64,000 nt of DNA from Candidatus Magnetocorallium paracelense. GTDB taxonomy: Bacteria > Nitrospirota > Thermodesulfovibrionia > Thermodesulfovibrionales > Magnetobacteriaceae. Below, one piece after another: positions 1 to 64,000 of this stretch. The position numbers and the translations under genes are program-made. The stretch is from positions 72,501 through 136,500 of the forward strand of contig JAREWP010000049.1 of NCBI GenBank assembly GCA_029001845.1, in the 5' to 3' direction. The notes beneath the pieces are model-generated. The model was not told the DNA's origin, made no database searches, and worked only from the letters and a program-made list of their open reading frames with translations. Within the stretch, counting starts at the first letter, position 1. The number at the start of each line of letters is the position of its first letter.

Positions 1-1313
1 ACATTCACCTGATACATCGACGCAGGTCCCGACGCATCGGTCGGTGTTGTCGATATCTTTGAAATCAGACCTGTCTGAATTCCGTACTCCTGGTAAGGAT
101 AAGCGAAATATTTAATCTGAACTTTCTGCCCTTTTTTTAAATGACCGATATCTTTATTATGAACAAGTATCCTTCCGTTCAGAGCTGCCTCGTCTTTTAC
201 AATAGTAACAAGAGGAGTCCCGGGATTAATGACATGACCATGCTTTATGTGAACCTTTGTTACAACACCTGCTATAGTACTTGTATACCTCACCATCTTT
301 CCGTCATACGTAACGCCATGAACAAAATGTTGCTCCACCTTTATTTTGTCCTCAGTACCATGAATCATCTTCTCAACTCTCTCAGACTGCCTTTCATATC
401 GCTCTTTGAGTTGATCTATTTCATTTCTGATTTTTACTTCCTGACTCTCAGAATTGTTTAAAAACTGTCTGTGCGAGGTAATCAACCTCTCTTTCTTATT
501 TGTCAGTTTTATCAGCTCCTCCTTTGCCATAGAGAGAGCTATTTCCTGTTGATCCTGTTCGTCTTCCTTATCTATAACCATCTTTTCGAGATCGTCTATC
601 CTCTCCACCTCTCTGTCGTATTCGGGTCTTGTAATATCCTTATTTTCATATAACTCCTCTGTTATTTTAAACTGATCTCTTCTTCTATTAAGTTTGTTTG
701 TCAGGTATGTAATATCCCGCTCAGCCTTGGCGTACTGTTTTTCCAGGGTCTTAACCCTACCAAGGAGAGCGAGTTTTTGAATAGGCAAGTCAGCCATCTC
801 TTTATCGTACTTCTGTATCTGAAGAGTTTTGTTGTCCACTATCTTTTCCAGGCTCAGCTCCAATTGCCTAAGGGAATGCTCGTGTTCATTAATGGCGATA
901 TCCTTTTTTTCTATAAGATCTCTAAGCTGCTCTGTGAGCGAACCCGGTTCGGTTATCATGGATACGCTTGTCTGTACCTGAATATCCACCAGCCTTGCAG
1001 AGGGTTCTATGTGCTCTCCCTCTTTGACGTTAACTGCTACTACAAGACCACCTACAATTGAATTGACCTGGGTGGACTCCCTTATGAGTGATAAAGGAGC
1101 CGTGACAAGTTCGTCTTTTTTCGCCCAAAAAGAATAAAGCAGAGCAACAAAGACAACGATAAAAACCAAATAAATAGGGCCTCGAAGAACATAATTCGGA
1201 GGAGTATATAAGAGATGGGCTGCTTTTATGGGATGTCTGATCTGGGTTAAGACCTGTTTTTCGATCTGAATTGACCCGGTTTCTTCGCCGGAAGCGTTAT
1301 CTTCTCTTATCAT
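1..1313 (-). CDS. HlyD-family membrane fusion (periplasmic adaptor) protein, 3' end outside window
   Basis: The frame is open from the ATG at 1313 to the window edge (about 437 codons) and is cut there. Visible order: a cytoplasmic N-terminus of about 47 residues, one membrane segment (LVFIVVFVALLYSF), a short beta strand with VGGLVVAVNVKEGEHI typical of a biotinyl-lipoyl half-motif, a long charged coiled coil (about residues 110-330), then the returning lipoyl half (STIAGVVTKVHIKHGHVINPGTPLVTI) and the start of the beta-barrel. This is the HlyD/EmrA/bacteriocin-exporter adaptor layout. Such proteins link an inner-membrane exporter to an outer-membrane channel. No ABC transporter or TolC-like gene lies to the right, so partners would be beyond position 1. 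Family assignment is firm; the exported substrate is unknown. Confidence 0.85.
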   Translation of the reverse strand, partial: MIREDNASGEETGSIQIEKQVLTQIRHPIKAAHLLYTPPNYVLRGPIYLVFIVVFVALLYSFWAKKDELVTAPLSLIRESTQVNSIVGGLVVAVNVKEGEHIEPSARLVDIQVQTSVSMITEPGSLTEQLRDLIEKKDIAINEHEHSLRQLELSLEKIVDNKTLQIQKYDKEMADLPIQKLALLGRVKTLEKQYAKAERDITYLTNKLNRRRDQFKITEELYENKDITRPEYDREVERIDDLEKMVIDKEDEQDQQEIALSMAKEELIKLTNKKERLITSHRQFLNNSESQEVKIRNEIDQLKERYERQSERVEKMIHGTEDKIKVEQHFVHGVTYDGKMVRYTSTIAGVVTKVHIKHGHVINPGTPLVTIVKDEAALNGRILVHNKDIGHLKKGQKVQIKYFAYPYQEYGIQTGLISKISTTPTDASGPASMYQVN

Positions 1314-1489
1314 ATCGAATAACCTGAATTCAGATTACTGAGTGATTAAACTTTTCAAATATTCAGACTGGATTAGCAGTATATATTCATTTTTTCAAGC
1401 GGAAAATGTATTGTTTTGTCCTGCTGATTCTGTTAAAAAAGAAGTGTTGAACAGTTACAACGAATATAAATATTCGCATATGAAGCTAC

Positions 1490-1861
1490 TCATTTTTTAT
1501 CATAGACATCTTCTTCGGAAAAAGCCTTTTTTGAGACCTCCAGACCGTCGATATTTCTGTAGAAACAGCTTCTGAAACCTGTATGACAGGCGCCGGGGCC
1601 GTGCTGTATGGCCTTGACAAGTATTGTATCGGCATCGCAATCTACTAAAATTTCTTTTATTTCCTGGACGTGCCCTGAAGACTCTCCCTTTTTCCAGTAT
1701 TTCTGCCTGGAACGGGACCAAAAATATGTGTATCCTGTTTCTACACTCTTTTTTAAAGAAGTCTCGTTCATATAAGCCAGCATCAGAATCTCACCGGTAT
1801 CAGCGTCCTGAACAATGGCAGGAACAAGCCCTTTATCATCATATTTTATCTCAGATAACAT
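1490..1861 (-). CDS. hisI: Phosphoribosyl-AMP cyclohydrolase
   Basis: 123 residues, the usual size for the stand-alone enzyme of histidine biosynthesis that opens the adenine ring of phosphoribosyl-AMP. Signature residues are present: the metal-binding D74-C75-D76-A77-D78 segment and the zinc cysteines C92 (in GACHTG) and C99 (in SCFYR). There is no HisE (pyrophosphohydrolase) domain, so the next-lower step in the pathway is not fused here, and no other his gene is in the window. A good ribosome site (AAAGGAGC) lies 6-7 nt before the ATG. It sits 100 bp downstream of yidC on the same strand and may be read from the same transcript. Confidence 0.95.
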
Positions 1862-1960
1862 AATTAGCTCCTTTGGTTCTTTAGATAATGCTCTTGGGCT
1901 GATTTTTTACTGTAGATTTAACTACATCATGCATTCAGATGTTCTGGAAGGTCATGGGCC

Positions 1961-3541
1961 TTAGTCGACGGATACTTTTTTGTTTACATAAAACTGCTGG
2001 ATTATTCCTATAATATTATTAATCAACCAGTAAAGCACCAGACCGGACGAAAAATTCAGGAACATAAAGGTAAATACAATGGGCATTATCAACATAATCT
2101 TGGCCTGACGGGGGTCCAAACTGGTGGGGGTCATTTTCTGTTGTAAAAACATAGTCCCTCCCATTACTAAAGGAAGAATATATAATGGATCTTTTGAGGA
2201 GAGATCCTGTATCCAGAAAATAAAGGGTGCATCTCTCAGCTCGATGGCTACAAGAAGAACTTTATAAAGAGCTATAAACACAGGAAGCTGAATCAATATT
2301 GGCAGACATCCGCCCATGGGATTGACCTTGTGTTTTTTATAAAGGTCCATCATCTCTTTTTGCATCTGTTGGGTATTGTTTTTATGCCTCTCTCTGATTT
2401 CATTCATCATGGGCTGTATTTTTTGAAACTTTTTCATTGAAGACTGTCCCTTGTTCATTAATGGTATAAAGGGAACTCTCACGATTACTGTAAGAAAAAC
2501 GATTGACCAGCCGTAATTTCCAAGGAATCCGTTCAAAAATTTCAGGAGACGGAATATCGGCCTCGCTACTATGGAGAAAAATCCGAAATCTATTATATGT
2601 TCAAGTTCTTTGTTTAAGGGTTTCAGAATCTCTTCTTTCTTTGGTCCTGCAAAAAGAGTAAACTCGTTAACATTCCTGTTGGTTCTATATGCGATAATTG
2701 TCTTCCCCTTAATATCCCAGACAAGGGCCTCGTTAACGCTCTCCTTTGGTATGAGAGAGGAGAAAAAATACATATCCTCAATGGCAGTCCACTTAATCTC
2801 TTCGGTATATCTCTTAATTGTGTCCATTTTGTCTTCTCTGTCGAATTCCATTCTGTCTATACCCTGTAGAAGCACCGGCCCGATATGAGCGGCATATGCC
2901 TGAGCGTCAGTAACGCCGAAATCGCTTCCTAAAGTGATATAGTACTCATTCAGACCGTTTACATCATCTTTTAGTTCAATTGCATAGCTGTTACCGCTAA
3001 AGGTATAAGTTCTTTTTATTCTGACATCCCCTGACTCAAGATAAAAGGCGAGCCTCTTTGTGGAATCTCCCTGTAAAGAAACATCTTTGTCAGAGGTCTC
3101 GAATATTTTCCCCGAAAAGGTGAAGTCTCTTGTGTCTCCCACAGAAAGCGGCGGTACAGTGACTTGATCTTTAAGGATAGAGACAGGTGCGCCGTCTTTT
3201 TCAAGATACTGTTTCAGCGTAAAAGTGCGGATAGTCGCACCAAGAGTAGAGATAGAAGCTGTATATAGAGGTGTTTCGACTTTGATAATTTTCTCTTCAC
3301 CGGAAGGTATCACAGATAATGAGGAGGGTTGTGTGCCTACAACCGGTGGATCTGCATAATTCTTCTTTTTTTCTTCGGCTACAATGCCCTGTTGCTGCTC
3401 GTTGATCCGATCAGGCTTTATTACAGCCTCTTCAGCCATCTGAGCCTGTTGTGATTCAATCTGTGGTTTAACGAAAAAATACTGATAGCCGATTAAAACG
3501 ATAATGGACAATGCTATAGCCAGTAGTGCTCTCTGTTCCAT
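1961..3541 (-). CDS. yidC: Membrane protein insertase YidC
   Basis: 526 residues. YidC inserts and folds inner-membrane proteins, alone or with SecYEG. The N-terminal membrane anchor (residues about 4-23) is followed by a Gln/Glu/Lys-rich linker and a large periplasmic beta domain (about 60-310), the Gram-negative form of the family. The conserved 60KD_IMP core follows: NGFLGNYGWSIVFLTVIVRVPFIPL with the hydrophilic-groove Arg, the cytoplasmic hairpin QSSMKKFQKIQPMMNEIRERHK, then PMGGCLPILIQLPVFIALYKVL and two further membrane segments. It is the last gene of rpmH-rnpA-yidD-yidC, 11 bp after yidD. Jag/KhpB and MnmE, which often follow, are absent here. Confidence 0.97.
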   Translation of the reverse strand: MEQRALLAIALSIIVLIGYQYFFVKPQIESQQAQMAEEAVIKPDRINEQQQGIVAEEKKKNYADPPVVGTQPSSLSVIPSGEEKIIKVETPLYTASISTLGATIRTFTLKQYLEKDGAPVSILKDQVTVPPLSVGDTRDFTFSGKIFETSDKDVSLQGDSTKRLAFYLESGDVRIKRTYTFSGNSYAIELKDDVNGLNEYYITLGSDFGVTDAQAYAAHIGPVLLQGIDRMEFDREDKMDTIKRYTEEIKWTAIEDMYFFSSLIPKESVNEALVWDIKGKTIIAYRTNRNVNEFTLFAGPKKEEILKPLNKELEHIIDFGFFSIVARPIFRLLKFLNGFLGNYGWSIVFLTVIVRVPFIPLMNKGQSSMKKFQKIQPMMNEIRERHKNNTQQMQKEMMDLYKKHKVNPMGGCLPILIQLPVFIALYKVLLVAIELRDAPFIFWIQDLSSKDPLYILPLVMGGTMFLQQKMTPTSLDPRQAKIMLIMPIVFTFMFLNFSSGLVLYWLINNIIGIIQQFYVNKKVSVD

Positions 3542-3552
3542 GGTTATTAATC

Positions 3553-3762
3553 CTATTCAACCGGATCGTAACCGCCATCGTTATAGGGGTGACATCCGGA
3601 AATTCTTTTTATACTCATAAATCCCCCCTTTATTACACCGTATTTATTAACGGCCTCCAGTGAATACTCTGAACAGGTTGGAGTAAATCTGCAGGTTTGA
3701 GGTAAAAAGGGCGAGATGAGCAGACTGTAAGTCTTTATTAACAAAATTACAAAATTTCTCAC
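3553..3762 (-). CDS. yidD: Membrane protein insertion efficiency factor YidD
   Basis: 69 residues with the family core: an N-terminal amphipathic helix ([20 protein letters not shown]), then [19 protein letters not shown] and [23 protein letters not shown]. The three cysteines (CRFTPTC and GCHP) are those conserved in the family. YidD acts beside YidC at the inner face of the membrane. The start is a GTG (3762-3760) that overlaps the rnpA stop codon as GTGA, so the two genes are translationally coupled. Confidence 0.95.
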
Positions 3763-4082
3763 ATTTTATGAAGGAAAAACTTCAACTCATCGAAAATGTC
3801 ATGAAAACCGGAGGAGGCGATTTCAGGCTTTGCCATAAATACTATCTCATAACCGACATTTGTCCGAATCATTGGATCAGAAAGCATTTTTCTGTAAGTC
3901 TCTCTCAACAATCTCTTCACCCTGTTTCGCTTTACGGCAGGACCAACTTTTTTACTTACTGCAAGTCCCAGTTTCCAGCTACCGTTAATGCTTTTTTTAT
4001 AATATATTTTGAGACTTTTGGAGAAATAGCGCTTACCTTCGATGATAACGGATCTGAATTCGCGACTTTTTTTTAAGCTGAT
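3759..4082 (-). CDS. rnpA: Ribonuclease P protein component, non-canonical start
   Basis: Read on the minus strand, a frame ending at TGA 3761-3759 encodes the RNase P protein: [15 protein letters not shown] near the N-terminus, then [27 protein letters not shown], which contains the family's RNR signature, and a C-terminal [11 protein letters not shown] block. The protein binds the 5' leader of pre-tRNA with the catalytic RNA. The frame is open only back to a TAG at 4127-4125. Between that stop and the conserved core there is no ATG, GTG or TTG. The best candidate is ATC at 4082 ([10 protein letters not shown]), 10 nt before the rpmH stop and with an AAAGGG upstream, giving 107 residues. GTT at 4085 is an alternative. 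The gene overlaps rpmH. Identity is firm; the start is inferred. Confidence 0.88.
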
Positions 4083-4216
4083 AACTTTCGACGCCCTTTG
4101 GCCCTTCTGTTGCTGATTATTTTTCTACCGCCCTGAGTTCTCATACGTTTGCGAAATCCATGTTTTCTTTTCCTCTTTCTGTTATGAGGCCGAAAAGTAG
4201 TATAGGCTCCACCCAC
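4073..4216 (-). CDS. rpmH: 50S ribosomal protein L34
   Basis: 47 residues ending TAA at 4075-4073. The L34 signature is complete: [18 protein letters not shown], then [21 protein letters not shown]. The first residues are MGGAYTT instead of the usual MKRTYQ. The start must be the GTG at 4216-4214: an in-frame TAG lies two codons upstream, no other start precedes the conserved part, and GAGGTG is placed 6-7 nt upstream. First gene of the rpmH-rnpA-yidD-yidC operon, with a sigma-70 type promoter about 90 bp upstream. Confidence 0.95.
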
Positions 4217-4307
4217 TGTCTAACACCTCTTTCTATCAAATATTATAAATACAAGTTCATAAAGTAAGTCTGTGTAAATCGTAATTGGATATACTGAAAA
4301 CTAACCA

Positions 4308-4337
4308 AGTATAATCCTAAAATTGCTTATTTGTCAA
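4308..4337 (-). promoter_or_regulatory. Promoter of rpmH-rnpA-yidD-yidC
   Basis: On the minus strand a perfect -35 TTGACA (4337-4332) is followed, after 18 nt, by TATACT (4313-4308). Shifting by one gives a 17-nt spacer to TTATAC. It lies about 90 bp before the rpmH start, as expected for the strong promoter of this operon. dnaA, the common divergent neighbour, is not present. Confidence 0.7.
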
Positions 4338-4459
4338 GAATGCGCCAACGATTCTCGGTGGATATCGAAATTATCTAAAAAGGCTCAGCGAATTTTTATA
4401 AAGATTTCACTTTCATCTCGTCTTCATATTTTTTCAATAACTATAATAACTATTCTTAT

Positions 4460-4568
4460 ATCAATGTCATTAACTTAAGGGGTGAAGCACCTTCCGACGG
4501 AAGTGGAGCCTTCGAGTTTAGCCGGTGAAGGCGGAAGGTGCCTTGCCTCTTAAGTTAATGACATTGAT
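4460..4568. repeat. Palindromic element, family A copy 1
   Basis: Perfect 20-bp terminal inverted repeats (ATCAATGTCATTAACTTAAG and its complement) bound a 109-bp unit. The interior pairs imperfectly (CACCTTCCGACGGAAG against GGCGGAAGGTGCC). Read in reverse it matches the copy at 56622-56753 but lacks about 27 nt of that copy's centre. It lies between the rpmH promoter and the dehydratase cluster. The left flank shows no clear target duplication. Confidence 0.85.
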
Positions 4569-4592
4569 TGTTAGCTCCTGAACTGTTATAAT
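4564..4592 (+). promoter_or_regulatory. Likely promoter of the dehydratase-like cluster, -35 inside the palindromic element
   Basis: TTGATT (4564-4569) is followed, after exactly 17 nt, by a perfect TATAAT (4587-4592). The -35 is formed by the right end of the palindromic element (CATTGAT). Predicted start of transcription is near 4599, giving a leader of about 80 nt before the ATG at 4678. Assignment is by motif and spacing only. Confidence 0.5.
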
Positions 4593-4677
4593 GTATGGTC
4601 GCAGACGGATAAAATCCGCTACTTTGGAGATTTGTCTATCCAAACTCTTAATTCCTAAAAAAGGAAGGTGCAAATTC

Positions 4678-6045
4678 ATGGATTTTTCAGATGACAAAGA
4701 GAAACTTCTGGAAAAACTGCTCGCTCGCAAAGGTTATATAGTAGATGAGAAGAAAACAGAGAGGACTTCTGTCAGAGCCGGACAGTTGGAGAGGTTTATG
4801 AATGTAGCCAACAGCTCGGGTTATTCACGCAATGTCAAGGCAAATTCCGGCAATACAGGGTCTACAGTTACAAGAACTCTGACAAATGTAAAAGTTTTTC
4901 AGGAGGGATACAAGGAAGATTCTAAAGTAGTTTTTGTGGGAAATGTTATGAGTCCGGAAATTCTGTTTGCCATGAACATCGTTCCCTTTAATGTAGAGGT
5001 GCTTTCCGCTTTTTTTGCTACCAATGGCACGGCAAACCGGTTTCTGGATATTGGAGAGAAGAATTATATTTCAAGGGATACCTGCTCTGTCGTGAGGTGC
5101 GTTATAGGCGCGGCAATAGACGACTGCCTGCCCTTTCCCGACTTTATCGCCTTTGCTTCCTATCCTTGTGATGCGGCTTCCAGAATGTTTTACGCCTTAA
5201 GCGACCATTACAAAAAACCGTGGTTTTTACTGGATATTCCTTACAGAAACAATGATAAGAGCGTTATTTATCTTGCCGGCAGAATCAGGGAGATGAAAAA
5301 GAAGATTGAAGAGACCCTTGGAATAAAGACCGATGACGATAAACTGGCGACTGCTGTCGAATACTCCAAAGAGTGTTTAAAGTACTACGAAAAGATGATT
5401 AATTTGTGTCAAAAGCATAAACTCTCCATGTCTGTAGTTAAAACGGCTACGGACAGTATGAGCTATTTCGGTCTTATCGGTTCCAAAGAGATCATTGAAG
5501 CCATTCGTCTCAATTATGAAGAGGTGCTTGAGAGGGTAAAGGGCTTCGGTAATTTTGCAAACACCGGATCAGACAATAGACCTGTTGTAACATGGAGGGG
5601 CCTAATGCCCTATTACGATAATGAAATTATAAATTACTTTGAAAATGAGTGCGGGATAAGCATCATACCTGAAATGCTGACAGTTGATGTAGATGTAAGC
5701 GACCTGATTGGCACGGATGATATATATCACTTTCTTGCAAAAAAACTTCTTATTCTGTCTGGGAGCGGCAGTATGACTGACTCCTTACAATCAAGAAACT
5801 GGGATATACATGAAGAGTACGGCATCGACGGGGCCGTACTCTTTAATCAGTGGGGATGCAGACATACATTGAGCTGCGGTCAAATTCATCGTGACAGTTT
5901 AAGCAAAAGAAATTTTTCAGTATTGGAAATTGACGGAGATTTTGTGGACAGCAGGAACTACTCGTTTTCTCAGACAAAAGTAAGAATAGACGCCTTTGCT
6001 GAACTCTTAAAAAGGAGAAAAGAGGATGATTACCATCGGAATTGA
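4678..6045 (+). CDS. 2-hydroxyacyl-CoA dehydratase / BcrBC-HgdAB family, large subunit
   Basis: 455 residues from the ATG at 4678, chosen because AAGGAAGG sits 7-8 nt before it; the frame extends to 4591 without a ribosome site. The family binds a [4Fe-4S] cluster and receives an electron from an ATP-driven activator to allow difficult radical dehydrations or ring reductions. Seen: the family N-terminal block MSPEILFAMNIVPFNVE, SRDTCSVVRCVIG (C136, C141), SYPCDAASRMF (C164), and the C-terminal block QWGCRHTLSCGQIHRDSL (C394, C400) followed by FSVLEIDGDFVDSRNYSFSQTKVRIDAF. These match the ligand and closing motifs of HgdA/HgdB-type subunits. It overlaps the activator gene by 20 nt. The substrate is not deducible: no CoA-transferase, acyl-CoA dehydrogenase or ETF gene is adjacent. 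Confidence 0.8.
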   Translation: MDFSDDKEKLLEKLLARKGYIVDEKKTERTSVRAGQLERFMNVANSSGYSRNVKANSGNTGSTVTRTLTNVKVFQEGYKEDSKVVFVGNVMSPEILFAMNIVPFNVEVLSAFFATNGTANRFLDIGEKNYISRDTCSVVRCVIGAAIDDCLPFPDFIAFASYPCDAASRMFYALSDHYKKPWFLLDIPYRNNDKSVIYLAGRIREMKKKIEETLGIKTDDDKLATAVEYSKECLKYYEKMINLCQKHKLSMSVVKTATDSMSYFGLIGSKEIIEAIRLNYEEVLERVKGFGNFANTGSDNRPVVTWRGLMPYYDNEIINYFENECGISIIPEMLTVDVDVSDLIGTDDIYHFLAKKLLILSGSGSMTDSLQSRNWDIHEEYGIDGAVLFNQWGCRHTLSCGQIHRDSLSKRNFSVLEIDGDFVDSRNYSFSQTKVRIDAFAELLKRRKEDDYHRN

Positions 6046-6844
6046 TTCAGGCTCTTTGGCTACCAAGGGTGTCGCCCTTGGACCGGGAAAAGAGCTCCTC
6101 GCCTTCATCGTTGAATTGACCGGCGGAATTAGTAAAGACAGCGGTGAGCGAGTATATAAGCGGATACTGGATAAGGCCGGGATTTCGGAAAGTGACATCG
6201 ATTATGTGGTATCCACCGGATACGGACGGGAGAATCTTACATTTTCCAATAAACAGGTAACGGAGATCACCTGCCACGGAGCAGGAGTTAATTTTCTCTT
6301 CCCCGATGTCTCGACAGTACTGGATATCGGCGGACAGGACAGTAAGGCAATCAGGATCGATGAAAAGGGTCAGGTAACGGACTTTATAATGAATGACAAA
6401 TGCGCCGCAGGCACCGGCAGGTTTCTTGAAGTGATCGCAAAGGCACTGGATGTAAAACTCGAAAATCTGGGCGTTCTGTCGCAACAGACAGAAAACGAAG
6501 TCAACATAAGCAGCATGTGTACTGTTTTCGCTGAAACTGAAGTGGTTTCTCTCGTGGCCGGCAATACACCGATACCTGACATAATCCGAGGTGTGCACAA
6601 GTCAATAGCCAACAGGTCGGAAATACTTTTAAATAAAATAGGCATTGCAGAACCCGTCGCCATGAGCGGGGGAGTAGCGAACAATATTGGAATGGTTGCC
6701 GAGCTCGAGCGCAGGCTTAATACAAAACTAAAGATTTCCGAGAATCCCCAAATTATAGGCGCCCTGGGAGCTGCCGTGATAGCACGTAAGATAGTGGAAA
6801 AGCAATCAGCAAAAAAACCGACAACCAATAGCCATGTCCCATAA
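6026..6844 (+). CDS. ATP-dependent activator of 2-hydroxyacyl-CoA dehydratase (BadF/BadG/BcrA/BcrD family)
   Basis: 272 residues, typical of HgdC-type activators. ASKHA ATPase motifs are clear: IGIDSGSLATKGV at the N-terminus (phosphate 1), VLDIGGQDSKAI around residue 100 (phosphate 2), and AMSGGVANNIGM (adenosine). The cysteines that hold the dimer-bridging [4Fe-4S] cluster are present as C126 in NDKCAAGTGRF and C165 in SSMCTVFAETEVVSL. The activator couples ATP hydrolysis to a low-potential one-electron transfer to its partner dehydratase. The start overlaps the upstream gene by 20 nt and has AGGAGAAAAGAGG before it, so co-translation is expected. Confidence 0.92.
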   Translation: MITIGIDSGSLATKGVALGPGKELLAFIVELTGGISKDSGERVYKRILDKAGISESDIDYVVSTGYGRENLTFSNKQVTEITCHGAGVNFLFPDVSTVLDIGGQDSKAIRIDEKGQVTDFIMNDKCAAGTGRFLEVIAKALDVKLENLGVLSQQTENEVNISSMCTVFAETEVVSLVAGNTPIPDIIRGVHKSIANRSEILLNKIGIAEPVAMSGGVANNIGMVAELERRLNTKLKISENPQIIGALGAAVIARKIVEKQSAKKPTTNSHVP

Positions 6845-6847
6845 CAG

Positions 6848-6905
6848 CGCCTTTAACATGAACCGCTTCTGTCGGAAGGCGCTTCCCCCCCTTAAGTGAA
6901 TGATA
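6848..6905. repeat. Palindromic element family A, half copy
   Basis: The segment with AACATGAACCGCTTCTGTCGG and ending CTTAAGTGAATGATATTG matches the right half of the copy at 56622-56753. The left half is missing, so no terminal inverted repeat remains. It fills the gap between the activator and the small subunit and provides a spurious GTG (6896) in frame with the next gene. Confidence 0.65.
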
Positions 6906-6934
6906 TTGGTTGTTTGGTAACAACGTACAAGTAT

Positions 6935-8056
6935 ATGATTTTAGATAATTTAATAGAAGAAATAGCCAATATACACAAAAACAGACAAAACCTCATAAAG
7001 TCTGCAAATAAACGCGCTCTGGGCTGGCTGTCTATATATACTCCCGAGGAAATTGTATATGCCGCCGGCATAATCCCCTTCAGAATTACAGGTGAAACCC
7101 GTACAGAGACTCCCAAAGCGGGAGGCCATATGCACAGAAACATTTGTCCCTATGTGTTGAGCTGTTTGGAAGAGGGGCTGGACAGAGTAAATGATTTCAG
7201 TGATGGAGTAATAATAGCGAATGCCTGCGACGCCAGGCTGGCTCTTTATGATGTATGGAAGTATTTTTTGAATATGGATTTTGTCCATATGCTGGATTTA
7301 CCCAAGCAGATCGATTCGTCTACAAAAGATTACTTTGTCCATGAAATATATCATCTTATGGAAGCTATTGAGGATCATTACAATTGCAAGATAAAGGAAG
7401 ATGATTTGAGCAACGCCATCAATCTATGTAATGAAACACGTATGCTTTTGCAAAACATTTATGAACTGAGAAAAAAACCTTCTCCGCCGATAACGGGCAT
7501 TCAGGCTCTTGATATCGTAAAGTCAAGCATGACAGGACTAAAAAAGGAGTTCAATACAAAAGCATCACGTTTATTAGAGAAACTTGAAAAATCGGATATG
7601 GACAGCATCAAGGAAAAGCATAGGGTAATGATCTGCGGCGGTTTTTTCGATCATACCCATATAATAGAACTTATTGAGAAGATGGATGCAATTGTGGTAT
7701 GCGAAGATTTAAGTAATGGTATTAAGTATTTCGAGGGTCGAGTGGATATCATGAAAGAGCCTGTAAAAGCACTTTCCGATTATTATCTTGAAAAAGCCAC
7801 CTGTGCGAGGATGGCGGATTCGGAAAAACGTTTTAACCATATGTGGCAGCTTATTGAGGACTATAATGTACAATCCGTAATTTACATCTCTCTGAAGTTT
7901 TGCGATAGCAACCTTATCGATTTTTATTATCAAAAGAAGAGATTGTATGAAAGAGATATTCCCGTACTTTTGATCGAAACCGAACGTACTCCAACCAATT
8001 TGGAACAAATACGTACGCGCATACAGGCGTTTCTGGAGTCAATGGGCTTGTTCTGA
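6935..8056 (+). CDS. 2-hydroxyacyl-CoA dehydratase / BcrBC-HgdAB family, small subunit
   Basis: 373 residues from ATG 6935; a longer reading from GTG 6896 would start inside repeat sequence and is less likely. Family features: GWLSIYTPEEIVYAAGIIPFRI near the N-terminus, HRNICPYVLSCLEEGL (C71, C77), IANACDARLALYDVW (C98), the middle block RVMICGGFFDHTHIIELIE, and YISLKFCDSNLIDFYYQKKRL (C323) followed by PVLLIETERTPTNLEQIRTRIQAFLE. It complements the large subunit at 4678-6045. The set large-activator-small is the full requirement for an HgdABC-like enzyme, but a double-cubane-cluster protein or other reductase cannot be excluded. Confidence 0.8.
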   Translation: MILDNLIEEIANIHKNRQNLIKSANKRALGWLSIYTPEEIVYAAGIIPFRITGETRTETPKAGGHMHRNICPYVLSCLEEGLDRVNDFSDGVIIANACDARLALYDVWKYFLNMDFVHMLDLPKQIDSSTKDYFVHEIYHLMEAIEDHYNCKIKEDDLSNAINLCNETRMLLQNIYELRKKPSPPITGIQALDIVKSSMTGLKKEFNTKASRLLEKLEKSDMDSIKEKHRVMICGGFFDHTHIIELIEKMDAIVVCEDLSNGIKYFEGRVDIMKEPVKALSDYYLEKATCARMADSEKRFNHMWQLIEDYNVQSVIYISLKFCDSNLIDFYYQKKRLYERDIPVLLIETERTPTNLEQIRTRIQAFLESMGLF

Positions 8057-8130
8057 TTAATTAAAACACTGTTGTATTTATCGTAATTATTGAAATTTAT
8101 CTCAAGGTCTCAGGCACTGGGGATTCATAA

Positions 8131-9606
8131 TTATTGAACCATCAGTATGGCGCCTGACAAGGGGCCAAGACTCGGCCCTTGTATAGAACTGTTCCTGACT
8201 ATATAGGAGTTTCCATACAAAAGACAAGAGAGCTTTGTATTATCGGGAAAACGATTTCCTGTCGGAACATCCACAGAATACTCCCCTTCGTTGTTGTTTA
8301 TTATTACTACAATTTTTTCCTCGCCCAAGGAGCGCATAAAAGCATAGACGTTTTTCCCGGAATCGGATGACAGGTTGATATAATTGCCTCTCCTGAGAGA
8401 GGGGTGTGCTTTTCTTATGGATATAAGATTCCTAAAAAAGCTTAAAAGAGAGATATCCCATGCCGATTCGTCCCAAGGCATGGCTCTTCTGCAATCTGGA
8501 TCTCTTTTGCCGGATAATCCGATTTCGGTTCCATAATAAATTGCAGGAGCGCCGGGATATGTCATTTGGAAAAGCGTTGTAAGGAAGAGGATTCTTTTAT
8601 CTTCCCTGGCAAGAGTAAGATATCTCACTGTGTCGTGACTTTCGATGAGGTTATATTGAGAGAAGAGGACATCTTTATGATAATTCAGGAACATAGTTTC
8701 TATTCTTTTTGCAAAATCTCCGGCCCTTATGGTCTTTTTGGGCCTGTGACCCTGTTTTTTCATTATACCTTTGTCCAGCTTATCGCCAATAAAAAAACTT
8801 ATACAGGCAGTGGCGAAACCATAATTCATAATTGCATCGAGCTGATCTCCCATGAGCCATTTCTTTGCTGTTCTTTTTTTTTCGTCAACCCAGATTTCTC
8901 CGACAATATAGGCGTCCTGATTCGATCCTTTTACAACATCACGAAACTCGCGCCAAAAGCTGTGGTCATCAATCTCTTTAAAGGCATCCAGCCGCCATCC
9001 GTCAATGCCTCGCTCTGTCCAGTATTTCGCTACATTCAGCAGGAAACGTCTTACATCGGGGTTTTTTACATTGAATTGTGGAAGCCTCTTGTTTCCGTGC
9101 CAGGATTTGTAAGTATGTTGACTCCCGTCGGAGTAGGCATTTAAGGGAAATCCCTTAATGTGAAACCAATCGACATAAGGAGATTCGCTTCCACACTCAA
9201 GAATATGATTGAACTGGAAAAAACCTCTTCCTGCATGATTAAATACACCATCCAATATGATTCTTATTCCCCTGGAATGTGACTCTTTCAGTAATTTTTC
9301 GAATGCTCCGTTACCGCCTAAAAGAGGGTCTATTTCAAAATAATCGTGAGTATGATAACGGTGATTGGCAGGTGATTGGAAAATGGGATTCAGATAGATG
9401 GCGTTTATTCCCAGCTCCTCCAGATAGTCCAGTTTTTCGGTAATGCCGAACAAATCTCCGCCTTGAAATGAATGATAGTCAGGAGGACTTCCCCAGGGTT
9501 GTAAACCGGAAGGTTTATATGAATCAAGACCTTTTGCGAAACGATCGGGAAATATTTGATAAAAAATTGCGTCTTTTACCCAATCGGGAGCGATGTTATT
9601 CCTCAT
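8131..9606 (-). CDS. GH13 alpha-amylase family hydrolase (neopullulanase/cyclomaltodextrinase-like)
   Basis: 491 residues from ATG 9606, with GGGGA about 11 nt upstream; a TTG-started extension of 12 residues runs into a terminator hairpin. GH13 regions are complete: DGVFNH (region I), LPQFN (region V), GWRLDAFKEID with nucleophile D207, VGEIW with acid/base E237, and ESHDT with D325. AIFYQIFPDRFAKG at the N-terminus and the LPQFN form point to the GH13_20 branch, which cleaves maltodextrins, cyclodextrins or pullulan. The CBM34 domain usual in that branch is missing and no signal peptide is seen, so a cytoplasmic enzyme acting on internal glucans is likely. It is close in sequence to the enzyme at 52329-53816 and lies downstream of a glycogen synthase-like gene. 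Confidence 0.92.
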   Translation of the reverse strand: MRNNIAPDWVKDAIFYQIFPDRFAKGLDSYKPSGLQPWGSPPDYHSFQGGDLFGITEKLDYLEELGINAIYLNPIFQSPANHRYHTHDYFEIDPLLGGNGAFEKLLKESHSRGIRIILDGVFNHAGRGFFQFNHILECGSESPYVDWFHIKGFPLNAYSDGSQHTYKSWHGNKRLPQFNVKNPDVRRFLLNVAKYWTERGIDGWRLDAFKEIDDHSFWREFRDVVKGSNQDAYIVGEIWVDEKKRTAKKWLMGDQLDAIMNYGFATACISFFIGDKLDKGIMKKQGHRPKKTIRAGDFAKRIETMFLNYHKDVLFSQYNLIESHDTVRYLTLAREDKRILFLTTLFQMTYPGAPAIYYGTEIGLSGKRDPDCRRAMPWDESAWDISLLSFFRNLISIRKAHPSLRRGNYINLSSDSGKNVYAFMRSLGEEKIVVIINNNEGEYSVDVPTGNRFPDNTKLSCLLYGNSYIVRNSSIQGPSLGPLSGAILMVQ

Positions 9607-9642
9607 ATAGATGGTGTCCCCTATTAGAGAATTAAACAACAA

Positions 9643-9667
9643 GGGACAGGCTTTGGATGCCTGTCCC
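9643..9667 (-). terminator. Terminator hairpin after the GT4 gene
   Basis: Perfect 9-bp stem (GGGACAGGC / GCCTGTCCC) with a 7-nt loop, followed on the minus strand by TTGTTGTTT. It lies 34 bp after the GT4 stop and before the GH13 start, so it may terminate or attenuate between the two. Confidence 0.55.
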
Positions 9668-9700
9668 GGTTAATTTCCAATAAAAATAAATATAAGAAAA

Positions 9701-10870
9701 TTAGTAATTCAGAAGGGCGTTGTATACGCCTTCGGTATACTCGGCGATTTTATCCCAATTATACTCTTCCTCTACTGCTCTGCGACCATTTGCTCCCAAA
9801 GCCCGGCAATGATCGTGATCCGCCAGAAGCGAACCTATACCGTGGGCAAGTCCTCCGGGGTTGGCGTCTACAAGAAAACCGTTTACATCATGCCATATAA
9901 ACTCTTTTGTACCTCCCGCATTTGTGGCCACAACCGGTTTGCCGGCTGACCACGCTTCGAGAGCTACAATTCCGAAAGGCTCGTTTCTGCTTGGCATCGC
10001 CATAATATCTACTGAACGTATAAGATCTACATATTGCCAACGCGGAAGGGCCTCTAAAAATATAATGGAGCCGGCGGCGCCCACTTCATGAGCTCTGCGT
10101 ACTACAGCCTCTTTTTCAGGGCCGGTTCCGGAAATGATGAATTTAGTTTCAGGGTATGATGAAAGAACCATGGGTACGGCTTCAACAAGTAAATCCATGC
10201 CTTTTTGAAGAGTCATACGACCAGGGGCGAAGATTGTCGGAGCCAGGGCGTCGATTCCATATCTGGCTTTTACATCGGCAGGATTCAGATAGCCGTCAAA
10301 AGCATGATAGGCAACACCATTGTGAACGACATGAATCTTTTCTCCCGGCACCTGATAGATTCTTTTTAATTCGTCAGCCAGAAAATGACTTACCGATATG
10401 ACAGTATCCGAGTTGTGGCAGCCCGATGCCTCGGCGTCTCTTATCCACTGGGCGAATCCGTCAAAAAAGACATTACCGTCTCTTCCGTATTCGGTGGAAT
10501 GCATGGTTAAAATGCCCTTTGTTCCAAAACCGTCCATCACATACTTCATTGCATTGGAGGTCAGCCAGTCATGGGCATGGGTGAGTTCAAAATTCCCGAT
10601 AAGATTAGTCACTTCATGAAACCTGTGAGCCATTGCTTTACACATGAGATCCATACACTCGACAAAGTTATCGCTTAAACCGTGATCTACCCTGTGGTAG
10701 TGCACTCCGTCGATAATGTCATAGTGATTCTGATTCTCTTTCCTCCTGGTGATCACATGAATTTCATGCCCCCTTCTCTCAAGCCCTGCGGCAAGCTCGG
10801 TAACATGTACGCCTACGCCTCCGACTAAAATCGAATGTAGTGACTCCCAGGTAAACATTGCAACACGCAT
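9701..10870 (-). CDS. GT4-family glycosyltransferase, glycogen synthase-like
   Basis: 389 residues. N-terminal domain carries the GGVGVHVTELAAGLERRGHEIHVIT nucleotide-sugar enzyme motif. The C-terminal domain has APGRMTLQKG with R218 and K223, which bind the donor phosphates, and the E297-PFGIVAL-E305 pair of retaining GT-B enzymes. The sequence style (FTWES, HAHDWLT, LTMHSTEYGR) resembles the GT4 glucan synthases found in bacteria and archaea and not the longer GT5 GlgA. Together with the GH13 gene downstream it suggests synthesis and breakdown of a storage alpha-glucan. TAAGGAGG sits before the ATG. Confidence 0.85.
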   Translation of the reverse strand: MRVAMFTWESLHSILVGGVGVHVTELAAGLERRGHEIHVITRRKENQNHYDIIDGVHYHRVDHGLSDNFVECMDLMCKAMAHRFHEVTNLIGNFELTHAHDWLTSNAMKYVMDGFGTKGILTMHSTEYGRDGNVFFDGFAQWIRDAEASGCHNSDTVISVSHFLADELKRIYQVPGEKIHVVHNGVAYHAFDGYLNPADVKARYGIDALAPTIFAPGRMTLQKGMDLLVEAVPMVLSSYPETKFIISGTGPEKEAVVRRAHEVGAAGSIIFLEALPRWQYVDLIRSVDIMAMPSRNEPFGIVALEAWSAGKPVVATNAGGTKEFIWHDVNGFLVDANPGGLAHGIGSLLADHDHCRALGANGRRAVEEEYNWDKIAEYTEGVYNALLNY

Positions 10871-10967
10871 TTGCTTTTTCCTCCTTAAGGTAAAATGTAT
10901 TAAAAAAAATTAAGAGCAACCGCTCCTTTTAATAAAAAGCTCAATAGCGATATAGTGTACGGACAAA

Positions 10968-11354
10968 TCAGTCAGCTTGCCCAAGGATTTCGCCTTCTCT
11001 GCTATCCGGTTCATTCAAGGAATCTGAAACGGCCAATGAGTCGACATTCTCTTCAAAATCGTCCTCTTCCCCGATTTCGTTGGCTTCCTCTTCAATGAAT
11101 GAAGGATTATTCCCCAGAAGGGTATCGATTTTTTTTGTTTCGTCGTCAGAGTAACCGAAAGCCCAACATCCCTCCATTCTTGAAATATTATCGAGAAACT
11201 GAGCTGCCCGCCTGTCTTTAAGACAAAGGGGCTTGCCTGCCACATCGGAATAAATATTTACTATAAGCTCTGCGCCGTCATCATTAAATGAGTAGTCGAT
11301 CTTGGAAATACGATCGAGGTTGTAAAAATCATGCCCTGCCTTTAACCAAAACAT
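10968..11354 (-). CDS. Hypothetical acidic protein
   Basis: 128 residues from ATG 11354, preferred over the ATG at 11366 because GGAGG lies 5 nt before it. Not recognised. Residues 1 to about 75 look like a small alpha/beta domain beginning FWLKAGHDFYNLDRISKIDYSF and including KDRRAAQFLDNIS. The remainder is strongly acidic (EEEANEIGEEDDFEENVD) and probably unstructured. No membrane segment or signal peptide. It is 97 bp upstream of the GT4 gene on the same strand and may be co-transcribed with it. Confidence 0.75.
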   Translation of the reverse strand: MFWLKAGHDFYNLDRISKIDYSFNDDGAELIVNIYSDVAGKPLCLKDRRAAQFLDNISRMEGCWAFGYSDDETKKIDTLLGNNPSFIEEEANEIGEEDDFEENVDSLAVSDSLNEPDSREGEILGQAD

Positions 11355-12222
11355 CTTAGCCTCCATAGGGTCGTCAGGGTTGATTAAAGTGACTCTGACG
11401 ATCTGTCTGAATGTAGAGAAGGGGCACTTGCGTCCCTGTATTAAAAAATTTCAGGTAAATGTAAGAAATTTAGCGACCTTTGTGCGCACAATCCGGAATT
11501 ATAAGTGATTTTAAAAACTTTCCTGTCCGCGCAAACTTTACTTTGCGGATATATGAGCTGTCCTTTAAAAATAAAGGAAGAATAAAAACGACATTATAAC
11601 TTATTGGATGTTTTTTTTGCCATTACCGAAATTAAAAGATTTAATAATATTAAATACAACTTATGAGAATATCCGTTGGGGATAACCCTCAACATCATTA
11701 TTTACAGGAATAAAAATGATCGAACAGGGATGCGATAAATGCAGGCATGCAAACCGATAAAGAACACAGCAAAGTCAATATGAAGCTTGGTATTATGGTG
11801 CTATTGATTTACAATCCCGGTCAGTTTTGTTTCATGGATACAAAAAAACGTTTTCGATGAATGATTATATCCGATACCTCAGAAGCATGCGAGAGTTAGC
11901 CGATAAAGTTGAATGTGATGTTCAGTAGATTGATTACATTCTATGGAAACAATTCGATCCCTAACCACGAATCCTTTTTCATTGGTATTTGTTATATAAT
12001 AACAGACTCTGTGGTGATACGAAGGCCATGGACGTTTGTCCTGTAATCTTGTCTTACCAGCAGCCCTGTCAGGTGCGTAGTGAACCTGCTATCGACAAAA
12101 AATGTAGATATCGTATATAAAAATAACGTAAAGGTGTAAAGACCGGCAAAACGCTGAGATCGAAAGGTCGAAATGAAAAGCAGAGGCATCTGAAATCATT
12201 AATCGTCAATGATAATCGTTAA
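11355..12222. other. Long region without an intact gene
   Basis: No credible gene found. Three things are visible. A hairpin GCGCAAA/TTTGCG lies near 11528-11550. A short plus frame of about 59 codons ends at TAG about 11926, reads YEAWYYGAIDLQSRSVLFHGYKKTFSMNDYIRYLRSMRELADKV, and lacks an upstream start; it could be the tail of a decayed gene. A 30-codon frame starts at 12028. The rest is AT-rich with stops in all frames. It probably contains the promoter of the acidic protein gene near its left edge. Confidence 0.5.
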
Positions 12223-12349
12223 TTAATACGACAGCGAAACTTTATAAATCGCTATTCAGGCAGCAGGCACAAGGCACAAGAAAAATCCAACCTTATGCCT
12301 TATGCCTTAACGGTTCGTTGTATATGACAACGTGTCGCTGTCGTATTAA
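12223..12349. repeat. Palindromic MITE-like element upstream of pyk
   Basis: Perfect 15-bp terminal inverted repeats (TTAATACGACAGCGA / TCGCTGTCGTATTAA) bound 127 bp. Inside, GGCACAAGGCACAAG faces CTTATGCCTTATGCC, so a transcript would form a long stem with G-U pairs. It ends 53 bp before the pyruvate kinase start. Confidence 0.75.
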
Positions 12350-12402
12350 CTGATTTACTCAAGGCGCCTGTACAAGCGGACATATCGTAGGAGAATTATA
12401 AT

Positions 12403-13842
12403 ATGAATAAAAGGCGTACAAAAATCATTTGTACAATGGGGCCCGCCGTTGCGTCGGAAAAATCGATTAATAAGCTCATCAAGGCCGGTATGGATACGGC
12501 GCGATTGAACTTTTCGCATGGAAGCCACGATGATCATGGATGGTTTGTTAAAACGATAAGGAAATGCTCCGGTGAAAACGGTAAACCCATAGCAGTACTT
12601 CAGGACCTCCAGGGTATCAAGATACGGGTAGGATCTGTGCAGGATGGCAAAATCGTATTGAAAAATGGTTCTCATATCGCTTTAAAACCTGGGCCGGGTC
12701 TGACTAATAACGACACTATTTACATATCTTACCCTGCATTACTTACAGATCTGATGCCGGGCCAGAAAGTACGTATTGATGACGGCTTGCTGGAACTGAA
12801 GGTGCTAAAAAAAGAAAAAAACAACTTAATCGCTCAGGTCAGGCAGGGCGGACAGCTTTCCCACAAAAAGGGCGTAAACTTTCCAGACACCAAAATTTCT
12901 GTCAGTCCCTTTACCGATAAAGACAGGGAAGATATCGAATTCGGAGTAAAGGTCGAGGTGGATTACATAGCTCTCTCTTTTGTGCGTAATGCAGACGACA
13001 TATGGGCTGTTAAGAAATATATGATGAGTCTTGGAGCTTCTATACCGATAATTGCAAAAATTGAGATACCGGAAGCCATTATCGGAATAAATGAAATACT
13101 GGAAGTTGCGGACGGTATCATGGTGGCCCGTGGCGATCTGGGTGTCGAAGTTTCTCTTGCCAAGGTGCCGCTTATACAAAAAGATCTGATCAGGAAAGCA
13201 AATGACAAAGGTAAGATTGTAATAACTGCTACTCAGATGCTGGAGTCTATGCGCTTCAACAAGTTCCCTACACGAGCCGAAGCTGCGGATGTAGCCAACG
13301 CTGTTATGGATGGTACGGATGCAGTTATGCTGTCAGCAGAAACATCGGCAGGAAAATTCCCTGTGGAAACAGTCAAAACAATGCGCCATATAATAGAAAC
13401 AACGGAAAGTAAACTACTTATTGACGGATTTCCCTCTATGTATCCGAAATCTCTTTTTGCAGACGAAAAGCACAGTTTCGCAGTGGCTGAGGCAGCCGAT
13501 AAAATAGTGGATATAGTAAAAGCCAAATGTATCGTTACGTTTACCAATTCAGGCTTTACGGCCATGCTGATTTCAAAATGTCGACCTTCTGTTCATGTTC
13601 TCTCCTTCACTCCTGTTGAAAAAGTTGAGCGTAAGATGTCTCTTTATTGGGGGGTGAGGCCATATTACAGTGAAGAAGTAAAAGACACGGAAGAGATGAT
13701 CGAGAAGGTGGAAAAAGTTATAATCGAAAATCGCATAGCAAAGCAGGATGAAGTAATAATCATTTTGTTGAGTTCACCTTTTAAAAGGGGTGGCAAAACC
13801 AACATGCTGAAAATACATAAACTTGGCAGCAACGGGTTTTAG
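12403..13842 (+). CDS. pyk: Pyruvate kinase
   Basis: 479 residues, the length of the two-domain bacterial enzyme without a C-terminal PEP-utiliser domain. It converts phosphoenolpyruvate and ADP to pyruvate and ATP. Motifs: RRTKIICTMGPA, ARLNFSHGSH, the catalytic Lys/metal-Glu segment IIAKIEIPEA, VARGDLGVE, ATQMLESM, and TRAEAADVANAVMDGTDAVMLSAETSAGKFP. The usual DTKGPEIR is DLQGIKIR here, a variant of the DLQGPKIR form. GTAGGAG lies 9 nt before the ATG. It is single in the stretch, with palindromic DNA upstream that may influence expression. Confidence 0.97.
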   Translation: MNKRRTKIICTMGPAVASEKSINKLIKAGMDTARLNFSHGSHDDHGWFVKTIRKCSGENGKPIAVLQDLQGIKIRVGSVQDGKIVLKNGSHIALKPGPGLTNNDTIYISYPALLTDLMPGQKVRIDDGLLELKVLKKEKNNLIAQVRQGGQLSHKKGVNFPDTKISVSPFTDKDREDIEFGVKVEVDYIALSFVRNADDIWAVKKYMMSLGASIPIIAKIEIPEAIIGINEILEVADGIMVARGDLGVEVSLAKVPLIQKDLIRKANDKGKIVITATQMLESMRFNKFPTRAEAADVANAVMDGTDAVMLSAETSAGKFPVETVKTMRHIIETTESKLLIDGFPSMYPKSLFADEKHSFAVAEAADKIVDIVKAKCIVTFTNSGFTAMLISKCRPSVHVLSFTPVEKVERKMSLYWGVRPYYSEEVKDTEEMIEKVEKVIIENRIAKQDEVIIILLSSPFKRGGKTNMLKIHKLGSNGF

Positions 13843-14000
13843 ACAATTTTTTAGTGTTCTTTATTCTTAGTTTACGCCAGTGATATTCAGTTAACGCTTT
13901 TTCTTAATATTTGTAATAAATAAAAATCACTTTAAAGACATTGAGAAAGATACCGATTTATTTTTTCAGGAAACGAAAGTTCGATTATTAGGAGAGAAAA

Positions 14001-14948
14001 ATGAGAAGAATTATTGGATTCATTTGTATAAGTTTTTTATTGATTGCATCTTCACAGGCAATGACAAAGAACAGAGTGCTTTTTATCGATTCCTATCATG
14101 AGGGATATGGTTGGAGCGATGGCGTAACAGAGGGCGTTAAAAACATTTTAGGAAATAAAGTTGAGCTGAAAATTATCAGGATGGATACAAAACGCAATAC
14201 AGACGAACAGTTTAAAACTCAAGCTGCCATGAAAGCAAAAAGTGTTATTGAGTCATTCAGACCTGATGTCGTTATTGCTTCCGACGATAATGCATCAAAA
14301 TATTTAATTGCACCCTATTACAGAGGCAAAAATTTACCGGTTGTTTTTTGCGGTGTAAATTGGGACGCTTCTGTATACGGCTTTCCAGCCACGAATGTTA
14401 CCGGTATGATTGAAGTAACTCCTGTTCACAATCTTATAGAACTATTGCAAAAAATTAGTCCCGCTGTAAAAACAGGACTCTTAGGCCCTGACACCTTGAC
14501 TGCTCAAAGAGAAGTGACGAATCAACGAAGTATTTTAGGTGTTCAAGTAACCGAATATCTGGCAAAGGATTTTAATGACTATAAAAACGGGTTTAAAGAG
14601 CTGCAAATAAATTCTGACATAGTCATCCTTTTAAGCGATGGCGGACTTTACGATGACAAAGAAGCCGAGCTGATTACATTTCTTGAAAATAACACAAAAA
14701 AGCCTACAGGTTCTTTTTACGATTTTATGGCGGAAAAGACAATTTTTACCTACGCCAAAGATCCTCTGGAGCAAGGCGAATGGGCGGCGACTGCTGCACT
14801 TGAAATCATTGGAGGTAAATCGCCTGCCAATATTCCTGTGGTAAAGAATAAGAAGGGAGTATTAATGATTAATGTAAGAATGGCAAAAGCCGCAGGAATC
14901 AAAATCCCTGTTGAAATCATAAAATCGGCTCATAAAATTATCGAGTAA
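14001..14948 (+). CDS. ABC_sub_bind (PF04392-like) periplasmic binding protein
   Basis: 315 residues. A signal peptide is evident (RRIIGFICISFLLIASSQA, cleavage near residue 20). The body follows the ABC_sub_bind pattern: RVLFIDSYHEGYGWSDGVTEGV, RPDVVIASDDNASKYLIAPYY, LPVVFCGVNWDASVYGFPATNVTGM, and the closing AKAAGIKIPVEII. Such proteins resemble LuxP/TrpX-type solute receptors and often serve sensor kinases and not transporters. No permease, ATPase or sensor gene is adjacent, so it is an orphan receptor; the ligand is unknown. GGAGAG precedes the ATG. Confidence 0.85.
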   Translation: MRRIIGFICISFLLIASSQAMTKNRVLFIDSYHEGYGWSDGVTEGVKNILGNKVELKIIRMDTKRNTDEQFKTQAAMKAKSVIESFRPDVVIASDDNASKYLIAPYYRGKNLPVVFCGVNWDASVYGFPATNVTGMIEVTPVHNLIELLQKISPAVKTGLLGPDTLTAQREVTNQRSILGVQVTEYLAKDFNDYKNGFKELQINSDIVILLSDGGLYDDKEAELITFLENNTKKPTGSFYDFMAEKTIFTYAKDPLEQGEWAATAALEIIGGKSPANIPVVKNKKGVLMINVRMAKAAGIKIPVEIIKSAHKIIE

Positions 14949-15052
14949 TTGTGTATGTCGATAACGATCGAGAATATCGAGGAACAATGAAAACTTTAAT
15001 TAATCAACAATCCATGCTTTACCTATACGCATTGTCGGAGTCGGGGTAAATA

Positions 15053-15958
15053 GTGAAACGAAACAGGAGCTCTCTGTCAGTGAGTATTGTTTTTTTAAAT
15101 TACAATCGTCTGGATGAAACCAAAGAAACTGTTGAAAAACTTTTGCCATGCAAAGATAAGATTTCCGATTTAGAGATCATTGCCGTAGATAATGGTTCTA
15201 CAGACGGAACGAATGAATATTTACTGTCAATGAAAGATATTCTTGTACCGGTTATCTTAGATAATAATTACGGTATTGCCGGATACAATCGAGGATTTCA
15301 TTTAGCGAGCGGAGATATCATAATTGTGTTAGACGACGATTCCCATATAGACGCCGACACAGTAAACAGAGCAGTGGAATCGTTTATTGAAAACGATTCC
15401 ATTGGAGCAGTGGCGTTTAAAATACTCGACTCTGCGGGGAATCGTTTTAACACCTGGCACATTCCGTCAGATGACATTTATTGTGAGTCATTTGCCTTTG
15501 TTGGTTGCGGATTCGCTATAAGGAGAGAGCTTTTTAAGAAGGCAGGTTTTTATCCTGAGGAGTTTTTTTTGTACCATAATGAAATCTATGTGGCCATACG
15601 AATCAGACAATCGGGGTATAAAATTATGTACGATCCTGCCTGTATCGCTGTTCACAGAACCTCCGGAGAGTTGCGAGACCCTTCCAGAAGGATTTACTAT
15701 ACTTTGAAAAATTCCCTCTATCTGATTTGGATGTTCTACCCGTTACACTCTGCCATATACCTGATCGTTTCGAGGATAATAATAAGCTTCTCTTTGGCCG
15801 CGGCTCATAAAAAACCGTTACCCTTTATCGGCGGATTCCTCGATTTCTTATCTGCCTTGCCAAAGAGAGATACGCTGCCGATAAAATCACTGGATTATAT
15901 GAAACCTTTTTTCCGACAGAACAGTCTATTGCACAGGATAGGTTTATTTGAATTCTAA
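15053..15958 (+). CDS. GT2-family glycosyltransferase
   Basis: 301 residues from GTG 15053. GT-A fold motifs: SIVFLNYNRLDET, IIAVDNGSTDGT, the metal/donor DDDS (IIVLDDDSHID), and GCGFAIRRELFKKAGFYPEEFF, typical of rhamnosyl- or related sugar transferases that extend surface glycans. A hydrophobic segment (about residues 225-255) may anchor it at the membrane. It is 104 bp after the binding protein gene and converges with the kinase gene. Donor and acceptor cannot be read from the sequence. Confidence 0.88.
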   Translation: MKRNRSSLSVSIVFLNYNRLDETKETVEKLLPCKDKISDLEIIAVDNGSTDGTNEYLLSMKDILVPVILDNNYGIAGYNRGFHLASGDIIIVLDDDSHIDADTVNRAVESFIENDSIGAVAFKILDSAGNRFNTWHIPSDDIYCESFAFVGCGFAIRRELFKKAGFYPEEFFLYHNEIYVAIRIRQSGYKIMYDPACIAVHRTSGELRDPSRRIYYTLKNSLYLIWMFYPLHSAIYLIVSRIIISFSLAAAHKKPLPFIGGFLDFLSALPKRDTLPIKSLDYMKPFFRQNSLLHRIGLFEF

Positions 15959-15971
15959 AAAGACGTGAGTC

Positions 15972-18158
15972 TTATTTTTCAAACTTCAGAAATGGCCATA
16001 GCGTGCTCCTGATACGGTAGTATTCCTCTCTGTCTTCCGATTTTAGTAAAGGAAATATATGAAGAGCATGTTTTCCCCACCTTGGGGGGCTGAATTTATG
16101 ATAAATTACCATAAACATAAAATCGAGCAATTCTTTAATCGTGATTGTATCGCGTTTGTCTATCATTTCTATTTTACTCCATAACTCAAGCTGCCGAAGC
16201 CAGTCTGTTTGCCCGGTAAGAAATTCCACCTCCTCTTCGTGCTTTAAAATCACCTGATATAAATCTCTGTATACGGACTGTAACTCTTCCTTGTCCGCGG
16301 ATTCGTTCCAGATATCGGCAAGAAACTCTTTGTGAATACTTAGAGATTTGTTTATTTTGTCCAGTTTTTCCTGATAAAAGCTTATCCATGCGTCGATTTC
16401 CCTGAGAGAAAGACCGGATTTGATCTCCAGTTGTTCATTCAGGGCCTGAGGTGAAAGGAGTTGTATGACCGCCATTGATGTGAGAGTATTTTTCGTCTCC
16501 TCCGTTAATGAAAGAGATAACTTTTCTGTCAGGGAAGTGTTGTCGAGCTGACAGATAAACTCTTTGTAAGCTGCTGTCCAGTAGAGATAAAGTTGTCCCA
16601 GAAAAGCACCGGTCGGAATCGTATTTCCCAGCACGAAAATCCGACATACCGTGTCTATAAACTTATAGGCTGTTTTACTGAATAATGGTTTTCCTGCAAC
16701 AACCTCGAAAATTATTGCAATGACTGCACTCCAGTCCAGGAGAGGGAGTTTTTTGTTTAAGTCACCAGGTGCGAAATGTTTATATAGAAATTTTTTACTG
16801 AAGAAATTTAAAGGGGTAGCGTAAAAGATAGTTCCTCCGTGCTGGTAATCGTTGTACCCCTCTTCAGTGATTTCCAAAGCGGTTTCCTCAAAGTCCATGA
16901 GGCATAATTTAAATGGCTCTCTGCTGTAAATACTAAAATTATCGGGTTTTAAATCTCGAATAACAACCCCTGCCGAAGTCAGCATAACCAGTACATCCAA
17001 CAGTGCTGAAACGATGGATAGCTTGTCGTTATCGGAGAGTACGGTGTTCTTTACATATTCATCAAGCATTATTTTGTCTGTATAGGGCATAACGGAGATA
17101 TATTTTCCGTCTATGGAAAGAATACTGTCGTATTCCTGATTTTGTTTTAGGAAATCGATAAAAAAATCTCCGATGTTTTTATAACCGAGAAGTTCATTGT
17201 CTGCAGGCTTATAGAAAAGTCTGAATATATTGGAATAATTGGTGGCCACAAAGGGAAGATTCTGCTTGTAAAGTTTCGATAAAATGGAGACGACAATTTT
17301 AAAGCGGTCTGAAAAATCCTCTAATATTAAGGTTTTATTGGAAAACTTTAAAACAAAAACGACATTGCCATAGGAAACGCGATAACAACGACTGTTCGTC
17401 TTATGTGAAGGCGAGACAATTTGAATATCGATCTTCCTGACATATTTATTGTTGCCTATCTTTGCTTTTATTGTCATAAAAAAGTGCGTGTCCTCCACTT
17501 GAGCGATTTTTTGTTTCATATCGTTTTTTTTTAGTAAATCGATAATTATTTTTTGCTTAATCCCGTTGTTCATTTGCTTTACCATGTTATCGATCAAGGC
17601 AGTAAAGGAGTTGGCATAGTTGAAAAATTGTCTCTTCAATATACTTGTGGTTTTGCTGAATTCTTTTTGTAACAACCAGCTTTCCGCGGTGTTAAAGGCT
17701 ATGAGGTTATGTTTTAATAATGAAAAAATCATACTACGCATGAGGTCTTCCGAGAGAAACTGAGCTTGTCCCGGAAGGGTTGTATAATTGTCGTTACTGT
17801 TGTGAAGAAGTATTTGTCGGGATATATGAAGGCGCACTTCGTTTTGTATTTGCAGGAGGTTTTGCTTTTGATAGTCGCCTAATGTGTCTTTTAAGAGAAG
17901 TTTTTCAAGATGTAAAAAATCGGAAAATTTCTCTATAATATCCGATAATTCGCTGTGTATCAGTTCTATATAAAAAATATTTTGTAAATATCCGATTACC
18001 TTTGTTTCGCTTGGCGCCAGTTCCTCTAACTCCACTTGCTCGATTCGACCGTTATTATTCAACAATATCGTTTGACGGAAAATATTTGTAGCAGACAGGT
18101 TTATAGGATCTATGTCTTGTTTGGGGGTAGAGGGTTGCATTGTAAGCTTTTTACTCAT
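15972..18158 (-). CDS. Large atypical serine/threonine protein kinase-like protein
   Basis: 728 residues, soluble, no membrane segment seen. Residues 1-240 form a helical domain of unknown type. Residues about 250-500 carry a protein-kinase fold: VVFVLKFSN with K271, IRDLKPDN with D402 and N407, MDFE with D422 in place of DFG, GGTIFYATPLNF for the APE region, and LLDWSAVIAIIFEVVAGKPLF, the DxWS-helix F. All catalytic residues are present; the Gly of DFG is Glu. A 230-residue helical tail follows. No forkhead, PASTA or phosphatase neighbour is adjacent. It converges with a GT2 gene and is transcribed alone. Likely an active kinase of an undescribed subfamily; substrates unknown. Confidence 0.75.
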   Translation of the reverse strand: MSKKLTMQPSTPKQDIDPINLSATNIFRQTILLNNNGRIEQVELEELAPSETKVIGYLQNIFYIELIHSELSDIIEKFSDFLHLEKLLLKDTLGDYQKQNLLQIQNEVRLHISRQILLHNSNDNYTTLPGQAQFLSEDLMRSMIFSLLKHNLIAFNTAESWLLQKEFSKTTSILKRQFFNYANSFTALIDNMVKQMNNGIKQKIIIDLLKKNDMKQKIAQVEDTHFFMTIKAKIGNNKYVRKIDIQIVSPSHKTNSRCYRVSYGNVVFVLKFSNKTLILEDFSDRFKIVVSILSKLYKQNLPFVATNYSNIFRLFYKPADNELLGYKNIGDFFIDFLKQNQEYDSILSIDGKYISVMPYTDKIMLDEYVKNTVLSDNDKLSIVSALLDVLVMLTSAGVVIRDLKPDNFSIYSREPFKLCLMDFEETALEITEEGYNDYQHGGTIFYATPLNFFSKKFLYKHFAPGDLNKKLPLLDWSAVIAIIFEVVAGKPLFSKTAYKFIDTVCRIFVLGNTIPTGAFLGQLYLYWTAAYKEFICQLDNTSLTEKLSLSLTEETKNTLTSMAVIQLLSPQALNEQLEIKSGLSLREIDAWISFYQEKLDKINKSLSIHKEFLADIWNESADKEELQSVYRDLYQVILKHEEEVEFLTGQTDWLRQLELWSKIEMIDKRDTITIKELLDFMFMVIYHKFSPPRWGKHALHIFPLLKSEDREEYYRIRSTLWPFLKFEK

Positions 18159-18210
18159 TAAGGTTTAAACAGTATACTATTTATAGAATAATGAACGGGA
18201 ATATGGACGT

Positions 18211-18453
18211 TTATCTTAAATATCTGTATAATATTTTTTTAATAAAGGGAGGCAAGGATTTGAGTCCCGGCGCCATGACTGCATGTATGTACCCCTTTGC
18301 TCCGCAGCCGAGTTCTTTTGCAACAAGAATACGCATCTTGCAGTCTGACATGGCCTTCCTTATACCGCTTCGTCTGGTGTAGTATTTATCGTCGATTCTT
18401 ACTTTAACAAGGGGGTCCGGTATGCTTGCAAAGATGCATCCATATGGTATTGA
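18211..18453 (-). pseudogene. Possible 5'-truncated gene fragment
   Basis: Within the 417-bp gap between the kinase and the radical SAM gene, the minus strand holds an 80-codon frame ending at TAA 18213-18211. It reads DPLVKVRIDDKYYTRRSGIRKAM, then CKMRILVAKELGCGAKGYIHAVMAPG, which looks protein-like in composition. There is a stop (TAG 18456-18454) upstream and no start until an internal ATG after about 34 codons. Either a decayed gene tail or chance; no family recognised. Confidence 0.3.
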
Positions 18454-18575
18454 CTATTATATAGCAATGATATGAGTCATTACTACCGGGGAGAGGCGAT
18501 TGGTTGAATCGCTTTGATTTTGAAATATTGTAATTCTCTTTCTTTCTCTGTTATCCTTTGTAAGAGACGAATATA

Positions 18576-19583
18576 ATGCATCTGACATATAAGGAGGGAA
18601 AAGGAAAACTCAGGCTTTCTTCGGGACGGGGAAGGGCTCTGGACAGGTGCGCCAGTTTTGACAGAAAGTATATATGCTGTAATGTGATGGTTTTAAGATC
18701 ACTTTCCAACTGTCCCTTTGAGTGTTCATACTGTTTTTTGCAAAACTATCTCAATGAAGGGGAGACGGTTTCCCTTTCGGATACGATGTCGTTGGTAAAG
18801 GAAATCAGGGAGATGACCGCTTTGAAGCCGCGCAGGTTATTCAGGGTCGGAACCTGGGAGTTGGGCGACAGTCTTGCCCTTGAATACAAAACCGGTCAGG
18901 CCGCCAAACTTATTAGAGAGTTTGCCGGAATAAAGAATTGTATTTTAGAATTGAAAACCAAGTCCGATGTAGTTGACACCCTATTGTCTGTCGATCATGG
19001 AGGAAGGAGCGTTGTTTCATGGTCCCTAAATCCGGAATATGTGATAAAAAAAGAGGAGCACAGAACTGCCGGACTTCAGAGACGTCTGGCGGCAATGCAA
19101 AAGGTAATCGACGCCGGTTATCCCGTTGCCGTTCATTTCGATCCTATGATTCTCTATCCCCGGTGGAAAGAGGGGTATGAAGACCTTGTAAAAAGAGTAT
19201 TCGAGGTTGCTCCGCCAGAGGGTTTTGCCTGGATATCGATAGGGAGTCTTCGGTTTAATCGAGAGATGAGGAAGACTCTTGAGAATAATTACCCCAATAC
19301 CAATCTGACCTGTGCAGAGATGGTTGTCGGTGACGACGGCAAGATGCGCTATGTAAAACCTCTGCGTGTTGAGATGTATAAGGTTGTTTATGAGGCGATT
19401 CATAAATATGGCGGAAGTGACAGTCTGGTATATCTCTGTATGGAGAGGTGGGACGTATGGGAGAGAGTTACGGGATATTTCCCGGAGTCCGCCGAAGAAC
19501 TGGATTATCTTTTCGCCAGGTCGCTTTTCGAGAGGTTCGGCATGACTGAAATGAAGCCACAGGCAGGAGATTATAGAAGATAA
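18576..19583 (+). CDS. SPL-like radical SAM protein
   Basis: 335 residues, close in length to spore photoproduct lyase (about 340). The CX3CX2C cluster motif is C46-PFE-C50-SY-C53. Downstream segments resemble the SPL family: RVGTWELGDSLALEYKTG, ILELKTKSDVVDTLL, VVSWSLNPEYVIKKEEHRTAGLQRRLAAMQKVIDAGYPVAVHFDPMI and WISIGSLRFNREM. Spore photoproduct lyase repairs a UV thymine dimer with a radical. Nothing in the window indicates sporulation, and such SPL-like proteins are known in non-spore-formers with unassigned roles. It is followed with no gap by a flippase gene, so the two are an operon. Confidence 0.8.
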   Translation: MHLTYKEGKGKLRLSSGRGRALDRCASFDRKYICCNVMVLRSLSNCPFECSYCFLQNYLNEGETVSLSDTMSLVKEIREMTALKPRRLFRVGTWELGDSLALEYKTGQAAKLIREFAGIKNCILELKTKSDVVDTLLSVDHGGRSVVSWSLNPEYVIKKEEHRTAGLQRRLAAMQKVIDAGYPVAVHFDPMILYPRWKEGYEDLVKRVFEVAPPEGFAWISIGSLRFNREMRKTLENNYPNTNLTCAEMVVGDDGKMRYVKPLRVEMYKVVYEAIHKYGGSDSLVYLCMERWDVWERVTGYFPESAEELDYLFARSLFERFGMTEMKPQAGDYRR

Positions 19584-21032
19584 TTGAGCCAGGCGAAACG
19601 AATCATAAAGAACTCCGGATTTCTTTTCTTTTCCTCTCTAACGACAAAATTAATACATGTCCTCTTTATTGCCTATGCATCCAGAGTGCTTGGTCCTTCA
19701 AACTTTGGAGTCTATGCTCTTGTAGGGACATTTATCTTTTTTTTCTCCTACTTCACCAGCTTCGGCATAGCGCCGATGAGCATCCGGGAGATTGCCAGGA
19801 ATAAGGAAAAGGCAGAGTATCTTTTTAACCACGTTCTTTCCATCAGATTATGTCTTATATTGTTCAGCTATATGCTGCTTATAGCAACTGTCGAACTTCT
19901 GCAATATAGTAAAGAAATTAAGTATCTCATATATATAAGCGGTATTTCGATTATATTTTCGACTTTCACAAGCACATTTCAAATCCTTTATATGGCTTTT
20001 GAAAGAATGGCCATACCTTCCATTGTAACGATTCTGAATTCCTTTGCAAATGCCGTTGTTTGCATATATCTTCTCTACCTCGGTTACGGGCTTAGTGAGA
20101 TCATTTTGACCAATGTAGTTATTAGTTTTTTCGGCGCCGTTCTTTCCGGTTTTTGGATCAGAAAGATATTTTTTAAATACAGCTTTTCCTTCGACCCCGC
20201 CCTTTGGAAGGATTTAATGAAGCAGTCCATTCCATTTGCCTTTATATCTTTTTTTCAACAGGCGAACAGACATATTATTATCCTTTTTCTTTCAAAAGTA
20301 CCCGGCCCTATACAAAGCGAGAGAGCAATAGGATTATTCAACTCGGCATCCGCTTCTGCTCAGACAGCCATGCTGGTCCCCGCCAGCATCCGACAGGCTG
20401 TGCTTCCTGCCATATCGTCCAACAGGGACGACTATTCATTGGTAATTAAAATTATGGACAAGTTTACGAAGTTCATACTTGCCTTTGTATGCCTGCCTCT
20501 TATTCTGGCGACAACTTTTTTTTCAAAAGAAATATTGTTTATAGTCTTTGGCGAGCTATATATCGAGGCTTCGACTGCTTTTATGATTTTAGGATGGGCC
20601 TATGCGCTGCACGCTTTTAATGCTTCGGCAAATGTTACACTCTCTTCGTCCAAAGAGGTTCGCAGGCTTATCCCCTGGTCAGGGGCCATAACTTTGATAA
20701 ATGTTATTTCCGCCTTTCCGTTGATACATTATTACAGTTATGAGGGAGCTTCGGTATCAGTGCTCTTATCTATGATGCTCGGTACTTTTGTGAGATACTA
20801 TTTTTTAAAATCGATATGGAATATCGGAATAAGAGACCTTGGAGAGTCTGCCGCTTTTCTTATTCCAATGGGAGCTGTTATTTTATCGGGATGGTTCCTT
20901 TCGGTAATGAAAGCAAGCGATCCGCTTTTTCTCTCTTTTTTAACAGCTGCTTATTTGGGAGCTCTCTTTTATTCAGGAATATTCAATAAAAAGGAATTGA
21001 GATTCATTAACGATTTGTTAAACCGAACATAG
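19584..21032 (+). CDS. Wzx-type polysaccharide flippase (MOP/MATE superfamily)
   Basis: 482 residues with about 12-14 membrane segments. The N-terminal block KNSGFLFFSSLTTKLIHVLFIAYASRVLGPSNFGVYAL is typical of Wzx/polysaccharide biosynthesis proteins, which flip undecaprenyl-linked oligosaccharides across the inner membrane. The only start that keeps this block is TTG 19584, immediately after the stop of the SPL-like gene (TAATTG), so translation is probably coupled. No Wzy polymerase is seen nearby. Fits with the GT2, epimerase and pyruvyl transferase genes around it. Confidence 0.88.
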   Translation: MSQAKRIIKNSGFLFFSSLTTKLIHVLFIAYASRVLGPSNFGVYALVGTFIFFFSYFTSFGIAPMSIREIARNKEKAEYLFNHVLSIRLCLILFSYMLLIATVELLQYSKEIKYLIYISGISIIFSTFTSTFQILYMAFERMAIPSIVTILNSFANAVVCIYLLYLGYGLSEIILTNVVISFFGAVLSGFWIRKIFFKYSFSFDPALWKDLMKQSIPFAFISFFQQANRHIIILFLSKVPGPIQSERAIGLFNSASASAQTAMLVPASIRQAVLPAISSNRDDYSLVIKIMDKFTKFILAFVCLPLILATTFFSKEILFIVFGELYIEASTAFMILGWAYALHAFNASANVTLSSSKEVRRLIPWSGAITLINVISAFPLIHYYSYEGASVSVLLSMMLGTFVRYYFLKSIWNIGIRDLGESAAFLIPMGAVILSGWFLSVMKASDPLFLSFLTAAYLGALFYSGIFNKKELRFINDLLNRT

Positions 21033-21178
21033 TGTCGTGTCAATCATTAATTGACGTAACCAATCTGTCATTTCGAACGTAGCGAAGGGTCGAGAGAAAT
21101 CTTAAACGGTAGGATAGAAGCCAAGGGCTAAAGATTTCTCCCATTGGTCGAAATGACAAATCAGGCTTGACAGGACAC
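21032..21178. repeat. Palindromic element with CATTTCGA core
   Basis: Outer imperfect inverted repeats GTGTCGTGTCAA / TTGACAGGACAC enclose an inner pair, TGTCATTTCGA...GAGAAATCTT / AAGATTTCTC...TCGAAATGACA. The inner motif (CATTTCGA with GAGAAATCTT) is a widespread intergenic palindrome in bacterial genomes. One copy in this window, between the flippase and hydrolase genes. Confidence 0.75.
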
Positions 21179-21250
21179 CAGGTTGTTTTAGATAAGTGCG
21201 GAAGTACTGCTTTTTTTATTCATTGAAACTGTAAAGGAGGGAAAAGATTC

Positions 21251-22957
21251 TTGAAGAAAAAGGTTGTTATTATTGGCATTGACGGAGCGACATTCGATAT
21301 GATCCTTCCTATGATAGAGAAGGGGGAACTGACTAATTTCAAAAAGATCATGAATGAAGGAGTATGGTCGGAAATGATGTCCGCCTATCCTCCCCACACA
21401 GTACCTGCATGGCCATGCTGCTATACAGGCGTTAATCCCGGTAAGCTGGGTCTTTTTGATTTTCGCGAGGATTCCCATCTCTCCTATGACGAGGGGAGGA
21501 CTCTCTTTTCGTCGGATATAAAGACGACGCCTTTATGGAGAATATTGAGCGATAGGGGGAAAAAGGTTATGGTCACAGCCATGCCTCTGACCTACCCACC
21601 GCAGCAGGTCAATGGTGTTATGGTTGCTCCTGTCAGAATGATAGAGCCGGACAGATTCCGTACTCATCCACCGGAATTGTCCGAAGAGATCGCAAAAGAA
21701 ATCGATATGGAGTCTGTATTAAAAGCAAGAAAGAAGTACATGGAGATGCACACCAGTCGGCGAGGCAGTGATTTGGAGACATTTTTCGAATCGACTATTA
21801 TTTCATCGAAACTTATAATCGAAAAACTTACCGATATATCGCTCTATCTCTTAGGTCGCAATGAGTTCGATTTTTCCATGTTTATGCTCCCCATAGATGC
21901 GATTCAACACCATTTTTGGTGCTTTACAGACAAAAATCATCCTTCATACGACAAAGGGCTCGCTCAAAAATACGGGAAGGTTATTTATGACAGCTACAGA
22001 CAGGTCGATTCTGCGCTGGAAAAGATAATCGGTCGAATCGACGACAGAGAGACAACCTTCATTTTACTTTCAGATCACGGTTTCGGCCCTCTGTACAAAA
22101 CATTCAACGCCAACAGATGGCTTATAGAAAAGGGTTATCTTACGCTTCGAAAAGGATTGAAGTCTTCCTTTAAAATGAAATACGCCACAGTCGACAGGAT
22201 GCTTAACAAGCTTGGGGCAGGATTTGCAACCTCTGTTTTACCAGAATTCATTAAAAGCATGTCTGTCCCCCGTATTGGTAGAGAGTTCAAAAAAATATCC
22301 GAGATTATCGATTGGGCCAATAGTGTCGCCTACGCCACTTCCTATGCCATAAATATTAACCTGAAGGGCAGGGAACCCGAGGGAATCGTTGAACCGGGGA
22401 GAGAGTATAACGAACTCGTCAACAAACTCAAATCGGAATTGTATTTGTTAAGAGACAATGAAACAGGTGAGCAGCCAATCGAAAAGATCGTTCACAGAAG
22501 CGAAATATATCAAGGGAAATATGTCGATTCCGCTCCTGATATTATATTACTTTTTAAAGACCCTACATACTCGCTTCGTAAAGATTGTTTTACCTCCGAA
22601 ATATTCAGACAACTGACACCCGATGACAGGCTCACCGGCCACCATACGAGCTTCCCAAAGGGAATTTGCATTATGAAAGGCCCAGATATTACTCGCGGCG
22701 CTTCCATGAAAGATATCGGCATAACGGACATCGCCCCTACTGTAATGTACCTGCTTGGTGAATCCGTGCCTGCCGAGATGGACGGTCGTGTGCTTATGGA
22801 GGCAATCAGTCAGGATTTTAAAAAGTCCAATCAACTGATTTTTTCCAATGAAAAGGGAGATTCGGGAACAAACAATTCACCATCTCCCGAAAAGTTATCG
22901 GACCAGGACAAAAAAGCAATGGAAGAGCGGCTCAGACAACTGGGGTATATGGGATGA
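21251..22957 (+). CDS. Alkaline phosphatase superfamily phosphodiesterase/nucleotide pyrophosphatase-like hydrolase
   Basis: 568 residues from TTG 21251, preceded by AAAGGAGGG at 10 nt. The metal centre is assembled from GIDGATFDM (Asp10), PPHTVPAWPCCYTG (nucleophile Thr region), MLPIDAIQHHFW, LSDHGFG and LTGHHTSFPKG. No signal peptide or membrane segment, so it should act in the cytoplasm. Members of this clade occur in surface glycan loci, where they may hydrolyse nucleotide sugars or transfer phospho-groups. It follows the flippase after a repeat element. The C-terminal 50 residues are charged and probably flexible. Confidence 0.85.
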   Translation: MKKKVVIIGIDGATFDMILPMIEKGELTNFKKIMNEGVWSEMMSAYPPHTVPAWPCCYTGVNPGKLGLFDFREDSHLSYDEGRTLFSSDIKTTPLWRILSDRGKKVMVTAMPLTYPPQQVNGVMVAPVRMIEPDRFRTHPPELSEEIAKEIDMESVLKARKKYMEMHTSRRGSDLETFFESTIISSKLIIEKLTDISLYLLGRNEFDFSMFMLPIDAIQHHFWCFTDKNHPSYDKGLAQKYGKVIYDSYRQVDSALEKIIGRIDDRETTFILLSDHGFGPLYKTFNANRWLIEKGYLTLRKGLKSSFKMKYATVDRMLNKLGAGFATSVLPEFIKSMSVPRIGREFKKISEIIDWANSVAYATSYAININLKGREPEGIVEPGREYNELVNKLKSELYLLRDNETGEQPIEKIVHRSEIYQGKYVDSAPDIILLFKDPTYSLRKDCFTSEIFRQLTPDDRLTGHHTSFPKGICIMKGPDITRGASMKDIGITDIAPTVMYLLGESVPAEMDGRVLMEAISQDFKKSNQLIFSNEKGDSGTNNSPSPEKLSDQDKKAMEERLRQLGYMG

Positions 22958-23120
22958 GGTCTTAAAGCATGAAAAAATAGAGTACAAAAGGAACATAGAA
23001 TATTTCTTGCGCAGTTGAGTGAGATTGTAAGTATTTCTATACAGATGATAAGGGAATACTTAAAAAGCAGCGGAAATCACAAGTATTGTAGTTGTAAATC
23101 CTGTGTAATGGCAGGTTTTA

Positions 23121-24340
23121 TCAGTAAATCAATTCGTTTTTAATTAATTGGAAATGTTGATTCGCTAAAAGGATCTGCCGGTTATTTATGCTTTTGAGCT
23201 TTTTCTTAATTCCATCGCTGTTTATTGTCAGCTTATCCCATTTTTCCTTAAGTTTTTCAGAGGTTAATTCTTCGATTTTTGTTGAATATTCCTCCAAACC
23301 GACCTGCCTCATAAAGTTGTGTCCCTTTTTTCCGTATGAAAGAGTAATTGTCGGAACCAGTTGTTGTATTGCAAGAAGGGAGGAATGAAATCTGGTGCCG
23401 ATAAAACGGTCGCACTTTGATATACGCTTCCTAAGTTCGGAAAAATTTTTATAACTCACATTTTTAATTACGTCAGTGTGACAGACCTCTTTTATTTTTC
23501 GATATGCTTCAAGGTCGCTTTGGTGTTCTTCATTGCAGAACGAAAAAAAGAACACCTCAGATTGAGGGGTCGTTTCTTTAAGATGTCGGAGCCATGAGCA
23601 GAGAGTCTTAAAATAATTTGTAATTATGTCCTCAGAGAAGTGCTTTTTTTGAAAATCTCTGGCATTTATTCCGACAGTCAGTACTTTTGACATAACATAT
23701 TAATTAATCAATTCAGGGATTTAGGAATTCTTCAATTCCTGCTATAAAAACTTAAATCGGCCAGGGTAAATATTTTTGATTCGATAACTCCCAATTCTTT
23801 TAAATCACGAGCAGACTCTTCGTCCCTGGTGGATATTAAAACGGCTCTGTTGGCAAATGCTTTTATGAGAATTTTATTGAATTGATTATTCATGTCACCT
23901 GTTCCTATGCCGACAAAAGCATAGGGATGGCGAAACAAAAAAGGAATAATAATCTTCACAAGATAGAATAATATAAACAGAGGATTTGTAGAATCGGTGA
24001 TTACGGAACCGGGCCCTATAATTACCAGACTGCTTTTCGATGTTATATATAGAGTTTTGAATATCCAGGAGAAAGAGCTGAAAACGCCTTTTGAGCGGTT
24101 TATTAATCCCCATCGGCCGGAGTAAATAAAATCCAGAGAGCTCAGAGGAACGGACTCGCGTAGAAGTAAATTTCTGGTGTTGTCTGTGTTTGCCGTCACG
24201 ATATATATTTTACAGTCATTAAAATTGTCGCGCAGACCGTTTATTAAAGAGAGCAGTAAAATATCGTCTCCTACATTATTTTCGCCAAAATGGCCGATTA
24301 GGGTGAATAGATGAGTTTTAACAGGATATTTTAAAACCAT
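23121..24340 (-). pseudogene. Polysaccharide pyruvyl transferase (CsaB-like), disrupted
   Basis: Two adjacent minus-strand frames make one protein of the PF04230 family. The 5' part (24340-23732, 202 residues) has FTLIGHFGENNVGDDILLLSLINGL, VIIGPGSVITDSTNP and FVGIGTGDMNN. The 3' part (23693-23121, 190 residues) has VLTVGINARDF, RFIGTRFHSSLLAIQQLVPTITLSYGKKG and HNFMRQVGLEEY. They are in different frames, separated by 38 nt with stops in both frames, and the second has no ribosome site. The enzyme adds a ketal pyruvate to surface polysaccharide. Most simply a pseudogene made by an indel; a split two-subunit enzyme or an assembly error is possible. Confidence 0.75.
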
Positions 24341-24360
24341 ATTTATAGAAAGAAGAAAGC

Positions 24361-25365
24361 TCAGCCTTTGTTTTTAATGCCCTTTTGTGTTTTAAACCAT
24401 TCGACTGTTTCCAATACTCCACTCCTGAAATCCACTTCAGGAAGATATCCTAAAGTGTTTTTTGCTTTATTGATCGAGAATTCTCTGTCCCATACTGTAG
24501 AGGCGATATTACGTCGAGTTATGATAGGAGGCTTTTTGAACATAAGTGCAGTTTTTTCGATGAAAAAAGCACAAACATACATCAACCAGACAGGAATATA
24601 GGGATAGACGGCCTTAGAGCCCCAACCTTCCATAACCAGCTCTCTGAGCCTGTCCATTTCAATGGAACATTCCGATGTTAAGAGGTAGACCTCTCCGTCG
24701 ATTCCCCTTTGAGCGGCTTTAAGAGCCCCTTGTACTACATCTTTTACATGAACAAGGGGAGTAAGATTTTTCCCGAAACCTACTTTCGGGAAAAATCCTT
24801 TTTTCATTAATTGGCAGATTTTATAGAATTCGCCATATCCGTTTACTCCGTAGATCATACAGGGGCGAACAACTACGGCAGGAACGCCGTATTCTTTTGC
24901 GGTTTCAAGTACTGTTTGCTCGCTCAGCAGTTTGCTTTTCTGATATGGATATTCCGGTTGCGGAGGGTCGAATTCATCTACAACAGGCTTTTTAATAAGA
25001 CCCATGGCAGCTGTTGAGCTGAAGTGGACGAATTTAGTAATTATATGTTTACCACATTCCTCTATGAGATTCCTGCTGCCTTCGACATTAACTGCAATGA
25101 ATTTTTTTAGACCTTCCTCAGAATGATCTGTAATATGTCCTTCCGAGGCCAGATGAAATACATAGTCTATATTCTCTGCGATATCCTTTAATGAATCTTT
25201 TTTTGTTACATCTCCTTTATAGAATTCTATTTTGTCCAGGTCTCTAAAGACTTCTCTGCCATAGTCGCTCCTGATAAGTACTCTGCATTTTATTCCAAGA
25301 GTATGGAGAGACCTCACCAGATGAACTCCAACGAAACCGGTGCCGCCTGTAATAAGAGCTTTCAT
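24361..25365 (-). CDS. NAD(P)-dependent nucleotide-sugar epimerase/dehydratase (extended SDR)
   Basis: 334 residues from ATG 25365; the frame runs further upstream but that part overlaps the TPR gene. The Rossmann GxxGxxG is at the N-terminus (ITGGTGFVG), followed by HLASEG, the catalytic Ser in HFSSTAAMG and the YPYQKSK Y-x3-K pair, then VVRPCMIYG. This is the extended short-chain dehydrogenase family that epimerises or reduces nucleotide sugars. The start lies 4 nt after the TPR stop and its own stop is 20 bp before the pyruvyl transferase, so it belongs to the pgm-PHP-TPR-epimerase operon. Exact sugar unknown. Confidence 0.88.
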   Translation of the reverse strand: MKALITGGTGFVGVHLVRSLHTLGIKCRVLIRSDYGREVFRDLDKIEFYKGDVTKKDSLKDIAENIDYVFHLASEGHITDHSEEGLKKFIAVNVEGSRNLIEECGKHIITKFVHFSSTAAMGLIKKPVVDEFDPPQPEYPYQKSKLLSEQTVLETAKEYGVPAVVVRPCMIYGVNGYGEFYKICQLMKKGFFPKVGFGKNLTPLVHVKDVVQGALKAAQRGIDGEVYLLTSECSIEMDRLRELVMEGWGSKAVYPYIPVWLMYVCAFFIEKTALMFKKPPIITRRNIASTVWDREFSINKAKNTLGYLPEVDFRSGVLETVEWFKTQKGIKNKG

Positions 25366-25369
25366 GCAT

Positions 25370-26170
25370 TTATTCGACCTTTGTCTTTTCGTCTTCACCT
25401 GAAGGGGCGGGGCCGACGTCTTCCTCCTTTTCAGAGGTCGTGATGTCAGATTCCCCCTTCTGATCCTCTTTATTAAGATCGCCAATTGTTTTTATTCTTG
25501 AAGAGGCTTCCTCTTTAAATGTGGAATCCGGGAAACGTACTATCAGTTCATTATATTTTTCAATCGCCTTATCGGCGTCACCGTCCTTTACAAGCATTTC
25601 AGCCCATTCTATCAATGCCAGATCTCTGTAAAAATCGGTATCCAGTTCGGTAAGTTCTTTTATGTAGTTTACCGCTTTGTCCTTTTCTCCCAGTTTCTTG
25701 AATATTCTGAAAAGTTTTAAATATGCAAGAGGAACCATCTCATTTTCAGAAGGAAATTGATCTATCAGTTTAAGAAGCGAAGCTTCAGCCTCTGCTGTCT
25801 TACCGAGTTCGTAATAACAGGAAGAGATATAGAACAGTGTTTGAGAGGATTGTTTGTACTCATAGGACTCCGTTAATTTCTCCAGTGCAGCTTCGATTCT
25901 TTCGTTGTCGCCTTTTTTGCTATCGACTGTAAAGAGGTTGTGATATAGTTTGTATGCTTCGCCGGACAATTGTTCCGCCTTTTGAAAAGCATAATGTTTG
26001 TATAATGTAACACCGATGATTAAGGCTGCAATTATAAGAACAATTCCTGAAAAGGTTATAATATTTTTTTTGTTTTCATCAAAGTATAGGATTGCTTTGT
26101 CGTAAAAACTTTTTATATCATGCTCAGGATTTGTCTTTTTTGCAGCTTTCTTTTTTATCGTCTTGGGCAT
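25370..26170 (-). CDS. Membrane-anchored TPR protein
   Basis: 266 residues. A basic N-terminus (PKTIKKKAAKKTNPEH) precedes a single membrane segment at about residues 37-58 (NIITFSGIVLIIAALIIGVTLY), then tetratricopeptide repeats (SSCYYELGKTAEAEASLLKLIDQFP, FRIFKKLGEKDKAVNYIKELTE, EMLVKDGDADKAIEKYNELIVRFPDS) and an acidic, disordered tail. The plan resembles YfgM/TPR_21 proteins that work with periplasmic chaperones or the translocon; the match is structural, not proven. CCAGGAGG precedes the ATG. Located 66 bp after the PHP gene in the same operon. Confidence 0.8.
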   Translation of the reverse strand: MPKTIKKKAAKKTNPEHDIKSFYDKAILYFDENKKNIITFSGIVLIIAALIIGVTLYKHYAFQKAEQLSGEAYKLYHNLFTVDSKKGDNERIEAALEKLTESYEYKQSSQTLFYISSCYYELGKTAEAEASLLKLIDQFPSENEMVPLAYLKLFRIFKKLGEKDKAVNYIKELTELDTDFYRDLALIEWAEMLVKDGDADKAIEKYNELIVRFPDSTFKEEASSRIKTIGDLNKEDQKGESDITTSEKEEDVGPAPSGEDEKTKVE

Positions 26171-26236
26171 TTCATATCCTCCTGGGTTGACTTTGATCGA
26201 TCCCTGTAAGGGGAAGGCAAAGCCTGCTTTTTTATA

Positions 26237-26893
26237 TTAACGGGTATCCATTGCAGCGGATACCAGAGAGTGTGCGTGATTGAAGATATTGTCTATGTTT
26301 TTATGCGGGACGCCGGCTCCTAAAAGAACCCTGACAGCCATCTCTCTGGTGATCAAATCACCGGGGGAATGGCTGTCAGTATTTACCGTTAACGGAATAT
26401 TGAATTTTAAAGCAGCTCCGGCTACATACCCGTTTGTAAGACTGTGACCTTTCCTGGCGGTTATTTCAAGTGTGGTTCCACTCTTCTGAGCCAGAATGAG
26501 ATCGTCCTCTGAGATAAGTCCCGGATGGGCCAGTATATCGACTCCGGCTTCTATAGCAGCCCTGTTTGTCCCTTCAATTACAGGTTCTACAATTGTTTCT
26601 CCGTGAGCAAGTACAATTGCGGCGCCTAATTCCCTGGCTTCCTTAACCAACTCTCCAAATGACTCCGGAGGGACGTGGGTAATCTCGGCGCCGGGAATCA
26701 CGGCAATGTCGTAATATTTATTGATATCCCCGGCTACGTTAACAATTTTCGGTATAATAAAATCTATATTGGATCTGTCAACATGGTCTGTCAACGCTAT
26801 TGCCGTGTAACCGCATGCAACAGCCCTTCTAACAAGCTCGGAAGGTATTAACTCACCGTCGCTAAATATTGTATGTGTATGGAGGTCTATCAT
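26237..26893 (-). CDS. PHP-domain metal-dependent phosphoesterase
   Basis: 218 residues. The four PHP motifs that bind a trinuclear metal site are present: DLHTHTIFSDG, ALTDHVD, AHGE with AHPG, and VNTDSH. The short length and lack of other domains fit the histidinol-phosphatase/YcdX-like branch. It is 13 bp after the phosphohexomutase gene and so co-transcribed. Substrate unknown; a phosphorylated sugar or nucleotide is the natural guess from context. Confidence 0.88.
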   Translation of the reverse strand: MIDLHTHTIFSDGELIPSELVRRAVACGYTAIALTDHVDRSNIDFIIPKIVNVAGDINKYYDIAVIPGAEITHVPPESFGELVKEARELGAAIVLAHGETIVEPVIEGTNRAAIEAGVDILAHPGLISEDDLILAQKSGTTLEITARKGHSLTNGYVAGAALKFNIPLTVNTDSHSPGDLITREMAVRVLLGAGVPHKNIDNIFNHAHSLVSAAMDTR

Positions 26894-26906
26894 TGAATTC
26901 CTGAAA

Positions 26907-28529
26907 CTACGCCTCTATTGCACTCTTTGTAATCTCTTCCGCTTTCTTGAACATAATATCTTTTTCGTCTTCAGAGCGGGTTTCGATGTAAAATCTTACT
27001 TTCGGTTCGGTGCCTGATGGTCTTATCAGAAGCCATGAATCATCATTAAAGATGACTTTTGTTCCGTCAAGTGTAATTATATCTTTTACCTTTTTGCTGT
27101 TGTCTCCGAAATTCACCTCAGTGTTAATTTTTATCTGCTCCTTAATCTTTGCAAGCTTATTTTTCAGAGGCGAGCCTACGAGGGAACGATCGACTTCAAC
27201 ACCGGCCCTGTCAGGGAAGAAATAACCGAATTCTTCCTGAATGCTTACAAGATAAGGCCCCAGATTCATTTTTGTAACAGCCATCATCTCTATAGCCAGG
27301 AGTAGTCCAAATATGGCATCCTTCTCAAGAGTGTGGTTAAAGGCCGAAATACCGTCACTCTCCTCAAAAGTCACGATTGCTCTTTCCTTGGATGTGGGCA
27401 GCATGAAAGGTCTGAAATTCTTAAAGCCCACCATGGTCTCCTTGATTTCGATACCCAGTTTTTCAGCTATGGCGTTTGCGAAATTGCTTGTGGCCACTGA
27501 TTTTGCAACGACTCCTTTAATGTTTTTATATTTATGCAGAAAATGCAGGGCAACTGCACCAAAATAGTTCATTGGCAGTTCGGTGGCGCCGTCTGTAAAC
27601 CGAATCCTGTCGCCATCGGGGTCCATTATGACACCGAGTTTGTATTTAGAATTGGAGGCATTTAGCTCGTCAGTGACAAGACGCATGTTTTTTGATGAAG
27701 GTTCAGGAGCTATACCGCCAAAGAGGTAGTCATCTTCAAGCCTGAAATATTTAATTTTATCGCTTTCGCCAAGCAGTCTTAACGGTCTGTTCCTCGTTGA
27801 ACCGTGTACATGATCAATGCATATTAAAACATCTTCATTCTTAATGAACTCCTTGATTCTCTCAATATCTATAGTGCCTCTCCTGGTAATATATTTATCA
27901 TAAAGTTTCACAGGATCGACCTTTTCATAGGCTTCCGCTTTTTGATCCTCTATTATTACGCCATCTTTCATCATCCTGTTTGCAATATTTTCTATTACCT
28001 TTGTTATCTCCGGGCCGGCAGGTCCGCCATCGGAGGGGTTGAATTTAAATCCGGCCCACTTGGCCGGGTTATGAGAGGGCGTTAAATTAATCGAACATGC
28101 ACCATTAAGTTCTTCAAGAATTGCTGAAAATTCGGGAGTGGTCGTTTCCCCGGAGTAGTAGCATTTAACTCCGTCCTTTTGAAATAATCCGATAACCGTC
28201 TCTGCGAATTGCGGCCCCAGGAACCTGTTGTCATGGCCGACAATAACACCGCGTTTTTTTATTTCCTCAAAACTTTTAACACCCAAAGCAGCCATTACAT
28301 CGCTGTCTTCAGCCTTAAACATCTCGATGATTGCCGAGGTAACAATCTTAACATTATTAAATGTATAGTCTATTCCTATCTCTCCTCTCCATCCCGATGT
28401 TCCGAAAACCACATTCGATGGATCGTTGTTCTTTCTTGCGAATTTTTCTATTTCCGAAAGGAGATCTGTCTTTCCTTGCGGATCGGATAATATATCGCCC
28501 CAGCACTCCTCAGCATTTTTGTATTGCAT
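26907..28529 (-). CDS. Phosphoglucomutase/phosphomannomutase (alpha-D-phosphohexomutase)
   Basis: 540 residues. Family signatures: GTSGWRGEIGIDYT at the N-terminus, the phospho-serine loop NLTPSHNPAKWAGFKFN (TPSHNP for the usual TASHNP), metal loop DPDGDRIRF, sugar-binding EESDGIS, and phosphate-binding RPSGTEPKVRFYIE. It interconverts hexose-1- and 6-phosphates, feeding glycogen and nucleotide sugars. First gene of a leftward operon that continues with PHP, TPR, epimerase and pyruvyl transferase. ACAGGAGGAC lies before the ATG. Confidence 0.94.
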   Translation of the reverse strand: MQYKNAEECWGDILSDPQGKTDLLSEIEKFARKNNDPSNVVFGTSGWRGEIGIDYTFNNVKIVTSAIIEMFKAEDSDVMAALGVKSFEEIKKRGVIVGHDNRFLGPQFAETVIGLFQKDGVKCYYSGETTTPEFSAILEELNGACSINLTPSHNPAKWAGFKFNPSDGGPAGPEITKVIENIANRMMKDGVIIEDQKAEAYEKVDPVKLYDKYITRRGTIDIERIKEFIKNEDVLICIDHVHGSTRNRPLRLLGESDKIKYFRLEDDYLFGGIAPEPSSKNMRLVTDELNASNSKYKLGVIMDPDGDRIRFTDGATELPMNYFGAVALHFLHKYKNIKGVVAKSVATSNFANAIAEKLGIEIKETMVGFKNFRPFMLPTSKERAIVTFEESDGISAFNHTLEKDAIFGLLLAIEMMAVTKMNLGPYLVSIQEEFGYFFPDRAGVEVDRSLVGSPLKNKLAKIKEQIKINTEVNFGDNSKKVKDIITLDGTKVIFNDDSWLLIRPSGTEPKVRFYIETRSEDEKDIMFKKAEEITKSAIEA

Positions 28530-28568
28530 ATAGTCCTCCTGTAAAAATTATATATAAAATTGTTCTCA

Positions 28569-28594
28569 TGAGAGCATTTCTTTTAGTGCTCTCA
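28569..28594. promoter_or_regulatory. Inverted repeat upstream of the phosphohexomutase gene
   Basis: Perfect 8-bp arms TGAGAGCA / TGCTCTCA with a 10-nt spacer, centred about 50 bp before the phosphohexomutase start. Position fits an operator or leader hairpin; no regulator is recognised. Confidence 0.3.
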
Positions 28595-28744
28595 CAGAGG
28601 TATAAAAATTTCTCGATAAAATTTGATGTATTATAGCAGTAACATAATGATTATTTCTAACATTTAATGATGTGTAACTAATTAGTCACTTATAGACGGA
28701 AGGCCGGAGCAAAAACTAACATCTTATTTTGTCTCCCTATGTAA

Positions 28745-28846
28745 TTCTACTTTGTCACAATACTTAAAAAGCAACGTTATCAATATTAAGGACAGACGGG
28801 ACGCCTGTCCATGGTCGCGTCCCAATCATAATGTGACAAAGTAGAA
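28745..28846. repeat. MITE-like element with 15-bp terminal inverted repeats
   Basis: TTCTACTTTGTCACA and its exact complement bound 102 bp in the otherwise empty 425-bp gap between the phosphohexomutase and the DUF4922-like gene. The 4-mer GTAA flanks both ends (28741-28744 is GTAA, 28847-28850 GTAA), a possible target duplication. The centre has a smaller GGACAG/CTGTCC pair. Confidence 0.7.
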
Positions 28847-28954
28847 GTAAAGAGCTGTCCGGAAATAGAGTGAGCACGTTGACGCTCGGATGTCGTATCG
28901 GTTTAATTGATCTGATTGAACAAAACCACAGTCAAAGCAGAGATAATTCTTTTT

Positions 28955-29914
28955 TCAGGCATCCAATCCATAAAGCTCCTCTCGAAGGCCGTTGTTTATT
29001 TCGTCAAGTCGTTCTTTCTCTGTGCATACAATATTCAGCATATTCCGAAGATCGAATTTATTTATTTTTTCAAAATCCTTATCCAGCGGAAAGATGCACA
29101 GCCCTGCCATTTCGGCCGAGGCAGGACTGAAGAGATAGTGTCTTTCGTCTTTGAAATAGTATTGCGGTGGTCTGTGCTTTTTCCTTGGAAACAGTAAAAT
29201 GTCCCAATAATTGTTCTCCATAATACAGATAATGTTGAGCATTGGTTCTTTTGTATGTTTTGCAGTCGAACTCAAGTGATTATAGAGGATATAGAAAGCC
29301 TTTTCCCCTTTATGTGTGTCGTTAAAACGTATGAAATAAAACCAGTTGACAGGTGAATCCACGAATTGTAATTGTAAATTATTATTGCCATAAATGGTAG
29401 TTCCGAATCTTTTAAGGATCATGCGTTGTTGTTTTAAAAGAGGCGCCATATCCTTACTGATTGCCTGGAAATGGAGGTGATCCGGTGCTGAAGCACCACA
29501 GTCAGGCCCGTTGTAAAATACAGCCATGCCTTCAAGATCGGCAGCAAAACGAATAAATTTGTCCATCGAATCGGTTATTGTCTGTTTTTTATGGTTTTTG
29601 CTCACTATAGTAAAGTGAATCGGAGAAAGGGGAAATGGGTTGACGAGAAGAAAAAAAAGATTGCCCATCGTCAAATATTGCTGATCGGGAGGGAGATTTT
29701 CTTTACACAGGAAACACTTCCTACGTTCCACTGAATCTTTGTCCACTGAGGCTGAGGAAGAAGATATCCTTGCCGGATTGTGACATGCATAAACATCGAT
29801 TCCGTCTATTTTAAACTTTTTGGTTTTTACTGCTTTAAGAGCAGAGTAGTTGTTTTTCGCCAAAGACCAGGAATCCAACTGTGAATTAAAGAAGCTTTGT
29901 ATTCGCTTTTTCAT
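28955..29914 (-). CDS. DUF4922-like HIT-superfamily protein (Ap4A/GDP-galactose phosphorylase-like)
   Basis: 319 residues. Near the N-terminus the motif RRKCFLCKENLPPDQQ resembles a zinc-binding C-x2-C of GalT/HIT enzymes. The middle has VNPFPLSPIHFTIVSKNHKKQ and NGPDCGASAPDHLHFQA, the HxH catalytic triad variant (HLHFQ) of nucleotide-transferring HIT proteins. Members of this group are predicted to phosphorolyse or transfer nucleotide-linked groups. The gene is alone on the minus strand, head-to-head with the REC-HD-GYP gene and overlapping its possible upstream extension. Function on a specific nucleotide is not known. Confidence 0.72.
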   Translation of the reverse strand: MKKRIQSFFNSQLDSWSLAKNNYSALKAVKTKKFKIDGIDVYACHNPARISSSSASVDKDSVERRKCFLCKENLPPDQQYLTMGNLFFLLVNPFPLSPIHFTIVSKNHKKQTITDSMDKFIRFAADLEGMAVFYNGPDCGASAPDHLHFQAISKDMAPLLKQQRMILKRFGTTIYGNNNLQLQFVDSPVNWFYFIRFNDTHKGEKAFYILYNHLSSTAKHTKEPMLNIICIMENNYWDILLFPRKKHRPPQYYFKDERHYLFSPASAEMAGLCIFPLDKDFEKINKFDLRNMLNIVCTEKERLDEINNGLREELYGLDA

Positions 29915-29995
29915 TTTCAGGCTACCGGTAACAGCTCACGAAATGACTTTTATTGTTTACTTGCAATTTATAAGACAAAAAGCTATATTATAAGG

Positions 29996-31345
29996 ATGGA
30001 CAGCCAAAGAAATAAAGTTTTAATTATTGACGATGAGCCGGTTGTTATTCAAGCTGTTAATAAACATCTGAGAAAAGACGGTTATGAAATTATCTCGGCG
30101 AATAACGGCATGGAAGGTTTGTCCTTGTTCAAAGAGGAGAATCCTGTTCTGATTATACTTGATCTGAGAATGCCGGAAATGAGCGGTCTCGAGTTTTTGA
30201 CGAAAATTAATCTTTCACCGGATTCATCGTACTCCGTTATTGTTCTGACAGGTCACGGCGGTGACGAGGAGATGGAGAAGTGTTTTGATTTCGGAGTTAC
30301 CGCTTTTCTAAACAAGCCTTTTAACGCCTATGAACTCAGGGGAATTGTGCGAAACGCAATCTCTTTGAAGCGGACACAGTATGATTTGGTTAACCAAATC
30401 AGAGCACATGAAAAACTGGAGATAGAGATTAGGAAAAGTAAGCTCAGCTTCCATAATATCGTTCAGAAGAGTACTGACGGTATACTGGTTATCGATCAAA
30501 ATAATTTAGTCCGCTTTGCCAATCCCGTTGCAGAAATACTCCTTGGAAGAAGCGCTACCGAGCTGATAGACAGGCCTCTGGGATTTCAGGTCGTATCGGG
30601 CGAACCCAGGGAGATAGAGATATTTTCAAATGGCGGGAAAGCAGGCGTTGCAGAGATGACCATAACAGAGTCGGAATGGGAAGGTACGACAGCCTATTTG
30701 GCGTTGCTCCGTGACATCACAAGTCATAAGCAAATGGAAAAGGCTTTGCAGGAAAGCGCTCTTAAACTACAAAAAGCCATGGATGGTTCCGTGGAAGCGA
30801 TTGCTCTAACCACGGAGATGAGGGATCCCTATACGGCAGGTCACCAGCAACGTGTGGCCAGACTTGCCTGTGAGATAGGAAGAGTACTGGGTTTTACCGA
30901 AGACCGCATTAAGGGTATACATGTCGCTTCTACTTTACATGATTTAGGAAAAATTTCCATGCCCTCCGAGATACTGACAAAGCCTACAAGGTTGACGAAT
31001 ATCGAATACAGCCTGATGAAGACGCACTCGCAGGTTGGCTATAATATTTTAAAAAATGTTGAATTTCCATGGCCTATTGCAAATATCGTTTACCAGCATC
31101 ACGAAAGAATAGACGGCTCCGGTTACCCCTCCGGTCTAAAAGGAGATTCTATAATGGACGAGGCAAAGATCATCTGTGTCGCAGACGTTGTAGAAGCAAT
31201 GGCCTCACACAGACCCTATCGCCCTGCTTTGGGAGTGGATGTAGCTCTGGAAGAGCTGTCAATAAACAAAAGCTTCCTCTATGATCCCGATGTGGTCGAC
31301 GCCTGCCTTAAACTCTTTCACGAAAAAGACTTTACCTTCGAGTAG
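29996..31345 (+). CDS. Response regulator with PAS and HD-GYP domains (cyclic di-GMP phosphodiesterase)
   Basis: 449 residues from ATG 29996; the frame extends upstream but only through antisense of the neighbouring gene. Domains: receiver 5-120 with phospho-acceptor D56 and K107, PAS about 150-245, HD-GYP about 265-449. The hydrolase motif is intact: H315-D316, H368-H369-E370, D373-GSG-Y377-P378. HD-GYP proteins hydrolyse cyclic di-GMP to control motility and biofilm, here gated by phosphorylation. No sensor kinase is adjacent. Ribosome site (ATAAGG) is weak and sits against the ATG. Confidence 0.92.
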   Translation: MDSQRNKVLIIDDEPVVIQAVNKHLRKDGYEIISANNGMEGLSLFKEENPVLIILDLRMPEMSGLEFLTKINLSPDSSYSVIVLTGHGGDEEMEKCFDFGVTAFLNKPFNAYELRGIVRNAISLKRTQYDLVNQIRAHEKLEIEIRKSKLSFHNIVQKSTDGILVIDQNNLVRFANPVAEILLGRSATELIDRPLGFQVVSGEPREIEIFSNGGKAGVAEMTITESEWEGTTAYLALLRDITSHKQMEKALQESALKLQKAMDGSVEAIALTTEMRDPYTAGHQQRVARLACEIGRVLGFTEDRIKGIHVASTLHDLGKISMPSEILTKPTRLTNIEYSLMKTHSQVGYNILKNVEFPWPIANIVYQHHERIDGSGYPSGLKGDSIMDEAKIICVADVVEAMASHRPYRPALGVDVALEELSINKSFLYDPDVVDACLKLFHEKDFTFE

Positions 31346-31374
31346 TTTTTCATTCTTATCCTCAATCCCGCAAT

Positions 31375-32442
31375 TTAACTTTCCATATTGCTAATATGCC
31401 TGAAAAGAGCAGTATTTTCTTTGCGCGTTTTCACGGCTAATCGTAAAAATGAATCATCAAGTCCTCTGAAATTATGACAGGTCCTTACCAGAATCCCTCT
31501 TCTCCTTAAATAATTATAAATGTGTAAAGATTTATCGCTCTTTATTAAGTAATAATTTATCCCCGAGGGGTAGTAAAACAATTTATTTTCCTTTAAAGAT
31601 TTTTCGAAGAAGAGTTTCTCTTTTTTAAAAAATTCCACTGTTTCTTTTCTGTAAAACTTGTCCCTGATCGCTTCGACCCCTGCACGTTGTGCAAGGGAAT
31701 TTACGTTCCATGGTTCTGCGAACGCCTCTATCCTATTAATTAGTGAAGTATGCGCGGCAGCATAGCCCAGCCTCAATCCGCTGAGAGCATAATATTTGGT
31801 CAGCGATCTCAAGACTATCAGATATGGGTTGTCAATCACTATGTCAACGACACTTCCTTCAGTCAGAAAATCGATGAAGGCTTCATCAATGACAAGATAG
31901 CAGCCTGCCTCTTTCGCCTTTTGCGCTAAAGTCATCACAGCTTCCCTGTCGATAAAAGCGGCTGTCGGATTATTGGGATTGCAGAGAAAAGCCATCTCCA
32001 TTCCCTGAAAATCATTTGCAAATTTCTGAATATCCGGTTTGAAACTGTTTTCCTCGCTAAGATCGTGAAATCTAATTAAGCACTCTGTTTTTTTGTGTAT
32101 GGAATTTACCCTCACAGCTCTTTCGTATTCCGAAAAAACAGGAGAGGGAATCAGAACGTTATCAGGATTCAGTGATCTCACAATGGTATAGATCAGCTCA
32201 TTACTGCCATTGCCGCATATCAAATTCTTTTCAGGTACACCGATATCGCGGGAAATAAACCATTTTAATCTGCTGCAATCGGGATCGGGATAATTGCACA
32301 GATTCCTCAAATGCTTCCTGATCTCGGTCTTTACTCTTTTGGACACACCCATTGGGTTTATAGAGGCGCTGAAATCGATAATTTTTCTTTCGGCAACCTT
32401 CAACTCATGGGAAAGCTCATAAATATTTCCGCCGTGATTCAT
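31375..32442 (-). CDS. Threonine-phosphate decarboxylase / histidinol-phosphate aminotransferase-like PLP enzyme
   Basis: 355 residues, PLP fold type I. The N-terminal HGGNIYELSHELK with DFSASINPMG is characteristic of CobD, which makes (R)-1-amino-2-propanol phosphate for cobalamin. PLP-binding sites: GNGSNELIY, LCNPNNPT, VIDEAFIDF and Schiff-base K216 in SLTKYYALSGLRLGYA. No cobalamin gene is nearby, and CobD and HisC are closely related, so HisC activity is an alternative; the cobD symbol is therefore withheld. Converges with the HD-GYP gene. Confidence 0.85.
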   Translation of the reverse strand: MNHGGNIYELSHELKVAERKIIDFSASINPMGVSKRVKTEIRKHLRNLCNYPDPDCSRLKWFISRDIGVPEKNLICGNGSNELIYTIVRSLNPDNVLIPSPVFSEYERAVRVNSIHKKTECLIRFHDLSEENSFKPDIQKFANDFQGMEMAFLCNPNNPTAAFIDREAVMTLAQKAKEAGCYLVIDEAFIDFLTEGSVVDIVIDNPYLIVLRSLTKYYALSGLRLGYAAAHTSLINRIEAFAEPWNVNSLAQRAGVEAIRDKFYRKETVEFFKKEKLFFEKSLKENKLFYYPSGINYYLIKSDKSLHIYNYLRRRGILVRTCHNFRGLDDSFLRLAVKTRKENTALFRHISNMES

Positions 32443-32605
32443 ACTTTACCGATAGCCGGAAACGAAGAAATAAGAAGACAATTGCAAAAGACGTAATGGA
32501 TTCACTTATTTTTTCTAATCCATGAAATTTGTGCTATTTGTAGTTAAAGTCTTGCTTACTTCCGGCCATAGAAGATTGGATGGTAGTTTTTATTGCTAAA
32601 GGGCT

Positions 32606-33655
32606 TTACTCGGAATTCGATATAATTTCAAGACTTACACTCTTAGTCAATGTAACCCCATTACTAAGTCGTGCCTCTACGCTTATTACGTGATAGCCCG
32701 GGCTAAAGATTCCGGCGTTAAGATTCGGACATCGATAGGTAACCCCATTTGAATCGGTTAGAGAACCGACAATTGCACAACGGCTAAAGACATCTGTCCT
32801 CGAGACTCCGTCAATCGAAACAGCGGTGAGCTCTTCCAATGTTACAAAACTATCTAATTCAACAGAAACGACAAAGTCAAACTCCTGTGACTGTATCATA
32901 ACAGTGTTTGATGGGGGAAAAATTATCAGCCTGGAATTGCCTCCTGTTTCGGCATAACCGATATCTGTTTTATATATCTTGTTATCATTGGAATCGGCTA
33001 TCCATAAATAAGTACCTTCAAAGGTTACCCCTGAGGGAGAGGACCCCGGCGAGTCAAAAGAGTCAATGACATCAAGGAACAGATTCCCCTGATTTCTTAC
33101 CTTATAAATCTTATTGTCAACATCATCGGTAATCCAGAAGTAGGTTCCGTCATAAGTGAGATCGCTCGAATTGGATACCGGCAGTGAAAAGCTTTTGGCT
33201 ATGCTCATATCCGATGTATCCATTTTGTATAATTTGTCGCTGCCACTGTCAGTGACCCAAAGATATGCACCGTCAAAGGCCAGTCCTGTGGGATCGCCGG
33301 CAGGCGAGTTATGGGTGGAAATCAAATTGCCCCCGGAATCGATTTTAGAAATTTTGTTTGCAAGATCATTGGCGATCCAGAAATAGGAACCGTCATATGC
33401 TACAGCCGAAATATAATATCCTTCAAGGTAAATCCCCCCAATAACGTTTCCCGATGTGTCAAGTCTTAAAATGCCATTATAGTCTCTCACTATGTTCCAT
33501 AAATATCCGCCGTCAAATTCCAGCCCTCCGGGGCTGGAAACCTCGGCATCAATTGAGTCGATAACATCACCTACAGCTCCGTATAAGGTAACAGGGAGCA
33601 TAAGAGTAAAAAGCCATAGGCTGCTTAAAATAAATAACGTACCGGTCTTTACCAT
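32606..33655 (-). CDS. Secreted beta-propeller (NHL/YncE-like) protein
   Basis: 349 residues. Signal peptide at residues 1-26 (LFILSSLWLFTLMLPVTLYGA). Residues 30-250 hold at least five tandem blades of about 42-45 residues with the recurring pattern SPxGLxFDGxYLWIxDxxxNKIYKxD, which closes as a propeller. The last 90 residues look like a separate beta-sandwich (SRLIIFPPSNTVMIQSQEFDFVVSVEL) ending SVSLEIISNSE. Probably exported to the periplasm or surface as a binding protein. No partner is adjacent. Confidence 0.82.
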   Translation of the reverse strand: MVKTGTLFILSSLWLFTLMLPVTLYGAVGDVIDSIDAEVSSPGGLEFDGGYLWNIVRDYNGILRLDTSGNVIGGIYLEGYYISAVAYDGSYFWIANDLANKISKIDSGGNLISTHNSPAGDPTGLAFDGAYLWVTDSGSDKLYKMDTSDMSIAKSFSLPVSNSSDLTYDGTYFWITDDVDNKIYKVRNQGNLFLDVIDSFDSPGSSPSGVTFEGTYLWIADSNDNKIYKTDIGYAETGGNSRLIIFPPSNTVMIQSQEFDFVVSVELDSFVTLEELTAVSIDGVSRTDVFSRCAIVGSLTDSNGVTYRCPNLNAGIFSPGYHVISVEARLSNGVTLTKSVSLEIISNSE

Positions 33656-33852
33656 TGTTGTCTCAATTGTCTGAGTCTGCCGGACATATGGTTACTAATG
33701 AATAAAAATGTATATATCCATTTTACTTGAATCAATAAATAAAAACAAGGGGGTAGCAAAGACAGGATTGCTGAAAGATATTGTCTCATGTGTAAAAAAA
33801 GTCGATCCTTTTGTTATAATATTTAGTTGTGGAAACCGGAAAAAAGAAAATC

Positions 33853-34242
33853 ATGAGCTGGCCGCGCTTTGGTACGGTCGCAATAAAATTGGGCTTTGCA
33901 TCGTTCGCCCAGGTTAAAGAGGCCTTGATCGAACAACTGAATAACGATGTGGAGGCAAGACAACATAAAACGATAGGGGAGATATTTATCGAAAAAGGGT
34001 GGATGAAGCATCGTGAAGTCAGAAAGGTTATGGATGTAATTCTATCCGATAAAAATGAGCTGGTTAAAGAGATAACCCGAATCTATAAAGAGAACAAAAA
34101 CAGCTATGAGCGTCCGGACTATTTTATCGAGCTCGAAGAGGAACTGAAAGAGCACGGATATGAAAATATAGAAATGGATATCGTCAAACTACCGGAAAGA
34201 AGACTGAGATACTGGCACGGACTCTTTACCCATTATAGTTGA
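33853..34242 (+). CDS. Small MshEN/GspE-N-like domain protein
   Basis: 129 residues from ATG 33853 with GGAAAAAAG upstream; a GTG at 33829 would add 8 residues. The N-terminal 60 residues (FGTVAIKLGFASFAQVKEALIEQ, then KTIGEIFIEKGWMKHREVRKVMDVI) repeat the pattern of the N-terminal domain of type II secretion/type IV pilus ATPases, which in MshE binds cyclic di-GMP. The C-terminal half is charged and unrecognised. A stand-alone signalling-input domain is possible, fitting the HD-GYP gene 2.5 kb away. Confidence 0.65.
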   Translation: MSWPRFGTVAIKLGFASFAQVKEALIEQLNNDVEARQHKTIGEIFIEKGWMKHREVRKVMDVILSDKNELVKEITRIYKENKNSYERPDYFIELEEELKEHGYENIEMDIVKLPERRLRYWHGLFTHYS

Positions 34243-34420
34243 CTTCAGGATAGTTGTTTTTAGCTGTTTCTTTGACAGCATCCCTTCATTTTTTTACACT
34301 TTACCTTTCATTAGCACTCTCATTCCGCTGATTACATTTACAGGCAGAGAACACCCGTTGTCGAATCCTTAACGAATTCTTATATACCTCTTCCGAGAAA
34401 GAATCCTTTTTTTTATAACA

Positions 34421-34570
34421 GTTCACGGGGGTCAGGAATCAGAGGTCAGCTACTGTTTTAACTTCTCCATCCATTGCCTGACAGGCTATTATTACTCAAA
34501 ATCCGGTCATTTTAATTGGAGAAAGGCTCTGTCATATAAAACCGACCTCCAATCTCCGACCCCTGTGAAC
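34421..34570. repeat. Palindromic element with GTTCAC termini
   Basis: About 29-bp arms: GTTCACGGGGGTCAGGAATC and GAGGTCAG at the left, and the complement of GTTCACAGGGGTCGGAGATT and GAGGTCGG at the right. All mismatches between the arms are A/G or C/T exchanges, so the transcript keeps pairing through G-U. It fills most of the 407-bp gap before dodecin. Confidence 0.7.
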
Positions 34571-34585
34571 TATTACCTTTTTTTA

Positions 34586-34614
34586 TTGTAATTAGGTCGG
34601 TTTTCATTTATACT
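34586..34614 (+). promoter_or_regulatory. Likely dodecin promoter
   Basis: TTGTAA (34586-34591), 17-nt spacer, TATACT (34609-34614), 36 bp before the dodecin ATG. Good sigma-70 spacing with a weak -35. Confidence 0.5.
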
Positions 34615-34649
34615 ATAGTTATACTTCAAACTAAAAAAGGAGGTGCAAC

Positions 34650-34853
34650 ATGGTATCAAAAATCATTACATTAGTAGGTGAGTCTCCCACAAGCTGGGAA
34701 GATGCAACTACAAACGTTATTAAGGAAGCTCAGACAAGCCTTCGAGGAATAACACGAATCATGGTTACTGAGTTTGATGTTAAAATGAAGGATGACGGTA
34801 ATATCGATACATTCAGGGTTAAGGCGGAAGTTTCATTCAGAATCGAAGCCTGA
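34650..34853 (+). CDS. Dodecin family flavin-binding protein
   Basis: 67 residues, the standard length of this dodecameric protein, which binds and buffers flavins. Sequence follows the family throughout: KIITLVGESPTSWEDATTNVIKEAQTSLRGITRIMVTEFDVKMKDDGNIDTFRVKAEVSFRIE. The Trp in SPTSWEDAT is the residue that stacks on the flavin. AAGGAGGTG lies 5-6 nt before the ATG. Monocistronic. Confidence 0.95.
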   Translation: MVSKIITLVGESPTSWEDATTNVIKEAQTSLRGITRIMVTEFDVKMKDDGNIDTFRVKAEVSFRIEA

Positions 34854-35174
34854 CTGCTATAGCACGCTCCATTTACATGAATGTTCGTATTCGTTCAACC
34901 AAAGAGTAGTAAAAATAATTCGCACAAAGGCACCGGGCTGATAATTTCCATAGTTAATCCCAAACATATTGTAATTGATCTTTCGATTCATCTTCATAAA
35001 TCATACTTAGTCTTTGTAGTGTTTCGTGCGGGAAAACAGAGTTGGTCTCTGAACCGGTACGAATCTTCAATGTTCATGTAAGCTCTTTCAAAAGAGCCAA
35101 AAGAGAGTATTCCATAAACAGGGATTATCTCTTTTGGCTTGTAGTATTTATAAGGATATTTGTCAGATCAGGTG
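34854..35174. other. Intergenic stretch with inverted repeats
   Basis: No gene seen. TTACATGAA at about 34873 and TTCATGTAA at about 35072 are inverted, with CGTATTCGT / ACGAATC inside, possibly a worn palindromic element. The strong hairpin at 35096-35138 is listed separately. Confidence 0.45.
35096..35138 (-). terminator. Terminator-like hairpin after the 59-residue gene
   Basis: Perfect 11-bp arms GCCAAAAGAGA / TCTCTTTTGGC, 21-nt loop, followed on the minus strand by TCTTTTG. It lies about 37 bp after the stop of the small gene at 35175. Confidence 0.5.
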
Positions 35175-35354
35175 CTATACATAAATCGATACAGCATTCT
35201 CGTGACGCTGTTCTTTTTCTGACTCTATTTTTCGAAAATCCTCCGATCTTGCCTTTGCCTGCTGCTCTATTGCAGCACGTGCTTCAGATACGGCTTCTCT
35301 GTTTTGTACAAATTGCGCATACGCCAGCTCTGCCGATGAACCTGAGATCTCCAT
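35175..35354 (-). CDS. Small hypothetical protein
   Basis: 59 residues from ATG 35354, with GGGAGGG 6 nt upstream, which decides this start over longer readings. Sequence MEISGSSAELAYAQFVQNREAVSEARAAIEQQAKARSEDFRKIES and a charged tail: one long amphipathic helix, alanine- and glutamate-rich. No family recognised; the MEIS-type opening and size recall small helical proteins near motility genes, but no such genes are here. Followed by a hairpin terminator, which supports it being a real gene. Confidence 0.6.
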   Translation of the reverse strand: MEISGSSAELAYAQFVQNREAVSEARAAIEQQAKARSEDFRKIESEKEQRHENAVSIYV

Positions 35355-35562
35355 ATTTCCCTCCCTGAAACATTGTTGATATGATTCTACCGTAACACAA
35401 TAACAATAAAGCAATTTACGTGCCGATTCGTATATAAAAATACAGAGGGTATAAAGCCATTGAATCATTAGGGTTTTTCAGGGGAAATCGTACGATAGGG
35501 GACTCGGGAATATGTGTATTCAAAAGGAGGTGTATACACCTGTATGCGCATACCTGAGTATA

Positions 35563-35753
35563 CACTAAGGGTTGACTCAAAAATAAATTCGTAATTAAAA
35601 GAGACAGATTTGCATTATATTTGGTTGCACTGAATGAGCAAAACCGCAGGCATAGCAGCGCTATGTTGAGGATTTTGCGATTGAAGTGCAATCAAAGATG
35701 ATGTGAAGGTGTCACCTTTTAATGCGAATTTATTTTTGAGTCAACCCTAAGTG
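35563..35753. repeat. 191-bp MITE-like element with 29-bp terminal inverted repeats
   Basis: Arms 35563-35591 and 35725-35753 match at 28 of 29 positions (core GGGTTGACTCAAAAATAAAT). The interior pairs too: GGTTGCACT against AAGTGCAATC, and GAGCAAAACC with CATAGC against GCTATG with GGATTTTGCG. The whole unit would fold into one long imperfect hairpin. A single end of the same element is at 48012-48060. No coding capacity. Confidence 0.85.
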
Positions 35754-35902
35754 TTTAAGTTAACGTCCTTCGGACGGACTTTTTTAAACTGATCGGCTGT
35801 CCGGTTTAGGTTTCAACTGTCTTAATCACCTATGGTTTCTAAAACAAGATATAATCATTCCCACAGTCCCTTAAGCAGGAATCCAGAGTTTCGTGTCCTT
35901 TC

Positions 35903-35993
35903 GGTAACCATATATTCCGGGTAGAGCCGCAGGTTACCCACACGACTCCCCCCACAGACCCGGACGAGCGCAACTAACGCATCCGGTTCCTCA
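35903..35993 (-). mobile_element. Probable group II intron remnant
   Basis: Read on the minus strand, GAGGAACCGGATGCG, TTAGTTGCGC, then CGTCCGGGTCTGTGGGGGG and GGGTAACC with CTACCCGGA resemble the structured segment that follows the reverse-transcriptase gene in bacterial group II introns (CCGGATGCG/CGTCCGG stem and TCTGTG). No reverse transcriptase frame or intact domain V was found, so this would be a relic. The match is from memory of the motif. Confidence 0.4.
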
Positions 35994-36170
35994 GGTTATG
36001 GTTTCACTGCAAAAACAGAATGAACAATTCCGGGACTTGGTAAAAAAGTGGGATAGTCACGAGTTGTGTTGACAGATTGTGACCCGTTTTCGTAGAAAAC
36101 AGGTCACGGCCCTCCGAATTAGTTATAATATTTAACCTACAAAAAACAAATAACTAAAAGGAGGAATACC

Positions 36171-36446
36171 GTGACACAACAAAAGTATATCATAGATCGC
36201 AAGTTAAGTATAGTGAAGTTATCGGAGAATTTAGGCAACATAAGTGATGCGTGCCGAAAGTTGGGAGTAAGTCGTCAGCACTATTACGATATAAAGACAG
36301 CACTTGAAGAGGAAGGAATAGAGGGTCTTTTGGAGAAGGCCCGAAACAAACCGAGAATAAATAACCGTGTGGCGCCTGAGATAGAAGAGACATTACTGAA
36401 TTACAGCCTTGAATATCCGACTTATGGCTTGGTTTGCAAAGATTAG
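36171..36446 (+). pseudogene. IS481-type transposase, 5' fragment
   Basis: A GTG-started frame with AAGGAGG upstream encodes 91 residues that open like an IS481-family transposase: QKYIIDRKLSIVKLSENLGNISDACRKLGVSRQHYYDIKTALEEEGIEGLLEKARNKP, a helix-turn-helix with its linker, then VAPEIEETLLNYSLEYPTYG. The frame breaks where GQxRVANEL and the DDE domain should follow; about 70 bp of decayed sequence and a run of ten C (36505-36514) come next. Upstream, 36076-36104 holds a hairpin GTGACC-GTTTTC / GAAAAC-GGTCAC. The catalytic domain is gone, so the element is dead. Confidence 0.8.
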
Positions 36447-36648
36447 AAGATATTACAGAAATGTGGAAAATCACCATGTCCAAACTTGCCCCTCATCTGC
36501 TTCGCCCCCCCCCCGGTACTCAGTAATAATTGTGGGTAAAGATCAGCCCTTTGAAGGGGGAGAGGATACTTAAAGGGAATTTCTTCGAAATTCCTAAGCG
36601 TTACATCAAACCTGTTTGGTTCCGGCTTGCCGGGTTAGGTAATAATAA

Positions 36649-37992
36649 ATGGAAATCGTCAGTCCCTACATTAATGAAGAAAAAAACAAATATTATAACG
36701 TTGTTTTTCATGGAATTATTCGACCCGATTATGACGAAATAGAAGTCAAGGAAAAACTATGTGAACTGGCCGATGTCGATTTACACAGCTATAAAGGCAA
36801 AAGAATCCTGTCCGGATATTCCGTGGCTATTAGAACGAATCTCACCCTGCTCGAGGGAAAGAGTCTTCTACAACTGATAAATGATGCAGGCGCGGAATGC
36901 TCTTTGGTAAGCGTAAAAAATAGAAACAGAACCCTAAGATGCCCGGACTGCCGCTCTCACCTGATGAAACCATTTATTTTTAAGAACATAGAGGTAGATA
37001 AGTGCGCCATTTGCAGCGGACTGTGGTTCGAAAAAAACGAACTCGAAAAAGTCATATCTTCTTATGACACAATACACAATCCTTCAATCATCGAAAACCT
37101 GGGGTTATTCAGAGGGAGGATAAGTAAGGAGTGCCCTGAATGTAAAGTGCAAATGAACCAATACGACATAGCCTGGGAAAGCAACGAGTCCATCACTGTC
37201 TGTAAGCAGTGCGCCGGTCTGTGGATGGACAGCGCCAGGATCGAGCATCTACAGGCATTTTACGAAGCTCCGTCGGTACTGAAAGAGATCGAAAAAAAAA
37301 CTACCCTCGGGCACTGGATATTTCAGTTTATTCTTTCCCTCCCTGTGGAGTTTAACTTAAAACCGAAAAAAACTCCCTATGTCACTATATCATTAATTGT
37401 TATAAATTCTCTGATTATGTTTACTTTTCTTATTATGGAACAAAGCCAATATTATATAGATTTATGGGGCCTGCTTCCGTCTTCGGACCGGGATATCGTT
37501 TTTTTTATAAATCTTTTTTCTTATCAGTTTCTCCACGGCGGTTTGTTTCATCTTATGGGCAATATGTATTTACTCTATATTCTCGGTAATAATACAGAGG
37601 ACGTGCTTGGTCATGTACATTTCACGCTTTTTTATTTGCTCACCGGAGCCTTGGCCGGAGTGGCTCAGACAATCTTTACGCCTACAATGAATATACCATT
37701 AGTTGGCGCCAGTGGAGCAATCGCAGGGGTAATGGCCTGCTACATGGTTATTTTCAGAAAGGCGAGGCTGACATTTATGTTCATCGTCTGGCAGAAAAAG
37801 TTGTCTGTGAGGTGGTATTTCCTTATTTGGGTAATAATCAATGTTGTAAGCATATTTATCAGCGAGCTGCAGGTGGCGTGGTATGCTCATCTTAGCGGTT
37901 TTATGGCAGGTCTTTTATGGTCATATATAATCTATAATAGAGTTTTGGAGAAAAACCCGTTAATTAATTATCTAAACAGGCTGGAGTGTTAG
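36649..37992 (+). CDS. Rhomboid-family intramembrane protease with two zinc-ribbon modules
   Basis: 447 residues. Residues 1-92: an unrecognised soluble domain. Two zf-TFIIB-like modules: C98-C101/C119-C122 and C162-C165/C185-C188, each with GLW after the second pair (CSGLWFEKNEL, CAGLWMDSARI). Residues about 235-440 are a rhomboid core of six to seven membrane segments with HGGLFHLMGNMYLLYILG, GASGAIAG (Ser355 nucleophile) and AHLSGFMAG (His414 base). Rhomboids cut substrates inside the membrane. The double zinc-ribbon front end suggests a nucleic-acid or protein-binding sensor. The ribosome site is weak. Transcribed alone. Confidence 0.88.
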   Translation: MEIVSPYINEEKNKYYNVVFHGIIRPDYDEIEVKEKLCELADVDLHSYKGKRILSGYSVAIRTNLTLLEGKSLLQLINDAGAECSLVSVKNRNRTLRCPDCRSHLMKPFIFKNIEVDKCAICSGLWFEKNELEKVISSYDTIHNPSIIENLGLFRGRISKECPECKVQMNQYDIAWESNESITVCKQCAGLWMDSARIEHLQAFYEAPSVLKEIEKKTTLGHWIFQFILSLPVEFNLKPKKTPYVTISLIVINSLIMFTFLIMEQSQYYIDLWGLLPSSDRDIVFFINLFSYQFLHGGLFHLMGNMYLLYILGNNTEDVLGHVHFTLFYLLTGALAGVAQTIFTPTMNIPLVGASGAIAGVMACYMVIFRKARLTFMFIVWQKKLSVRWYFLIWVIINVVSIFISELQVAWYAHLSGFMAGLLWSYIIYNRVLEKNPLINYLNRLEC

Positions 37993-38067
37993 CGATTGAA
38001 TGCTTACCGGGTCAGGTTATATTGAACCGGCCTGATTAAGCAACATCTCAGTGGATATCCCTATCCG

Positions 38068-38103
38068 TCAGATGTGAGAGGCATTTCTCGCCCTCACATC
38101 TGA
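38068..38103. terminator. Hairpin between convergent genes
   Basis: Perfect 11-bp arms TCAGATGTGAG / CTCACATCTGA with a 14-nt loop, between the rhomboid gene (ends 37992) and the leftward GT2 (ends 38270). No T-run follows, so a terminator role is uncertain. A smaller TTCCTCT/AGAGGAA hairpin is at about 38205-38222. Confidence 0.35.
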
Positions 38104-38269
38104 TTATAACACACTCCTAAATCCACACTTCACAGAGGGACACAATTTGATGCGTTTTCTAAACGACGGCTCGTTGTACGCGATAACATCACCTATCGTA
38201 AGCTTCCTCTAAAAAGAGGAAACTTTGAGTTGTGCTATAAAAAACTCCTAATAAAAAGTTGAAAATGAG

Positions 38270-39064
38270 TTATAAAAAAATATCGTTTTTTATATTGAAT
38301 CTTAAATGCATTATATATTTCATAATAGTCCTTAAAACATCAACTCCATATATAACGCTTGTCTTAAAATCAACAGATGAAGCGTTAACATGATAGCTGG
38401 TCAATACAGGAATCTCTTTAAACCTGACTCCCTTCATCAACAATTGAACTATAATTTCGTTATCAAATACAAAACCTTCCGAATTGGCTTCAAAGTTAAT
38501 CGCTTTCAGAGCTTCTGAGCTGTATGCCCTGTAGCCGGTATGAAACTCAGTGAAATATGTTCCTAAAACCATATTTTCTATATTAGTAAGTATTTTGTTA
38601 AATATATATTTATAAAACGGCATTCCGTTTTGTAGCGGACCGCCATGAAGCGGATCTCCCAGCATTCTGGATGCAAAAACAACATCAGCCTGTCCTTCTA
38701 AAATAGGCAAGGCGATGTTGGGGATAATCATAGGATCATATTGATTGTCAGGATGCAGCATAATAATGATATCTGCTCCATTTTTTAATGCATTTTTATA
38801 ACATGTCTTCTGATTTCCACCATAGCCAAGATTTTTTTGATGTTTAATAACTTTTAAGCCCTTAATCGTTTTTGCTATTTCAACTGTATTATCTTTTGAG
38901 GCGTCATCCACCAAAAGAATTTCATCAAATGATTCTTCAGGTATAAGATTGTATGTCTCTTTTAGTGTTTTTTCTGCATTGTATGCAGGCATAACAACTA
39001 CGATCCTGCAATCTTCTCTTTTTCTTTTTTTTAAAGGCGGCAGTTTTCTTGTAAATTTTTTCAT
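38270..39064 (-). CDS. GT2-family glycosyltransferase (DPM1-like)
   Basis: 264 residues. After a basic N-terminus (KKFTRKLPPLKKRKREDC) come RIVVVMPAYNAEKTL, ILLVDDASKDNT, HQKNLGYGGNQKTCY and the metal motif MLHPDNQYDP, then GGPLQNGMPFYKYIFNKILT. This is the dolichyl/undecaprenyl-phosphate sugar synthase-like branch of GT2. A closely related but truncated copy lies at 42045-42250 on the opposite strand. It is followed upstream on the same strand by a YfhO-like membrane protein, a plausible user of a lipid-linked sugar. Confidence 0.9.
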   Translation of the reverse strand: MKKFTRKLPPLKKRKREDCRIVVVMPAYNAEKTLKETYNLIPEESFDEILLVDDASKDNTVEIAKTIKGLKVIKHQKNLGYGGNQKTCYKNALKNGADIIIMLHPDNQYDPMIIPNIALPILEGQADVVFASRMLGDPLHGGPLQNGMPFYKYIFNKILTNIENMVLGTYFTEFHTGYRAYSSEALKAINFEANSEGFVFDNEIIVQLLMKGVRFKEIPVLTSYHVNASSVDFKTSVIYGVDVLRTIMKYIMHLRFNIKNDIFL

Positions 39065-39328
39065 TATCTGTCTCTGTTTTCTATTGTTTATAATACACGA
39101 TTGAATTGTTTCGCTTGTGTATTAAAAAATAGTCTATTATATTTTCTGGTGTTTTGTAAATAAGAAAGTTGCGCGTGTAATGCTGACGCAAAAAGAAGGA
39201 GACTGTCACAGGCGCAGCGACAAAGTTTTTTTAAGAAGCTGTCTTTACATTAGTTATAAACTCAGTTTGAAGTGCGTGATTGCAGGCAGGGCAGAGATTT
39301 TCTATATTGACTATTCGAAACATAGTCG

Positions 39329-41467
39329 TTAAAAACTGTATGGAGGATCATAATAGAAAAGAACGTCTTTGGTCTGCTCCTTGATATATACGCCCCAAAA
39401 CGTTGCGTATGCAGGAAAGATATCTGCATCAATATCGTTTATTTTGCATTTCCAAAATTGATTATACCCGTTTGAAACAATCAAAATACCATCGCCATCC
39501 ATGTCGATACTCAGCTTAATTCTGTCAGGGGTATACTCCTCTACAGTAATACTGCTTTTACGATGGCTGAGATTTTTAGTAATCAACCTATCAGAATATT
39601 TTCCTTCTAAGTAAATAGTGTTCCTTAATATCTCCAAATCTGCTTTAGCCATTTCATTTAATAATTGCTCAGAGTCTTTAAATGAAATGACGTTGCTCAC
39701 AACAAAAAAGCGTGGAAAAACACTCTTATTTTCATAAATATAGAAAGGCTTGCCGAAAAAATTATATTTTAAATTATAAAGCCCTTTGTCTATTTTCGGC
39801 AGTTTCATCCAGTTCTCCTTATATACTCCGTTGTCTGGCTGAAAAAATGACAGGTTTTCATCATTCTTCAACAGCAGTGGTGAAATTATATATTTTGTAT
39901 TTGCCAGTGACAAAAGATTCAGATTATAATATTTACGAAACTGCACTGAATCTTTTTTGGCTTCTTGATACATTTCATCTACATCATGCAAATAGATATG
40001 TGACCCGTAATAATTAAATTTACGAAATCTTCTGACTGACATTTTAGTTACAGGTTCTATTACTTTGCTCCAGAATCTCTGATAAGATTTAGGATAAAGG
40101 TTAACTACTCCATCAACAGTTTCAAACCCATAACTGTTCGCATAGGAAGGGTCAATCGCAGACGCATGAATTGTCGCCACTCTGAAGGGAGGGGTCTGAG
40201 CATTTTCTGTCTCTCTCCTTAACCTCTCTAATGACTCTGACTCAAAATGTGACTTATAATTACCCCACATTATCCATTCATATATGTTCTTTATTTTTAA
40301 ATTACAGGTCATAAAAAAAATTATTGCGAATAAAACACCAACAAACAGGCGGCGCCAAATAGTAGGCATAAAGGATTTTTCTTTTCGGTGTGACCATTTA
40401 TAAATAATATGATCCAGGACGAAAGCGCTGCATAAAATAGAGAGAAAATTTGCGGAAAAAGCAAATCTTCCAAACGAAAATCCTTTGAAAGGCCCTGCGT
40501 ATTCACCATAGTTGAGTTTCAAAATCTCCAGGATGGCGCCGCCAAACAGGAAAGTGAGCAGCAGAGAGAGTAAAACAAAATATTGTTTACTTTTAAAGCG
40601 GAAAAAAATGAAACCTGTTAAAGAGAGAAAGATAAAGAGTTTTAATGATAAAAAAGTGTGTAGTGTCTCCAGCAAATACTTTTTTCCTGTTTCGGTTACA
40701 CTCTTATTTAGATAGATGCTCATGTCCCAGTCAGCTCTGTGCGATTGTCCAATATGTAATAAGGAAGACCATATTGTCGAGTAATTCCACAATAGCGTAA
40801 CGAAGAGGAATATAAAGAATAAAAAAATAAGCCTTGCTGAAAACTTTCTTCTAAAAAAAACAAACCATACAAAGGCCGCCGTAATTACATAAGGCGTAGT
40901 GGTGGAGATAGAAGAAAACAATGAAAAAATAAGGCTAAGGATAATTATATAAATATATAGTAGTTTTCTTTTCATAGTGTATATGATTTCCAAAGACCAC
41001 AAAAGGAAGGGGAAAATATTAAAGCCCATTAGGCGTATTAATAAGCCACCTCCCAATGCATATAAAAAGCCTGCATATATAGATGAAATTTCAGAAAGCT
41101 TTAAATGATCTCTGCATAATCTGAACGTAAAATAGCCACTTATAAAATACTGGAGTAATATAAAAAACTGATAAGCCAGCCAGCCGGGGAAAAGAGTAAA
41201 GAGAGTAAATGTAAAAGATGAATACTCCCAGCCAGAGGCTATGCGATCAAAGCCGCATGCCTGGTAGGGGTACCAGTAGCTTTGTCCGTGGCTTAGGAAT
41301 TCCCTGGCAAGTAAGATATATTGTGGAATAACGAAAAAGGCTTCGTCATGGTGGCGCATGTAAGAATAGGGACCAAGCATTATATATTCACAACTTAACC
41401 ATACAGTAAATAAAAAAAATACATAAAAAAATTTTTTTTCGGATAATTTACTAATTTCACTCAACAT
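39329..41467 (-). CDS. YfhO-like polytopic membrane protein
   Basis: 712 residues. The first 370 hold about ten membrane segments. A conserved-looking loop near the N-terminus (YSYMRHHDEAFFVIPQYILLAREFLSHGQSYWYPYQACGFDR) resembles the acceptor loop of GT-C enzymes of the YfhO/PMT type. A long extracytoplasmic C-terminal half follows, ending GDGILIVSNGYNQFWKCKINDIDADIFPAYATFWGVYI, the beta-sandwich typical of the YfhO family. Such proteins transfer a sugar from a lipid carrier onto a wall or surface polymer. Pairs well with the DPM1-like gene downstream. Confidence 0.75.
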   Translation of the reverse strand: MLSEISKLSEKKFFYVFFLFTVWLSCEYIMLGPYSYMRHHDEAFFVIPQYILLAREFLSHGQSYWYPYQACGFDRIASGWEYSSFTFTLFTLFPGWLAYQFFILLQYFISGYFTFRLCRDHLKLSEISSIYAGFLYALGGGLLIRLMGFNIFPFLLWSLEIIYTMKRKLLYIYIIILSLIFSLFSSISTTTPYVITAAFVWFVFFRRKFSARLIFLFFIFLFVTLLWNYSTIWSSLLHIGQSHRADWDMSIYLNKSVTETGKKYLLETLHTFLSLKLFIFLSLTGFIFFRFKSKQYFVLLSLLLTFLFGGAILEILKLNYGEYAGPFKGFSFGRFAFSANFLSILCSAFVLDHIIYKWSHRKEKSFMPTIWRRLFVGVLFAIIFFMTCNLKIKNIYEWIMWGNYKSHFESESLERLRRETENAQTPPFRVATIHASAIDPSYANSYGFETVDGVVNLYPKSYQRFWSKVIEPVTKMSVRRFRKFNYYGSHIYLHDVDEMYQEAKKDSVQFRKYYNLNLLSLANTKYIISPLLLKNDENLSFFQPDNGVYKENWMKLPKIDKGLYNLKYNFFGKPFYIYENKSVFPRFFVVSNVISFKDSEQLLNEMAKADLEILRNTIYLEGKYSDRLITKNLSHRKSSITVEEYTPDRIKLSIDMDGDGILIVSNGYNQFWKCKINDIDADIFPAYATFWGVYIKEQTKDVLFYYDPPYSF

Positions 41468-42044
41468 TCTGTACTCTGACTCCTGTACGTAAGAATAGTT
41501 ACTTAAATTGTTTTACCGGATCATCTCTAATCCTTAGATATTACTGCATTGAAGACATGTGTTGTTTTTATATTTAATAATTGTACTTATTTTTTGTCAT
41601 ATATATCAAATCATTATATCTTCGGTTTTGTAATTCAGACACTATATAGCAGAAACATCGGTCATGCTCTCATCCCCGTCGATTTTTGAGATTTTTTCGT
41701 GAGCTTAGAGAAAACTATGACAGCCACAGCTTCCAGACACTTTTTTACTTTTACGGGATTCTGTTCATAGGCTCGCTATAGCGGCTCATTGAGGTGTAAA
41801 TCCCCACCTCCTGAGATAATCTCCCGTTGTTCTTGTCGGCTAATACTTGTGTATTTTTCTAAGCTGTTATTTTTATCTAAAAATTTGCTACTATAGATTT
41901 AATACCATGGACGGCCCTTTGATATGTTCGTGAAGTTTAAGCTGAGCACAGCTTCCGGGTTCAACAAGCGGCGCCCGGCCCTATAAGTCGGGAGATAATT
42001 TAAATTGTTAGTATAAACAACAAATATATTATGAATGCTGAAAA
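41468..42044. other. 577-bp region without an intact gene
   Basis: AT-rich, no gene. On the minus strand, about 41680-41815, one frame interrupted by a single stop reads EIISGGGDLHLNEPL, stop, RAYEQNPVKVKKCLEAVAVIVFSKLTKKS, which may be a decayed coding fragment. A small hairpin AGGTG/CACCT lies near 41792-41809. Segment 41935-41995 is unusually GC-rich (GCGGCGCCCGGCCC) against its surroundings, suggesting foreign origin. Confidence 0.4.
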
Positions 42045-42284
42045 ATGAAAAATAGTAAAAGACCTATCCCGCCCTTACAAAAAAGAGACAGAAAAGATTG
42101 TAAAATCATTGTCGTTATGCCTGCCTATAACACAGAAAAGACACTTCTGGAAACATATATGCATATCCCCGAAAACTCTTATGACGAGATTATCGTAGTG
42201 GACGATGCGTCGTACGATAAAACCATAGAAACGGCAAAGATGATCCGGCGGGAGAAACCAAAGCAAGCATGGAAAAAACAATAA
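42045..42284 (+). pseudogene. Truncated paralogue of the DPM1-like GT2
   Basis: The first 65 or so residues (RPIPPLQKRDRKDCKIIVVMPAYNTEKTLLETY, then DEIIVVDDASYDKTIETAKMI) align throughout with the N-terminus of the GT2 at 38270-39064. After KMI the match stops and the frame runs 13 more codons into unrelated sequence. The metal motif and everything after it are lost, so it cannot be active. The break coincides with the start of a radical SAM fragment. Confidence 0.8.
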
Positions 42285-42607
42285 ACTTCGCCGGAAGCCT
42301 TCCTTTGGATATGGCTAAATTTGACATTGCCATACCTTATCCCGGCACGCCTTACTATCAAAATGACTTACATTCCAATAATAGAATATTAAATTATAAC
42401 TTTCAAGACTATGTCGTACACCAGGTCGATAAACCGATATTTCAACATGAAAATCTGAAATGGTATGAACTGAGAGAGTACTATTCAAGGGCTTACAGGG
42501 AATATTCTCTGAATCCCGGGTATATATTGAGACGCTTAAAAAGAAGCCTATTTATGGGAAGCCCCTTGTATAACTTCAAGTACTTTGTCTCTTCCAGGTG
42601 GTATTGA
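42242..42607 (+). pseudogene. C-terminal fragment of a radical SAM (B12-binding type) protein
   Basis: The frame begins at the break point with DPAGETKASMEKTINFAGSLPLDMAKFDIAIPYPGTPYYQ, the segment that in BchE-like radical SAM proteins follows the barrel motif (G-x-PGET), and continues to YILRRLKRSL and a TGA at 42605-42607. The B12 domain and the CX3CX2C motif are missing. Its stop overlaps the ATG of the methyltransferase (TGATG), so it was once coupled to that gene. Confidence 0.8.
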
Positions 42608-43569
42608 TGGAAAGGTTGTGTCCTGTATGCAGTAATTCGCTTAAAAATATTGTGATAAGCGATGTAAATGCCTTGGATAAGGAATATAACGTTTACCACT
42701 GCAATGCCTGTGACATCGGCGTCACCGGCCCCTTTCCATCGGATCTGGAGATAGAGAAATTTTATGATTCAGGGCATTATAGAACGAAAAAAGGCAAACG
42801 TTTTCATTATCTTATAGAGAGGTTGGTCCATTTTTTTACAATAAGGAAAGGTAAGGAGATTAAAAAATATGTAAAGAGAGGTCGTATACTCGATATTGGT
42901 TGCGGCAGAGGTCTTTTCCTCTATATAATGAAGATAGACGGCTGGGATGTAACAGGCACGGAAATTAATGGTGAAAGCGCCGGTTACGCCAAAGAGTTGT
43001 ACGGAGTCACTGTGCTTGTCGGCGATATCGATAAATGCTCTTTTGCAGAGAAAAGTTTTGATGTAATTCATGTTTGTCATGTTCTGGAACATACGACGAA
43101 TCCCGCTGAATTAATTATTCAATGTCAAGAACTCTTAAAAAAAAGCGGGATCCTTGCTATCACCATTCCGAATTTCTCCAGTCTCCAGGCAAGATACGGG
43201 AAAAACGCCTGGTTTCACCTTGACATTCCATATCACCTCTATCATTTTTCGGAAAGGGGACTCAAAAGATTAATTGAAAAAAACGGATTTGAGATTTTAA
43301 AAATAAATCACTTCGATTTCGAGCAAAATCCTTTCGGATGGCTTCAGACATTATTAAATCGAAGAGGCATAAAGAGAAATCTTTTGTACAACTCTCTAAA
43401 AAAACCGGAATTAAGAGGATTTATATCAGAGGTAACTTTATTTAAAGATATTTTGTACACTTTTATACTGTTGCCGTTCTTTATTCCATTGGCTCTTTTG
43501 CTATCGATCTTCGAGGCGTATATTTTAAAAGCAGGAGGTACAATCAAAGTCATTTGCAGGAAGAAATAG
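42607..43569 (+). CDS. Class I SAM-dependent methyltransferase with N-terminal zinc ribbon
   Basis: 320 residues from ATG 42607, chosen because it overlaps the preceding stop as TGATG. The N-terminus has CPVCSNS and CNACDIG, a zinc-ribbon-like pair. Motif I is ILDIGCGRGLFL, then GTEINGESAGYAKE, and FDVIHVCHVLEHTTNP, followed by IPNFSSLQARYGKNAWFHLDIPYHLYHFS. The C-terminus (about 275-310) is hydrophobic, possibly a membrane hairpin. Methyltransferase_23-type enzymes with this layout modify sugars or lipid-linked intermediates in envelope loci. Just upstream of the TMTC-like gene. Confidence 0.87.
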   Translation: MERLCPVCSNSLKNIVISDVNALDKEYNVYHCNACDIGVTGPFPSDLEIEKFYDSGHYRTKKGKRFHYLIERLVHFFTIRKGKEIKKYVKRGRILDIGCGRGLFLYIMKIDGWDVTGTEINGESAGYAKELYGVTVLVGDIDKCSFAEKSFDVIHVCHVLEHTTNPAELIIQCQELLKKSGILAITIPNFSSLQARYGKNAWFHLDIPYHLYHFSERGLKRLIEKNGFEILKINHFDFEQNPFGWLQTLLNRRGIKRNLLYNSLKKPELRGFISEVTLFKDILYTFILLPFFIPLALLLSIFEAYILKAGGTIKVICRKK

Positions 43570-43587
43570 TGCTTTGCTTTATCCGAT

Positions 43588-45597
43588 ATGGTAATGCATC
43601 GTAAATATTATATATGCCTGTTCCTGTCAATCGTTACATTGGCCGCCTTTTGGCAGGTAACGAATAACGATTTTATCAATTTTGACGGCGCCAGATATAT
43701 TTTGGACAATCATCACGTTCAGAACGGTTTGACTGTTGAAAGCGTTATGTGGGCGTTTACAACGACGCGAGCCTCTAACTGGCATCCCCTTACCTGGCTT
43801 TCCCATATGCTGGATTGTCAATTGTTCGGATTGAACTCCGGCATGCATCATTTGACCAACCTGTTGTTTCATATTGCAAACACATTGATTTTGTTTCTTT
43901 TTCTCCAAAAAACTACCGGAGAATTTTGGAAAAGCGCCTCTCTTTCCCTTGTATTTGCTCTGCATCCCCTTCGTGTGGAGTCCGTTGCATGGATCGCCGA
44001 ACGTAAGGATGTTTTAAGCACCTTTTTCTGGATGCTTACTTTGTACGCCTACTCATTTTATGTTGAAAAACCAAACTTCAAAGGATATTTATCGACGATT
44101 TTTCTGTTTACACTTGGATTATTGGCGAAACCGATGGTTGTTACACTTCCGGCAGCTTTGCTTTTGCTGGATCTGTGGCCTTTTGGAAGAGCAAGATATT
44201 TGCGAAGCAAAGAAGGGGAGGGAGTATCATTTTTTTATTTGATTAAGGAAAAAATTCCTTTCTTTATTCTTTCAGCTATGTCCTCAGTAGTCACCTTTTT
44301 GATAATGGTGCAATGGGACTCCGCACTTCCTCTGGAATCTCTCTCCATTGGACCAAGAATTGCGAACGCTCTGGTTGCGTATAACACTTATATAGGAAAG
44401 ATGATTTGGCCCGGTAACTTATCTGTCTTCTATCCTCATCCGGGCGGTTTTTCATTATGGCAGGTAACGGGAGCAGCCATGTTTGTATTGTGTATAACAA
44501 TAGTTGTAATTCCTCTGGCAAAGAAATATCCCTATTTGTTTACCGGCTGGTTTTGGTATCTCGGAACACTATTGCCTGTAATCGGGTTAATACAGGTTTT
44601 TCATCAGGCCATGGCGGATCGTTATACATATGTCCCGCTTATCGGTCTTTACATTATAATAATATGGGGCGTACCGGACATGTTGAGAGGCATTCGTCAC
44701 CTCAATAAACTGCTTGCTCTGTCGATGGGAGTATTAACCATAATTTTGTTTGTTTGCACATGGAAACAGGTACTATTATGGCGTACCGATGAAACCCTTT
44801 TCAGCCATGCCCTTCAACTTAACGAGAATAACTGGCTTGCCCATAACAATTTAGGCGCTGTGTATGGGAGTCAGAAGAAATTTAAACAAGCCTTTTACCA
44901 TTATAATGAAGCCCTTCGAATCAAGCCGGACTATTCCATGGCTCATTATAATTCAGGAGTCGCCTCTGAGCGTCTTGGGATAACCGATAAAGCTGTTTAT
45001 CACTATAATCGCGCTATTGAAATATTTCCTTCATATGTTAAGGCTCACAACAATTTAGGGATCATCTATCAAAAAACAGGTAAATTGTCGGAAGCTTACG
45101 AACATTTTAAGGAAGCGCTCCGCTTAAATCCTTACCATGTCAATGTTCATAACAACCTGGGGAACACGCTTTTCCTTATGGGAAGGCTCGATGAAGCGGT
45201 CGACCGGTTTAGACAGGCATTAACAATAGATCCCGATTCCGCAGAAGCCCATAATTACTTAGGAAGAGTTTTTTCCAAAAAAAATGAGCTTCACAATGCT
45301 GCGCGACACTATAATGAGGCATTAAAAATCGATCCTCAATATGTTTGTGCTCTGTATAATGCAGGAAATATGTTTTCCAATGCAGGCGATTTTCAGTCAG
45401 CAATCGAGCTCTACACAAAAGCCATTCAAGTTCAGCCGAAACATACAAAGGCCCTCAACAACCTGGGTTCCGTGTTGATAAGAACAGGAAGAGCCGATGA
45501 AGCAGTCAAACATTTTAATGATGCTTTAGCCGTAAATCCGGATTTCATTGCCGCCAAAGAGAACCTTGGAATCGCGTTGAAACTCAAAAAGGAATAA
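43588..45597 (+). CDS. TMTC-like membrane glycosyltransferase with TPR tail
   Basis: 669 residues. Residues 1-400 contain about ten membrane segments with the block NNDFINFDGARYILDNHHVQNG, SNWHPLTWLSHMLDCQLFG, HHLTNLLFHIANTLILF and FALHPLRVESVAWIAERKDVLSTFFWM, which is shared with TMTC1-4 and the many bacterial homologues annotated as TPR proteins. Residues about 415-665 are seven to eight TPRs (WLAHNNLGAVYGSQKKFKQAFYHYNEALRIKP and so on). In animals TMTC proteins are O-mannosyltransferases; the bacterial role is unproven. It is 18 bp after the methyltransferase gene, so an operon. Confidence 0.85.
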   Translation: MVMHRKYYICLFLSIVTLAAFWQVTNNDFINFDGARYILDNHHVQNGLTVESVMWAFTTTRASNWHPLTWLSHMLDCQLFGLNSGMHHLTNLLFHIANTLILFLFLQKTTGEFWKSASLSLVFALHPLRVESVAWIAERKDVLSTFFWMLTLYAYSFYVEKPNFKGYLSTIFLFTLGLLAKPMVVTLPAALLLLDLWPFGRARYLRSKEGEGVSFFYLIKEKIPFFILSAMSSVVTFLIMVQWDSALPLESLSIGPRIANALVAYNTYIGKMIWPGNLSVFYPHPGGFSLWQVTGAAMFVLCITIVVIPLAKKYPYLFTGWFWYLGTLLPVIGLIQVFHQAMADRYTYVPLIGLYIIIIWGVPDMLRGIRHLNKLLALSMGVLTIILFVCTWKQVLLWRTDETLFSHALQLNENNWLAHNNLGAVYGSQKKFKQAFYHYNEALRIKPDYSMAHYNSGVASERLGITDKAVYHYNRAIEIFPSYVKAHNNLGIIYQKTGKLSEAYEHFKEALRLNPYHVNVHNNLGNTLFLMGRLDEAVDRFRQALTIDPDSAEAHNYLGRVFSKKNELHNAARHYNEALKIDPQYVCALYNAGNMFSNAGDFQSAIELYTKAIQVQPKHTKALNNLGSVLIRTGRADEAVKHFNDALAVNPDFIAAKENLGIALKLKKE

Positions 45598-45603
45598 TCC
45601 TAT

Positions 45604-45752
45604 AAAAAGCAGTCAGTAGTCAACCAGCAGCTGTCAGCTTTTTAATTGCAACACTTTATGGTTCAAAACAGAATCACCCGTAAGGTAAAGATTATTATTG
45701 GCATAACATCAATTCTTTCCTTAGCTGATGGCTGACAGATGACTGCTGTTTT
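45604..45752. repeat. Palindromic element family B, copy 1
   Basis: Inverted ends AAAAAGCAGTCAGT ... ACTGCTGTTTTT with a further inner pair CAGCTGTCAGCTTTTTAATTG / TTAGCTGATGGCTGACAG. In reverse orientation it aligns along its length with 49846-49992, sharing for instance GGGTGA, TGTTTTGAAC, TAAAGTG and TGCAATT. Located between the TMTC-like gene and the RsbW-like gene. Confidence 0.8.
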
Positions 45753-45827
45753 TTGGATTAAAAGCTATGGGCAGCTATAGAGAAGGCTGTTAAGATGATA
45801 TGTATCCCCAATCCTTGCATTCTTCAG

Positions 45828-46229
45828 TTATTTATGTACTGTCAGAGTCAAAATATTGGAATTGCTTTCGCGGCGGTATTTTACATGGTCCATTGTTTTT
45901 TTGATAAGAAAGATGCCGAGCCCTCCTACCTGACGTTCCTCGATGTCTGCGGTAATGTCCGGGTCTTCTGCGGAGAATAGATCAAATGGAATTCCGTTGT
46001 CCCTGATCTCTATGACTAACGATTCGTTTTCTTCATAACACTCCACTTCTAAATCGCCCGATTTGTCCGGGTAGGCATTGTTTATGATATTCATAACCGC
46101 CTCTTCGGTGGCAAGTTCTATTGCAAATATCTTTTGATCTTCAAAATCGAAACTTGCAGCCTGTTTGGTAACGAATTGGATGACCTCACCCAGATATTCA
46201 AGTTTAGCCGGAATTGTTATTTTCGCCAT
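45828..46229 (-). CDS. RsbW/SpoIIAB-like anti-sigma factor serine kinase
   Basis: 133 residues, GHKL ATPase. N box EEAVMNIINNAY (E42, N47), G1 box RDNGIPFD, and G2 box GGLGIFLIKKTMD are intact, so ATP binding is expected. Such kinases phosphorylate an STAS antagonist and hold a sigma factor or other partner. The STAS gene is 79 bp upstream on the same strand. No sigma factor or PP2C phosphatase is in the window; the partner may be elsewhere. Confidence 0.9.
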   Translation of the reverse strand: MAKITIPAKLEYLGEVIQFVTKQAASFDFEDQKIFAIELATEEAVMNIINNAYPDKSGDLEVECYEENESLVIEIRDNGIPFDLFSAEDPDITADIEERQVGGLGIFLIKKTMDHVKYRRESNSNILTLTVHK

Positions 46230-46308
46230 ATAATTTCAGATAAGATACAGAATAAAGCCTGTTGCCTTGTGCCTTAAAACGTGTTTGGTGACTGCCTGCC
46301 GGGTTAGG

Positions 46309-46653
46309 TCATATTATTTCTTTCAAAGCTGCAAGAGCCTGAGCTTCGGTTTCGAATATTTGAAAAATCACACCAAATCCCGAAATCTCGAAGACCTCTT
46401 TTACAGAGCCGGTTAACTCGGTAAGATGAACTTTCCCGTTAGAGGACTTTAACTTTTTCGCCATTAAAAGAATACTCCTTAATCCTGCACTGCTGATATA
46501 CTCAAGTTTCGAGAAGTTGACGATAAAACGAGATTTTCCGGCATCAATCGTTTCCGATATTTTGTTGTCGAACAGAGGCGCCGAAAAGGTATCCATTCTG
46601 CCTTTAATCGATACGATCTGTATGTTGTCTTTTTCTATAATAGTAAGTTCCAT
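46309..46653 (-). CDS. RsbV/SpoIIAA-like anti-sigma factor antagonist (STAS domain)
   Basis: 114 residues from ATG 46653, which has GAGAGGAA before it; an upstream ATG (46665) would add four residues and overlaps that ribosome site. The STAS fold is clear: IKGRMDTFSAPLFDNKI, FIVNFSKLEYISSAGLRSILLMAKKL, with phospho-acceptor Ser54/Ser55. In its unphosphorylated form the protein captures the kinase and frees the sigma factor. It sits between the DHH-CBS gene (45 bp upstream) and the kinase gene. Confidence 0.92.
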   Translation of the reverse strand: MELTIIEKDNIQIVSIKGRMDTFSAPLFDNKISETIDAGKSRFIVNFSKLEYISSAGLRSILLMAKKLKSSNGKVHLTELTGSVKEVFEISGFGVIFQIFETEAQALAALKEII

Positions 46654-46697
46654 ATTTCCTCTCATCGTAAGAGCTCAGCTTTCTTCCTTGTGTAATG

Positions 46698-47984
46698 CTA
46701 AAATTCATAGATATGGAGCATAAGATCGGCCCGTGTTACTACGCCCACAACCTCATTGTTTTCCACTACAGGGAGAATTCCGACGTCGGACTCGGCCATG
46801 AGCCGGGTGGCTTCCCTGACGTTTCTATACGGATTCACCAAAGGTGTCTCTTTTTTCATAAACGCCTTAACAGGGGCCTTTTGTTGGGATTCGGTTTTAG
46901 CCTTCTTAAGTTCGTCCCCGGAAATAATACCTAAGAGTATACGGTTGTCAGTAACCAGGAATGTTTGTATTCCTTTCTTTTCAGAGAGTTCCTTTACTTC
47001 CTTAATTGTGATATGAGGGGGGATGCACATATTGGGCTCGGACATGATTTCATTGATTAAAACCTGCGGGCGGTCCATTTCCCTGATTAAATCTGAGACA
47101 TTGCGATATACCGAGTCAGGATCGCCGGACTTTACCATTGCAGAACCTGCTCCGGGATGCCCACCGCCTCCCAGTTTTCGCACTACTGAACCGACATCGA
47201 TTCCCTGGGCTCCGCCTCTGCCGATAACGACGCATCTGTCTCGCTCTGTACAGAAAACACCAAAAGCAGCATCAACACCTGTAATCTCCTTGTATTTGGT
47301 GACAACAGGAGCAAGCAGAACGGGACCGCATTCTCCGGGAATATAAGAAACGCCTACATCATATCCGTCTAAGGTACAGGTTTGGGAATTGTCCAGCATT
47401 TTTGTAAGAATATCGGTTTGACCGGAATCAAAGGACATTGACAAATATGCGGAAGCTACATTCATATCCGCTCCGTTTTCAAGCAGATACCCGACCATAT
47501 AAGCGTCCAGGGCGGTAACGGAAGAATATGTAAGGTTACAGGTATCCTCGTAAAGCCCCATTAAGAAAAGGGTGGCCTGCATGGGCGCGAAGGCGCAATC
47601 TCTTTTTTGCATCTCCCTGAGCATAAGAGTAATGGAAGCGCCGGTTTCTTCCTGACATTTCCAGTTGGCTTCGATATTTCCTTCCTGCATATGATGATCC
47701 CAGAGAAATATCTCCAGGTTCTTACGTTTACGTAAAGCATCCATCTGATCAAGGCGACTCCAATTATTGACGTCTACAACAATAAGCCTGGTGACGTCTG
47801 AAAGGTCAAAACCTTTTCTCGGCGTTATTTTAAACAACTCCTTATGAATGGAAAGAAATTCCCTCACATTCGGCCGAATGTTCCCTGGGAGTACTCCAAT
47901 GGCGCCGGGATATAAAAAAGTGGCTGCAACCATCGAAGCCAAAGCGTCAAAATCCGTATTTGTATGTGTTGTCGCTATTTCCAT
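46698..47984 (-). CDS. DHH-family phosphoesterase with two CBS domains
   Basis: 428 residues from ATG 47984; MEIATTHTNTDFDALASMVAA is the usual opening of the family, so the TTG at 48005 is rejected. DHH domain: NTDFDAL, VVDVNNW, LWDHH. DHHA1: GGGGHPGAGSA. Then two CBS motifs (about 300-425: IMSEPNMCIPPHITIKEV and FMKKETPLVNPYRNVREATRLM) which bind adenosyl ligands. The same DHH-CBS front end is found fused to tRNA nucleotidyltransferases in some bacteria; here the polymerase part is missing. Probably a nanoRNA or dinucleotide phosphodiesterase sensing AMP/ATP. Transcribed toward the RsbV-RsbW pair. Confidence 0.88.
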   Translation of the reverse strand: MEIATTHTNTDFDALASMVAATFLYPGAIGVLPGNIRPNVREFLSIHKELFKITPRKGFDLSDVTRLIVVDVNNWSRLDQMDALRKRKNLEIFLWDHHMQEGNIEANWKCQEETGASITLMLREMQKRDCAFAPMQATLFLMGLYEDTCNLTYSSVTALDAYMVGYLLENGADMNVASAYLSMSFDSGQTDILTKMLDNSQTCTLDGYDVGVSYIPGECGPVLLAPVVTKYKEITGVDAAFGVFCTERDRCVVIGRGGAQGIDVGSVVRKLGGGGHPGAGSAMVKSGDPDSVYRNVSDLIREMDRPQVLINEIMSEPNMCIPPHITIKEVKELSEKKGIQTFLVTDNRILLGIISGDELKKAKTESQQKAPVKAFMKKETPLVNPYRNVREATRLMAESDVGILPVVENNEVVGVVTRADLMLHIYEF

Positions 47985-48011
47985 ACTGTTTTTGCCGGTA
48001 CTCAACCAGAG

Positions 48012-48060
48012 GTCTTAGGGCTGACTCAAAAATAAGTTGTGATTTAAAGGATTATTTGTG
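48012..48060. repeat. Solo end of the 191-bp element
   Basis: CTTAGGGCTGACTCAAAAATAAGTT followed by GTGATTTAAAGG matches the terminal arm and first internal bases of the element at 35563-35753. The other end is not visible. It lies between the DHH-CBS and AAA-ATPase genes. Confidence 0.6.
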
Positions 48061-48065
48061 AGATG

Positions 48066-49652
48066 TCACATTCCCCATATTGTAATAATTCTGTCTTTAA
48101 ACTCCTTTGTGCTGTAAAATATCTTCTCATCCCACTCCACCCCCTCTCTCCTGTCAAAGATCACCAAATGTCCTTCCATGCAATTGCACCTGTCCATATA
48201 CTCACTTGTCTGGTTAAGACCGGCTTCTATCGTCTTTTCCATGGATTTATACAGAATCTTCGTCTCTATTACATACCTCTGCTTACCTGTATTTGAAAAC
48301 CATGTGATCAAAAGATCGGTTCTCATCCTGCCTAAACCATACTCCCTTTCCACTCTCCCGCCGCCATTGACGACTCTCTGTAAAAAGGCCTGTAACAAAA
48401 GCTGAGGGCCTGCCTCTTTGTAATCGAATCTTTCAACCCAGTGTTCGGAGTTTTCACGAAAAAACTCCTGAAACGACAAAAGCAGTTTATGTATATCCAG
48501 GGAATTTTCCTGTTCATCTATATACCAGGCAGGTCTGATAAGACTTGCAATATTTTCTTCCGTTATGATTGTCAGGTATCGGGGTATCACCTCTCTGTAT
48601 ATCGGATTGGCAACCTCCAACCCGTTCGAGGTCTTGCGGATCAATCCCAGATCGATGCAATACACTCTGTCATCCTCTGCAGCTCCTTCCATACCGACAC
48701 CCTCAAGCATAGGGCCTATAATCTTATGCACCCTCTCCTCTTTAAGCTTATCCGCCAGTTGATCAATGTGGGTGTCTCTCCTTAATATGATATTCTCTTT
48801 TGCCTCTTCTATCATCTCGGAAGTGACGGAAATTGACCGATCTCTGTATTTCCTGATTTTAAAACAGACCTCATACCCAAGGGCATTGACAAGCCAGGGC
48901 TGACCTTTTGTTAACTCCCAACATAACTCCAATGCATCCTCTTCAAATACCTGACCTGTCTCTGTGCTGTGTTGCAGGTAAAGCTTTTTTGTCTCATCTC
49001 TGTTAAAGTCACCAAGTCTCAGAGACTCTGTTTTTATATTAAAAGCACTGCCGCCTGTAATAATATCCTTTTCGCTTGAAGAGTATATCCTGTAATCCCT
49101 TACATCTCTTAAACCGCACAGGACGATGCTCTGTGGAAAATAGTCGGGACGCTTAATATAGCCTGACCTTATCTGCCTCAGCACAGAGATAAGGGAATCT
49201 CCCACCAATGAATCTATTTCGTCTATAAGGAGTACAACAGGCAGTGAGCTCTCCTTTGACCACATAGAGAGTAACTCATTGAGTGCCCTCATTGCTCCTT
49301 TTGTTTCAAGTATTTGTGACCAGTGATCTTCAAGAAAGTCGTCATTAAGATAGAGTGAGGCCATTGAAGCCATTTCACCGAGTACTGCTCTCATAACTTC
49401 TTTAACATTTTCTCTGCCTGCCTGACCTGCTTCTACATTTGCATAGAGGCACTTGTATTGACCACTCTCATTTAAATACTCCTGTAAGGCAAGCAGACAG
49501 GTGGTCTTACCTGTCTGCCTGGGTGCATGAAGAACAAAGTATCTTTCGTCTTCAATAAGTTCGACGATATCTTCCAGGTCAAGGCGTTTTAACGGCGGGA
49601 GACAATAGTGTTTTTTGCATTTGACCGGCCCTGCGGTATTAAATTTATGCAT
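48066..49652 (-). CDS. AAA-like ATPase with C-terminal PD-(D/E)XK nuclease-like domain
   Basis: 528 residues. The P-loop is APRQTGKTT (G48-K49-T50), Walker B VVLLIDEID (D144, E145), with Sensor-1-like SIVLCGLRDVRDY. This is the STAND-like ATPase family common in Deltaproteobacteria and cyanobacteria. Residues about 420-510 end with the nuclease pattern GRMRTDLLITWF and KQRYVIETKIL (D and E-x-K), then a helix and beta strand. Possibly a defence or mobile-element-related NTPase. Alone between a solo repeat end and the family B element. Function is inferred from domains only. Confidence 0.8.
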   Translation of the reverse strand: MHKFNTAGPVKCKKHYCLPPLKRLDLEDIVELIEDERYFVLHAPRQTGKTTCLLALQEYLNESGQYKCLYANVEAGQAGRENVKEVMRAVLGEMASMASLYLNDDFLEDHWSQILETKGAMRALNELLSMWSKESSLPVVLLIDEIDSLVGDSLISVLRQIRSGYIKRPDYFPQSIVLCGLRDVRDYRIYSSSEKDIITGGSAFNIKTESLRLGDFNRDETKKLYLQHSTETGQVFEEDALELCWELTKGQPWLVNALGYEVCFKIRKYRDRSISVTSEMIEEAKENIILRRDTHIDQLADKLKEERVHKIIGPMLEGVGMEGAAEDDRVYCIDLGLIRKTSNGLEVANPIYREVIPRYLTIITEENIASLIRPAWYIDEQENSLDIHKLLLSFQEFFRENSEHWVERFDYKEAGPQLLLQAFLQRVVNGGGRVEREYGLGRMRTDLLITWFSNTGKQRYVIETKILYKSMEKTIEAGLNQTSEYMDRCNCMEGHLVIFDRREGVEWDEKIFYSTKEFKDRIITIWGM

Positions 49653-49845
49653 GGTTACAGCTCCGGGATAACGGATAGGTTTACATGCTTATTATAGCAC
49701 TTTACAAGACTTAAACTCATAAAAAACAGCCCTTTTCAGGGCAGAATGACATGTTTTTGACGCAACGTTTTGAAGTCTTCTCTCCGCGTCTTAATGATCT
49801 TAAAAGTTGGAAATAAATAACCTGAGATTTTAAAAACAGTTAACT

Positions 49846-49992
49846 AAAAACAGCAGTCAGCTATCAGCAGTCAGCCTTCAGCCAGGGAAATTTATTAAGA
49901 TTCCGGCAAAATAAGCTTCACCATATGGGTGAATGTGTTTTGAACTGTAAAGTGCTGCAATTTAAAAGCTGATAGCTGACAGCTAAATGTTT
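49846..49992. repeat. Palindromic element family B, copy 2
   Basis: AAAAACAGCAGTCAGCTATC at the left and AAAGCTGATAGCTGACAGC at the right, with CACCATATGGGTG as a small inner palindrome. Aligns in reverse with 45604-45752. It takes up most of the 349-bp gap between the ATPase gene and tlyA. Confidence 0.8.
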
Positions 49993-50001
49993 TTTTTAGG
50001 G

Positions 50002-50730
50002 CTATTTTTGCAAATAAATTAAGTACTCGGCATTCCCTTTACGTCCCTTTATCGGACTTTCGCAGGTTCCGAGAACAGTGAGTCCGAGATTTTTGGCAAA
50101 CTCTCCTATCTCGTTGATTACCTCTTCCCTCTTGCTCTCTTCTTTCACTACGCCACCCTTCCCTACTTCACCTTTACCTACCTCGAACTGAGGTTTGACG
50201 AGGGCCACTATTTCTCCATTTTCTTTCAGAAACTCAAGTGCTTTTGGAATTACCTTTTTCAAAGATATAAAAGAGACATCTATAACGGAGATATCAAGCT
50301 CTCTCGGAATTTTCTCTCTTCCCAGATACCTTATATTAGTTCTGTCCATTACAATGACCCTTTTATCGGTCGAAAGTTTCCAGGCCAACTGCCCGTAGCC
50401 GACATCAACGGCATACACTTTTTTTGCTCCCTGCTGTAAAAGGCAGTCTGTAAAACCGCCTGTGGAAGCTCCTATATCTATTGCCTCCTTGTCTGTAACT
50501 TTAATCGAGAATTCTTTGAGCGCCCATTCGAGCTTCAGCCCCCCTCTGCTCACATAGGGGATGTCAGGGGTTTTTAGTACGATTTCTGACACCTCATCTG
50601 TTTTTTGTCCGGATTTTGACACGACCTCTCCATTCACCAACACCTTGCTTCCCATAATGAGCGCCCTTGCTCGTTCGCGAGAGGGGGCAAGCCCTCTGTT
50701 AACGAGTAGTATATCCAGCCTCTCTTTCAC
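50002..50730 (-). CDS. tlyA: TlyA-family rRNA 2'-O-methyltransferase
   Basis: 242 residues. N-terminal S4 RNA-binding domain (ERLDILLVNRGLAPSRERARALIMGSKVLVNGEVV), then an FtsJ-like methyltransferase: AIDIGASTGGFTDCLLQQGAKKVYAVDVGYGQLAWKL, DRTNIRYL, ISVIDVSFISLKKVIP and IVALVKPQFEVGK (catalytic Lys). TlyA makes 2'-O-methylcytidine in 16S/23S rRNA and so can affect capreomycin sensitivity. It starts at GTG immediately after the POT transporter stop (TAAGTG), an operon. Confidence 0.93.
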   Translation of the reverse strand: MKERLDILLVNRGLAPSRERARALIMGSKVLVNGEVVSKSGQKTDEVSEIVLKTPDIPYVSRGGLKLEWALKEFSIKVTDKEAIDIGASTGGFTDCLLQQGAKKVYAVDVGYGQLAWKLSTDKRVIVMDRTNIRYLGREKIPRELDISVIDVSFISLKKVIPKALEFLKENGEIVALVKPQFEVGKGEVGKGGVVKEESKREEVINEIGEFAKNLGLTVLGTCESPIKGRKGNAEYLIYLQK

Positions 50731-52089
50731 TTAATGCACACCGTGCATCCATTTTTTTAACAGGGGTACGAGCATTAGCAGAATTAATGCAGAGGCAAGA
50801 GCTGTGGCAAAGGGGACGGAAAAAAATGTAGTCATTTCCATATTGTCGTATCTCCCGGCAAAGTCCCCTGCAAGTTTGTTCGAGGCCGCCATTGCAAGAA
50901 ACCAGGCGCCCATCATGGTGGAGGCGAATTTAGCAGGAGAAAGCTTTGTCACCATGGAAAGACCCACAGGAGAGAGACAGAGTTCTCCCAAGGTAAAGAA
51001 AAGATAGGAGCATGTAAGCCAAAGCAGACTGACAGGGCCGGCAGAGAGGAAGAGTTTTGCAGCCAATATCATAAAGAGAAATCCTGTTCCCAGCAGGCAC
51101 AATCCCCATACGAATTTCATTGGCGTTGACGGTTCCATATTCTTTCTTGCCAAAGTAAGCCAAAGCCTGGAAAAGAGGGGCGCGAAGGCTATTATAAAGA
51201 AGGGATTCACCCCCTGAAACCAGCTTGCCGGGAACTCCCAGTTGATTACAGGAATCACCCTGTTTACGGACCTGTCTGCAAAGAGGGTCAGGGAACTTCC
51301 TGCCTGTTCAAATGCGGTCCAGAAAAAAATATTAAAAAAGGCGAGGATAAATATGACCATTATCCTTTTCAGTTCGATTCCGGTGAGAGATTTTTTTTCG
51401 TTGTTATTTTTATTTATAGAGTGAACGGGTTTTAGTCCTTTATCTCCAAGATATCTCTTTTGTCCCCAGAGGTAAATAAACAATGCGGCAAGCATACCGA
51501 CTCCTGCTGCGGAAAAGCCGTAATGCCATCCTATTCTCTCCCCCAGATATCCGCAAACAAAGGGGGAAATCAGCGCGCCCACATTGATTCCCATGTAGAA
51601 TATCGTAAATGCGCCATCTCTTCTCGGATCGTTTTCTTCATAGAGACTGCCTACCAAAGTCGATATGTTAGATTTGTGAAAGCCCGTTCCAAGAATGATC
51701 AATAACAATCCGACATAGAAAGCCCTTAAATCGGAAAAGGCGAGAGTGAAATGTCCCATTGAAATCAGTATAGAGCCAACGAGTATACACCTTCTGATTC
51801 CCCAGTACCTGTCTGCGATATACCCGCCAATAAGGGGCGCTACATAAACGAGACTCGTATAATTACCATATATAGCCCCTGCCTTTTCGGTACTGAACAT
51901 CAGGTCTTTGACCATATAGAGCATTAAAAGAGCTCTCATTCCATAATAGCTGAACCTTTCCCAGAGTTCGGCGAAAAAAAGCAGGTAAAGCCCTTTAGGA
52001 TGATCTTTTAAGTAATTGCCCTTTTCCAGAATTCCTCCTGTTATCAAACATGCGGCCATAGGCGGACTTATAGAGCCGCAGACTTTCAC
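50731..52089 (-). CDS. POT/PTR-family proton-dependent oligopeptide transporter
   Basis: 452 residues, about twelve to fourteen membrane segments. The family signature ELWERFSYYGMRALLMLY (ExxERFxYYG) is at residues 41-58, followed by PLIGGYIADRYWG and ILGTGFHKSNISTLVG, YMGINVGALISPF. Imports di/tripeptides with protons. The first 30 residues form an unusual prefix (CGSISPPMAACLITGGILEKGNYLKDHPKG). No ribosome site was clear; a start further in is possible. Co-transcribed with tlyA. Confidence 0.92.
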   Translation of the reverse strand: MKVCGSISPPMAACLITGGILEKGNYLKDHPKGLYLLFFAELWERFSYYGMRALLMLYMVKDLMFSTEKAGAIYGNYTSLVYVAPLIGGYIADRYWGIRRCILVGSILISMGHFTLAFSDLRAFYVGLLLIILGTGFHKSNISTLVGSLYEENDPRRDGAFTIFYMGINVGALISPFVCGYLGERIGWHYGFSAAGVGMLAALFIYLWGQKRYLGDKGLKPVHSINKNNNEKKSLTGIELKRIMVIFILAFFNIFFWTAFEQAGSSLTLFADRSVNRVIPVINWEFPASWFQGVNPFFIIAFAPLFSRLWLTLARKNMEPSTPMKFVWGLCLLGTGFLFMILAAKLFLSAGPVSLLWLTCSYLFFTLGELCLSPVGLSMVTKLSPAKFASTMMGAWFLAMAASNKLAGDFAGRYDNMEMTTFFSVPFATALASALILLMLVPLLKKWMHGVH

Positions 52090-52196
52090 GGATTGTTACA
52101 TACTGTTCAACACTTAATTTTTAACATAATTAAGCAGGATAAACGTCCATGATCCTCCGGATCACCACAAAGCATGAAAATTCTTCATGATGATTC

Positions 52197-52292
52197 GTCG
52201 GGGCGAACCTGTGTGTTCGCCCCGACCGCGTGTGATTACTCCGGGGCGTTTGTCTGTTCGCCACCGCCGGGGCAGACACGCAGGTCTGCCCC
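52197..52292. repeat. Tandem REP-like hairpins
   Basis: Two adjacent hairpins: GTCGGGGCGAAC / GTTCGCCCCGAC (52197-52226) and GGGGCAGAC / GTCTGCCCC (52269-52292). Both types are common GC-rich intergenic palindromes in diverse bacteria. They are clearly richer in GC than the surrounding DNA and lie between the POT transporter and GH13 genes. Confidence 0.7.
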
Positions 52293-52328
52293 TACATTCT
52301 CTTGTCGTCGTCTATTTTTGGGATAAAC

Positions 52329-53816
52329 TTATGACTCAGCCAACAACACGACACCCCTTCGCGCGTCTATCTCCGGCCCTGTTACTGCCCCGTTATTTAC
52401 TATATACTCACCATTATTTAGAAGACACCGAAGCGTTGCACCATCATTTAGGCTGTTTTTCAGAGGGATGTCTACTTTATAAGGTTTTGTACTGTTATTT
52501 AAAATCACTACAATGCTCTCTTTGTCGAGAAAACGGACAAAGGCGTAAACTCCTTTCTCGGCGTCGCAGTAAAGGCTCTTGTAGTCTCCTCTCCCAAGGG
52601 AGCGGTATGTTTTTCTGATATGTATAAACTTTTTATAATGGTTTAGTAAGTCCATATCCCATACATTACTGTCCCAAGGCATCGCCCTTCGACAGTCAGG
52701 GTCTCTTCCGCCTTCAAGACCTATCTCGCCGCCATAATATATGGAAGGCGCTCCCGGATAAGTCATCTGGAAGATCGTAGTCAGTTTCAATATTTCCTTA
52801 TCTCCTCCGCAAAGGGTTAAATATCTGGCGGTATCGTGACTGTCCAGAAGATTGTACTGATTGTATACAATTTCTCTGTGATAACGTTTCAACAAAACCT
52901 CTATCTGTTTTTCAAACTCTAAGGCGTTCATGGATACTTTTTTCGGCACATGACCCTGACCTGCCACCAGGGAAACATCCAGAGCATCACCAATAAAAAA
53001 TCTAATGCATATCGATGTAAATCCGTAATTCATAATTGCATCGAACTGGTCGCCTTTAAGCCATCTCTCTCCTGTTTCGGATATCTCATCCTTCCATATT
53101 TCGCCAACAATATAGGCATCACGATTTTTTCCCTTTACAGCCTCCCTGAATTCTTCCCAGAAGTTGTCGTCATCGATTTCTTCAGGCACATCAAGACGCC
53201 ATCCGTCTATTCCGAAATCTATCCAATATGAAGCTACATCCAATAGGAATCGCCGCACCTGAGGGTTATCCGTGTTGAACTTAGGGAGTTCCCTTAAACC
53301 ATACCATGCCGAATAGTTAGGTTTCTTACCGGAGTCATAGGCGTTTAAAGGAAAATCATTTATATGAAACCAATCGATATAGGGAGAATTGGGGCCACAC
53401 TCAAGTATGTGGTTAAACTGGAAAAAACCACGACTTGCATGATTAAAAACACCGTCCAGTATAACCCTTATTCCTCTGTTATGAGCAGCATCGAGAAATG
53501 TCTTAAATGCTTTGTTGTCTCCCAACAGAGGGTCCGTTTTAAAGTAATCGTGAGTATGGTAGCGGTGGTTCGAAGCGGATCTGAAAATTGGATTGAGATA
53601 AATTGCATTAATTCCCAAATCGCTCAGATAGTCGAGTTTTTCTGTCATCCCCGGGAAATCGCCTCCCTGAAAACTGTGGGCCGTGGGCTTTGCTCCCCAA
53701 GGTTGGAAGTTGCCTTTTTCTCTCGACGAAGCACTTCGTGCAAAACGGTCGGGAAATATTTGATAAAAAACGGCATCTTTCAACCAGTCAGGCGTAGTAA
53801 TCCGATCGTCTTTCAT
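52329..53816 (-). CDS. GH13 alpha-amylase family hydrolase, second paralogue
   Basis: 495 residues, aligned end to end with the enzyme at 8131-9606. DGVFNH, LPKFN, GWRLDVPEEID with nucleophile D209, VGEIW with E239, and DSHDT with D328 are intact. The start is ATG 53816. Again there is no CBM34 domain and no signal peptide. Region II differs between the paralogues (DAFKEID vs DVPEEID), which could change specificity. It stands alone here, without the glycogen synthase neighbour. Likely a cytoplasmic maltodextrin/cyclodextrin hydrolase. Confidence 0.92.
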   Translation of the reverse strand: MKDDRITTPDWLKDAVFYQIFPDRFARSASSREKGNFQPWGAKPTAHSFQGGDFPGMTEKLDYLSDLGINAIYLNPIFRSASNHRYHTHDYFKTDPLLGDNKAFKTFLDAAHNRGIRVILDGVFNHASRGFFQFNHILECGPNSPYIDWFHINDFPLNAYDSGKKPNYSAWYGLRELPKFNTDNPQVRRFLLDVASYWIDFGIDGWRLDVPEEIDDDNFWEEFREAVKGKNRDAYIVGEIWKDEISETGERWLKGDQFDAIMNYGFTSICIRFFIGDALDVSLVAGQGHVPKKVSMNALEFEKQIEVLLKRYHREIVYNQYNLLDSHDTARYLTLCGGDKEILKLTTIFQMTYPGAPSIYYGGEIGLEGGRDPDCRRAMPWDSNVWDMDLLNHYKKFIHIRKTYRSLGRGDYKSLYCDAEKGVYAFVRFLDKESIVVILNNSTKPYKVDIPLKNSLNDGATLRCLLNNGEYIVNNGAVTGPEIDARRGVVLLAES

Positions 53817-53858
53817 CTATATACCTCCGGAAGTTAAATCGATGGGCAGATTAAAATT

Positions 53859-54304
53859 TCAAACGCTTTCGATATTCTCATCGATCAGCAAGCGAAGCAG
53901 ATTTTCTGAGTGTTTCAGAAAATTTTCTGCTCTTTTTAATGAATCTTCGGCTTTTTCTCTATCTATTTCTTCAAAGTCTTCATAATCTACATCAGTTCTT
54001 CTTGAAAGGAGAATTTTGAAGTATCGACTATTTGCTTCGATAACAGTCCTTCTCTAACAAAATGAAGGGAAAGCATTGTTTTACATCCGTTATGACTTGC
54101 CGGATTTACACCTTTTAAGATCAATAGCGATCTTGCGCAGGTGAGAACGGCATAATAACTTCTATTTACAGCAGTTTCATATCTGTTTTCAGAAAAATTA
54201 AAAAGAGCATCATTATAAATTAAATATTGCCTGCTTTTCGAATTCTGTATTCCGACAACGCTCTCTTTTCACTTATTGAAAGAGTCAGCTTCCTGTTTAA
54301 ACAT
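53859..54304 (-). pseudogene. HEPN-domain protein, disrupted
   Basis: The minus strand shows, in two frames, a HEPN toxin-like protein: YNDALFNFSENRYETAVNRSYYAVLTCARSLLILKGVNPASHNGC (with the Arg-x4-His-like RYETAVNRSYYA region), KTMLSLHFVREGLLSKQIVD, then after a one-base shift YFKILLSRRTDVDYEDFEEIDREKAEDSLKRAENFLKH. A TGA also interrupts the N-terminal region. At least one frameshift and one stop, so non-functional. No nucleotidyltransferase (MNT) partner is visible, though the palindromic element at 54351 and a 19-codon frame near 54420-54480 lie where it would be. Confidence 0.7.
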
Positions 54305-54350
54305 AACTCCCTATTGGAACGATACTATTCATTTAAGGGATAATAGACCT

Positions 54351-54397
54351 CAATGTCATTAACTTAAAGGGTGAAGCACCTTAAGTTAATGACATTG
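54351..54397. repeat. Palindromic element family A, shortest copy
   Basis: 47 bp: CAATGTCATTAACTTAA, a GGGTGAAGCACC centre, and TTAAGTTAATGACATTG. It is the family A element with its whole interior deleted. The 9-mer TAGACCTCA occurs on both sides (54344-54352 and 54401-54409), a likely target-site duplication. Confidence 0.85.
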
Positions 54398-54541
54398 TAT
54401 TAGACCTCATGAAACAAGGGCTTTATCTTTGCTCCCACGAACGTTTACAATATCTTTTGTTTTCATTGTTGCTCACTTTAGATTTTAACTGCTTTGTTAT
54501 CAAAAGTATATCATAAAATTATAAATGAAGGAAAAAGTGAG

Positions 54542-54741
54542 GTGAGCATTCAGTGTCGTGCGTCATAAAAGAACAATCTAATCCCGATATGTCAGTGGAT
54601 AACTGCCCTCAATCTCCCCTGTCCTCTCTTTTCCAAAGAGGGGAGCTCTGAAAAATAAGTCTCCTCCTTTGAAAAAGTGGGGAATAAGGGGGATTAGGTG
54701 TAGTGTTGTATAACAAATGACGCTGTGAACTGAATGCTCAC
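54542..54741. repeat. 200-bp palindromic element upstream of typA
   Basis: Perfect 13-bp ends GTGAGCATTCAGT / ACTGAATGCTCAC, continued by GCGTCAT / ATGACGC and CTAATCCC / GGGATTAG inside. The 4-mer TGAG abuts each end. A solo GTGAGCATTCAGT end is at 61739-61751. It ends 50 bp before typA and so lies over or beside its promoter. Confidence 0.8.
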
Positions 54742-54790
54742 TGAGAACCTTATAAAAAACGACAATCGCTAAGGAGAACATAAAACCGAT

Positions 54791-56617
54791 ATGGAAAAAA
54801 AGAGTTTACGAAATATTGCAATAATTGCGCATGTCGATCATGGTAAGACAACTTTGGTGGACGCCATGCTAAAGCAGAGCGGGATTTTCAGGGAGAATCA
54901 GGAGGTCGTGGAAAGAGTGATGGATTCCATGGACCTCGAGAAAGAGCGCGGTATCACGATACTGGCGAAGAATGCTTCGATACAATTAAATGATGTGAAG
55001 ATTAATATTGTCGATACCCCCGGTCATTCCGATTTTGGAGGAGAAGTCGAGAGAAGCCTTAATCTGGTGGATGGCGCTTTATTACTCGTTGATTCGAGCG
55101 AAGGTCCTCTCCCCCAAACAAGATTTGTCGTAAAAAAAGCTCTTGAAAAAAAATTGCCAATCATAGCCGTGATTAATAAAATAGACCGAAGCGATGCACG
55201 CATAGAAGAAGTAGTAAACGAGATATATGACCTTTTTATTGATCTCGACGCTACTGAGGATCAGATCGAGTTTCCCATTCTATATACAAACGCCAAGCAG
55301 GGAGTTGCTCACAGAGTACCGAGAGACAGTTCGACGGACCTGTCTCCCCTTTTTGAAACAATTATATCGGAGATACCCGGCCCGAGCGTGGACGATGCAA
55401 AGCCCCCTCAGTTTCTTGTAACCAATCTCGATTATGATCCATACGTTGGCCAACTTGCCATTGGCAGGCTCAGTAATGGTTCTTTGGAGATGAATACCTG
55501 GTACAACCTGTGTAGTGAGGGAGATGTTTTTACTCCAGTCAAATTTTCGGCTCTCTATACCTTCAGGGAGTTAAAGAGGACGCAGACAGAGAAGGTAGAG
55601 GCAGGCGATATTGTTGCAGTTGCCGGTGTTGATAACGTAAAGATCGGAGACACAATTTCTTCCAAAGAGAATCCCGCTCCTTTACCTCGTATCAGTGTTG
55701 ACGAACCTGTTGTTTCCATGATTTTTTATGTTAATAACAGCCCCTTTTTCGGTAAAGAGGGAAAGTTTCTTACTTTTGCTCATCTTAAGGATCGTATTGA
55801 AAAAGAGTCTCTCAAGAATGTCGCAATCAAGGGGAAGACTCTGGATCGAGCAGACGCCATAGAGGTGTATGGCAGAGGGGAGCTGCAAATGGCTGTCCTG
55901 ATCGAGACTATGCGCAGGGAAGGATATGAGTTTATGGTGTCCAGGCCCAGTGTAATTGTTAAAACCGAGAACGACAAAGTACATGAACCTGTTGAACGCC
56001 TGTTTTTAGATATTCCCGAGTCCTGTGTTGGAATTATTACTGAAAAGCTTTCAATGAGAAAAGGCAGAATGACGGACCTTACAAACAGAGGAAGCGGTCG
56101 AGTGCATCTGACTTTTTCTATTCCCTCCAGAGGTTTGATAGGTTTTAGAAATACCTTTCTTACAGATACAAAGGGCGCAGGTATTATGAACACCCTTTTT
56201 GAAGGTTACAACCCCTGGTTTGGCGCAATACCTCAAAGGTCCACAGGCGCATTGGTTGCAGACAGGACGGGAAGAGTAACGGCTTATGCAAGCCTGGCCA
56301 TGGAGGACAGAGGAGAACTCTTTATAGAAGTCGGCGCCGAGGTGTATGCAGGCATGGTGATAGGTGAGAGGAATAGAAAAGGCGACCTCGAGGTAAATAT
56401 AACAAAGGAGAAAAAGCTTACAAATATAAGAAGTTCTACATCTGAGGCAACTGTCGTGTTAAGACCTCCCAGAATTCTTTCTCTCGATCAGTCTATAGAA
56501 TTTATAGCCGAAGACGAGCTGGTAGAAATTACACCTAAACACATCAGGTTAAGAAAGATCGACCTCGATTACAATATCAGGGCATCGAAAAGGAAAAAAG
56601 AAAAATTCGGAGCATAA
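54791..56617 (+). CDS. typA: Ribosome-associated GTPase TypA/BipA
   Basis: 608 residues, full length. The GTPase motifs are AHVDHGKTT (G1), RGITILAKN (G2), DTPGHSDF (G3), NKIDR (G4) and TNAKQG (G5 region). An EF-Tu domain II, then domain III/V and the BipA C-terminal domain (RGLIGFRNTFLTDTKGAGIMNTLFEGY) follow. TypA acts on ribosome assembly and stress responses. The sequence TAAGGAGAACATAAAACCGAT before the ATG supplies a good ribosome site. The stop codon lies inside a 12-bp direct repeat produced around the palindromic element that follows. Confidence 0.97.
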   Translation: MEKKSLRNIAIIAHVDHGKTTLVDAMLKQSGIFRENQEVVERVMDSMDLEKERGITILAKNASIQLNDVKINIVDTPGHSDFGGEVERSLNLVDGALLLVDSSEGPLPQTRFVVKKALEKKLPIIAVINKIDRSDARIEEVVNEIYDLFIDLDATEDQIEFPILYTNAKQGVAHRVPRDSSTDLSPLFETIISEIPGPSVDDAKPPQFLVTNLDYDPYVGQLAIGRLSNGSLEMNTWYNLCSEGDVFTPVKFSALYTFRELKRTQTEKVEAGDIVAVAGVDNVKIGDTISSKENPAPLPRISVDEPVVSMIFYVNNSPFFGKEGKFLTFAHLKDRIEKESLKNVAIKGKTLDRADAIEVYGRGELQMAVLIETMRREGYEFMVSRPSVIVKTENDKVHEPVERLFLDIPESCVGIITEKLSMRKGRMTDLTNRGSGRVHLTFSIPSRGLIGFRNTFLTDTKGAGIMNTLFEGYNPWFGAIPQRSTGALVADRTGRVTAYASLAMEDRGELFIEVGAEVYAGMVIGERNRKGDLEVNITKEKKLTNIRSSTSEATVVLRPPRILSLDQSIEFIAEDELVEITPKHIRLRKIDLDYNIRASKRKKEKFGA

Positions 56618-56621
56618 AACC

Positions 56622-56753
56622 AATGTCATTAACTTAAGGAGCAAAGCACCATCCGCCTTCATCGGCTAAACTCGAAGGCTCCGCTTCGCTGCGCCTTCTC
56701 AAACATGACCCGCTTCCGTCGGAAGGTGCTTCACCCCTTATGTTAATGGTATT
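56622..56753. repeat. Palindromic element family A, longest copy
   Basis: Starts AATGTCATTAACTTAAGG and ends CCCTTATGTTAATGGTATT; interior arms GGCGCAGCG..., CATCCGCCTTC and GACGGAAGGTGCTTC... pair with each other. It is flanked by perfect 12-bp direct repeats GAGCATAAAACC (56610-56621 and 56754-56765). The left repeat contains the typA stop codon, so the insertion took place exactly at the gene's end and kept the frame intact. The longest copy, likely closest to the ancestral element. Confidence 0.88.
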
Positions 56754-57009
56754 GAGCATAAAACCGTAATCATGTAACAGAGTCTTGAGGAGTTAGTTGG
56801 GTTGTGACTCTCGGTCGTCGGCATCGAAGTGTCATACTATTTACCGATGTACAATACATTTTTCATTTCAAAATATTGCGTTTCTGTCGCCGGCTTTCTT
56901 AAAATAAGAAATCAGTTATGCAGGTATTTTACCTGGAAACATAAAATTTTGAGGTGACAGCTATTTAAAGGAACGGACAAAAGTCAAAAGTGTCCGAAAA
57001 ATATAAAAC

Positions 57010-57201
57010 ATGGGCGTAGATATTCTTTATAAGATAATCGATGAACTGGACAGACAGTCTCTCGAACATATAATAAATGGTAATTTAGATCAAATAACAG
57101 GTGAGGCTAAGGAACAGTACGATAAGCTCCTGAGTAAAGCGACAGACATAGGATGGGGTCATAACGAGGTAATGAAAGCAATGTCATCTCGATTAGATTA
57201 A
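57010..57201 (+). CDS. Small hypothetical protein
   Basis: 63 residues: MGVDILYKIIDELDRQSLEHIINGNLDQITGEAKEQYDKLLSKATDIGWGHNEVMKAMSSRLD. Helical and charged, no membrane segment, not recognised. No clear ribosome site, and a leader of about 240 bp separates it from the palindromic element. Codon use and the lack of overlapping genes make it plausible but unproven. Confidence 0.45.
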   Translation: MGVDILYKIIDELDRQSLEHIINGNLDQITGEAKEQYDKLLSKATDIGWGHNEVMKAMSSRLD

Positions 57202-57232
57202 TTGGGATAATGGTATTGGTTTTAGGCTTTTA

Positions 57233-57628
57233 CTATTGAGGCTGATCCTGCTTTGGCAGTAATGTAGCCAGCATGTTATAAACGAACAATACAATTGACA
57301 GAACCTCCATAAGCCCGAAAAGGATCAAAAGGGGTTTGCTGCTGTCTATTGTATATAATACAACCATTCCTATCAGTCCGATATTGGCTGTCCACAACTG
57401 AATCTCACCTATCCTGTTACTTTTAAGAGGCCTGCCCGAAAATCTTGGAAGTATGTGGTAACCCACTCCGTATATCATCATCGAAACCCAACCCAGCATC
57501 ATCAAATGGGAATGTATGAACTTCAGGCCCAGATATGAGGGGTCGCCCAACATCACAACACCTATTATCGAAGCAATTCCGAGATATATAATACTCAGGA
57601 CAATAAAACTTTTAACGAATCGATCCAT
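57233..57628 (-). CDS. Mini heme-copper-oxidase subunit I-like membrane protein
   Basis: 131 residues, four membrane segments. The central block FIHSHLMMLGWVSMMIYGVGYHILPRF resembles the conserved H-x-H-LxLLG-x-VSM-x6-YH-x-LPR stretch of cbb3-type oxidase/nitric-oxide-reductase subunits (H39, H41, H58). A full subunit I would be about 450-500 residues, so this is a stand-alone mini-domain as found annotated in many anaerobes. Two of the histidines could bind heme. No cytochrome c or oxidase subunit II is adjacent. ATG 57628 is followed by a weak ribosome site. Confidence 0.75.
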   Translation of the reverse strand: MDRFVKSFIVLSIIYLGIASIIGVVMLGDPSYLGLKFIHSHLMMLGWVSMMIYGVGYHILPRFSGRPLKSNRIGEIQLWTANIGLIGMVVLYTIDSSKPLLILFGLMEVLSIVLFVYNMLATLLPKQDQPQ

Positions 57629-57795
57629 TAAACACCTCTCTTTTATAATTTCATATCTTCGGTAGTTTAAACCCGAAACTCAGTAATTTGGCCAAAAACA
57701 GCTAAAACAATCGCATTCGGACTCATCCGCACCGGCATCCTGATTCTATTTAAACACTTTTCCAAAGGAAAATCCATGATTTATGTCATAGAGAG

Positions 57796-58623
57796 TTATT
57801 TCCCTTCGATTCCTTTTATCAACGCCTTTCGCATCACATCGACAGGAGCTTCTGCTCCTGTCCATATCTCGAATGCTGCAACTCCCTGCCAAAACAACAT
57901 GCCAAGACCGTTTAGTACTTTGCACCCCATTGCGTCAGCCTTTTTTAACAAAGGGGTATCCCAATAAATCATATCTATAACGATTTTCTTATTATTGAGC
58001 TTAGATACATCCAATGGAAGCAGGTCTGTATCCTTCATGCCAAGAGGTGTCGCATTAATGACTATATCGGAGTCTGCAATGCTGTTGATAGTGATTTCGG
58101 AATAAACATTATCCCTGATGTTTTTCAAGTCTTTAACAAGGACATCGAGCTTATCTTTATCTATATCGAATAGTCCAAGTCTCTCCACCTCTTTGGACAA
58201 ATAATAGCTTACAGCCCTGGATACACCTCCGGCGCCTACGATGAACACCTTTTTCCCCTTTAAATCGATGCCTGCTTCCTTGATGGATTTCATAAATCCT
58301 CTGCCGTCTGTATTAAAACCAATAAGAGAACCCTCTCTGTTTAATACCGTATTCACGGCGCCGATAAACCCTGCCTCTTCATTTATCTCATCGAGAAGTG
58401 GAATGACATTCTCTTTATGGGGCACCGTTACATTGATTCCTGCAAACCCAAGCGCTTTCACCCCCCTGACCGCATCTTTCAGTAAATGGGGCTGCACAGG
58501 CATTACTATATAGCGATAGTCGATGCCGAGTTGTTTAAAACCTGTATTATGCATTAACGGTGACAACGTGTGACCAAGAGGATAGCCGATCAATCCTGTT
58601 ATTTTTGTTTTTGCTGTTATCAT
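57796..58623 (-). CDS. aroE: Shikimate dehydrogenase
   Basis: 275 residues, usual length. N-terminal substrate domain: IGYPLGHTLSPLMHNTGFKQLG (SxS-like), INVTVPHKENVIPLLD with the catalytic Lys, and NTDGRGFMKSI. NADP domain: KKVFIVGAGGVSRAVSYYL and INATPLGM. It reduces 3-dehydroshikimate in aromatic amino acid synthesis. Its ATG overlaps the stop of the radical SAM gene (TAATG), so the two are translationally coupled. Confidence 0.95.
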   Translation of the reverse strand: MITAKTKITGLIGYPLGHTLSPLMHNTGFKQLGIDYRYIVMPVQPHLLKDAVRGVKALGFAGINVTVPHKENVIPLLDEINEEAGFIGAVNTVLNREGSLIGFNTDGRGFMKSIKEAGIDLKGKKVFIVGAGGVSRAVSYYLSKEVERLGLFDIDKDKLDVLVKDLKNIRDNVYSEITINSIADSDIVINATPLGMKDTDLLPLDVSKLNNKKIVIDMIYWDTPLLKKADAMGCKVLNGLGMLFWQGVAAFEIWTGAEAPVDVMRKALIKGIEGK

Positions 58624-59918
58624 TATTCGATCTCCCTGAGCATTTTAATGAAACCATTAACCGTCGATTCAATCACTCTGACATCGGTGTTAAATGTCTC
58701 TGCTATGAAATCGACGGTAATATCGTCAAGAAACATGTCCTCTCCGTTTCTAAGCACCACATCCGGTATCAGCAGTACTTCATCTCCATTTACATGGTCC
58801 ATGAGCTTCCTTACAACGTCTCTTCCCGTAAGTAATCCGGTAACTGTAATACTTTCACCAAAAAAGTGATTTTTTACAGGAATGACTTTCAGGTTGGTTT
58901 CATATTTTTTATTAATTCTCTTGAAAAAATTATTTAAAAAAGGATAAAAAGATACTCCTGTAAAAGTAAGGATTCGTCTTTGGGGGACATGGGGCAGTTT
59001 TATCATTTTTCCGGCGTGATGATTAAAATAGGGAACCAATCCCACTCCGTTTTCGATCTGAGAAAGATCTCCATAGTCCTTTATGGAAGGGAAGCCGACT
59101 TCAGCCTTGAGATAGAGTTCGTCGGCGGCATACACAATGGCATCTCCGTGCTTCCTGAAAAATCTCTTTCTGAAGGCATCGATCAGATCAAGAGCCAGTA
59201 AAGCGTCCCCTTTTGTAACGGGCTTAAGCTTTCCTTTTGAATAACGTGTTATTCCCACAGGAACAACTGCTATACTTGCAAGATAGGGATAAAAACGACC
59301 CAGGTCCTTAATGCTCTTTTTAAGCTCTTCTCCGTCATTATAGCCGGGACAAAGTACTATCTGTGTATGGAGCTTGATTTTGTGCTTCACAAAATAGCGT
59401 ATCTCCTTCATTATATCAGGAAGATTCTTATTTTTCAGTAATGTTGACCGCAGCTCATTGTTCGTTGTATGAACGGATATATATATCGGGCTCATTCTCT
59501 GGTCGGTTATTCTCTTTTTATCATCATCAGAGAGATTGGAAAGTGTGAGATAATTGCCGTACAAAAAAGACATCCTGTAATCTTCGTCTCTTACATAAAG
59601 AGTCTTTCTCATTCCCTTTGGCAACTGAGAAACAAAGCAAAAAAGACATCGATTTCTGCATTTATTTATCTTAAATGTTTGCAATTCGATTCCGAGCCCT
59701 TCATAACTGTCGTTAACTACTCCTTCACAGGAAATTTCCCTTCCATTTCTTTTGATAGTAAAGTAAATCTCACTTTCCTGGGAGTTAAACATTACATCGA
59801 TTTCATCGTTTATTTGATGATCATTTATCGACAGGAGCGTGTCCCCCGGTCTCAGTCCGATTCTTTCGGCCAGGCTGTCCGACTGTACACTTATGATTTT
59901 TACTCCATGTTTTGCCAT
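58623..59918 (-). CDS. PDZ-radical SAM protein (DUF512 family)
   Basis: 431 residues. An N-terminal PDZ-like domain (KIISVQSDSLAERIGLRPGDTLLSINDHQIND) precedes the radical SAM cluster motif C87-RNR-C91-LF-C94. The C-terminal part (from about 300) has YFNHHAGKMIKLPHVPQRRILTFTGVSFYPFLN and VTGLLTGRDVV typical of DUF512, a family found next to GTPase Der/EngA in many bacteria but here with pgsA and aroE. The function is unknown. The ATG at 59918 is 6 nt from the pgsA stop. Confidence 0.85.
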   Translation of the reverse strand: MAKHGVKIISVQSDSLAERIGLRPGDTLLSINDHQINDEIDVMFNSQESEIYFTIKRNGREISCEGVVNDSYEGLGIELQTFKINKCRNRCLFCFVSQLPKGMRKTLYVRDEDYRMSFLYGNYLTLSNLSDDDKKRITDQRMSPIYISVHTTNNELRSTLLKNKNLPDIMKEIRYFVKHKIKLHTQIVLCPGYNDGEELKKSIKDLGRFYPYLASIAVVPVGITRYSKGKLKPVTKGDALLALDLIDAFRKRFFRKHGDAIVYAADELYLKAEVGFPSIKDYGDLSQIENGVGLVPYFNHHAGKMIKLPHVPQRRILTFTGVSFYPFLNNFFKRINKKYETNLKVIPVKNHFFGESITVTGLLTGRDVVRKLMDHVNGDEVLLIPDVVLRNGEDMFLDDITVDFIAETFNTDVRVIESTVNGFIKMLREIE

Positions 59919-59923
59919 ATCGG

Positions 59924-60472
59924 TTACTCGCCGTTTGAATTAAAATCTACAAAACCTCTCTTGTAAATATAATGAAATCCCGAAGAAATTGTGGTTGCAG
60001 CAGTCAGCCATATTAAAACGACAGGCCCGGGAAGATAGCTGTCTATATTTATTTTCAGAAGCATATAAGCAGCCAGCAACATTTGCAGTGCATTTGCAGA
60101 CTTACCGAGAATCGAAGGCTTAATGAGAGTAGAATGTTGTATCAGATAAATCAAAACCCAGCCGGTTACGATTATCAGATCTTTACTGATTATACTGATA
60201 GTCAGCCATGTAGGAATCCATCCATATATCGAAAAGAGCACATAAATAGTAATTAACAGAAATTTATCGGCCAAAGGATCCAGAAATCTCCCCAGTTCGG
60301 TCTGACTGTTGGTCAGTCTCGCAATCAGACCGTCAAGTGCATCAGTGGCCGCGGCAAATATAAAAATAACAAGAGCTGCCGTATAGTTTCGATAAATCAA
60401 AGTCGCGGCAAGTACGGGAGTAAATAATATTCGTAAGGTAGTAAGGATATTGGGAAGGTTTAAAAGCCTCAT
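59924..60472 (-). CDS. pgsA: CDP-diacylglycerol-glycerol-3-phosphate 3-phosphatidyltransferase
   Basis: 182 residues, several membrane helices. The CDP-alcohol phosphatidyltransferase signature DG-x2-AR-x8-G-x3-D-x3-D is complete (D44, D47-G48, A51-R52, G61, D65, D69). The opening NLPNILTTLRILFTPVL is characteristic of PgsA. It makes phosphatidylglycerol phosphate. Located between the TPR gene (14 bp) and the radical SAM gene in one operon. Confidence 0.93.
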   Translation of the reverse strand: MRLLNLPNILTTLRILFTPVLAATLIYRNYTAALVIFIFAAATDALDGLIARLTNSQTELGRFLDPLADKFLLITIYVLFSIYGWIPTWLTISIISKDLIIVTGWVLIYLIQHSTLIKPSILGKSANALQMLLAAYMLLKINIDSYLPGPVVLIWLTAATTISSGFHYIYKRGFVDFNSNGE

Positions 60473-60485
60473 TACTTTTTTAACC

Positions 60486-61598
60486 TCATGGTATATTCAC
60501 AGGTATTACTGTAGAGAGATTTTTTATACCCAGGTCTTTATAGCAATCCACTTCTTTTCCCTCTGTTATTCCCGATAATCTCAGGGCGTGACTTCCTTCA
60601 ATGGCGAAACCAAACTTTTCGGAAATTCTAAGAGCTTTTCTAAAACACTTTTTTGCTTCGGCGCTGTTGTCGGCGTTCAGATATTCGATCTGCCCGATAC
60701 CCAAATTTACATAGGCCTTTCCCCTTATATCGCCTGTTTTTACAAAATAATTCATTGCATTGTCGTAATATCTGCGCGCAAGTGAGTATTTTCTGTTTAA
60801 TGTGTAAATCATTCCAAGTCCCCAATGTGTATATGCCGAGCTGACAATATCGCCAATTTTATTATAAATAGAGAGAGCCTTTTTCAAATGTTGTTTTGAT
60901 TTGTCGAGATCGTCCATCATTCTCAAGGCGTTTCCCATACCGCAGTAAGAGTAAGCCTGGCCAAAGGTATCGTGGTTTTGGGTAAAAGTTTCATTTGCCT
61001 TACTGTATAATTGGAGAGATCGCCTGTACTCTCCCTTTACTCGCAGAACCCCTCCGAGACCGCAAAAACAATACCCAATGCTCGAATTGTCTTTAAGGGA
61101 TATATATAATTCCAGAGATTTTGAAAAACTGTTTATACAAGAAGAAACATCCCCCTTAAGCCTCAGGGCGCCTCCTTTGGCCCAATAACTGAAAGCAATT
61201 CCTTCCCTGTCGTTCTTCGATTTATAAAAAGATTCAGCCCGTTCGAACTGAGTTATGGCTTCTTCCCAAAACCCCTGACCCCTCAGGGAAAGTCCCATTC
61301 CCACCCTGGCATCCGCTACAAGCGATTCGTCTTTAAATTCCGATGCAATCTCAACCGCTTTTTCATAATATGATTGAGATGCCCGATACCTGCCTGTCAT
61401 TCTGGCGGAGTCGGCAGCGCCCATGTAGCAGTCGGCCAGCAAATCCGTTTCATCGTCCTTTTCCAATTTCATAATTGCTTTTTTGTAAACCTTTAAAGCG
61501 TCAATATAGTTGGATTTCTCCCTAAGTTTTTCAGCGTCCTGAATCATGTCGGAATAATCGACAGTAGTCGTTTTAAAATTATATATATGACGGGTCAT
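60486..61598 (-). CDS. TPR-repeat protein
   Basis: 370 residues, cytoplasmic, made of about eight tetratricopeptide repeats of roughly 40 residues each (RYRASQSYYEKAVEIASEFKDESLVADARVGMGLSLRGQGFWEEAITQFERAES and similar), recalling the Rapgh/ MalT-type TPR signalling superhelix. No N-terminal DNA-binding or C-terminal effector domain. First gene of the TPR-pgsA-DUF512-aroE operon. Probably a protein-binding scaffold; partner unknown. Confidence 0.82.
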   Translation of the reverse strand: MTRHIYNFKTTTVDYSDMIQDAEKLREKSNYIDALKVYKKAIMKLEKDDETDLLADCYMGAADSARMTGRYRASQSYYEKAVEIASEFKDESLVADARVGMGLSLRGQGFWEEAITQFERAESFYKSKNDREGIAFSYWAKGGALRLKGDVSSCINSFSKSLELYISLKDNSSIGYCFCGLGGVLRVKGEYRRSLQLYSKANETFTQNHDTFGQAYSYCGMGNALRMMDDLDKSKQHLKKALSIYNKIGDIVSSAYTHWGLGMIYTLNRKYSLARRYYDNAMNYFVKTGDIRGKAYVNLGIGQIEYLNADNSAEAKKCFRKALRISEKFGFAIEGSHALRLSGITEGKEVDCYKDLGIKNLSTVIPVNIP

Positions 61599-61800
61599 AT
61601 TTTTAGTCGCAGATTACACGAATTCACATGGATATTATAGCTTTATGTTATCATTTTCAATTCAGTTAGATGCCAAAAGATCACAATGCATTTCGTATTA
61701 CTACAAAATACATGGGCGCAATTGAGATAAGAAAAGTTGTGAGCATTCAGTATAGAGTTTTTTCAATTTCATGATTGCGAACTCCGTGGTAAAACCCTTT

Positions 61801-62466
61801 TTATCCGACTTTTTGCTCACAACTCCCTCTGACCTCTTTGACTGTTTCTTTATAATCCTCTGATTTAAAAAAGGCAGATCCCATGACAAGAATATCAGCT
61901 CCGGCGGCATGTACTTTCGCTGCATTGTTTACCTTTACACCGCCATCTACCTCTATTAAGGTGTTTAGCTCCCTCTCTGCGATCATAGTCCTGAGACCGG
62001 CGATTTTCTCCAATGAGTGAGTAATAAACGTCTGCCCGCCAAAGCCCGGATTAACTGACATCAGAAGTACAAGGTCAACCTCATGTATAATGCTGTATAG
62101 AGCATTAACAGGCGTTGCCGGGTTGATTGAGACACCGGCTTTTACGCCTTTATCTTTTATATAACGTATCGATCTGTGCAGGTGTCGTTCCGATTCGAAA
62201 TGAACTGTAAGCACAGAGGCGCCGGCTTTTATGAAATCGTCGAAAAACCTGTCAGCCTTTTCAATCATCAAATGTACATCGAGCGGTAGTTCTGTGATAC
62301 TTTTTATCTGCTTAACGATAAAATGACCTATTGTCAGATTAGGTACGAAATGTCCGTCCATTACATCGACATGGATCATATCGGCGCCTGCTTTTTCGGC
62401 GTCCCTTATCTCTTTGCCGAGATTCATGAAATCGGCTGATAAAATTGAAGGCGCTATAGAGACCAT
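61801..62466 (-). CDS. rpe: Ribulose-phosphate 3-epimerase
   Basis: 221 residues, TIM barrel of the pentose phosphate pathway. Signatures: APSILSADFMNLGKEI, HVDVMDGHFVPNLTIG, DVHLMIEKADRF, VLLMSVNPGFGGQTFI and EVDGGV. The metal-binding His and Asp residues are in these motifs. Its start overlaps the end of the PASTA gene by 13 nt; the pair PASTA-rpe is common in Desulfuromonadales and relatives. Confidence 0.95.
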   Translation of the reverse strand: MVSIAPSILSADFMNLGKEIRDAEKAGADMIHVDVMDGHFVPNLTIGHFIVKQIKSITELPLDVHLMIEKADRFFDDFIKAGASVLTVHFESERHLHRSIRYIKDKGVKAGVSINPATPVNALYSIIHEVDLVLLMSVNPGFGGQTFITHSLEKIAGLRTMIAERELNTLIEVDGGVKVNNAAKVHAAGADILVMGSAFFKSEDYKETVKEVRGSCEQKVG

Positions 62467-63185
62467 CTGTCTATTTGTTCCTCCTCGAATATCTTATTTT
62501 TTTGAGCTCTCACTTTTATATGAACAATATCTCCTTTGTCAATTAATGAACCTGCTTCGGGGGTCTGGCTTTCCACTATTGTGCCGACGCCTGTGGAGTC
62601 AAGCTCGATAGCCAGGGACTGCGCTATCTCTCTTGCATTGTTTATAGACATTCCACTGAAGTCCGGGCAATAATAAGAGGTTTCGTAAGTGCCTGACGAA
62701 ACAATCAGCACCAGATCTCCTCCTCCCTTTTCTTCGGGGCCGGGTTTTTGAGAAATTACCACATCTTTGTCAAAGCCATACGTATGAACGGAGATTATTT
62801 TTTTTATATTGATATTATTATTCAAGGCCATCTCCTCGGCCTCTTTGAGCGAAATACCGGTAAATTCCGGCATATACCTGATGAGAGGTCCCTTACTCAA
62901 TACAACCCTGATAGTACGTCCTTCCCTGCTCTTTTTACCTGCCGGCAGACTCTGTGTTACTATGCGCCCGGAAGGAATGACCGAGTCATATACTTTGCCT
63001 TCTATTTTTAAATATAATCTACTGTCACCTAGAAGCTCATTGGCCTCAAGAAGGCTCTTTCCTATGAGATCGGGCGCCTCCGTACTTTTTGAATAAGTAA
63101 AAAGACGGAAAGTTACATAACTTGTAACAAGCGATAAAATAATGAAGATAAGGAGACCGGAAAATATCTTAGACAGTAAACTCAT
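62454..63185 (-). CDS. Membrane-anchored PASTA-domain protein
   Basis: 243 residues from ATG 63185 (a TTG four codons earlier is possible). One N-terminal membrane helix (KIFSGLLIFIILSLVTSYVTFRLF), then three PASTA domains of about 65 residues: PDLIGKSLLEANELLGDSRLYLKIEGKVYDSVIPSGRIVTQSLPAGKKSREGRTIRVVLSKG, MPEFTGISLKEAEEMAL..., and CPDFSGMSINNAREIAQSL.... PASTA domains bind muropeptides or beta-lactam-like ligands; here no kinase or PBP is attached. An 8-bp tandem repeat sits just upstream. Confidence 0.9.
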   Translation of the reverse strand: MSLLSKIFSGLLIFIILSLVTSYVTFRLFTYSKSTEAPDLIGKSLLEANELLGDSRLYLKIEGKVYDSVIPSGRIVTQSLPAGKKSREGRTIRVVLSKGPLIRYMPEFTGISLKEAEEMALNNNINIKKIISVHTYGFDKDVVISQKPGPEEKGGGDLVLIVSSGTYETSYYCPDFSGMSINNAREIAQSLAIELDSTGVGTIVESQTPEAGSLIDKGDIVHIKVRAQKNKIFEEEQIDRWSL

Positions 63186-63212
63186 AATTAAATGCAATTG
63201 AGGAATTCAATT

Positions 63213-63252
63213 CCTCAATTCCTCAATTCCTCAATTCCTCAATTCCTCAATT
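63213..63252. repeat. Five tandem copies of CCTCAATT
   Basis: Exactly five 8-bp units CCTCAATT in a row, preceded by an inverted TTGAGGAATT. It lies between the divergent PASTA and clpC genes, 28 bp before the PASTA start and about 120 bp before clpC, in the promoter zone of both, where slippage could change spacing. Confidence 0.9.
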
Positions 63253-63308
63253 AAAAGTATATTATTTTAATAAAACATGGATTTTTTATGCCAATTATTT
63301 ATTCGATA

Positions 63309-63338
63309 TTGACTTATAGATACAAAAAAAATTATTAT
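63309..63338 (+). promoter_or_regulatory. Possible clpC promoter
   Basis: TTGACT (63309-63314) and TATTAT (63333-63338) with an 18-nt spacer, about 35 bp before the clpC ATG. No CIRCE or CtsR-like operator was seen. Confidence 0.4.
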
Positions 63339-63372
63339 TAAATTCCTAATATTATAATCCTCGGAGTGTGAG

Positions 63373-64000
63373 ATGTTCGAAAAATTTACTGAAAGAGGAA
63401 GAAAAATAATTTTATTCGCCAAAGAAGAGGCTGAAAGCAGACAAAATGACTATTTGGGCACCGAGCATATACTTCTAGCGCTAATGAGGGATTCTGAGGG
63501 GCTCCCTATAACGATTTTGAAAAAGATGGGGCTTTCCAGTGAAGACATCAGGATGGAAGTAGAGAGAAATCTCCCTGCCGGTTCGAATCTGCTCACCTTT
63601 GGGGACATACCTTTCACGCCGAGAGCCAAAAAAGTACTTGAACTCTCAGTGGAAGAAGCAAGACTGTTGGGACATAATTATATAAGCAGCGAGCATCTCA
63701 TGCTTGGTCTTATAAGAGAGGATGAAGGGATAGCAGGGAAGATTCTCAGAAATCTGGGCGCAAATCTCCTTGGAGCAAGACAGCTCACGATAAACCTTTC
63801 CATGAGGGCGGAAACCTTTGCAAAGAACCGTAAAACCACAACTCCTGCTCTGAATGAGTTCGGCAGAGACCTGACTGCAATGGCCAGAGAGAACAAGCTC
63901 GACCCGGTTATTGGAAGGGAAGACGAAATAGAGAGGATACTCCAGGTGCTTGGCAGAAGGATAAAAAACAATCCCGCCATAGTCGGAGAGCCGGGTATAG
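63373..64000 (+). CDS. clpC: ATP-dependent Clp protease ATPase subunit ClpC, 5' part
   Basis: 209 codons to the window edge. Two Clp_N repeats: [49 protein letters not shown] and [48 protein letters not shown] linker ([55 protein letters not shown]) then leads into the first Walker A, which is cut. The short linker and the sequence favour ClpC over ClpB or ClpA, whose N-domain differs. ClpC unfolds proteins for ClpP. GGAG lies 5-6 nt before the ATG. Confidence 0.93.

Follow-up and report, generated by a model that had tools for sequence, protein, structure and literature searches.

Organization of the locus

The stretch of DNA analysed here (64,000 nucleotides, hereafter the window) carries three consecutive genes, which encode the large subunit (L), the activator (A) and the small subunit (S) of an enzyme of the BCR/HAD (HGD-D) superfamily (Table 1). 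The original prediction of an HgdABC-like trio was thus confirmed: all three reading frames are intact at the predicted coordinates and Pfam recognizes each of the parts. L and S both match PF06050 (1e-51 and 177 bits for L, 1.7e-86 and 291 bits for S, cut-off 28.4), while A matches PF01869 (BcrAD_BadFG; 6.8e-63, 213 bits, cut-off 31.5). Each gene has a single domain above the cut-off, so HGD-D and BcrAD_BadFG are the only domains of the trio at that threshold. No other HGD-D genes are present in the genome (6.0 Mb, 99.6% complete) and only one activator gene in it exceeds the cut-off.

Table 1. Genes and repeats of the L-A-S locus
Feature	Position	Strand	Basis
Dispersed palindromic repeat, full copy, ends inverted (CAATGTCATTAACTTAAG...), immediately 5' of L	about 4461..4568		
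L, large subunit (catalytic, HadB/BzdO-like), 455 aa	4678..6045	+	ORF, Pfam, PDB relatives
A, ATP-dependent activator (HadI/HgdC-like), 272 aa	6026..6844	+	ORF, Pfam, PDB relatives
Same repeat, half copy with just one end, at the A/S joint	6863..6908		
S, small subunit (electron-entry, HadC/BzdN-like), 373 aa from ATG 6935	6935..8056	+	ORF, Pfam, PDB relatives

The last 20 nt of L are also the first of A, and a Shine-Dalgarno-like AAGGAAGG lies upstream of L. The most likely start of S is the tabulated ATG; an alternative GTG at 6896 falls inside the repeat, and the region used for analysis of S was 6938-8053. Scans for promoters and terminators gave chance-level results only, and no tRNA was found within the 64 kb.

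Palindromic repeats had been proposed to flank and split the cluster. They do split it, by the half copy at the A/S joint, but flank it on one side only, since none was found immediately 3' of S. Further copies occur at about 54350-54398 and 56620-56756. Repeats at two joints fit the suspected rearrangement, but they are dispersed elements, and mobility of the cluster is at most possible. L-A-S was found in the window alone among 28 loci of the branch described below, with S lying ahead of L in all 27 others; the telling comparison is with the S-L(-A) order of this branch rather than with activator-alpha-beta.

Cluster ligands and predicted folds

Both cluster cysteines are present in A (C126 in NDKCAAG, C165 in SSMCTVF). 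The cluster ligands of L are C136, C164 and C394, with which cysteines of BzdO, HadB, MbdO and DCCP align; all three are kept in every one of the 28 branch members and the 75 other rows of the alignment. The catalytic Glu107, equivalent to Glu65 of BzdO, is likewise kept throughout the branch (28/28). At the position of BzdO His131 the window L has Ala167, and HadB also has alanine there (PMC11971306); because MbdO carries Phe instead of this His, the residue defines the Bzd type at most. The AlphaFold2 model of L (mean pLDDT 82) has HadB (3o3m_A, Z 38.7) and BzdO (8s02_A, Z 38.0) as tied top PDB matches, and at the N-terminus of L about 60 residues extend beyond the region alignable to known structures.

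The double cubane of BzdN is held by C36, C73, C100, C263, C293 and C327 (PMC11971306), and S subunits were scored at these six positions. In the window S, four are cysteines (S,C,C,C at 36, 73, 100 and 327; S,C at 263 and 293), that is, C70, C97, C322 and C289 are kept and serines replace the equivalents of C36 and C263. HadC shows a comparable pattern (P,C,C,C and A,C). In the same alignment MbdN does not have the full set either (QCCC FS), and therefore the six-cysteine [8Fe-9S] signature also defines the Bzd type at most. The model of S (AlphaFold2, mean pLDDT 93) matches BzdN best (8s02_B, Z 49.5).

Phylogenetic position and distribution

In our trees, L and S lie outside every characterised clade tested, and no tight placement in a clade of known substrate was obtained. 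HadB and HadC are placed elsewhere in the L and S trees, respectively. AU tests, which covered HadB and BzdO for L and HadC for S, rejected a position of L within the HadB group (p 6.2e-6) or with BzdO (p 0.003), as well as placement of the window S together with its sister S with the HadC group (p 0.001). The trees come from quick searches, the window L is a long branch, and near copies and fragments (18 of the 107 L rows, 32 of the 108 S rows) had been removed beforehand. L and S belong to an uncharacterised branch of the superfamily.

The 28 members of this branch were recruited by a profile built from the window and three of those members. They are carried by Omnitrophota, Spirochaetota, Syntrophomonadaceae and Aminicenantes genomes. 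Ten form one close group of similar gene order, where flanks allow (Lon, LonB, YsxC, S-L-A, BirA, BioY; named by eye). In the Omnitrophota, two overlapping sets of 237 and 292 genomes contained the same two genomes with matches. Among 148 relatives no close orthologue was detected beyond the own genome at E 1e-10, and 395 genomes of the phylum gave seven other L matches at E 1e-5, which are 20-25% identical. A first scan of genome contigs with L alone gave no match, and neither did a search of viral contigs with S. Plasmid and phage collections yielded distant trios only, one in Rhizobium leguminosarum and one in a faecal "Bacteriophage sp." record of 7 kb that seems to be bacterial. In titles and abstracts of the open-access PMC literature we found no description of the branch, an absence of weak value given this scope.

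The sister of both the window L (SH-aLRT 96) and S (99) comes from Omnitrophica bacterium RIFCSPLOWO2_01_FULL_45_10 (L050). This locus has the same three genes (identity 37% for L, 54% for A and 49% for S, the last over tree columns), serines at the same two of the three distal cubane positions and no CoA-type neighbour found, but its order is S-L-A and it keeps L signature residues lost in the window. The window L lacks six of the branch-signature residues (F86, V138, G308, S341, Q391, F422) and its branch length is 1.64 versus 0.43 in the sister. All six double-cubane cysteines are kept in 23 of 26 S subunits of the branch. The other Omnitrophota member (L167, genome G554) has lost C100, C327 and C293 as well.

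Genomic neighbourhood

The genes that normally define the substrate had been reported missing, and this stands. Representatives of CoA-transferase, acyl-CoA dehydrogenase, ETF and AMP-ligase found no match anywhere in the 64 kb, which was the scope of the search for type I CoA-transferase and ligase, and the genome has no type III CoA-transferase (PF02515). CoA-type neighbours were called by single representatives (phmmer, 1e-8) at 1 of 28 branch loci versus 32 of 76 outside loci; the latter had been collected by scanning with S, and two of plasmid/phage origin were added. The first figure is a lower bound, because an NDP-forming CoA-ligase-like gene outside the representative list adjoins L181. 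Several of the counted loci have short flanks, and as branch members are related the comparison is no test on independent events. With a CoA-type neighbour at one locus in 28, orphan status is a property of the whole branch. Because the system lies outside characterised clades and has no substrate-defining genes, the earlier suggestion that it leaves room for a new reaction is upheld as a possibility.

In the Spirochaetota member L177 the genes form an operon FabG-ACP-FabZ-KAS-KAS-A-S-L-acyl-CoA ligase, and such an ACP/KAS context hints at carrier-bound acyl substrates. L182 has an S.A fusion with a FakA/DegV fatty-acid-kinase-like gene beside it. FabI, DUF1295 and GlpD occur near loci of the Syntrophomonadaceae branch, where they are common to close kin and carry little weight.

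In the same branch, a radical SAM/SPASM gene adjoins S-L (5 of 28 loci). We considered it as a tetraether-lipid synthase and dropped this idea, since its top PDB match is the peptide maturase SkfB (53 bits, versus 30 for tetraether synthase).

Proposed mechanism and alternatives

We suggest, with confidence somewhat above even, that the trio is an ATP-activated, heterodimeric Fe-S radical enzyme working in a dehydratase-like mode on an acyl thioester made elsewhere. The A homodimer would hold one [4Fe-4S] cluster between C126 and C165 of each protomer, accept an electron from a low-potential donor and, by hydrolysing ATP, push it onto the S cluster (ligands C70, C97 and C322). The open-site [4Fe-4S] cluster bound by C136, C164 and C394 of L would receive it next, and there it would be added to the thioester carbonyl, giving a ketyl-type radical, with Glu107 as presumed acid/base. 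As in 2-hydroxyacyl-CoA dehydratase, the electron would be recycled over many turnovers; the benzoyl-CoA reductase mode, in which ATP is spent for each electron, seems disfavoured. Synthesis and activation of the substrate would be left to genes located elsewhere.

We infer the dehydratase-like mode from the absence of two of three distal-cubane ligands in S and from the alanine of L at BzdO His131. Both double cubanes are lost in HADs (PMC11971306), and the ligand loss in the window and Omnitrophica S parallels that in these dehydratases. One of the closest characterised systems is HadBC with HadI ((R)-2-hydroxyisocaproyl-CoA dehydratase; PDB 3o3m, 4eht), likewise a heterodimer with a single activator. 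HadB shares the three ligands and the Glu107 equivalent with the window L, and HadC, like the window S, has no equivalents of C36 and C263 and keeps C293. The window differs from it in its own L signature, in its position outside both clades and in the absence of CoA-transferase, acyl-CoA dehydrogenase and ETF genes.

The trio might instead be a BCR/DCCP-like reductase that spends ATP on each electron delivered and whose L-S adds electrons to a stable bond, be it in an arene, a double bond or a small molecule. We consider this unlikely, yet worth keeping in mind. Of the curated models, that of double-cubane reductases (NCBIfam NF040772) comes nearest to S, although S (228 bits) and L (77 bits) both stay below its cut-off of 350. 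Moreover, with six cysteines complete in most of its S subunits the branch has the look of reductases, which would make the dehydratase mode a local conversion. Serine can ligate iron, so S might hold a modified double cubane. The long branch of the window L and its lost signature residues also speak against the dehydratase-like proposal. BzdNO (class I benzoyl-CoA reductase, PDB 8s02) is the top fold match of S and joint top of L. However, the window and its sister miss two distal ligands of the [8Fe-9S] set and the window L has no His131. Class I BCRs generally employ two different activators, as in the MbdONPQ entries (MbdP and MbdQ), whereas one activator gene exceeds the cut-off here. DCCP/DCCP-R (PDB 6eno, 7yyl) resembles the window system in being an orphan as to physiological substrate and in having an activator, but in DCCP two copies of a single six-cysteine subunit pair up, whereas the window system has two unlike subunits.

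Beyond the dehydratase-like proposal for the window, a broader reading would make the branch a new functional class whose substrates are acyl chains on carriers or lipids (acyl-ACP, membrane acyl) rather than catabolic acyl-CoA; the window/Omnitrophica lineage would independently have turned its double-cubane reductase into an enzyme with a single cubane. Its pointers are the L177 operon, the few CoA-type neighbours and the serines at both lost cysteines; we rate it as quite unlikely.

Improbable, too, is a decaying or re-purposed relic whose original reaction is no longer needed. Fast evolution of L (37.0% identity to the sister locus, versus 54.2% for A), its shed signature residues and the ligand loss in S, which goes further in the second Omnitrophota member, fit decay. 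Against it, the three frames are intact, L retains its three ligands and Glu107, both models fold well and a Shine-Dalgarno-like sequence precedes L.

A membrane-lipid ester reductase similar to PlsA/Ger is very improbable. According to PMC13274423 and PMC12838417, these plasmalogen and ether-lipid synthases (PlsA/PlsR, Ger) combine activator and reductase/dehydratase domains of the same kind and act on lipid esters, and lipid-type genes lie near some branch members (DUF1295 at 4 of 28 loci, the FakA/DegV-like gene of L182). But they are fused multidomain proteins, as opposed to three separate one-domain genes in the window, three of the four DUF1295 loci (L113, L170, L171) are close kin with shared gene order, and beside the window cluster no lipid-synthesis gene was recognised.

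Finally, an ordinary HgdAB/HadBC-type dehydratase of known substrate, with its CoA-transferase elsewhere, would explain the same three parts and the HadC-like ligands of S, but is hardly credible given the AU rejections in both subunits and a genome devoid of PF02515.

Implications

Enzymes of the BCR/HAD type reach reduction potentials matched by few other biological systems and accomplish hard reductions and dehydrations in anaerobes. Leaving DCCP and PlsA/Ger aside, a catabolic CoA pathway accompanies most of those that have been characterised. A heterodimeric branch that is spread over at least four phyla and almost never accompanied by CoA genes points to an unrecognised use. It has been proposed (PMC11971306, section 12) that enzymes gain new functions when the double cubane loses one of its halves. 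The serine pair of the window and Omnitrophica S, amid six-cysteine relatives, makes this idea testable by a two-residue swap. If the reading with carrier-bound or lipid acyl chains and cubane conversion is true, then nature would have tried out the removal of the distal sub-cluster once more, independently, in this lineage.

The trio and its families

The genes for the large catalytic subunit (L), the ATP-dependent activator (A) and the small electron-entry subunit (S) are intact, and ORF checking agrees with the end originally predicted for S. Pfam finds HGD-D in L (1e-51) and S (1.7e-86) and BcrAD_BadFG in A (6.8e-63). Every match of the trio to curated NCBIfam equivalogs falls below its cut-off; A exceeds only that of the general activase domain model. 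Genome-wide, L and S are the sole two HGD-D matches and A the sole activator over cut-off. AlphaFold models are good (pLDDT 82 for L, 93 for S), and both match, far above all other structures, class I benzoyl-CoA reductase (BzdNO), 2-hydroxyisocaproyl-CoA dehydratase (HadBC), the related reductase MbdON and the double-cubane cluster protein (DCCP).

Features in the window and at related loci (the latter in coordinates of their own records)
Feature	Position	Strand	Remarks
L	4678-6045	+	455 aa
A	6026-6844	+	272 aa; 20-nt overlap with L
S	6935-8056	+	373 aa counted from ATG
Palindromic element, full	4461-4568		upstream of L
Palindromic element, one end only	6863-6908		between A and S
Palindromic element, short copy	about 54350-54398		adjoins other genes
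Palindromic element, long copy	about 56620-56756		adjoins other genes
BipA/TypA-like GTPase gene	54791-56617		named by eye
Alpha-amylase-like gene	8131-9642		
Alpha-amylase-like gene	52329-53816		judged by eye
Large inverted repeat	35559-35757		arms 98 nt, 74% complementary, spacing 3 nt
L066 activator	8293-9939		extra N-terminal domain; directly upstream of S-L
L178 activator	11625-13220		as L066
L179 activator	6898-8370		as L066
L180 activator	11788-13221		as L066
L177 locus	3108-12125		Spirochaetota
L182 S-A fusion	7466-9394		~643 aa
L167 S	3283-4515		C100 to Thr, C327 to Asp

Relatives and phylogeny

No L orthologue was found in 148 relatives, and the 395 genomes of the phylum yielded none of more than 25% identity. 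Scanning genome contigs with S and a plasmid relative of S yielded 80 loci, the nearest being that of an Omnitrophica MAG (L050, order S-L-A). Further profile searches, centred on the best of these relatives, with starting genomes counted and each at its own E-value limit, gave 2/237 genomes in Omnitrophota, 8/218 in Spirochaetota, 19/97 in the class of the Syntrophomonadaceae MAG and 3/142 in that of the Aminicenantes MAG. One Nitrospinae MAG (G431; loci L046, L071, L073, L124) holds dozens of HGD-D-type matches (the L profile gave 53). The 7 kb sequence deposited as "Bacteriophage sp." (L045, MT837370.1), which encodes a CooC-like ATPase together with an S-L-A trio, resembles a bacterial contig.

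In the L tree (89 proteins, DCCP as outgroup), the closest partner of window L is L050 (SH-aLRT 96); L167, the second member from Omnitrophota, joins next (87), followed by the Spirochaetota members (98), all inside a branch of 28 loci (96); HadB, BzdO and MbdO lie in a separate group of 37 (95). The S tree (76 proteins) is concordant (L050 99, second Omnitrophota member 89) and places BzdN, HadC and MbdN away from window S. AU tests reject window L inside the HadB group (p 6.2e-6) or with BzdO and L073 (p 0.0028), and the S of window and L050 with the HadC group (p 0.001). Long branches make caution advisable. L has diverged faster than A (37.0% versus 54.2% identity to L050), and end branches of window versus L050 measure 1.64 versus 0.43 for L and 0.67 versus 0.45 for S. 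The trio is real and lies outside every characterised clade tested.

Gene neighbourhoods

The cluster is surrounded by PRA-CH (hisI-type), yidC, alpha-amylase, GT4 glycosyltransferase, pyruvate kinase and ABC substrate-binding protein genes, none of which names a substrate. The alpha-amylase-like gene has a similar counterpart ~44 kb away, probably its paralogue; a large inverted repeat lies elsewhere in the window. The proposed lack of substrate-defining genes holds: searches with representatives found no CoA-transferase, acyl-CoA dehydrogenase, ETF or AMP-ligase in the 64 kb, and PF02515 has no match genome-wide. Genes of these four CoA types occur within 6 kb at 1/28 branch loci, 0/4 loci of the next-nearest group and 32/76 outside loci.

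At the one branch locus concerned, L177, the genes in order are FabG, an ORF of 87 aa that by eye resembles an acyl carrier protein and has a DSL motif, FabZ, a pair of ketoacyl synthases, the trio as A-S-L, and acyl-CoA ligase; it is an HGD-type radical system within a type II fatty-acid-synthase-like operon. Radical SAM/SPASM genes adjoin the trio at five branch loci, and some members stand alone. The S-A fusion of L182 (class of the Aminicenantes MAG) lies beside L and a FakA/DegV-like gene. Four activators bear ~190 extra N-terminal residues, without Pfam match in L066, the one scanned; TetR regulators adjoin L in L179 and L180.

Gene order and palindromic repeats

S stands immediately upstream of L in 27/28 branch members. 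The window is the sole L-A-S case, an order absent from the 78 loci outside the branch. The half repeat falls exactly at the novel A/S joint and the full one at the former place expected for S. These positions, earlier read as signs of mobility or recent rearrangement, are consistent with rearrangement but no proof of it. The element is a dispersed repeat outside the system proper, since copies adjoin other genes and its end sequence occurs seven times in the window (up to 3 mismatches) versus 0.16 expected by chance. The two distant copies bracket the GTPase gene.

Cluster ligands and presumed activity

PMC11971306 gives C36/73/100/263/293/327 as [8Fe-9S] ligands of BzdN and C95/128/380 as [4Fe-4S] ligands of BzdO, for which it also names Glu65 and His131, and describes double cubanes as lost in HADs. 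All six BzdN-type cysteines occur in 23/26 branch S subunits. In the S of window and L050, Ser stands in for C36 and C263 and the remaining four cysteines are retained, a pattern close to that of HadC. S of the second Omnitrophota member lacks C100, C327 and C293; even proximal ligands (C100, C327) are among its losses, although its L retains all three. The three L ligands are present in 28/28 members and Glu107 is also kept; the His131 position is Ala in window L and mostly a small residue across the branch. The branch signature (CSFxRC, WxHLxPY, Trp at 341, HxGCR, DC at 421-422) is partly gone from window L (F86, V138, G308, S341, Q391, F422).

Because distal-cubane ligands and His131 are lost, we favor, with moderate confidence, the view that the window lineage works in a dehydratase-like manner. 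The main rival view is a reductase mode. MbdN, a reductase subunit, likewise lacks three of the six cysteines in the S alignment, so that this set alone cannot separate the two activities. The parts of the trio suffice for A to act as ATP-gated electron injector, S as electron-entry subunit and L, with its open cluster site, as catalytic subunit. By analogy with HadBC, BzdNO and MbdON, all of which act on acyl thioesters, the substrate would be of this type too. The gene row of L177 hints that one member or more might use it in carrier-bound form. The lipid-ester chemistry of plasmalogen/ether-lipid enzymes of PlsA/Ger type (PMC13274423 and PMC12838417) shows that domains like these can also serve enzymes that do without CoA.

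The trio is of a known kind (BCR/HAD) and not categorically new. It is set apart by its heterodimeric branch, in which CoA genes hardly ever lie nearby, by cubane ligands lost in its own lineage and by a gene order unique to this genome.
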